This document shows, piece after piece, positions 1 through 29,704 of a DNA stretch of 29,704 nucleotides (the stretch's first letter is position 1; each line of letters opens with the position of its first letter). The notes under the pieces were generated by a model that saw only the letters and a list, made by a program, of their open reading frames with translations, was not told the origin of the DNA and did no database searches. Origin of the DNA: a virus. Both the position numbers and the translations under genes were made by a program. The DNA lies in IMG/VR virus record IMGVR_UViG_3300048835_000050, positions 1 through 29,704 of that record; one strand, written 5' to 3'.

Positions 1-1
1 C

Positions 2-355
2 ATGGCAGAACTTGTCCGGCTCCTGCAGGAAACCGGATGGCTCATGCAGTCCACCAAGTCCGTCAAGCTGGCCGCCGTCCGTGGCCACGCCTATTTCGCC
101 ACCCGAACAGGCGGCGGGTTCGCTCCGCGCTGCATCCTCTTCGGCAACATGACGCCCCGCCAGTGGCGGGCTCTCAAGGCTGTTCGGGACCGCATCGGAT
201 ACCAGTCCGCACACCGCGCAATCCGCGACGAACTCGCCACCTCCGAGGACGACGCAGCTGACATGCTGGCCTTCCTCTACTCGCTCGGATGGGTCGAACC
301 CGCGCCGGAAAAGGGGTTTCGCCTCTCCGATTCCGGCGCCATGGCGATGTTGTGA
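2..355 (+). CDS. Hypothetical protein, possibly truncated at its N-terminus by the window edge
   Basis: A 117-residue reading frame opens at the second base of the window, so the true start may lie upstream and no ribosome binding site can be judged. I do not recognise the family. The C-terminal half is helical and charged and ends in a short segment resembling a winged-helix wing (YSLGWVEPAPEKGFRLSDSG). This could fit a small DNA-binding protein, but that is a guess. It sits 7 bases upstream of the probable small terminase gene, reads in the same direction and has the same high third-position G+C, so it is likely the end of the preceding cluster or the first gene of the packaging operon. Confidence 0.6.
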   Translation: MAELVRLLQETGWLMQSTKSVKLAAVRGHAYFATRTGGGFAPRCILFGNMTPRQWRALKAVRDRIGYQSAHRAIRDELATSEDDAADMLAFLYSLGWVEPAPEKGFRLSDSGAMAML

Positions 356-362
356 ATCGAAC

Positions 363-890
363 ATGCACAATCGCGCATTCCTCGCCCGCATTGGACAACC
401 GCCCGGAGGCCCAGGGCGCGCAACGACATATGACCCGGAGAAGCATCCGCAGCGCGTCATGGAAATGGCTCAGGAAGGTGAGTTCCCCGAAGCCTGGGCG
501 GCCGACATCGGCGTGACCTATGGCACCTTTCGCGCCTGGTATCGCGACCACGAGGAGTTTCGCGACGCTTTCGAGGCGGCACGGCTCCTGCTCGAAACCT
601 ACTGGACGCGCGATCTGGTCAAGAACCGCGCAAACCCGGATGCACGGCCCGGCCTCTACACGCTCATCATGCGCCGCTTTGCCCACTACTACGGGCCTGC
701 CGCCCCCGACCTGTGGGGCTGGTTTGCAGGCAAGGATCCCGCGCCGTCCGCCACGCCAGCACCAGGCGCCGCACAAGCGGCCATGCCTGGCAATGATCAA
801 CCCGTGAACCAGACCGCATCCGCAGACCTCGAACGCCGCTTGGAGGAACTGCGCCGACGGCGAGCCGAAGCAGAAAAGGGGGCGCCATGA
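363..890 (+). CDS. Probable terminase small subunit
   Basis: This 175-residue protein has a helix-turn-helix-like segment near residues 25-65 (ERHPQ/KHPQRVMEMAQEG then WAADIGVTYGTFRAWYRDH). That arrangement is typical of small terminase subunits, which recognise phage DNA and regulate the large subunit. Residues after about 115 are Pro/Ala-rich, followed by a basic Glu/Arg helix (residues 150-172) that could be an oligomerisation or motor-contact tail. It lies two small genes upstream of the large terminase, the usual order, and its stop overlaps the next start as ATGA. The assignment rests on the DNA-binding pattern and position; no decisive signature is visible, so another small DNA-binding protein remains possible. 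Confidence 0.55.
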   Translation: MHNRAFLARIGQPPGGPGRATTYDPEKHPQRVMEMAQEGEFPEAWAADIGVTYGTFRAWYRDHEEFRDAFEAARLLLETYWTRDLVKNRANPDARPGLYTLIMRRFAHYYGPAAPDLWGWFAGKDPAPSATPAPGAAQAAMPGNDQPVNQTASADLERRLEELRRRRAEAEKGAP

Positions 891-1117
891 TTTCCGTGTC
901 TGACCACGCCATCGTCCGATACTTGGAGCGCGTAGGTGGTTTCGACATCGGCAGGTTGAAGCAGCAGATTGGAGACCGCGTCGAGGAAGCCGCCAAGGCT
1001 GGCGCACGCTCCGTCATCGTGGACGGGTTCGAGTTCATCATCGGGCGCGACAGCAACGGTCACCCGATCGTCGCAACCGTCCTGAGCCCGAACCAGCAGC
1101 GCAGGCGGAGGGCGTGA
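887..1117 (+). CDS. Small hypothetical phage protein
   Basis: A 76-residue protein whose ATG overlaps the preceding TGA by four bases, implying translational coupling. The sequence is compact: an N-terminal segment VSDHAIVRYLERVGGFDI, an amphipathic helix, then two or three short beta strands with an Arg-rich end (QQRRRRA). I have the impression that such small HAIVRYLERV proteins recur beside terminases in alphaproteobacterial prophages, but I cannot name a function. The basic C-terminus would allow nucleic acid contact. Its position between the probable small and large terminase genes suggests a packaging accessory role; that is inference. Confidence 0.65.
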   Translation: MISVSDHAIVRYLERVGGFDIGRLKQQIGDRVEEAAKAGARSVIVDGFEFIIGRDSNGHPIVATVLSPNQQRRRRA

Positions 1118-1365
1118 TGCTTGAGGCGCCCAAGGCCACGCTATCGCCCAATGGCAAGACGGTGCACCTGTCCCGCGGCGACTGGGCGGAGGCTTTTCCA
1201 GTGCAGCGCTTGGCAAGCCGCCTCGCCTTCTATCGCGGCCTGCGCGACCGGAGGCCGGTGAAGGAGATGGCGGGGCGTAACCACGACTGGCCAGGTGTCT
1301 ACGGCCCCGTCGTGGCGGCGCTCGAGCGTGTTGAGAAACTGGCGAAGGTTATGGGGGTGGGGTGA
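1114..1365 (+). CDS. Small hypothetical phage protein
   Basis: An 83-residue protein. GTG at 1114 gives a GTGA overlap with the preceding stop and ATG at 1117 is an equally good alternative; the difference is one residue. The sequence is basic and mostly helical (RLASRLAFYRGLRDRRPVKE) with no motif I can name. Its stop codon overlaps the first codons of the large terminase, so the two are probably translationally coupled. Base composition matches its neighbours. A role in packaging regulation is possible by context only. Confidence 0.6.
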   Translation: MMLEAPKATLSPNGKTVHLSRGDWAEAFPVQRLASRLAFYRGLRDRRPVKEMAGRNHDWPGVYGPVVAALERVEKLAKVMGVG

Positions 1366-2921
1366 TGATGCTCGACCCCAGCCTGATCGAAGAACTGGAA
1401 ATCCTCGAGGAACTGGACAAACGCCGGTCCCGCGAGGATTTCCTGGCCTTCTATCTGCGCATGACGGGGTTCCAGCCGCCGCGGCACGTCCGGCTGATCT
1501 GCCGCCTGATCCAGTCGATGGAGGAAGACCTGATCGACCGGGCGATGGTCTTTGCACCGCCGCGTCACGCCAAGACCCTTCTGTGCACCAAACTCGCGCC
1601 AGCCTGGATCATGGGGCGGCATCCGTCGGCCAAACTGATGTCCGTGGTGCACACCGCCGATTTCGCCGGGAAGACCGGACGCGCCGTCCGCAACCTCCTG
1701 CGTCATCCCGCTTGGCCCTTCGATGGCGTCTGTCTGGCAGAGGACAGCCAGGCGCGCGACCAGTGGGCAACGCCACAGGGCGGCGAGTACAACGGATTCG
1801 GGGCGACGGCGGGCAACCAGCACGGCAACCCGGCCGAATGGCTGTTCATGGATGACCTCGTGAAGGGTCGCAAGATCGCGATGTCGCCGAACATGCGGCA
1901 GGACATCTGGGAGAACTACACGACAGACCTTGTCTCGCGCCTGGAGGGTCGCGCCAAGCAGCTGATGGTCTTCACGCGCTGGCATCAGGACGATCCTGCA
2001 GGCCGCATTCTGGGCGAGGACTTCGACGGCCGAACTGGCTGGCACAAGGACCGCACCACAGGCGAACCTTGGTATGTTCTCTGCCTGCCTGCCGTGGCCG
2101 AGCGCGATGACGACCCCTTGAACCGCGCCCCCGGTGAGTGGCTTTGGCCGGAACGGTTTGGCGAGGATCGCTTGGGTGGCCGACGCAAGCGCGGCGGATG
2201 GGTCTGGTCCGCACTTTACCAGCAGCGCCCGAGCCCGGAAGAGGGCTTGATGTTCACGAAGGAGCACATCGCGCGCTTCGACTGGCACAAGATCGACCGA
2301 ACACGCCTGCAGTTCTACATCGCCTCCGACTATGCCGTCACGGCGGAAGGCGAGTCCGCTGAAGACCCGGACTACACCGTGCACATGGTCTGGGCGGTTG
2401 ATCCGGAGCACAACATCTACCTGATGGACATCTGGCGCGGCCGCACCTCGTCGGATGCCTGGGTTATGGCCTGGATCAAGCTGGTCCTGAAGTGGAAGCC
2501 CTTGCGCGCCTTCGAGGAGGCCGGGCAGATTCTGAAATCGGTCGGGCCCCTGATCAAGATCATGATGCAGAAGCACAGGGCTTTTACCGACCGGGTGCAG
2601 CTGACATCTACCACGGACAAGGCAACCCGCGCCCAAGCCCTGCTCGGGATGGCCGCCATGGGCATGATGTACCTACCCGAGCACAGCACCTTTCCGGCCC
2701 ACGCAAGGCCGCACCTGGACGCCTTCGAGCGCGAGTTGCTGCAGTTCCCGACGGCCAAGCATGACGACACCGTAGACGCCGCAACGCTCTTCGGGCGCGG
2801 CATTCATCGAGTCATCACGGGCGCGGCTCCGGGCCGGAAATCATCGTCGCCGCACGATGACACCCTCGATGACCTATTTTCCCGCCATGACGAAGAGATG
2901 GACCGGCGGGAGCGGCAATGA
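1362..2921 (+). CDS. terL: Terminase large subunit (packaging ATPase and nuclease)
   Basis: The 519-residue length is normal for the motor that cuts concatemeric DNA and pumps it into the prohead. An N-terminal ATPase domain shows a P-loop-like APPRHAKT at residues 65-72, a Walker B strand WLFMDD at 160-165 and a coupling motif FTRWHQDD at 204-211. The C-terminal RNase H-like nuclease carries acidic clusters at D323 (ASDYA), D356 (YLMDIWRG), E385/E386 and D468-D472 (KHDDTVDA), consistent with metal-binding residues. The P-loop has Ala where many relatives have Gly (PPRHGK). The last 30 residues are charged, ending in a stretch similar to a DDLF motif. It overlaps the portal gene by ATGA. Confidence 0.96.
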   Translation: MMMLDPSLIEELEILEELDKRRSREDFLAFYLRMTGFQPPRHVRLICRLIQSMEEDLIDRAMVFAPPRHAKTLLCTKLAPAWIMGRHPSAKLMSVVHTADFAGKTGRAVRNLLRHPAWPFDGVCLAEDSQARDQWATPQGGEYNGFGATAGNQHGNPAEWLFMDDLVKGRKIAMSPNMRQDIWENYTTDLVSRLEGRAKQLMVFTRWHQDDPAGRILGEDFDGRTGWHKDRTTGEPWYVLCLPAVAERDDDPLNRAPGEWLWPERFGEDRLGGRRKRGGWVWSALYQQRPSPEEGLMFTKEHIARFDWHKIDRTRLQFYIASDYAVTAEGESAEDPDYTVHMVWAVDPEHNIYLMDIWRGRTSSDAWVMAWIKLVLKWKPLRAFEEAGQILKSVGPLIKIMMQKHRAFTDRVQLTSTTDKATRAQALLGMAAMGMMYLPEHSTFPAHARPHLDAFERELLQFPTAKHDDTVDAATLFGRGIHRVITGAAPGRKSSSPHDDTLDDLFSRHDEEMDRRERQ

Positions 2922-5155
2922 AACCTGACATCGTGCCGATGGGTGCCGCACATGGCGAAGGCCAGGATGTGCAGCCCTTCGAGATCACGTCGCCGGAATT
3001 GCCCGACGAACCGCAGTCGGACGAAGAGGCTGCGGCCGGTGGCATCTCCGAAAACGCCAGGTTCTGGTCCGCACAGATCAGCGCGGCCCTGACATATGAA
3101 CGGCGGTTCCGCCAGGAAGCGCAGAACGCTGAGCGCCTGTACTTCGGCGGGGAACAGGATCCCGGCCAGATCGACAGTTCCGAAGCGCCGAAGATGAACA
3201 AGATCACGGACGAAACGGCATTCATCCACGCCAACATCGACGTGCTCAAGCCGATGGTCTTCTCTGAAACTCCGACACCGATCGTTACCCGCCGCTGGCG
3301 GGGGGACGGCAAGTCCGATGAGACCGACCTGATGGCGGCCGAGGCTGGCCAGCGCCTGGCTTCGTGGTTTCTCACGACGACAGACTTCGATTCAGCCATG
3401 GAAGCGGCCCGCGACGATTGGCTGATCGCAGGCAGAGGCACGGCGCGGGCTTTCTACCGCGCCGAGATCGGATCGGTCATCGAGTTTGACCCGATCACAC
3501 AGCAGGCGATCGAGGTTGAGCGCAAGTTGTCCGAGGAGGTGGTCCCGCGCCATATCGAGTGGCGCCGCGTTCTCTTCGCCCCTGGCCATAGCTTCGAGAC
3601 CACGCCATGGCTGGCGTTTGAAACCCCGATGACGCGCGCCCGTGCGTCCAAGCGCTTCCCGGATACGGTCCGGCAGATGTCTTTCACGCAGGCTGGGCTT
3701 GTAGGAAAGTCCACCGCCCCAGGCGACCAAGACCGCGAGCACCAGAACATGGGCGCCCCGGTGGACCAGAGCACCGAGTTGAACAACGACCCTTTCGACG
3801 TGGCTGTCGTCTGGGAAATCTGGGTGAAGGACAGCCGCCGCGTAATCTGGTGGTCTCCTGGCGCGCAACACATCATCCTCGACAAGCAGGATGACCCGCT
3901 CAACCTCGAGAAGTTCTTCCCTTGCCCGAAGCCGTTGCTGGCCACAACGCGCGGCAACACCCTGACGCCGCGCCCAGATGTGTCGTACTACGCCGAGCGC
4001 GCCAAGGAGATCGACATCGCCACGCGAAAGATGCGCGGTCTATTGGATGTTCTGGCAGTCGCTGGCCTCTTTCCCGGTGGCGAATCCGACGTGGTGAAGC
4101 GTCTGATGGATGGCAAGCACCAGCTTATTCCGGTGCAGTCGTGGATTTCGCTCATGGAAAAGGGCGGCACGGCCAATCTGATTCAGTGGCTGCCGCTCGA
4201 GGCCATCATCACCTGCATCAACGCTCTGTCGCTGATGCGCGAACAGGCGAAGCAGGCGATGTTCGAGGCTTCTGGCATCAGCGACATCATGCGGGCGCAG
4301 GGAGACCCGGCAGAAACCGCGACAGCGCAGCAACTGAAGGGCCGGTACGCAGGCATGCGGCTGGCCATCCGGCAACGCCGCATGGCCGTTTTTGCCCGCG
4401 ACCTTCTGCGGATCATGCTCGAGATCGCGCTGGAAATGTTCGACACCGACCGGCTGGCCGAAATCTGCGGCCTGGACATCCCGCTGACCGAGATGGAGCG
4501 CCAGCAGATACTGGCAGAGATCGCCGCGGCACAGGCGCAGTTCCAGCAGGCGATGCAGGTCTACCAGATCGCGGCGCAGCAGGCAGAACAGGCGGCCGCA
4601 TCTGGCGTTCAAGTGCCGCCCTTGCCGCCCCCTCCCGAGGAACCGAAGTTCGACCGCGTGCCGGAAACCTCTTGGGAGTTGGTGCACGAGCGCCTGCGCC
4701 GGGACTTTTCGCGCAAGATCACACTCTCGATCGAGACCGACAGCACCATCCTGGCCGACGAACAGGCGGACAAGGAGATGCGGGTCGAGTTCTTGTCTGC
4801 ATTCTCGACCTTCGTTCAGCAACTCCTGCCGTTGGCCGGGTCCGGCCAGTTCGACATGAAGACCGTCAAGGAACTGCTTCTGTTCGGCGTCCGCGCCTTC
4901 CCGAAGAGCCGGACGCTCGAAGGCATGATTGCGCAACTGCCCGACGAGCCACAGGGCCCGGCGCGCGAAGAAACGCAAGTGCAGGTCGCAAAGATCAGGG
5001 CCGAGACAGACCGCATGCTCAAAGAAATGGACCTTGCGGACAGCGAGGCCGAACGCGCCCACGAAATGCGCATGAAGGGCGTCCAGATGATTGCCGATGC
5101 GGCCACCAAGGCCGCAGAGCCTGATGAGCCACCGCCGCGGCCCGCAGCCGCCTGA
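2918..5155 (+). CDS. Portal protein (head-tail connector ring)
   Basis: A 745-residue protein following the large terminase with a four-base ATGA overlap. Portals form the dodecameric ring through which DNA enters and leaves the capsid. Family features visible are the N-terminal helix pattern around ENARFWSAQISAAL and NAERLYFGG, the segment ANIDVLKPMVFSETPTPIV, and a central region ending in a receptor-like PAETATAQQLKGRYAGMRL stretch, typical of large podoviral portals. Residues about 525-570 are Gln/Ala-rich and helical, resembling the long C-terminal barrel helices of P22-like portals, followed by a Pro-rich turn. The last 90 residues are charged helix. The size favours the podovirus/P22 style over the roughly 500-residue siphoviral type. 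Confidence 0.92.
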   Translation: MKPDIVPMGAAHGEGQDVQPFEITSPELPDEPQSDEEAAAGGISENARFWSAQISAALTYERRFRQEAQNAERLYFGGEQDPGQIDSSEAPKMNKITDETAFIHANIDVLKPMVFSETPTPIVTRRWRGDGKSDETDLMAAEAGQRLASWFLTTTDFDSAMEAARDDWLIAGRGTARAFYRAEIGSVIEFDPITQQAIEVERKLSEEVVPRHIEWRRVLFAPGHSFETTPWLAFETPMTRARASKRFPDTVRQMSFTQAGLVGKSTAPGDQDREHQNMGAPVDQSTELNNDPFDVAVVWEIWVKDSRRVIWWSPGAQHIILDKQDDPLNLEKFFPCPKPLLATTRGNTLTPRPDVSYYAERAKEIDIATRKMRGLLDVLAVAGLFPGGESDVVKRLMDGKHQLIPVQSWISLMEKGGTANLIQWLPLEAIITCINALSLMREQAKQAMFEASGISDIMRAQGDPAETATAQQLKGRYAGMRLAIRQRRMAVFARDLLRIMLEIALEMFDTDRLAEICGLDIPLTEMERQQILAEIAAAQAQFQQAMQVYQIAAQQAEQAAASGVQVPPLPPPPEEPKFDRVPETSWELVHERLRRDFSRKITLSIETDSTILADEQADKEMRVEFLSAFSTFVQQLLPLAGSGQFDMKTVKELLLFGVRAFPKSRTLEGMIAQLPDEPQGPAREETQVQVAKIRAETDRMLKEMDLADSEAERAHEMRMKGVQMIADAATKAAEPDEPPPRPAAA

Positions 5156-5179
5156 CACCAGCAAGCCAAGGAGCTTCGC

Positions 5180-5662
5180 ATGAAGACACCGACCTTTGAT
5201 TTTTCCATTGCGCTGGCGGCGCTGAAACGTGGCAAGCGCGTGGCGCGCGAGGGGTGGAACGGCAAGGGGATGTTCCTGTTCCTCGTCCCCGGCAGCACCT
5301 TCAAGGTGGACCGCGAGCCTTTGCTCTCGATCATGGGCGCAGGCACGCAGGTGCAATACCACGCCCACATCGACATGAAGACGGCGCAGGGCTACGTCGT
5401 GCCCTGGCTGGCATCCCAAGCCGACCTTCTGGCCGACGACTGGACGCTGGTCGAAGCCGTTTCCAGCGCCGTCCTCGCCTGCATCGAGGATTCGACCCGC
5501 ACCTATGTTGAGATCAGCCGGGCCACCCCGACCGAAGGCAGCATCGACCCTGTCAGGGTGATCGAGCAAACGGTTCGCCAAAGGCTTTCGGCGTCAACCC
5601 ACGACCTGCCGCCGAACCTGCGCGAACTCTGCGCCGAAGCCCTCTACAGGGCGGAGGGGTAG
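5180..5662 (+). CDS. tad2: DUF2829 / Tad2-like anti-Thoeris protein with C-terminal extension
   Basis: Residues 5-95 match the DUF2829 pattern closely: FSIALAALKRGKRVAREGWN, GKGMFLFLVPGSTFKVDR, HAHIDMKTAQGYVVPWLASQ and DLLADDWTLVE. Known members (Tad2) bind the cyclic ADP-ribose signal made by Thoeris defence and so block abortive death. All the conserved-looking aromatic and Asn/Gly positions of the REGWNGKGM block are present. Most members are about 90-100 residues; this one has a further 65 residues (about 96-160), largely helical (VRVIEQTVRQRLSAS), that I do not recognise. A good AAGGAG site lies upstream. It stands between portal and scaffold, an unusual place for a defence-blocking gene. 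Family membership is seen; ligand binding is inferred. Confidence 0.85.
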   Translation: MKTPTFDFSIALAALKRGKRVAREGWNGKGMFLFLVPGSTFKVDREPLLSIMGAGTQVQYHAHIDMKTAQGYVVPWLASQADLLADDWTLVEAVSSAVLACIEDSTRTYVEISRATPTEGSIDPVRVIEQTVRQRLSASTHDLPPNLRELCAEALYRAEG

Positions 5663-5665
5663 GCA

Positions 5666-6043
5666 ATGCGTAACCCCGCCCGCCTCATCAACCTCTCCAT
5701 CGGGTTGGTCCTGCTGCTGGCATGCGTCATACTGTTCCTGTCGGCAAAGCGCGCCCACCCGCACAGCGCACCATCCGGCTGGGCCTACGATCCCACATGC
5801 TGCAGCGGCTACGACTGCGCCCCGGCCCCGGTTGGCAGCGTCACAGCCACCCCAGAGGGTTGGCGCGTCCAGATCGAGCCGGGCGATCACCCGATGGTGC
5901 GAATCCTGCCTCTGGACGAGGTGGTGCCATACAGCGACCCGCGCATCCTGCCATCCGGTGACAGCCTGTTTCATGCGTGCGTCAGCGGCGCCCGCGGCGC
6001 AATCCTGTGCCTCTATGTGCCGGAGGGGCAGTACGGATCATGA
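5666..6043 (+). CDS. Membrane-anchored Cys-rich hypothetical protein
   Basis: A 125-residue protein with an N-terminal hydrophobic segment (residues 8-26, INLSIGLVLLLACVILFLS) after two basic residues, which looks like a signal anchor. A Cys in LLLAC is not in a convincing lipobox. The exported part contains a Cys cluster (DPTCCSGYDCAP at about 42-53) and two later Cys (HACVS, ILCLY), suggesting disulfides in the periplasm. I do not recognise a function. A strong GGAGG site overlaps the preceding gene end, and its stop overlaps the next start as ATGA. A membrane-facing role during infection or superinfection exclusion is possible but speculative. Confidence 0.75.
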   Translation: MRNPARLINLSIGLVLLLACVILFLSAKRAHPHSAPSGWAYDPTCCSGYDCAPAPVGSVTATPEGWRVQIEPGDHPMVRILPLDEVVPYSDPRILPSGDSLFHACVSGARGAILCLYVPEGQYGS

Positions 6044-6522
6044 CCCGCCTCGCCATGTCCGATCTGGGCGGGGAGTACGCCCGCATCTTCGGCGCTCAGC
6101 CCAAGGAGCGCGCACCGGGCCGATCACGACGCTGCAAGCACTGCGGCGACTGGCACCGCCTGGACGCCTGGCCACACAACTGCCGCGACGAGCGGCCGGC
6201 ACGCAACCACGATCTGGCATCCCCGCAGTTGGCCCCGAAGTTCGAGGAGTTCATAACCGGGAAGACCGAGACGGCCGAGTACATCGGCGATCGGAAGGCC
6301 AAGCGCGAGTTCATGGATCGACACGATCTGGTGGAATACGACGAGGGCGTGGCGCCGCCGCGCGAGCCGACCCATAAGGAGTGGCTTGAGGACTTTGTAC
6401 AGGACTTCAAGCGCGCCCAGCAGGAAGACCCGTTGAACCGCCCACCGATTGACCGCATCGGCGAAACCGACTTGGGGGAGGCTGAAGAGGTCGATCCAAC
6501 CGACATCGAGGTTTTCAAGTGA
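6040..6522 (+). CDS. Zn-knuckle hypothetical phage protein
   Basis: ATG at 6040 gives a 160-residue product and an ATGA overlap with the upstream stop; a longer in-frame start at 5977 exists but would overlap the previous gene by 67 bases. Residues about 32-48 contain CKHCGDWHRLDAWPHNC, a candidate Cys3/His zinc-binding knuckle. Proteins with this CxxCGxxHxxDAWPHNC pattern are, to my recollection, common beside portal and scaffold genes in alphaproteobacterial podoviruses, but their function is unknown. The remainder is acidic and helical, ending in Glu/Asp-rich residues. Its place just before the scaffold suggests a head-assembly role. Confidence 0.75.
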   Translation: MTRLAMSDLGGEYARIFGAQPKERAPGRSRRCKHCGDWHRLDAWPHNCRDERPARNHDLASPQLAPKFEEFITGKTETAEYIGDRKAKREFMDRHDLVEYDEGVAPPREPTHKEWLEDFVQDFKRAQQEDPLNRPPIDRIGETDLGEAEEVDPTDIEVFK

Positions 6523-6770
6523 CCGACAAGCCCACTGACAAACCAGAGGCGCTTTTGCCCGACGTGTACTCCGACGATACAGAGGTCCGCCGCCTATGGG
6601 AGGCCTTCAACCGACTCGGCGGGCAACTGATGTCCACGATCGACGCTGCCGTGAAAATGCGCACAGCCAGCCCGGCCGCGCAACGCGAGCGGCACAACGC
6701 GCGCCGCCACCTGCAGCAGGCCGGGCAGCACGCCATGAACGCCATCGGTTTCAACCGCAAGAACACCTGA
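6519..6770 (+). CDS. Small helical hypothetical protein
   Basis: An 83-residue protein starting with GTG in a GTGA overlap with the preceding stop. The sequence is predominantly helical (VRRLWEAFNRLGGQLMSTID, then a basic Arg/His/Gln-rich helix QRERHNARRHLQQAGQHAMN). The small size, the amphipathic N-terminal helix and the position directly upstream of the scaffold are reminiscent of small head-assembly accessory proteins. I cannot assign a family. Translation is probably coupled to the Zn-knuckle gene. Confidence 0.65.
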   Translation: MTDKPTDKPEALLPDVYSDDTEVRRLWEAFNRLGGQLMSTIDAAVKMRTASPAAQRERHNARRHLQQAGQHAMNAIGFNRKNT

Positions 6771-6788
6771 GCCAAGGAGCACAGCACC

Positions 6789-7964
6789 ATGCCGCCCATC
6801 GAAAACATTGACGACCAAGAGATCGACCGCGACGACCTTGGCGCCGTCTCTGACGACGAAGACGACATCCGCAACATCATCGCCAAGGCGCTTGCCGATC
6901 AGAAGGCGGGTGGTGGCAACGATGAGGACGAGCCGAGCCTTGAAGATCTGCCGGAAACCAAGGAAAACCCGGCTGTTTCGGTCGAGGAAGGTATCTCGCT
7001 GATCGAAAAGGCGGGGCGACCGGAAAAGCCTGCCGCCGCAAAGGCAGGCGAAGCGCAGGCCGATCAAGCGCCTGAAGCGAAGCCCGCCGAGGAAGAGGCG
7101 CGCGCCGCCAATTCGGATGACATGGACGGCCTGTTGGAGGGGCTGGATGCCGACCGGGCGCAAAAGATCAGGGACCGCATTGCCGCAGGCGGCGCGCTTT
7201 CCGGCCTCCTGACCGAGCGGAAGGACCAGTTGTCCGCCATCGCGGAAACGCCGGAGAAGGCCGTCGAGAACCTGCTTCACCTGCACAACTACGCCAACCA
7301 GAACCCCGACCAGTATCTGGCCTGGGCCGCATGGCAGTTGGGCGGCGAGAATGCCGCAGAGACGCTGACGAAGGCCGCAGCACATCTGGGCCTCAAGGTG
7401 GTCAAGGCTGAAGACGAAGACCCCTTCGAGGATGACCGCACCAGGCAGTTGCGGGCCGAGAATGAGGCGCTGCGCATGAAGGCCAACGGCGGCCGTCCGT
7501 TCGACTTTGGCCCGGACGTGCAGCCCGCAACGCCGCCCGATCCCCTGGCGGCATTCAAGGCCGAGAAGGGATCCGACGGAAAGCCCTTGCGGCCCCTTTG
7601 GGACGACTTGGCACCGATCATCGGGCAGCGCGCCTTGCAGCAGCGTACAGCGACCGGTGTACCCGTGACGACCGCCGATCTGGCCAAGATGTACGACGAG
7701 GAAGTCGGGAGGCTGGCGCAGAAGTTCCGATCAACCGCCACTGCGGCAAGCCAGAACCCCCTTGTCGCCGCACAGTCTGCCGCGCCTGTGGCAAACGATA
7801 ACGGCAAGAAACCTGCGGCCACCGCGCTCGACCGAGCAAGGGCGGCCAGCAATCACATAGACGGTGAGGGCCAAGGTGCCGATCGTCACTCCGCGCCGCC
7901 GCCCGACGGCAGCATCGCTGACCTTATCCGCTACAACATGCGGCGGATCGGCGAAGCCAGCTAA
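6789..7964 (+). CDS. Probable capsid scaffolding / assembly protein
   Basis: A 391-residue, strongly acidic protein placed immediately before the major capsid gene, as scaffolds are. The first 130 residues are Asp/Glu/Ala/Pro-rich and probably disordered. A helical middle (RAQKIRDRIAAGGALSGLL, then LHNYANQNPDQYLAWAAWQL at about 160-185) is followed by a charged helix near 210-230 and a Pro-rich tail, and the extreme C-terminus (IADLIRYNMRRIGEAS) is a basic amphipathic helix. P22-type scaffolds bind coat through such a basic C-terminal helix. AAGGAG lies about 10 bases before ATG. No protease domain is visible, so an external scaffold is favoured over a scaffold-protease fusion. Confidence 0.82.
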   Translation: MPPIENIDDQEIDRDDLGAVSDDEDDIRNIIAKALADQKAGGGNDEDEPSLEDLPETKENPAVSVEEGISLIEKAGRPEKPAAAKAGEAQADQAPEAKPAEEEARAANSDDMDGLLEGLDADRAQKIRDRIAAGGALSGLLTERKDQLSAIAETPEKAVENLLHLHNYANQNPDQYLAWAAWQLGGENAAETLTKAAAHLGLKVVKAEDEDPFEDDRTRQLRAENEALRMKANGGRPFDFGPDVQPATPPDPLAAFKAEKGSDGKPLRPLWDDLAPIIGQRALQQRTATGVPVTTADLAKMYDEEVGRLAQKFRSTATAASQNPLVAAQSAAPVANDNGKKPAATALDRARAASNHIDGEGQGADRHSAPPPDGSIADLIRYNMRRIGEAS

Positions 7965-7998
7965 GGCCACAAGCGCGGGCCGCTGATGAGGAAACATC

Positions 7999-8958
7999 AT
8001 GGCAAACCCGAATTGGGGAGAAATCGTGACGGCGACCTTGGCTCACCGTCGCAAGAAGCTGGCTGATGCTGTCAGCCGCAATACCGTGCTGGTGTTCGAG
8101 ATGCGCCGGCGCGGTCGCGCCAAGACCATCGGGGGCGGGCGCACCATCTCGACCCCGATCATGGTCGGGGAAGAGAATGCGAACTTCCAGTGGTATCTGG
8201 GTCGCGAAGCCCTGAACATCGCTGGCCAGGAAGTGCTGACCTCTGCGGAGTTCCCGTGGAAGCAGTACGCCTGCGGCGTCTCGATCTCCGGCCTCGAAAT
8301 GCTGATGAACGACGGCGAAGAGCAGGTCATCAACATGATGGATGCCCGCATCCAGCATGCGGAACGCACCATCGTCAACCAGACCCACAAGTCGGCTCAT
8401 GGCGATGGCACCGGTTCGGGCGGCAAGGAGTTTGGCGGCATTCAGCTGCTGGTGGCCGAGGCTCCGGGCGCTTCCGTTGGCGGCATCCCGTCCGGCACCT
8501 ATGCCTGGTGGGACAACCAGCGCGAAATCCTGGGCGCCGCTCCGACCACGTCGAACATCTACCAGTCGATGCTGGCGCTCTACCTCAAGACCTGCCGCAA
8601 CTCCGACAAGGTCAACATGATCCTGTCGGACAACACCTACTACTCCACCTTCTCGGGCGCGCTGCAGGCTCAGCAGCGGTTCATGGACCGCACGCTGGCA
8701 TCGGCGGGCTTCCAGAACATCATGTTCGAGATGACCCCCGTCGTTCCCGATGGCGGCATGAATGGCTACGCACAGGCCGATGCGATGCGCTTCCTGAACC
8801 TCGATACCATCGAGATCATCATGCACAAGCGCCGCAACAACACCGTTCTCAGCGGACCGCGCCGCCACCTGACCGAAGACTCTGATACCGTCATCATCGC
8901 CGGGATGGGCAACTGGCTCATCAACAACCGGATGCTGAACGGCATTCTGACGCACTGA
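7999..8958 (+). CDS. Major capsid protein
   Basis: A 319-residue protein after the scaffold with a good GAGGAAA site. It reads like a HK97-fold coat of a podoviral/temperate phage family: LAHRRKKLADAVSRNTVLVF at the N-terminus, a basic Gly-rich loop with TIGGGRTIS, and the conserved-looking blocks EFPWKQYACGVSISGLEML, HGDGTGSGGKEFGGIQLLV and DKVNMILSDNTYYSTF. The product ends with IIAGMGNWLINNRMLNGIL, a buried strand typical of the group. There is no N-terminal propeptide or protease signature, so maturation probably follows the scaffold-exit route. The codon bias is the strongest in the window, consistent with high expression. A strong hairpin follows the stop. Confidence 0.93.
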   Translation: MANPNWGEIVTATLAHRRKKLADAVSRNTVLVFEMRRRGRAKTIGGGRTISTPIMVGEENANFQWYLGREALNIAGQEVLTSAEFPWKQYACGVSISGLEMLMNDGEEQVINMMDARIQHAERTIVNQTHKSAHGDGTGSGGKEFGGIQLLVAEAPGASVGGIPSGTYAWWDNQREILGAAPTTSNIYQSMLALYLKTCRNSDKVNMILSDNTYYSTFSGALQAQQRFMDRTLASAGFQNIMFEMTPVVPDGGMNGYAQADAMRFLNLDTIEIIMHKRRNNTVLSGPRRHLTEDSDTVIIAGMGNWLINNRMLNGILTH

Positions 8959-8965
8959 TCGTCGC

Positions 8966-8993
8966 GCGGGCCTGCCTGACCGGGTGGGCCCGC
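8966..8993 (+). terminator. GC-rich hairpin after the major capsid gene (attenuator or terminator)
   Basis: GCGGGCC at 8966-8972 pairs perfectly with GGCCCGC at 8987-8993. Two wobble pairs and two further C-G pairs extend the stem to about 11 bp, with a six-base loop. No run of T follows (CCGCCCCTTC), so it is not a canonical intrinsic terminator. It lies 8 bases after the capsid stop, inside an otherwise densely coupled operon. Likely roles are partial attenuation or 3'-end stabilisation that keeps capsid message in excess over tail message. Confidence 0.45.
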
Positions 8994-9025
8994 CGCCCCT
9001 TCACCCTGCCACCGGAGACACACGG

Positions 9026-9871
9026 ATGTTTGCCCAACCAGCCACGATGCCACTATCTCCCGCAACGCGCGGACAGCCCGCATTCGACATGACCGACCGC
9101 GATTTCTCGGATCAGATGGGGCCGGTCGCAGGCACTGGTGGCCTCTTCGTGCAATTCGCCTACATCCGTGTCCGGCAGTCTGACGGTACTTGGTCAACGC
9201 GCCTGACCGTCACCAAGCAGCCCCGTGGCGACAACCGCACTCAGGCGGTTCGATTCATCTCGGAGGCTGCGGCCGCCCAGCAGTTTCCGGTCGAGTTTGC
9301 CCATTTCCGCGATACCGGCGAGATGCCGACCCAAGGCACGCCGCTGTCCGACCTGCCCGGAATTTCCATGGCGCAGATCGGCCTCCTCTACGTCCATGGT
9401 GTCCGCTCGGTCGAAGACCTTTGCGCGCTGTCGCAAGATCAGGTCAACATCATCGGCCGCGACGCCATCCATGCTCACAAGGTTGCACTGCGCTGGCACG
9501 AGCGCGCCGCCGGGGCGGACGATGTGACCGAAGCTGCCAAACGCGAGGCCGCGCTGGAAGCCGCCTTGATGGAAACCCAGCGCCAACTGGACGAGGCCAA
9601 GCGTGCCGCTCTTGAGGCGGCGGCGCAGGTCAAGGTGCTGTCCCAGATCGTGCCGCAAAAACAGAACCAGATGGCGCCCGGCATGGTGGCCGCCGAGGCC
9701 CTTGGTGGTGCCATTGCTGTCGATGGGCAAGAGGTCGTCGCCCGCGCTGGTGTCGAGGATCCCTTCCTGTCGGCCGGCGGAATGGCTGACGGCAACGAAG
9801 ACCTGGGGCTGAGCGTCACCCCGGAAGACCCGCTAGGACTCAGCGCCCAGAAGCCCCGCAAAGGCGGCTGA
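9026..9871 (+). CDS. Head-associated hypothetical protein with helix-hairpin-helix-like segment and coiled coil
   Basis: I chose ATG 9026 (281 residues) because GGAGA lies about 8 bases upstream; the longer in-frame GTG at 8984 would start inside the capsid hairpin. Residues about 105-150 (ISMAQIGLLYVHGVRSVEDL and onwards) resemble a helix-hairpin-helix repeat, a non-specific DNA or protein contact module. Residues about 170-215 form an Ala/Glu/Lys coiled coil. The C-terminal 60 residues are acidic and Gly-rich. The gene directly follows the coat gene, where decoration, head-completion or connector-associated proteins are usual. I cannot name a family. Confidence 0.7.
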   Translation: MFAQPATMPLSPATRGQPAFDMTDRDFSDQMGPVAGTGGLFVQFAYIRVRQSDGTWSTRLTVTKQPRGDNRTQAVRFISEAAAAQQFPVEFAHFRDTGEMPTQGTPLSDLPGISMAQIGLLYVHGVRSVEDLCALSQDQVNIIGRDAIHAHKVALRWHERAAGADDVTEAAKREAALEAALMETQRQLDEAKRAALEAAAQVKVLSQIVPQKQNQMAPGMVAAEALGGAIAVDGQEVVARAGVEDPFLSAGGMADGNEDLGLSVTPEDPLGLSAQKPRKGG

Positions 9872-9876
9872 TCGAC

Positions 9877-10824
9877 ATGGCGCGGTCGATTCTGGAAATT
9901 GCGCAAGAAGCTGCGGAGCGGGATGCCACGGCGCCCGCTCCTTCCACGCTGTTCAATACCGGCAACAAGATCGCCAAGACCCTGCTGCAGGCGGCGCGTG
10001 ACACGATGCGCGAGTATATGCGCGTCTCCGGCTGGCAGGGGCCGGATGAACTGCAATCGACTTGGGTGTTTTCCCTCACCCCAAATCGGTATGCGTACCC
10101 TCTGCCGCCTGATTTCCTGCGCATCATCCCGAACACCGAACACCGCGGCGGATGGCCGCTCGGGCTGGTCGGCCCTGCCTCGCCCCAAGCGTGGGCGTGC
10201 TGGCTCTATGGTGGCGCTGCCGCCCCCGTTCAGATGGGCTGGCGCATCCGCAACGGCGCCCTCTGGGTTGATCCGACGCCGTCGGCCTATGAACTGGTGA
10301 CCATCGAGTACATATCGCGCTACCCGGTGGTTTCTGCCATCAGGCCGGGGGACTATGACGACACGCAGTCGCCGCCAGTTTGCAATGCGCCTTTCGTGCC
10401 GCGCGACGGCCACCTGATCCTGCCAGATCAGTTGGATGTCACCGAGCCCGTGGAGGGCCAAGGCGTCTACGACGGGCCGCCTGGCTGGGATGTTGCGGTG
10501 TACGGGCAGGAAACCCATGAGGTTCTGAAACGCATCTCGCGATCCTCCGGCATCGCTCCCTTCCCGCAAGTCAGGCGTCCGGACTTCGAGGCCGACGCCG
10601 ACATGCCAGCCTTTGATGATGATCACGTCCTTTCCCTGGGCATGACGTTCCGTCTGCGCCGCGCCTTGGGAAAGGATTATGCCGAGATCGCGGCGGAGTA
10701 TGAGCACGAGATCGAGACGCGCCGCGCCGCCAACGCTGGCGGGGCCCGCGCCTTCCGGATCGGTGGTCACGAGGAAGCGCATGATGCCGTGCCGCTCGGT
10801 GGCGGCCGATTCATGGTGTCGTGA
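9877..10824 (+). CDS. Head-tail adaptor, possibly P22 gp4-like tail accessory factor
   Basis: A 315-residue protein. The N-terminal 50 residues are helical (NKIAKTLLQAARDTMREYMR), followed by beta-rich sequence with a WVFSLTPNRYAYPLPPDFLR block, WACWLYGG and GALWVDPTPSAYELVTIEYI. This layout, a helical bundle that packs on the portal plus a beta insert with AYPLPPDFLR, recalls podoviral adaptor proteins that ring the portal after packaging. The last 60 residues return to helix with basic residues (IETRRAANAGGARAFRIGG). Position after the coat gene and before the tail proteins fits. The family match is by pattern memory only. The stop overlaps the next start. Confidence 0.65.
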   Translation: MARSILEIAQEAAERDATAPAPSTLFNTGNKIAKTLLQAARDTMREYMRVSGWQGPDELQSTWVFSLTPNRYAYPLPPDFLRIIPNTEHRGGWPLGLVGPASPQAWACWLYGGAAAPVQMGWRIRNGALWVDPTPSAYELVTIEYISRYPVVSAIRPGDYDDTQSPPVCNAPFVPRDGHLILPDQLDVTEPVEGQGVYDGPPGWDVAVYGQETHEVLKRISRSSGIAPFPQVRRPDFEADADMPAFDDDHVLSLGMTFRLRRALGKDYAEIAAEYEHEIETRRAANAGGARAFRIGGHEEAHDAVPLGGGRFMVS

Positions 10825-11402
10825 TGGCGGGAGCAATCAACCTCAGTCGCAGCCGCCGCAGGACGCGCCCCTACGACGTGAATGGCGACAATCTGGACCA
10901 ACTTTTGGACCAGGTGAACACCAAGTTCGAGGCCATAGATGCCGCTGCCGCAGAAACCGACCTGATTGCCCGCACAGCAGATCAGCGCGCACTGAACGCC
11001 TTGCGGCGCGGGAACCACTCCGGAACGCAGCGTGCGGAGACGATCGAGGACTTTTCGGACGCGGTGCTGGCGCGGATTCTGACGGTGCTTCTGGAAGGGC
11101 CCAACATCACCCTTACGCCCGATCTGGTGGCCGGAACGCTTACGATCGAAGCTGCCGGCGGCACCGGCTCAGAAACCTTCGAGACGGTCTCTCAGAACCT
11201 TCGGGCTGAGGGAGCCACGCTGACCTATAGCGGCGGCGACCTGGTCCAGATCGACTATGCCGACGGCATCGTCAAGACCTTCACTTACGGCGTCGATGGG
11301 CTTTTGACCATTACCCTTTCCGGGGCCACTCCGGGCGGGATCGACCTTGTGAAAACGCTTTCGTACACGGCCGGCGAGTTGACCGGAATCGCATATAGCT
11401 GA
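10821..11402 (+). CDS. Tail-associated protein with a GNHSGTQ motif
   Basis: GTG at 10821 overlaps the previous stop; ATG at 10824 gives a product one residue shorter and is equally plausible. The 193-residue protein has a helical N-terminus (LDQLLDQVNTKFEAIDAAAA), then RRGNHSGTQRAETIEDFSDA. The NH[ST]GTQ followed by an acidic helix is recurrent in phage tail fibres and spike-associated proteins, where it links helical and beta parts. The C-terminal 80 residues are beta strands in Tyr/Gly-rich hairpins. It is probably a virion protein of the tail tip or a fibre-attachment piece. Confidence 0.62.
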   Translation: MMAGAINLSRSRRRTRPYDVNGDNLDQLLDQVNTKFEAIDAAAAETDLIARTADQRALNALRRGNHSGTQRAETIEDFSDAVLARILTVLLEGPNITLTPDLVAGTLTIEAAGGTGSETFETVSQNLRAEGATLTYSGGDLVQIDYADGIVKTFTYGVDGLLTITLSGATPGGIDLVKTLSYTAGELTGIAYS

Positions 11403-11409
11403 GGCGAAC

Positions 11410-11817
11410 ATGAGCAAGAGCAATTCCCTCGAAAACCAGATCGTCGCGCTGATCTTCAATGCGACAGCGCTACCCTGGTCGAACACGCTTCTCTATGTGG
11501 CACTCCACACGGCAGACCCTGGCGAGGCTGGGGATCAGACGACTTCGGAAGCCACCTATACCGGATATGCCCGCGTCACAGTCTCGCGCAACGGGTCTGG
11601 CTGGACGGTATCAGGCAACCAAGCCAGCAACACGGCGGAAATCACGTTTCCCGAATGCACCGGCGGGTCGAACACGATCACCCACGTCTCCGTCGGGCTG
11701 GCGGTCTCCGGGGCCTCGCAAATTCTCTACAAGGGCGCGCTGACAGCGGCGATCAACGTGTCGAACCTGATCACGCCGCGGTTCCCGGTCGGCACCCTGA
11801 TCATGCAGGAGGATTGA
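11410..11817 (+). CDS. Phage virion protein of the LYVALHTADP family (often labelled tail fibre)
   Basis: A 135-residue protein containing LLYVALHTADPGEAGDQTTS, EATYTGYARVTVSRN and ITFPECTGGSNTITHVSVG. This is a family I recognise as widespread in proteobacterial prophages and usually annotated as tail fibre or hypothetical structural protein. It is predicted to be nearly all beta. A GAGG site precedes ATG 11410, 7 bases after the upstream stop. Its true virion location is not established to my knowledge; a decoration or fibre-base role is equally compatible. Confidence 0.75.
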   Translation: MSKSNSLENQIVALIFNATALPWSNTLLYVALHTADPGEAGDQTTSEATYTGYARVTVSRNGSGWTVSGNQASNTAEITFPECTGGSNTITHVSVGLAVSGASQILYKGALTAAINVSNLITPRFPVGTLIMQED

Positions 11818-11818
11818 T

Positions 11819-12439
11819 ATGCCCGACAGTTTCACCCAGGTTCCGCCGAACTCCACCGGCAACAAGATGCGCACCCGGTCGCGCGTCATAGGGTCTAACA
11901 CGGTGCATGAGCAGGCCGTGTTCCAGGGATCCCTTCCGACCTATTACGCGCTTGCGGATGCGGTTGCCTTCGCGGCCAACAAGCACATGATCAGCCTCTA
12001 CAACGCGGCCGGGTCGGGCCAGTTGGTCATCCTGAAGAAACTGTACCTGATCAACCTTCAGCTTTCTGCGGTCACTGGCGTCGCCGTACGCCAGAACTTC
12101 GCGCGCTTCTCGGCGGTTCACAGTGGCGGCACGCTGATCACGCCAGTTGCCTGCGACACGAACAATCCCGCCCTGCCTGCTGGCGTCACGGTGCGAACCG
12201 GCGCGACAATTACCCCCGGCGCCCTGCTGTTCCCTCTCGCATTCTCCAACGACGAAGTCGGCGCCACGCAAGCCTTCCCATCCGTGCAGCTTCAGGCTGG
12301 CATCAACTGGCTTCCCGAGGGCAATGAAGTGCAGGAAGTCCGGCTGCGCGAAGGCGAGGGTGTCACCATCCAGAACATCACCAGCACCACAGTCGGCTCG
12401 TTCGCCTACATGATGGTGTTTGTCATGGACGAACTCTGA
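11819..12439 (+). CDS. Hypothetical beta-rich virion protein
   Basis: A 206-residue protein with a strong AGGAGG site and a start two bases after the upstream stop. The sequence is almost entirely beta strand (GQLVILKKLYLINLQLSAVT, VTIQNITSTTVGSFAYMMVF), with no transmembrane or catalytic motif. The paired LYNAAGSGQLVILKKLYLI and FAYMMVFVMDEL elements suggest a compact jelly-roll-like structural protein, as in head decoration or tail tube parts. I cannot place it in a named family. It is likely co-translated with the LYVALHTADP protein and abundant in the virion. Confidence 0.65.
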   Translation: MPDSFTQVPPNSTGNKMRTRSRVIGSNTVHEQAVFQGSLPTYYALADAVAFAANKHMISLYNAAGSGQLVILKKLYLINLQLSAVTGVAVRQNFARFSAVHSGGTLITPVACDTNNPALPAGVTVRTGATITPGALLFPLAFSNDEVGATQAFPSVQLQAGINWLPEGNEVQEVRLREGEGVTIQNITSTTVGSFAYMMVFVMDEL

Positions 12440-12819
12440 TGCTGCTGCCCTACACGACGCTGGCCTACTACGGCGAGGCTGCGGCAGCCTCGATCGGCCA
12501 AGGCGCTACGACGACTTCGGCCGACATCAAGGCGACAGCAAGGCCAGAGGCAACCATCGCCGCCTCCGCATCCGTCCCGCTGGCAAAGCCGACCAGGCTT
12601 GTTGACCGGCCTGCCACCATTGTTGGGTTGGGATCAGTCGTGACGGCGCTTCCCAAGGGCCTTGCCCGGCCTGCCGCCACGATCAAGGTCAACCAGTTGA
12701 CCCAAGACGATGTGACAGGCGCGGTCTTGGAGACCCAGATCGAGCCGGGCCTGACCGTCAAGCAGGCACTTCTTGACGCTCGGAAGGCGGCGAAGCTGGC
12801 CGCCGCACTCTCGGCATGA
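12439..12819 (+). CDS. Small hypothetical virion-associated protein
   Basis: A 126-residue, Ala/Thr-rich protein starting in a TGATG overlap. The middle (residues 20-85) is low-complexity with repeated ATI/ARPxATI segments (ARPEATIAAS, DRPATIVGLG, ARPAATIKVN), which look like three short imperfect repeats. The end (IEPGLTVKQALLDARKAAKL) resembles the C-terminal IExGxTxxEAL helix seen in several small prophage tail or baseplate proteins; this is pattern memory only. No function can be named. Confidence 0.6.
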   Translation: MLLPYTTLAYYGEAAAASIGQGATTTSADIKATARPEATIAASASVPLAKPTRLVDRPATIVGLGSVVTALPKGLARPAATIKVNQLTQDDVTGAVLETQIEPGLTVKQALLDARKAAKLAAALSA

Positions 12820-12827
12820 GGTGAGAC

Positions 12828-14279
12828 ATGCGCCGCCAGCAAGCCAAGGCCCAAAGACGCTCGCAAGCCAGTCGCCCGGCGGCACAGGAAATCGAAATCC
12901 CTCTGCCCCTGCGCGGTCTGTTCGTCAAAGCCAAGTCGGCAAAGGTGAGCGGGCTATATGCAGCTGAACTGCAGAACCTTGTGTCCAATGGCGTCAAACT
13001 CGTCTCCCGGCCGGGAATAACATGGACAGGATCACCTTCCACTGTCCTGCAGCGCATTCCGCACGACTTCGGCCCGACACCAAAGTACATCGAGTTGCAC
13101 CCGGATCAGGCTGCCTGTGGCGCGGCAACATATGCGCGGACCTTCTCCGGCAAAGCCATGGCCGCCACGATCTCATCCAACACGCTTCTGGCAGATGGCC
13201 ACGGCGGACCGGTTCGGTTCGACGGCTCCGCATTCAGTCCTTGCGACTTCACTGCGCCTGAGGGCGTGGAAATCCGGCGTCTCGACGGAATCCTTGCGCA
13301 TCATGACCGGCCTTACCTGTGGGACTCCGACGGCGCACTCGAGTTCTACTATGGTGATGTGGGCGCTGTGACCGGGCTGCTCGAGCGGTTCCCACTGGAC
13401 CGGCTTGGCAACATCAAGGGCACGCTGGTGGCCATGTCCTCGCTCACGATGGATGCCGGGCACGGGATGAACGACATCCTGGCAATCTTCACCTCGACAG
13501 GTCAGATCATCACATACGAAGGCCTTGACCCTGGCGATGCCAACGACTGGCGTCTGCTCGGCCGCGTGCAGGCCGCTCGCCCCTTGTCAAAGCGCGCCTT
13601 CGCACAGGTTGGCAGTGATCTGTGGATGCTGACACCGCGGGGCCTGATCTCGGTCGGGGAAAGCCTGCGTTCGTCCACGCTTGCCCTGGTCTCGCAACTC
13701 TCGCAGCCGGTTGCCGACCTCATCGCCACAATGGTCGAGGAGGGGCCCGCTGACTGGCAACTGGCGACGGCAGAGGATGCCTCGACCGTCATCATCAACC
13801 GGGTGCGCGGACTGACATCGGATCAGATCATCTGGACGCCCGAAAGCGGGGCTTGGTCAACCGCCACCATGACCTGCAAGGCCTTCCACAACATCAACGG
13901 GAATCTTGAGGCAACAGGGTTCGATGGCCGCCTTGCGCGTCGCATTCCCGGCGGGTCGAGCGAAGTGCAAACCCTGATCTGGAAAAGCAGCTGGTTCGAT
14001 GCCGGTCGCGATGTCTCCGTCACATACATCAAGCCGACGATCCGTGCGCAGGGCCCGGTAACAGTGCGCGCGCGCGTTCTCTCGGACTTCAACGATACTG
14101 CGGCCGACGTGGCAGAGGCAGAGCAAGTGCTTACGCTGGAACCAGAGGAGGACGGCGGCGGTATCGTGACCATCTCTGAGGAGATCGGGTGCGACGCCTC
14201 CGGGTCGTCGTTCCAGATCACGATCGAGATAGAGGCAACATGGGCGGAAATCATCGGTCTGCGGGCGGGCCTGGCCTGA
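12828..14279 (+). CDS. Tail hub / stabilisation protein, P22 gp10-like
   Basis: A 483-residue protein with a GAGGTGAG site. After a basic Gln/Arg N-terminus it starts LPLRGLFVKAKSAKVSGLYA and ELQNLVSNGVKLVSRPGIT, then runs through repeated beta blades with SLTMDAGHGMNDILAIFTS, QVGSDLWMLTPRGLISV and IIWTPESGAWST. Podoviral tail-hub proteins of the P22 gp10 kind fold this way, closing the portal-adaptor channel and bearing the spikes. The length is close to that of gp10 (about 470). The last 30 residues overlap the start of the GNAT-like gene. I favour this identity by architecture; direct homology cannot be shown here. Confidence 0.75.
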   Translation: MRRQQAKAQRRSQASRPAAQEIEIPLPLRGLFVKAKSAKVSGLYAAELQNLVSNGVKLVSRPGITWTGSPSTVLQRIPHDFGPTPKYIELHPDQAACGAATYARTFSGKAMAATISSNTLLADGHGGPVRFDGSAFSPCDFTAPEGVEIRRLDGILAHHDRPYLWDSDGALEFYYGDVGAVTGLLERFPLDRLGNIKGTLVAMSSLTMDAGHGMNDILAIFTSTGQIITYEGLDPGDANDWRLLGRVQAARPLSKRAFAQVGSDLWMLTPRGLISVGESLRSSTLALVSQLSQPVADLIATMVEEGPADWQLATAEDASTVIINRVRGLTSDQIIWTPESGAWSTATMTCKAFHNINGNLEATGFDGRLARRIPGGSSEVQTLIWKSSWFDAGRDVSVTYIKPTIRAQGPVTVRARVLSDFNDTAADVAEAEQVLTLEPEEDGGGIVTISEEIGCDASGSSFQITIEIEATWAEIIGLRAGLA

Positions 14280-14734
14280 GGCGGCTCGGAAGCGTGGTCT
14301 ATGGCGCGGACGATGAACTGTGCCAGTGGATCGCCAAACACATCCCCGGATACAGCGCGACACCAGGCGCCAAGGCTCTTGGCGTCATCAAGGGTGGAAA
14401 ACTCGTGGCCGCCGTCGTCTATGAGCGGCACAACGGGGTGCACTGCGAGGTCTCGATCGTGGTGGAGGACAAGGCAAGGTGGGCCGATCGGCGCACGCTT
14501 CATGCACTCTTTCACTATCCCTTCGTGCAACTCGGTTGCCTTGCCATCAGTGCCACAATTCCATCGACCAACCTCGACTCCTTGAACCTCTGTGCGAAGC
14601 TGGGCTTCAAGGCTGTTGCGATTGTTCGCTTCGCCGCACCGGACGGCTCCCCGCTGGTAGTCATGCAGCAGGAACGGCAGAACTGCGAGTGGCTGGCATA
14701 TGGGCAAGAAGAGCAAAGCGCCGGCGGCGCCTGA
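14240..14734 (+). CDS. GNAT-like acetyltransferase-fold protein (possible internal virion protein A)
   Basis: ATG 14240 (164 residues) has AGAGG just upstream and overlaps the tail-hub gene by 40 bases. GTG 14294 is a possible later start and a longer frame opens at 14189. The pattern is that of the GNAT fold: a strand pair KALGVIKGGKLVAAVVYERH, EVSIVVEDKARWADRRTL, a helix, then NLDSLNLCAKLGFKAVAIVR, the usual end of the fold. An R/Q-x-x-G-x-G/A acetyl-CoA loop is not clear, so catalytic activity is doubtful. T7-like phages have a protein of this size and fold (gp13-like DUF2833, by my recollection) at this point, which supports an internal virion role. Confidence 0.7.
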   Translation: MGGNHRSAGGPGLRRLGSVVYGADDELCQWIAKHIPGYSATPGAKALGVIKGGKLVAAVVYERHNGVHCEVSIVVEDKARWADRRTLHALFHYPFVQLGCLAISATIPSTNLDSLNLCAKLGFKAVAIVRFAAPDGSPLVVMQQERQNCEWLAYGQEEQSAGGA

Positions 14735-15779
14735 TCCGTACAAGACAGCATCTGCAGAGGCGCAATTCAATCGCTTCGACACCTATTCTCCGTCGGGCTC
14801 CGGGGTGCGATACGGCTACACGGACCCGGCGACAGGTCAGTTTGTCCAAGGCATGGCTCCGCAGGGCGCCCAGTCTGCAATGCAGACCATCGAAAGCCCG
14901 TGGGAAAAGGCGATCAGAGAAGCGCTGCAGCCAGCTTCTGTTGACCTGACCAAGTCGATCATCACCGACAACATCACCAACATGCCGGACGCCCCGAGGG
15001 TGCAAGACCGCGGGACGGTGGCTCAGAGCATCTTCGACCGGAACATGTCGATGATGATGCCCGGAATCGAAAAGGCAAACAGCCGCCTCCTGACAAACCT
15101 GCAGGCCCGCGGCCTTCCGGTCGGCGGGGCCGCTTTCAGCGATGCCTACGGCGACCAGCAGCGTCAGACCCAAGATACGATCATGCGCCTTGCGATGGAT
15201 GCAGATGTCGCGGCCGGCGGAGAGCAATCGCGCCTCTTCGCTCTGGACCAGGCTTCCCGGCAGGGCGCTATTTCCGAACTCGTGGCGGCCATGGGTGGGG
15301 GCTACAACCCGCCTTCGGCCGTGCCAAGCGGCGGCGGGGCCGGGGTGAACTACGCCGGTCTGGTTGGCGACAAGTACAAGGCCGACATGGCGCAGTACCA
15401 TCAGAACCAGCAGAACAAGGCATCGACCATGTCCACGATCGGCGGACTGGGAGCGGCGATGCTGACGAAGGGAGCGTTCCCATGTTCGATCACGCTCAAG
15501 GATGTCTCAGAGGCTCAGGACTTGGATGACATATCCGAGGCGATCATGCACCTGCCGATCTATCGGTGGTCATACAAGCAGGAAATCAGCATTCCCGGCG
15601 ACAGTCATGAAACCCACATCGGGCCAATGGCAGAGGACTGGCAAGAACTGATTGGCCTCGGAGATGGTAAGAGTATCAAGCACATCGACGCCTTCGGTGT
15701 TGTGCTTGCCGGCCTGAAAACCGCCCTCCTGCGCATCGAGGCGCTTGAGCGCTGCATTGACCAGCAAACGGTGCACTGA
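14700..15779 (+). CDS. Virion protein with C-terminal S74-type intramolecular chaperone domain
   Basis: A 359-residue protein overlapping the GNAT-like gene by 35 bases. Residues 1-250 are Gly/Ala/Gln-rich helix with a disordered N-terminus (KKSKAPAAPDPYKTASAEAQ), similar to internal or tail-needle-like podoviral proteins. Residues about 260-359 read as an S74 peptidase/chaperone domain: ITLKDVSEAQDLDDISEAI, LPIYRWSYK, THIGPMAEDWQEL and IKHIDAFGVVLAGLKTALLR. Such domains trimerise fibres and then cut themselves off with a Ser-Lys pair. Here the expected Ser five residues before Lys267 appears to be Cys262, with Ser263 next to it, so the cut may be altered. This domain on a helical non-fibre protein is atypical. 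Confidence 0.75.
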   Translation: MGKKSKAPAAPDPYKTASAEAQFNRFDTYSPSGSGVRYGYTDPATGQFVQGMAPQGAQSAMQTIESPWEKAIREALQPASVDLTKSIITDNITNMPDAPRVQDRGTVAQSIFDRNMSMMMPGIEKANSRLLTNLQARGLPVGGAAFSDAYGDQQRQTQDTIMRLAMDADVAAGGEQSRLFALDQASRQGAISELVAAMGGGYNPPSAVPSGGGAGVNYAGLVGDKYKADMAQYHQNQQNKASTMSTIGGLGAAMLTKGAFPCSITLKDVSEAQDLDDISEAIMHLPIYRWSYKQEISIPGDSHETHIGPMAEDWQELIGLGDGKSIKHIDAFGVVLAGLKTALLRIEALERCIDQQTVH

Positions 15780-16594
15780 TGGCGAAGAACGGCTTTCTTG
15801 GAATGGGCGGCCGGGGCAACACAAGCGGCATGGTGCGACCTATGCCGAACCCGCGGCTGAACCCGGTTGCGCAACAACCTGCGGCTCCGTCTGGGGGTGG
15901 CTTCCTTGGCCCGCGCGGAAGCGAGCAACGCCACGATATGGTCATGCAGTTCCTGCAGATGGCAATGCAGGCCGCGCCGAACTCCGGAAGCCCGCTCTTG
16001 GCAGCCTTGGCGCCCATCGCTGGCGGGTTCATCGGCGCTCGGGCCGAGAAGATCAGGGAAGACGCAAAAGCGGCCGATGTTGCGCGCATGACAGACGCCA
16101 TGCTTGGCCCCAACGGTCTCAGCCCGGAGGCGCGCGAGGCGCTGGAAATCCTTGAGAACGAGAACGCTCCGGCATACCTGAAGACGCTGGCACAACGGCA
16201 GTTTGACGCCGCCATGGCGCCAGTCATGTCTGCCGGTGGCGGTGGCCGCCGATCCTCTGGCGGCGGAAAATCGGGCGGTGGAAAGCGGCCCAGCGGCTCC
16301 TCTGCAGGAACGCAGCGCCTCTTTGGCGAGTACGTCATCAATGGCGTTCTGCACGGTCGGACCAAAGACGGCCGGATGGTGCCGTACACCGGTCCGGATG
16401 GCCAACCCGTCGCAGCGGGTGGCCCTGCCAGCCCGGCCCCGGCCCCGGCAGCGCCCGCGCCCGCCCCCGCCATGCCTGCACCGCCCCCCGATCCTGTCCT
16501 GCCAAACGACCCGACCGGTGGTCTGGCAAGCCCTAGTGGGGCTGGTGTCGGTGGCCTGACAGATGACGAACTCCTCAAGAAATACGGCGGCTGA
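15779..16594 (+). CDS. Probable internal virion protein (Gly/Pro-rich)
   Basis: A 271-residue protein starting in a TGATG overlap. Residues 45-130 form helical bundles with a hydrophobic Gly-rich stretch (SPLLAALAPIAGGFIGAR) that could insert into membrane. Residues 145-180 are Gly/Ser/Lys-rich, 205-250 are Pro/Ala-rich linker, and the end is LTDDELLKKYGG. Low complexity with a membrane-seeking segment fits T7 gp14/gp15-like ejected proteins, as does its place between the S74 protein and the giant gene. Its stop TGA is in the same frame as the giant gene and only one codon (CCC) lies between that TGA and the next ATG. Confidence 0.7.
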   Translation: MAKNGFLGMGGRGNTSGMVRPMPNPRLNPVAQQPAAPSGGGFLGPRGSEQRHDMVMQFLQMAMQAAPNSGSPLLAALAPIAGGFIGARAEKIREDAKAADVARMTDAMLGPNGLSPEAREALEILENENAPAYLKTLAQRQFDAAMAPVMSAGGGGRRSSGGGKSGGGKRPSGSSAGTQRLFGEYVINGVLHGRTKDGRMVPYTGPDGQPVAAGGPASPAPAPAAPAPAPAMPAPPPDPVLPNDPTGGLASPSGAGVGGLTDDELLKKYGG

Positions 16595-16597
16595 CCC

Positions 16598-19500
16598 ATG
16601 GATGATTACGCCTCGATCATGAAGGCGCTTCGCGCCGCTGACGCCGCAGGTGACACGGAAGCGGCGGCCCGGCTCGCGCAGATGGCAAAAGCTAAACGGT
16701 CATCGGTTCCTGGCAATGCGCCCGCCACTGTCACGCCCCCGCAAGATTCCGCGACTCCGAGGCTGCCGAATGACCCAGCCATGCCCGGCGGGTTCGATCC
16801 GATTCAAGCCGCGATGGCGGCTGCCCCGACGCCGCAGGCTCTGCCCGCAGCTGACTCATACGCCCCGCCGATGGCATTCGGGCCGATGGGTGGAATGGAT
16901 GACACTTGGGCACAGCAGGAGGCGGCGCGGAGAGGGGCGCTTGAGCAAGCCATGGCTCCGGCGGCTGAGTCATCCTTCACGCCGACGGAACCGACCTACA
17001 CGCCGACGGGTGAGGCGATCGTCTCCGAACTTGGCAACGTGCCGGAACGGATTCAGAGAGGTTTCCTCGGTAACACCCTTCAGGCAGCGGAGGGCGCGAT
17101 CAAATCCGCACTGGATCGGATCGGTCGCGCAAAGGGCGTGCCCAAGCAACTGGCGGAAATTCAACGCCGGAAAACCGAACTCTCGACGGTGCAGCAGTCA
17201 GACCCCTATGCCGCGGCAGAGGAGTTTGCCCAACTTGATGAGATGGAAAAGCGACTGACGAGAGCGGTCGACTCTGGCATCCCCGGCATGGTCATCGACA
17301 GTGCGCGCAGCAGCATGGAAAGCGCTCAGCGCGACCGTTTTGCTGCCCAGACCGAGATCGACGCGCTTGAGGCCGCGATGACGCCGGTTCAGCCAGCCCC
17401 TGGGCTTCCAGAGGCCCTGACATCGGGTATTGCATCCTTCGGCGACATGGCGCCTGGCCTTGCCGCAACGCTGGCCACTCGGAACCCTATTCCGATGCTC
17501 GCCTATCTCGGTCTCTATTCGCGCGGATCGACTTACGCCGATAAGCGCGCCGAGGGCTACGACAGCGGAAAAGCCACCACTGCGGCAAACCTGTACGCCT
17601 TGGCAGAGTCGGTTCCGGAAATGCTTCCGCTGGGCGTCATCCTGAAAGAGGGTATTGGCCCGATCACCAAGATTGCGGGCGCTGCCGGAACTGAGGCGAT
17701 TTCCGAAGGCATCACCTCGACCCTGCAGCAACTGATCGACATCGGCGTGCTTGATGAAAGCATGACGTGGGGCCAGGCGATCGAGGAGACCAAGAAAGCC
17801 ATGATGGCGGGCGGCGTCATGGGTGGGTTTATGGGCGGCGGCGGTGTGCTGGCAGACAGTATGCGGGACACCATTGCCAAGCGACGCGCCACCAAGGGCA
17901 CTCCTGCAGACCCGACGGCATATCCAGCCATCACTCAGCAGCCCGCGCCGCCCAGCCCGGCACCCTTGACGCTGACGCCGGAACAACTGGTTCCCCCGGA
18001 TCCTTTGGCCGCAGCCATTGCGCCCGCACCAGAGGCTGCGCCGCCCGTCGTGCCCCAGGCCCCCGATCCCCTTCAGGCCGCCATGGCACCAGCAGCGCCG
18101 CCCACGGAACCGGCCACGTCGCAAGACCCGGCCCCGACCTCGATCACGCTGGAACAGGCTTCTGCCCAGCCCGACCGATACGAAATCATTGAAGAGTCCG
18201 AAGGGGTCGGCGCGGAGTGGCAGGCCACGGGCCGCCAGATTGCAAGAGACAAGGTGACCGGGGCTATGATCCCGATCACCAAACCGATGGCGGGCGCAGC
18301 AGGGGGCGCCGCGCCACAGCCGCAGGCAGGCGTGGAACCGACTGACACGGAGTCGGAACCGGCTGGCAATGAGCCGGAAGCCGCGCCGCCTGCGGCTGAC
18401 CAGACTTCCGAAGTCGAGGCGCCGGCTTCGAGTGCCCCGGCGCGACCGAACCAGCCCGACAACATCGAGTTCATTGATGCCGCCGGAGTGCAGCGCATCG
18501 GCACCGAGCCCGGCGTCATGCAGTACAAGGCCGGTGGTGACGAGCAAGGCGTCACGGATCGCCTGAAGGGCGTGACCGAGTGGCGGCCAGAGCGTGCTGG
18601 CATGTCGATCGTCTATGAGTACGAGGACGGGCGCCGCGTCATTGCAGACGGCCACCAGCGCCTGGGTCTGGCAAAGCGCCTCGCCAGCGAAGGCAAGCCG
18701 ATCCAGATGCCGGTGATGATCCTGCGGCAGCGCGACGGCGTGACGCCGCAGGAGGCGCGCACCACGGCGGCCCTGAAAAACATCGCCGAAGGCTCCGGAA
18801 CGGCGGTGGATGCCGCCAAGGTGCTGCGCGACACAGACCGCAGTCCCGAGCAACTGGGCCTCCCGCCCTCTTCCGCCTTGGTTCGCGATGCAATCGGCAT
18901 GCGCAACCTCTCGCCCGAGGCCTTCGGCATGGTGGTCAACGGCATCTCGAGCGAGCGTGACGGCGGAATCGTCGGGCGCATCGTCCAGGACAAGGCCGCA
19001 CAGAAGGGCATCCTGGCGCTTCTGAACCGCCTCAAGCCGTCGAATGCCTTTCAGGCCGAGTCCATCGTTCGACAGGCGGCAGCCGACACCGTCACAGAGA
19101 CGCAGGACAGCCTTTTTGGGCCGGAAATGGACACCCAGAACCTGTACCTTGAGCGGGCGAAGATTCTGGATGCCGCAACGAAGCGTGTGCGCGACGACCT
19201 GAAGACGTTCAAGACGCTGGTTGACCAGGCTGAGACGGTCTCTGGCGCCGGCAACGTGCTCAACGCGACGGAGAACGAGCGCCGCCTTGCGGCAGATACC
19301 GCTGTGCGGGATTATCTTGGCAAGGAAGCCAACACCAAGGGAGCGATCAGCGATGCCCTCACCGCAGCAGCCCGCGCCTTCAAGTCCGGCGCAAAGCCCA
19401 GCCAAGTCGTCGCCGACTTCCTCGCAGCCGTCCAGCGTGAACTGGGATCGCGCGGCGCAGAACGCCCAAGCGGCGATCAGGGCGGGCAAAGACCTGGACA

Positions 19501-22500
19501 GCAAGGCCAGACCGAATCCGTAGAGCCGGAAGGCATCGACGGCGACGCCGCTGACGGCGATCTGTTCGGCGCGACCCCGCAAACCGGAAAGAGCCCGGAG
19601 CAGATCAAGGCCGAGGCGGAGGCCAACGTCAAAGCCCAGCAGTCCATGATTCGGAAGCCCGGCGGCAACTCCGGTGATGCTGGCCCACTCTTCAACCTGC
19701 AGCCGGACCTTCTGGACACCCCGAGCAAGCCTGACCAAGGCGCGCGTGGTGACGAAGAACTGCGCGCCAAGGTGTCCGAACTGCAGAAGCGCCGCAGTGC
19801 GTTCCTCTACAGATGGCGCAGGCCGTCGGATGCCAGGTTCAACGACAGCCGCAGCAGCGACGACATTGCCGAAGGAAGCCCTGACTTTGTGCAGTTGCTG
19901 AACGATCTCGCCGCAGCCGGATCACAGGCGGCGCGTGAAGATGTCGCGACCGCTTGGGTTCTCGCCATGGGCAAGCGCACCGGCTTTGAGCACCTGGTTG
20001 TGCTGGATTCGGAAGGCGCACCGGTCAGCGTTGTCGTGGGCCAGAAGTCAACCGTCTCGCCGGAAGCTGCCATCTGGCGCGCTGGCGACGCGGGCGAAGT
20101 GGCCTTCACGGTCCATAACCACCCGTCATCCTCCGGCTACAGCGGACCAGACCTCGCTCTTGTGTCGATGTGGCCCGGCCACAGGATGCGGATTGTCGGT
20201 CACGACGGAAAGGCAATGACCGTCAAGGCCAAGCCGGCGATGCAGGCCGCGCCGGAAGCCGACGGCGACCGCGAACTGACCTTTGCCAAACTGAACGAGG
20301 TTCTGGAAGATGTCAGGGTCTACACCGACCGCGCGGTGAACAGGCACCTGCTGGACAAGGGTGAGGCCTCTGGCGATGGCGAGGCGCGTTTCAGGACGGC
20401 TACACGCCCGTTCCTCTCGCTGGTCTTGCATGATCTTGGGTTCGTCACGTTGACCGACCGGGCCAACTGGCTCAAGGTCTTCGAGGAACAAGGCTTCAAC
20501 TACGGGGATTTCTATGGACAGGTTTCAGGCAAGGTCACTGATCGGCTTGGACGGGCCGGATTCGTCATCCCCGAAGGGGGAGATCAAGGCGGAGATCGAC
20601 CGGCTGCAGGCGGTTCCGCTGCCGCACCATCAGGAACTGACCGATCGGATCAAGAGCCTGCAGGCAATGCTGGCCAAGGCCGACCGGTAAGGCCCAGCAC
20701 GGGCAACGACGCGCTGGACGGCGCGCTGGATGACCTTTTCGGGAGCGAGGACGATGTACCAGGCACCGGCACGAGTGTGGAACCAGATCGCGGAGGCGGG
20801 GCCCCTGCGGACGGGATGGGCGGAACAGATGTTCCCACTCCCGGCGGAAGACCTCGAACTGGCACTGGCAAACGAGGAGGTGCGTCTGGCAAAGGCGCTG
20901 CCAAGCGGCCCGGCCGTCGCGGCGTACCTGACGGTGCTGCCGATGCTGTGGGAGGCGCAGGCAATCCGAAACTGGCAGGCGCTGGCGGGGTCAAGCCCGG
21001 CCGTGTTCCCGCTGGAAAGCGTGGACCAGGCGCTGCAGGTGGCGCAGGGGGACTATCTCCTGACGCCGCAGGATCGGGAAGCGCTGCGGGCCCTGCTTCT
21101 GGTGGAACCGGAGTAAGCCCCCGCACGCCTGAACAGCAGGTTGCCGACATCAAGAAGCTGTTCGAGGAGCGGCTGGCTGCCTTCCTGCGCGATCCGCAAC
21201 TGGCGTTCCGCGAGGATGCGTCCGGTCTGGACCCGCGCAAGAAGGAAGCGCTGGAAAGCATCTTCAACGAGGGGATGCAGGGTCTCGACCCGGCGAAGAT
21301 GTCGGATCGTGATCTGTTCAAGGCCATCATCACGCCCTTGATCAAGGCAGGCCTGACCCGCGAACTCGTGGTGAAACTGCAGCCGTACCTTGAAACCTAC
21401 CTCGCCGACGTGCGCGCGGGCAGGATCAATCCGCGCCCTGCGCCGAAGGCAGAGCCTGCGCCGGATGACCGCGCGGCGATGCAGGCCAAGGCCGACAAGA
21501 TCAAGCCCGTGGCGGCTGATGAGGCGAACATCCGCGCCACGCTGCCGCTTCTTCTGCCGGAACAGCAGGATGACGTGCTCAAGGTCGAACGGCGCTTTGC
21601 GAAGCCCGACGGCCACGGGATGATGATCACGAACGGCACCGGGACCGGGAAGACCTTCTCCGGCGGCGGGGTTGTCAAGCGCTTCGTCCAGATGGGCAAA
21701 GGCAACGTGCTGATCCTGGCCCCGTCCGAGGCTGTCATTGCCGGGTGGAAGGGCGCTCTGGCGCAGCTTGGCGTTCCAGTGCATCAACTTGCCGACACGA
21801 AGGATGCGGGGCAGGGGGTGACGATCACCACCTATGCCAACCTGAACGGCAACGATGCCATCGCATCGCGCAAGTTCGACCTGATCGTGCCGGACGAGGC
21901 GCAGAACCTATCGAGCAATGCCCAAGGCGACCCAACCGGCGCCCTGCGTGCTGTCCGCGCCTTGGCTGGACGCCCCGGCGATCTGCGCGGCCGGTCCCGC
22001 ATGATCCATGCGGCAGACTGGGACAAGTTCAAGGCGATGAAGGATGGCGCCGAGAAAACCACCGTCTACACGCGCCTGAAGGCTCGTGAGGATGCCGAGG
22101 TGGCCAAGTGGCTGCAGGAGCCTCGCGGCAAGGTTCTGTTCCTGTCGGCCACACCCTTCGCCTATGACCAGAACATCGACTATGCCGAGGGGTTCCTGTT
22201 CGACTATCCCGAGGATGGCAAGGTCGGCAATTCGCGACAGTCCGGCCGGTCGATCTTCTTCACCCAGAATTTCGGCTATCGCATCCGCTATCACAAGCTG
22301 ACGCGGCCAGAGGCGGCCGTGGATTCGGCGGTGTTCGAGCGGGAGTTTCACGAGAAACTCAAGCGCGACGGTGTTCTGACGGGCCGGTCCCTGCAGATCG
22401 ACGTGGACTATGACCGGAAGTTCGTGGTCACGGCTGACGCGATCGGCACCAAGATCGACGCGATCCTGGATGCGATCTGGCAAAACTCCTCGAACCCAGA

Positions 22501-25500
22501 CAAGGCGCTTGCCGACGGCTACCAGAAGATCAGTCGCGAAGTCCGGCGCAAGTTCTCTTACCTGAAGCGCATGCAGTTGCTTGAAGCCATCAAGGCCAGG
22601 GCTGCGGTGCCGGACATCAAGGCACATCTGGCTCTGGGCCGGAAGGTTGTCGTCTTCCACGACTACAACGTGGGCGGCGGATTCAATCCGTTTGCCGATC
22701 TGGGCATGTATTCCGTTCCCCAGGCTGCAGGCCCGTCGCTGAATGTGGATGCGACAGACGACGCGAATTTCCAGAAAGCCTGGGCGCATCTTCTGGCGCA
22801 GCACCCCGACATCCTGAAGCTGGACTTCTCGCCCTACGGCGCCCCGAACGCGACTCTGCAAGCTGCTTTTGGCAAGCGCGCCCGCATCTTCTCCGGGGTT
22901 GTTCCGCAGAAGCAGCGCCTGGCCGGTCTGACCGAGTTCAACAAGGACGGCAGCGGCGTGGATGTTCTGGTGGTGCAAGCAGAGGCTGGCGGGGCTGGCA
23001 TCTCTATGCACGATGTCACCGGCAAGCATCAGCGCGTGCTGATCAACCTTGGCATGCCGACCAAGCCGACGACGACGCTGCAGGAAGAGGGGCGCATCCT
23101 GCGGGTGGGCACCAGGACGAATGCGGCCTTCCGCTACTACACCATCGGCACGGCTTGGGAGAAAACGGCTTTTGCGCAGCGCATCGCCGAGCGTAGCGGC
23201 GCGGTCGAGAACCTGGCCCTTGGCAATCAGGCCCGCGCCATCACGCAAGCCTTCATCGACGCCTACATGGATGCGGAGCCGCTGGCGCCGTCTGCAGAGG
23301 ACGGAAAGGGTGGCAAGGGCAAGGACCGGGCCGCCGCACTGGCCACGCCTTACGACATCGCCAAGACGCACTATTTCGGGCGGGCGAAGATCAGTGGCAA
23401 GCGGGACCAGCGCGACGGCATCGACTTCTATCCGACCCCGGAACCTTTGGGCTTCATCATGGCCAGCCGGTGGGCGGCGATCAGACCCAACGAGCGCGTG
23501 CTAGAGCCTTCGGCCGGCGATGGGGCGATTGCGCGCTATGTGCCGGACTATGCCGACCTGACCATGGTAGAGCCGTCCAGTGACCTCGCGGCAACGGCTC
23601 AGCTGCGCGCCCCCGGTGCCCGCATCGTCGGAAGCACCTTCGAGAACCTGCACATCTCGAACAAGTACCACGCCATCGTCATGAACCCGCCCTTCGGCTC
23701 TGGCGGCAAGACGGCGATGGAACACCTCTCCAAGGCCGTGATGCGCCACCTGCGGCCCGGCGGTCGGGTGGTGGCTTTGATCCCGACTGGCCCGAGCGCG
23801 GACAAGCGGTTCGATGCCTGGTGGGAAGGCGACGAGGCGAAAGACCTCGACCTGCGCGCGGATGTGACCCTGCCGGCCGTGGCCTTCGAGCGTGCTGGGA
23901 CTTCCGTCATGGCTCGCGTCGTGGTCATCGACAAACTGCACAAGGGCGAGACAGCCGACGGGCAGACTGCCAGGATCAACCTGAGTGGGGCGCAGGACAT
24001 CAAGATCTTCTTCGACCGTCTGGAACAGTACGACGTTCCGGCCCGCCGCGCGCCCAAGATGGATGCGGTGGAGGAGATCGAGGCCGAGGGGCAGGATGCG
24101 ACCACGCCGCCTGCGGCCCCGGTCCAGCGCCCGCCGATCTCCGACAAACCCGGCGACTTCAAACTGGGCCAGACCAAACACGGAAAGACCGGGGAACCTC
24201 TGTTCGTGGCCACGGCTGGCGACCGGGTGGCGCGCGAGTCCTACTTGGCCATGCTCGACGTGGCGAAGTCGCACGGTGGCTGGTACTCCTCCTTCCGCGG
24301 CAATGGTGCCATTCCCGGCTTCCAGTTCAAGACCGAGGCCGCCCGTCAGGCCTTCCTTGACGACATGGCTAAGCCCCAGCAGGGCATGAGCGAGGATCCC
24401 GGCACATTCATCAGCCAGCAGGCATTCTATTCACCCCTCCTGCGCGCTATCGAAGGCGCCAAGCAGACCAAGGCCACACCGAAGGACTGGCGCGCGATCC
24501 TGCCGAAACTGCCGGGCGCCAAGAAAGCGGAACTGGACTGGCTGGGCGCCGATGAGTGGCTTGCAACGCAGGAAACCCAAGGCGTCCGGATGATTGACCG
24601 GGCCAGCCTCGCCGACTTCATCCGCGAACAGCAGATCGGCGTTCAGATCGACGCTCTGGGCGACATTGAGCGACTGCCGCAGGAACCGATCAACTTTGCG
24701 CCCGTTTGGCGGGATCCCGACGAAGACGCAGCCGAGGCCCTGATTGACCAGGACGACGACTGGGACGAGCCGGATTACAGGATCAGCGAGGGCGAAGCGG
24801 TCTACCCCGACGACTGGGACGACGAGGCCGAATACTACATGGACGAGGCGCGCGAAGAACTTGAGCGCGAAGCGGAAGAGGACTGGGACGAGGATGAGAT
24901 GGAAGGTCCGTTCGACCCGTCCTTTGTCGCCGATGATGCCGTTCTTGAACTGGCCAAGCGGATGGCCGAAGAGCGGTTTGAGCCGCGCGAGTATTCCGTC
25001 ACCCTCTACGACCGCAACGGCAAGTGGCCGGAGTACGACGGATATTGGGACAACGACAGCCGCGACTATTATTTCCCTGACCTGTCCGACGATCAGATGG
25101 ACGATGACGACGCCATCCGAGCGGCCAAGAGGAAGTGGGAAGAGGGGCGCCAGAAGGCGATCGAGGCGAAGCTGGCCGAGATGCTGGCCCAAGGCTTGGA
25201 GGCCAGCGGCAAGACGCGCGAGGAGTTTGACGAGGAGGTTGCGCAGGAGGAGGCGGATTATCAGCGCCGCCTCGAGCAGTTCCGCATCGACAACGCGGCA
25301 GCCATCGCGACCAACGAGGGTCGCGGCTTTGTCGGCGCATCCCGGTGGCGCACCTACACGGAAGCAGACGGGGAGAACTACCGGGAAATCCTGATCCGGG
25401 TGCCGAAGCTGCACCAGATCGGGATGAATGCCGCGCGCACCGTCACCGAGCCGTCGCCTGCAAATTCAGACCAGCAGATGACTTACACGAAGCCGGGAAA

Positions 25501-28500
25501 AAAGCCCTTCGTCCAGTCGTCGCACTTCGAGAACGAGAACATCGTGGTGCATGCGCGGGTCAAGGACCGGGTGGATGCCGACGGCAAGCGCGTGCTGTTC
25601 ATCGAGGAAATCCAGTCCGACCTGGCCAGCAAGTGGCGCGAGGTGCGGGAGGATACGCCAGAGGTCGCGGCCAAGCGGGCGGAACTGACGGAGGAAAATG
25701 ACCGCCTCATGCGGGAGGAGGCAAATGCCAGATTCCCGCTGATGCAGATGATGGACAGAAACAACCATCCTTTGGTGCATCAGCACTACACTGTGGTTCG
25801 GGAGCAACTTCGGCACATCATCAATCTGGCACTTGGGCGCGTTGAGGCTGACGAAAACAGCCCGAACCGCAAGTTCGCTGAAATCGTGAAGTCTGACCAA
25901 GACCTGATGTCTTCTGCCAGAACCTACATCGCCGCAGTTGATCGTCGCGCGCAGGTGCTATCCGACCTTCTCGCTCTTGGCACAGAGCGCAAGGCCGATC
26001 CGACGCTGCCGCAGTCCCCTTGGGCCGATCCCGAACAGTACACGCTGATGGTCAAGAGCCTGCTGCGTGAGGCGGCGGTGAAGGGCTACGACAAACTGTC
26101 GTGGACGCCGGGCTGGATGCAGGCGCGGCGCTGGAACAAGGCCGGGCAGAGCGTGGTCGAAGCGGTGGAGTGGGAGACTGGCTCCGAGGGCGGAAAGCGC
26201 ATCACACTGCAAATGATGGGCGGCCGCGGCATCAAGTCCATCAGAACGGATGCGCAGGGCGTCATCCTGTCGGTGGATACGGACATGGGCGCCGAGGGCG
26301 TGGGCCAGCCCCTGACCCGACTTCTGGGTGGCGATGTGGCCAAACAGATCATGGCTGAGGAAGGGGGCAAGGTTTCCGGGCAGAAGATCACCTTCGGCTC
26401 GTCGGGCTACGCTATCGCCTACGACGGCCACATCCGGCGCGCGGTTGAGAAGTTGGTAAAGCCCTACGGGGCCCGACCGGCAGAAGACCGCAGCCTTCCG
26501 GACTTCAAGGGAAGCCGGAAGCAACTCACCGACTACCTCAAGACGCTCAGCGCTGCCGAGGTGATCCGGCGCGCGACCGAGGTGCAGGCGCTGCCGCCAG
26601 CGGGTCTCGACTATGCCCGGCGCGAACTTCGCAACGGCACAGGCGAAGACTGGATCATCAGCAACATGACCTCCTCAATCGAGGACGGGAAACTGCGCGA
26701 GATGGCGCCCGAGATCGACACGACGGATGCGGTCTGGTCTGTCGAAATCACCGACGATCTGCGCAAGGGCGCTGGCCAGGCGCAGCCCTTGTTCCAGCGC
26801 GTGCCGCCCAACGTGGTGCGTGAGAGCCGGGCTGCAATCGAGGAGATCAACCGCCAGATGCCGGCGCTTCGCCGCGAACTGGACCGGCTGAACCTGAAGC
26901 GCGTCAACCTCTACCGCGACACCAAGGCGTGGTATCAGGGCATGTTCATCCTGCACACTGACGGCGCCCTGGAAATCGCCATCGGCGCCAGCCTTGACCC
27001 GATGAAGACCCTTCATCACGAAGCCATCCACGCGCTGCGCACCATGAACCTCTTCACGCCAGAGGAGTGGCAGGCGCTGGAACTGGCGGCCGCAAAGGGC
27101 TGGATCAAGAAACACCAGATCGACACGCGCTATGCCGATCTGTCGCCAGAACAGCAGATCGAGGAGGCAATCGCGGAGGAATTCTCCGAAGCCCTGGCTG
27201 CGCGCAAGTCGCCACAGGGATCCTTGCTCGTCCATGCCTTCAACAAGATCGCCCGCTTCCTGCGCGCGATCCGCAACGTCTTCAACGGCGCTGGGTTCCA
27301 GACGGCCGAGGATGTCTTCGGGCGTGTGCTTTCGGGCGAAATCGGGGCGAGAGCCTATCATCAAGCTAGAAGCAAGGATGCTATGCGGGCTCAGTCCGCA
27401 CCGGTTGCAACTCTTTCTGGGAATGAACTTGGTGTTCAGGAGAACGTGAAGGATTTGGGGCGGGCCGCCGAAAACTGGTATGCCGAAAACCTTCTTGGTC
27501 AAAGCGTCATCAACGCTGCAACCGGAATGGCTATCGAGTTCAACCGGAGGGGGGCAAAGAAAGTCGGCGGGCGCAAGGGCGACACGATTTACCGTATCGT
27601 GCCGGCGCTCCGTGAAATTCTGGCGAGCGGACAGCTTGTAGATACCATGCCTGACCGCCTTGGTCGCCCTGAAGTCAGGGCAGTTCACAAGATCGGCGCA
27701 GCCGTGAATCTGGCTGGCGAGATCAAGCATGTTATCGCAACCGTGCGCGAAATGGCTGACGGAACGTACCACTATGATCTGTCGCTGGATCGCGAGGCCG
27801 GGGGTTTTGCATCCCCCACGGTCCAGGATGACTCCCGCACTTCGGCATTGGATGGCGGCCTCGCAGATTTGAACCTACAGGATTCACAGCCAGGATTCAA
27901 GGAAGAGCCGACACGCTTCCAGCGCCCGCGCGCCATCCGCCCCCTGGGACCGCAGGCCAGAGCCCATCGCGCAACCGCCATGGGCGGCGCTGTCTTCGTG
28001 CCCGACCGGCGCGTGTGGGAGGAACTGCGCCGGGCTGGCCTGCCGATCTGGCAGCGCTTGGCCAATAGCCGCGGCGCAGCCCGCGACGCCATCGACCGGG
28101 CGCGCGTCCTGATTCAGGACAGGTTCCTGCCGGTTCGTCGCGCGCAACAGGCGATCGAGGAGGCGAGCGGCGTCCGTCTTCCGGATGCGCAAAACGCCTA
28201 TGCGGCGGAGACCACATATTCCGGCAAGGTCGGCCGCCACCTCTTCGAGATTGACGAGCAATTCACGAAGCCGGTGATCGACCTGATCTCGGACACCAAG
28301 GGCGCGCTTTCCGTCGATGATGTCGGAGCCTGGCTCTACGCGCGCCATGCCATCGAGCGGAACGCGCGGATTGCACAGATCAACCCGCAGATGCCGGACG
28401 GCGGCTCCGGCATGACGAACGCGGAAGCGCGGTCCATCCTGGCGCAGGCCGCAGCTGGACCGCACGCACATCGCCTGCAGACCATCGGCGATCTGGTGGA

Positions 28501-29704
28501 CAAGCTGCGTGAGAGGTCTCTGGCGCTGCGCGTCGATGCAGGTCTCTTGACGCACGAGGACGCCGACATGTGGCGCCGGATGTATCGCCACTACGTCCCC
28601 CTCAAGGGATGGGCCGAAACGGACCATGCCGACGCCACCCTTGACGTGACCGGCATCGGCCGCCGCATGAACGTGCAGGGGCCCGAAAGCCGCCGCGCGC
28701 TTGGACGAGAAAGCGAGGCGTTCAACCCGCTTCAGGCGGTGATCACACAGGCGCAGGAAGTGGCGATCAGGGCTGAAAAGAACCGGGTCGGGCAGGCCCT
28801 GCACGATTTGGCCAAAGACAACCCGTCCAAAGCGCTCTGGGAGGTCAAGGAGGTCGAGCAGAAGCGCTACTACAACCGCACAACCGGCATGGTGGAGACT
28901 CGCATCGTCAACCCGGCCCAGATGATCCTTCAGCCGAACGAGATGTCGGTAAAGGTCGGCGGGAAGGAAGTGCGCATCGTCCTGCATGACCCGCGCATCG
29001 CCCGCGCTGTCTCTGGCATCGGGGCTGACCAGATGGGCACGTTCATCCGGTTCATCGCGCCCTTGTCGCGCTGGTACTCGATGGCACGGACGATGCTGAA
29101 CCCTGTGTTCGTGATCACAAACGCGGTCCGTGATTTTGTAACCGCGCAGATCAATGTACTTGGCCTGGACACGCCCGCCAAGTTACGCATTGCAAAGGCT
29201 ATGGCACGCGATTGGCCGAAGGCTTTCGCTGGCGCCCTGCGCGGCGGTGGCGGGAAGGCCGATACCGAGTGGTCAATGCACTTCCGCGACTTCCAGCGGG
29301 CCGGAGCGCAGGTGTCGTTCTGGAACATCGAGAACCCGGAAGAGGGCAAGGCTGATCTGGAACGCCGCCTGCGCCTCAAGCGTGGCCCGGCGGCCCTGCG
29401 CGCCTTCAAGCGCCTGGTCGTGCCGTCGATGCGTGACAACATCCTGCTTCACGGGATCGAGCGGGTAAACCTCGCCGTGGATAACGCCATCCGGCTCGCC
29501 GCCTTTGTCGAGGCAAAGAGGTCAGGCATGTCCGAGCAGGACGCTGCCTTCCTCTCGAAGGAACTGACGGTCAACTTCAACCGCCGGGGCGAATACGGCC
29601 CGACGCTGAACGTGATCTACCCGTTCTTCAATGCCGCAACGCAGGGCAGTGTGCGGCTCCTGCAGGCCCTGAAGAACCGCAAAATTCTCGTTGGTATGAC
29701 GATT
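16598..29704 (+). CDS. Giant polyvalent phage protein, at least 4369 residues, incomplete at window end
   Basis: From ATG 16598 the frame stays open through all 4369 codons to the last base; I translated it completely and found no stop. The order is: Pro/Ala-rich N-terminus, Gly-rich hydrophobic region (about 270-420), ParB-like (about 649-768), JAB/MPN (about 1110-1210), linker, SF2 helicase (about 1645-2210), N6-adenine methyltransferase (about 2270-2445), LPD-like regions, metallopeptidase (HEAIH 3474-3478), inserted domain (about 3590-3765) and helical C-terminus. This matches the polyvalent proteins described by Aravind and colleagues and the DarB antirestriction group, which enter the cell with phage DNA. 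Its gene slot equals that of T7 internal proteins. The ATG has a weak ribosome site and an in-frame TGA sits one codon upstream. Confidence 0.93.
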   Translation, partial: MDDYASIMKALRAADAAGDTEAAARLAQMAKAKRSSVPGNAPATVTPPQDSATPRLPNDPAMPGGFDPIQAAMAAAPTPQALPAADSYAPPMAFGPMGGMDDTWAQQEAARRGALEQAMAPAAESSFTPTEPTYTPTGEAIVSELGNVPERIQRGFLGNTLQAAEGAIKSALDRIGRAKGVPKQLAEIQRRKTELSTVQQSDPYAAAEEFAQLDEMEKRLTRAVDSGIPGMVIDSARSSMESAQRDRFAAQTEIDALEAAMTPVQPAPGLPEALTSGIASFGDMAPGLAATLATRNPIPMLAYLGLYSRGSTYADKRAEGYDSGKATTAANLYALAESVPEMLPLGVILKEGIGPITKIAGAAGTEAISEGITSTLQQLIDIGVLDESMTWGQAIEETKKAMMAGGVMGGFMGGGGVLADSMRDTIAKRRATKGTPADPTAYPAITQQPAPPSPAPLTLTPEQLVPPDPLAAAIAPAPEAAPPVVPQAPDPLQAAMAPAAPPTEPATSQDPAPTSITLEQASAQPDRYEIIEESEGVGAEWQATGRQIARDKVTGAMIPITKPMAGAAGGAAPQPQAGVEPTDTESEPAGNEPEAAPPAADQTSEVEAPASSAPARPNQPDNIEFIDAAGVQRIGTEPGVMQYKAGGDEQGVTDRLKGVTEWRPERAGMSIVYEYEDGRRVIADGHQRLGLAKRLASEGKPIQMPVMILRQRDGVTPQEARTTAALKNIAEGSGTAVDAAKVLRDTDRSPEQLGLPPSSALVRDAIGMRNLSPEAFGMVVNGISSERDGGIVGRIVQDKAAQKGILALLNRLKPSNAFQAESIVRQAAADTVTETQDSLFGPEMDTQNLYLERAKILDAATKRVRDDLKTFKTLVDQAETVSGAGNVLNATENERRLAADTAVRDYLGKEANTKGAISDALTAAARAFKSGAKPSQVVADFLAAVQRELGSRGAERPSGDQGGQRPGQQGQTESVEPEGIDGDAADGDLFGATPQTGKSPEQIKAEAEANVKAQQSMIRKPGGNSGDAGPLFNLQPDLLDTPSKPDQGARGDEELRAKVSELQKRRSAFLYRWRRPSDARFNDSRSSDDIAEGSPDFVQLLNDLAAAGSQAAREDVATAWVLAMGKRTGFEHLVVLDSEGAPVSVVVGQKSTVSPEAAIWRAGDAGEVAFTVHNHPSSSGYSGPDLALVSMWPGHRMRIVGHDGKAMTVKAKPAMQAAPEADGDRELTFAKLNEVLEDVRVYTDRAVNRHLLDKGEASGDGEARFRTATRPFLSLVLHDLGFVTLTDRANWLKVFEEQGFNYGDFYGQVSGKVTDRLGRAGFVIPEGGDQGGDRPAAGGSAAAPSGTDRSDQEPAGNAGQGRPVRPSTGNDALDGALDDLFGSEDDVPGTGTSVEPDRGGGAPADGMGGTDVPTPGGRPRTGTGKRGGASGKGAAKRPGRRGVPDGAADAVGGAGNPKLAGAGGVKPGRVPAGKRGPGAAGGAGGLSPDAAGSGSAAGPASGGTGVSPRTPEQQVADIKKLFEERLAAFLRDPQLAFREDASGLDPRKKEALESIFNEGMQGLDPAKMSDRDLFKAIITPLIKAGLTRELVVKLQPYLETYLADVRAGRINPRPAPKAEPAPDDRAAMQAKADKIKPVAADEANIRATLPLLLPEQQDDVLKVERRFAKPDGHGMMITNGTGTGKTFSGGGVVKRFVQMGKGNVLILAPSEAVIAGWKGALAQLGVPVHQLADTKDAGQGVTITTYANLNGNDAIASRKFDLIVPDEAQNLSSNAQGDPTGALRAVRALAGRPGDLRGRSRMIHAADWDKFKAMKDGAEKTTVYTRLKAREDAEVAKWLQEPRGKVLFLSATPFAYDQNIDYAEGFLFDYPEDGKVGNSRQSGRSIFFTQNFGYRIRYHKLTRPEAAVDSAVFEREFHEKLKRDGVLTGRSLQIDVDYDRKFVVTADAIGTKIDAILDAIWQNSSNPDKALADGYQKISREVRRKFSYLKRMQLLEAIKARAAVPDIKAHLALGRKVVVFHDYNVGGGFNPFADLGMYSVPQAAGPSLNVDATDDANFQKAWAHLLAQHPDILKLDFSPYGAPNATLQAAFGKRARIFSGVVPQKQRLAGLTEFNKDGSGVDVLVVQAEAGGAGISMHDVTGKHQRVLINLGMPTKPTTTLQEEGRILRVGTRTNAAFRYYTIGTAWEKTAFAQRIAERSGAVENLALGNQARAITQAFIDAYMDAEPLAPSAEDGKGGKGKDRAAALATPYDIAKTHYFGRAKISGKRDQRDGIDFYPTPEPLGFIMASRWAAIRPNERVLEPSAGDGAIARYVPDYADLTMVEPSSDLAATAQLRAPGARIVGSTFENLHISNKYHAIVMNPPFGSGGKTAMEHLSKAVMRHLRPGGRVVALIPTGPSADKRFDAWWEGDEAKDLDLRADVTLPAVAFERAGTSVMARVVVIDKLHKGETADGQTARINLSGAQDIKIFFDRLEQYDVPARRAPKMDAVEEIEAEGQDATTPPAAPVQRPPISDKPGDFKLGQTKHGKTGEPLFVATAGDRVARESYLAMLDVAKSHGGWYSSFRGNGAIPGFQFKTEAARQAFLDDMAKPQQGMSEDPGTFISQQAFYSPLLRAIEGAKQTKATPKDWRAILPKLPGAKKAELDWLGADEWLATQETQGVRMIDRASLADFIREQQIGVQIDALGDIERLPQEPINFAPVWRDPDEDAAEALIDQDDDWDEPDYRISEGEAVYPDDWDDEAEYYMDEAREELEREAEEDWDEDEMEGPFDPSFVADDAVLELAKRMAEERFEPREYSVTLYDRNGKWPEYDGYWDNDSRDYYFPDLSDDQMDDDDAIRAAKRKWEEGRQKAIEAKLAEMLAQGLEASGKTREEFDEEVAQEEADYQRRLEQFRIDNAAAIATNEGRGFVGASRWRTYTEADGENYREILIRVPKLHQIGMNAARTVTEPSPANSDQQMTYTKPGKKPFVQSSHFENENIVVHARVKDRVDADGKRVLFIEEIQSDLASKWREVREDTPEVAAKRAELTEENDRLMREEANARFPLMQMMDRNNHPLVHQHYTVVREQLRHIINLALGRVEADENSPNRKFAEIVKSDQDLMSSARTYIAAVDRRAQVLSDLLALGTERKADPTLPQSPWADPEQYTLMVKSLLREAAVKGYDKLSWTPGWMQARRWNKAGQSVVEAVEWETGSEGGKRITLQMMGGRGIKSIRTDAQGVILSVDTDMGAEGVGQPLTRLLGGDVAKQIMAEEGGKVSGQKITFGSSGYAIAYDGHIRRAVEKLVKPYGARPAEDRSLPDFKGSRKQLTDYLKTLSAAEVIRRATEVQALPPAGLDYARRELRNGTGEDWIISNMTSSIEDGKLREMAPEIDTTDAVWSVEITDDLRKGAGQAQPLFQRVPPNVVRESRAAIEEINRQMPALRRELDRLNLKRVNLYRDTKAWYQGMFILHTDGALEIAIGASLDPMKTLHHEAIHALRTMNLFTPEEWQALELAAAKGWIKKHQIDTRYADLSPEQQIEEAIAEEFSEALAARKSPQGSLLVHAFNKIARFLRAIRNVFNGAGFQTAEDVFGRVLSGEIGARAYHQARSKDAMRAQSAPVATLSGNELGVQENVKDLGRAAENWYAENLLGQSVINAATGMAIEFNRRGAKKVGGRKGDTIYRIVPALREILASGQLVDTMPDRLGRPEVRAVHKIGAAVNLAGEIKHVIATVREMADGTYHYDLSLDREAGGFASPTVQDDSRTSALDGGLADLNLQDSQPGFKEEPTRFQRPRAIRPLGPQARAHRATAMGGAVFVPDRRVWEELRRAGLPIWQRLANSRGAARDAIDRARVLIQDRFLPVRRAQQAIEEASGVRLPDAQNAYAAETTYSGKVGRHLFEIDEQFTKPVIDLISDTKGALSVDDVGAWLYARHAIERNARIAQINPQMPDGGSGMTNAEARSILAQAAAGPHAHRLQTIGDLVDKLRERSLALRVDAGLLTHEDADMWRRMYRHYVPLKGWAETDHADATLDVTGIGRRMNVQGPESRRALGRESEAFNPLQAVITQAQEVAIRAEKNRVGQALHDLAKDNPSKALWEVKEVEQKRYYNRTTGMVETRIVNPAQMILQPNEMSVKVGGKEVRIVLHDPRIARAVSGIGADQMGTFIRFIAPLSRWYSMARTMLNPVFVITNAVRDFVTAQINVLGLDTPAKLRIAKAMARDWPKAFAGALRGGGGKADTEWSMHFRDFQRAGAQVSFWNIENPEEGKADLERRLRLKRGPAALRAFKRLVVPSMRDNILLHGIERVNLAVDNAIRLAAFVEAKRSGMSEQDAAFLSKELTVNFNRRGEYGPTLNVIYPFFNAATQGSVRLLQALKNRKILVGMTI
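17404..17865 (+). other. Giant protein: Gly-rich hydrophobic ejection-type segment
   Basis: Residues about 270-423 contain ALTSGIASFGDMAPGLAATL, GLYSRGSTYADKRAEGYDSG, GAAGTEAISEGITSTLQQLI and a Gly zipper AMMAGGVMGGFMGGGGVL. Alternating Gly and hydrophobic residues of this kind are usual in ejected internal virion proteins and large phage proteins, where they may enter the host membrane. The role is inferred from composition and from the domain's place before the enzymatic domains. Confidence 0.5.
18541..18900 (+). other. Giant protein: ParB/DdrB-like nuclease-fold domain
   Basis: Residues about 649-768. VTEWRPERAG, then IVYEYEDGRRVIADGHQRLG with DGHQR at 684-688, the ParB-superfamily GxHR-type motif, then IQMPVMIL and the helices EARTTAALKNIAEGSGTAVD. 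Such ParB folds occur as nuclease or CTPase domains in DarB-type and plasmid proteins. The helices after it (to about 950) continue the typical ParB linker. Whether it cuts DNA cannot be seen. Confidence 0.75.
19353..19523 (+). CDS. Possible +1-frame overprinted small ORF or frameshift relic
   Basis: A 56-codon +1-frame ORF inside the giant gene, with AAGGGAG about 8 bases before its ATG. Its first half is Pro/Ser-rich passenger sequence opposite a good frame-0 helix. From about 19440 the bias reverses: my hand count gives about 81% G/C at +1 third positions (22 of 27 codons) against about 57% in frame 0, and the +1 sequence NWDRAAQNAQAAIRAGKDLD looks like a normal helix ending at TAG 19521-19523. 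It may be a nested gene, the relic end of an ancestral separate ParB gene, or the product of a frameshift. Confidence 0.25.
   Translation: MPSPQQPAPSSPAQSPAKSSPTSSQPSSVNWDRAAQNAQAAIRAGKDLDSKARPNP
19935..20235 (+). other. Giant protein: JAB/MPN (RadC-like) domain
   Basis: Residues about 1113-1213. FEHLVVLDSEGAPVSVVVG is followed by HNHPSSSGYSGPDL at 1173-1186, the metal-binding H-x-H-P-S ... S-x-x-D signature, with E1131 a candidate catalytic acid. The loop between the second His and the Asp is nine residues, one shorter than in RadC as I remember it. Known members are metallo-isopeptidases or RadC-like proteins; in mobile elements they often accompany antirestriction genes. Confidence 0.82.
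20514..20690 (+). CDS. Nested +1-frame ORF, 58 residues, helical
   Basis: This ORF lies wholly inside the giant gene in the +1 frame. ATG 20514 falls where frame-0 codon bias ends, with GGGG about 7 bases upstream as a weak ribosome site. The product is an ordinary amphipathic helical peptide: MDRFQARSLIGLDGPDSSSP, then GEIKAEIDRLQAVPLPHHQE and DRIKSLQAMLAKADR. By hand count 48 of 58 +1 codons end in G/C, while frame-0 third positions (the +1 second positions) reach only about 41%. Frame 0 here is low-complexity DQGGDRPAAGGSAAAPSG. I do not recognise the peptide. The composition strongly favours +1 as the selected frame, but translation is unproven. Confidence 0.45.
   Translation: MDRFQARSLIGLDGPDSSSPKGEIKAEIDRLQAVPLPHHQELTDRIKSLQAMLAKADR
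20754..21116 (+). CDS. Nested +1-frame ORF, 120 residues, globular-looking
   Basis: The ATG at 20754 follows GGGAG with an 8-base gap. The product has normal amino acid variety, many Leu, Trp and Tyr and a plausible helical fold: YQAPARVWNQIAEAGPLRTG, LPAEDLELALANEEVRLAKA, LTVLPMLWEAQAIRNWQALA and YLLTPQDREALRALLLVEPE. By hand count 98 of 120 codons end in G/C (about 82%), with about 46% at second positions: a standard coding signature for this genome. Frame 0 across the same bases is Gly/Ala/Pro/Arg passenger. Shadow frames elsewhere in the window are Arg/Pro/Gly-rich, so this one stands apart. I know no family. It ends with TAA just before frame 0 resumes normal bias at PRTPEQQVADIKKL. Confidence 0.55.
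   Translation: MYQAPARVWNQIAEAGPLRTGWAEQMFPLPAEDLELALANEEVRLAKALPSGPAVAAYLTVLPMLWEAQAIRNWQALAGSSPAVFPLESVDQALQVAQGDYLLTPQDREALRALLLVEPE
21535..23220 (+). other. Giant protein: SF2 helicase domain, strawberry-notch/DarB type
   Basis: Residues about 1646-2208. Walker A NGTGTGKT at 1679-1686, Walker B VPDEAQNL with DEAQ at 1766-1769, motif III SAT at 1850-1852 (LFLSATPFAYD), a second RecA-like half with VVVFHDYNVGGG and VDVLVVQAEAGGAGISMHD, and motif VI QEEGRILRVG starting at Q2162. The Gly-rich substrate-activated GTGTGKT loop and the direct link to a methyltransferase are typical of the strawberry-notch-like helicases in phage and plasmid antirestriction proteins. It probably moves on incoming double-stranded DNA. 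Confidence 0.88.
23402..23938 (+). other. Giant protein: N6-adenine-type DNA methyltransferase domain
   Basis: Residues about 2269-2447. FYPTPEPLGFIM, SAM-binding motif I VLEPSAGDG at 2301-2309, catalytic NPPFGS with N2363, and the end block LPAVAFERAGTSVMARVVVI. The last block resembles the FERAGT segment found after NPPF in DarB-type proteins. All motifs needed for catalysis are intact. Linked to the helicase, it could methylate DNA during or after entry and so blunt restriction. The target sequence is unknown. Confidence 0.88.
24125..24660 (+). other. Giant protein: polyvalent-protein-associated region after the methyltransferase
   Basis: Residues about 2510-2688 contain KPGDFKLGQTKHGKTGEPLF, AKSHGGWYSSFRGNGAIPGF, and then FYSPLLRAIEGAKQTKATPK with LDWLGADEWLATQETQGVRM. 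Both segments recur in large phage proteins (LPD-type domains) whose role is not established. No catalytic residues can be named. Confidence 0.5.
24715..25140 (+). other. Giant protein: acidic Trp/Asp/Tyr-rich stretch
   Basis: Residues about 2707-2848 are dominated by Asp and Glu with regularly placed Trp and Tyr: DQDDDWDEPDY, YPDDWDDEAEYYMDEAREEL, EEDWDEDEM and FPDLSDDQMDDDDA. The density of acidic residues with aromatic spacing could act as a flexible spacer or a DNA-mimic surface of the kind used by Ocr and ArdA. That second idea is only a hypothesis. Confidence 0.55.
25320..26760 (+). other. Giant protein: EIQSD / WTPGW polyvalent-protein domain
   Basis: Residues about 2908-3388. It carries VLFIEEIQSDLASKWRE (EIQSD at 3004-3008) and, after a lower-G+C helical insert at about 25700-25980, PWADPEQYTLMVKSLLREAA and GYDKLSWTPGWMQARRW (from 3163). 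The EIQSD ... WTxGxxQxxRW pair recurs in large phage and plasmid proteins and I regard it as one LPD-type domain. The activity is unknown to me. Confidence 0.55.
26935..27350 (+). other. Giant protein: HExxH zinc metallopeptidase-like domain
   Basis: Residues about 3447-3584. After strands GMFILHTDGALEIAIGASLD, the helix MKTLHHEAIHALRTMNLFTP holds HEAIH at 3474-3478. An acidic helix EEAIAEEFSEALAAR follows about 45 residues later (from E3522), a good third zinc ligand. The layout is that of a small gluzincin-like metallopeptidase often fused to phage polyvalent proteins. It could process the giant protein itself or host targets. Confidence 0.78.
27360..27900 (+). other. Giant protein: inserted lower-G+C nuclease-like (BECR-type?) domain
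   Basis: Residues about 3589-3767 differ from their surroundings by clearly lower G+C and more A/T-ending codons. The core is MAIEFNRRGAKKVGGRKGDT, IVPALREILASGQL, VNLAGEIKHVIATVREMADG and TYHYDLSLD. The run of basic residues, a central amphipathic helix and a beta end with VRE...YHYD recalls the Barnase-EndoU-ColicinE5/D-RelE-like nucleases attached to phage polyvalent proteins. The fold is my inference. It looks like a separately acquired insert between the peptidase and the C-terminal region. Confidence 0.45.
27901..29704 (+). other. Giant protein: long helical C-terminal region, cut by the window end
   Basis: Residues about 3768-4369 and beyond. Contains TYSGKVGRHLFEIDEQFTKP, GAWLYARHAIERNARIAQIN, MWRRMYRHYVPLKGWAE, VGQALHDLAKDN, then IAPLSRWYSMARTMLNPVFV with ITNAVRDFVTAQINVLGLD and VIYPFFNAATQGSVRLLQAL. 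The LNPxFVxxNxxRDFxTA block is that of the LPD38-type C-terminal domain of giant podoviral proteins. The continuation lies outside the window. Confidence 0.6.

Follow-up and report, generated by a model that had tools for sequence, protein, structure and literature searches.

A Tad2-family protein with a C-terminal three-helix extension in a variable cargo slot of a viral head operon

Introduction

Tad2 proteins are one of the known types of sponge with which phages counter TIR-based immunity. They are homotetramers with inter-subunit pockets, and a longer mid-domain region has been linked to cyclic-dinucleotide binding, HgmTad2 and SptTad2 both binding cGG (reviewed in PMC12043709). SPO1 Tad2, which has a short middle region, does not bind 3'3'-cGAMP (PMC11722364), and ModTad2 has been described as inhibiting type II Thoeris (PMC13299392). 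According to the titles of the structure entries, ModTad2 was crystallised with His-ADPR, and HgmTad2 and SptTad2 with cGG. We analysed a Tad2-like gene in a virus record of 29.7 kb; the whole stretch of 29,704 nucleotides is referred to below as the window. A preliminary description made from the letters of the window had pointed to a DUF2829/Tad2 domain, a helical extension of no recognisable family and a position in the head operon that it held to be unusual.

Results

An ordinary Tad2 core

The Tad2-like gene (5180..5662, + strand) is an open reading frame of 160 aa with an ATG start, and direct reading places a ribosome-binding site, AAGGAG (5168..5173, + strand), 6 nt 5' of the ATG. Residues 7-91 of the product match Pfam PF11195 (Tad2-like) with an E-value of 3e-25 and 89 bits, against a curated cutoff of 25 bits, and residues 5-92 match solved Tad2 proteins with an E-value of 3e-20, the best relatives by sequence being ModTad2, HgmTad2/AcrIIA7, SptTad2 and SPO1 Tad2. 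PADLOC gave no match for the protein. A single-chain AlphaFold2 model built from 69 sequences gave a core pLDDT of mostly 93-97, and when this model was compared with solved structures by VIA-align, Tad2 proteins were the top matches, with ModTad2 (8v3e) first (Z 11.5, rmsd 1.4 over 73 residues) and all other solved Tad2 proteins at Z 10-11. The window protein retains all 13 columns in which the 69 sequences do not vary (R, GWNG.GM, W, SQ, D, DW). The span from GWNG to DW is 62 in the window protein and 60 in ModTad2 and SPO1 Tad2, compared to 78 in HgmTad2 and 72 in SptTad2, and the long mid-domain insertion typical of cyclic-dinucleotide-binding Tad2 (HgmTad2, SptTad2) is absent from the window core. 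Judged by sequence and predicted fold, the product is a true Tad2-family protein with an ordinary core, as the preliminary description had supposed for its N-terminal part. We assign the sponge core to residues 7-92 (5198..5455, + strand) from the Pfam match, the solved relatives, the model and its structure matches, and the 13 invariant residues.

A C-terminal three-helix extension kept in one other lineage

The remainder of the protein, residues 93-160 (5456..5659, + strand), carries a coding signal in the same frame, weaker over the final third of these residues, and helices are predicted at residues 96-114, 124-142 and 145-158. Folded alone, the tail was modelled with a pLDDT of 89.5 and a pTM of 0.77, from only two aligned sequences; in the full-length model its pLDDT was 63-75 and its position with respect to the core was uncertain, so that a clash of the modelled tail with the pocket or the tetramer is possible. 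Residues 93-160 had no match in Pfam, PHROG or the phage collection, a viral scan with the tail alignment gave no relative, and no credible tail relative was detected in 385 Alphaproteobacteria genomes. The three weak matches seen in those genomes were partial, with E-values of about 0.007, and one contained a stop; we regard them as chance. In the fold searches, the best Foldseek E-value was 0.69 and the best VIA-align Z was 6.8, which is the chance range for small helical bundles.

A relative of the tail was found in one other lineage only, in the Tad2-like protein of the viral contig L121 (L120 is the same region). The window protein and the L121 protein are 38% identical in a full-length alignment, and their tails are about 34% identical, with a score that was reached by none of 5000 shuffles (0/5000). 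A tail profile matched only the window and L120/L121 among the Tad2 loci collected. Tails of at least 40 residues occur in only two others among 113 Tad2 loci, neither demonstrably related, and nearly all relatives terminate a few residues past the core. The tails of L060 and L092 were rejected as homologues, the score having been reached by 68/5000 and 4344/5000 shuffles, respectively; likewise, tblastn matches past residue 92 (e.g. L040, L068, H7, H82) cross stop codons or gene ends and were discarded as read-through extension. Our searches found no free-standing source gene for the tail. Additions at the N terminus are frequent in the family, with a YGTK/DGYxSWSP module in many members and a PGDYG-like module in L011 and L142. 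Extensions are therefore common in this family and nearly always N-terminal, the C-terminal kind being found in one lineage besides the window, and a Tad2 with a C-terminal helical domain was an architecture not found in the literature searched. The extension named in the preliminary description thus proved real and of no recognisable family, given in-frame coding, three predicted helices and the lack of a Pfam, PHROG or phage match, and it is a small new variation on an ordinary Tad2 core.

The Tad2-like gene lies in a variable slot behind the portal gene

The upstream edge of the slot is the portal gene (2918..5155, + strand; phrog_12082, E 1.5e-188), whose stop is 24 nt from the start of the Tad2-like gene. 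Downstream follow a small accessory gene (5666..6043, + strand) of no family, a gene for a zinc-ribbon-like head-module protein (6040..6522, + strand), which forms the downstream edge of the slot by an order conserved in related lineages and has no family match, a further small gene (6519..6770), a putative scaffold gene (6789..7964), named from its position alone and without a family match, and the gene for the major capsid protein (7999..8958, + strand; phrog_9953, E 4.8e-102). The terminase, portal and major capsid genes are on the same strand as the Tad2-like gene, with the terminase large subunit upstream. The preliminary description had placed the gene between portal and scaffold: its location in the head operon and next to the portal gene holds, whereas three small genes (5666-6043, 6040-6522, 6519-6770) separate it from the scaffold gene. 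Because the first 10 kb of the window contain no promoter-like site, and the sole + strand terminator-like site there is within the portal gene, the Tad2-like gene and the head genes probably share a transcript.

Two other features of the window were observed. The translation of the small gene at 5666-6043 has an N-terminal hydrophobic segment, is cysteine-rich and carries a conserved CC..DC motif, and its homologue was seen only in the slot of L131. Positions 16598-29704 (+ strand) form a single open frame of at least 4369 codons that is still open where the record ends; parts of it match helicase (ResIII, Helicase_C), methyltransferase (weakly) and LPD3, a pattern known from large polyvalent phage proteins, and the long minus-strand open reading frames listed in this region look like an antisense shadow of the + frame.

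Relatives of the locus were gathered by portal and capsid similarity and grouped at 95% capsid identity, giving 18 lineages in which the portal, the zinc-ribbon-like protein, the scaffold-position gene and the capsid occur in one common order. The interval from portal to zinc-ribbon gene varies between 90 and 1867 bp across them. It holds a Tad2-like gene in 5 lineages (the window, the Ruegeria phage 45A6 group, L121, L131 and L142), PGDYG-like genes in 9 and Gp49_66 genes in 2, and this portal-downstream slot is a variable cargo site. The relatives thus share the locus in 5/18 lineages and the extension in one besides the window. Outside this head-module family, Tad2-like genes adjoin the portal in L018, L045, L082, L085 and L113, the terminase in L073, L089 and L104, and the capsid in L110; in Pseudomonas phage phiAH14a and Vibrio phage 1.127.O they lie near capsid genes, and elsewhere they are also found among replication genes. 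A position in the head operon is recurrent for Tad2-like genes, although about 9 of some 75 loci may not exceed what random placement would yield. With 5 of 18 lineages using the same slot and nine further loci beside portal, terminase or capsid genes, the claim that the placement is unusual was overstated.

A highly diverged Tad2-like gene was also observed between the terminase and portal genes of L157 (3650-3946), a distant relative. A swap of the core domain was considered, since in a tree the window core did not group with those of the other slot proteins; a single clade was not rejected by the AU test, however (p 0.73 and 0.88), and we therefore make no claim of a swap.

A second family tied to nucleotide signals shares the slot

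Gp49_66 is, to our knowledge, a widespread phage family without an assigned function. Proteins of this family (PF13876) are encoded in the slot of L121 (6562-6870) and, fused to an RyR domain, in that of L118 (12210-12884). A Gp49_66 profile of five sequences, some of them from other positions and one a weak member, matched the solved cGAMP sponge Acb4 (9e4w, anti-CBASS) with an E-value of 4.6e-9; with the L121 sequence by itself, the E-value against Acb4 was no better than 0.11. These matches suggest that Gp49_66 and Acb4 are related families. Since Tad2-like genes and Gp49_66 genes with their Acb4-matching profile are both found there, the slot appears to carry two families tied to nucleotide-signal sequestration.

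PGDYG-like proteins (MPxFRKKPVxIEA...PGDWIIKG) are encoded at L116 5159-5434, L121 7410-7739, L011 7626-8255 and L142 5286-5990. Like Tad2-like genes they occur in the slot, and in L011 and L142 the two are joined in one protein; PHROG 419 covers both a PGDYG-like and a Gp49_66-like part. The PGDYG-like, Gp49_66-like and Tad2 domains seem to be small phage domains shuffled among one another. Searches of the PGDYG-like genes against the PDB returned only rows of repeat proteins, with no stretch passing by itself.

Discussion

From the sequence comparisons and models, we consider that this protein from the variable cargo slot is probably a sponge of the Tad2 type, taking up a Thoeris signal derived from ADP-ribose, and that its tail would be an accessory part that stabilises or docks. 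The gene would be an accessory counter-defence gene immediately 3' of the portal gene. The first 92 residues of its product would most likely assemble as a tetramer that sequesters the Thoeris signal, His-ADPR or a gcADPR, with the result that the Thoeris effector would stay off. By analogy with solved relatives, an ADP-ribose-derived signal would be the likeliest ligand, because the protein has a short middle region, like ModTad2 and SPO1 Tad2, and not the longer one of HgmTad2 and SptTad2. That the Tad2 fold has also been deposited as AcrIIA7 counts against a sponge reading. Residues 93-160 would form an autonomous three-helix accessory domain that most likely stabilises the assembly or docks to a partner; this role is favoured since the core is complete without the tail, and a second binding function is a further option.

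Expression with the head operon would be late. The major head protein of the phage is what activates a Thoeris system of staphylococci (PMC12578639), and in a host with a capsid-sensing Thoeris, a sponge from the same operon would appear alongside its trigger. By this analogy late expression could be adequate and early expression would not be needed, since sponge and capsid trigger would come from one operon. The arrangement may go further, the slot being a bay for nucleotide-signal sponges (Tad2-like and Acb4-like Gp49_66) co-expressed with a Thoeris-triggering capsid protein, and the tail tethering the sponge to the capsid or sensing complex, where it would absorb signal at its source or ride in the virion; we regard this extended version as a long shot.

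Other readings differ in what the core binds or in what the tail is for. A Tad2-fold sponge could have as its main ligand another nucleotide signal, e.g. a cyclic dinucleotide of CBASS; the tail would then supplement the usual second site or take its place. The family members HgmTad2 and SptTad2 bind cGG (PMC12043709), and the slot of related phages also has Acb4-like Gp49_66 genes; however, the window core is without the longer mid-domain region linked to dinucleotide binding (PMC12043709), an absence that argues mildly against such a ligand, and SPO1 Tad2, which is also short, does not bind 3'3'-cGAMP (PMC11722364), leaving this reading unlikely. We likewise think it improbable that the tail has no role of its own and is left over from a fusion or from neutral read-through. 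Nearly all relatives do stop a few residues after the core, and the coding signal drops in the last third of the tail, but the tail is predicted to fold confidently as a domain, no free-standing source gene was found, and L121 keeps the same fusion at only about 34% tail identity, which indicates that the fusion has persisted.

The neighbourhood raises a further reading, since a gene among head genes and 24 nt 3' of the portal gene could encode a head-morphogenesis or virion protein that reuses the Tad2 fold in capsid assembly. Of the 18 lineages that share the head module, 13 have no Tad2-like gene, and in one of these the slot is only 90 bp long, which indicates that the gene is dispensable for assembly. 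The core invariants are also those of the sponge family, and the Tad2 family is found among replication genes as well, making a head protein very improbable indeed.

The locus is of interest mainly for its tail, a helical domain that two lineages retain at the C terminus, and for the broader idea that late operons may carry sponges as cargo. Two unrelated sponge-type families occupying one variable slot of a late head operon suggest that phages may co-express sponges with the Thoeris capsid trigger, not only early. If confirmed, the link between Gp49_66 and Acb4 would offer a likely function for many hypothetical proteins.

Among known proteins, ModTad2 from a Myroides odoratus prophage (PDB 9eib with His-ADPR, 8v3e apo) is the best match in both sequence (42% identity) and structure over residues 4-92 and has a similarly short middle region, but at 88-89 aa, compared to 160 aa for the window protein, it has no C-terminal extension. 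SPO1 Tad2 (Gp34.65; PDB 8sme, 8smf, 8smg, 8wje) shares the fold (Z 11), the short middle region and the invariant motif residues; it is about 90 aa long without an extension, and its sequence similarity to the window protein is lower. HgmTad2/AcrIIA7 and SptTad2 (PDB 8kbi-8kbm, 8wjd) have family and fold in common with the window protein and, unlike it, have a longer middle region, bind cGG and carry no helical tail. The Tad2-like protein of Ruegeria phage 45A6 (KT820175.1, ANH49101.1) is encoded within a related head module, with the portal gene immediately 5' of it, but its extension is N-terminal, of the YGTK/DGYxSWSP type, and it is without the C-terminal tail. The closest counterpart in architecture is the L121 protein (6877-7413), in which the core has diverged and is longer in the middle and a linker separates core from tail, whereas the slot and the architecture are the same and the C-terminal tail is homologous.
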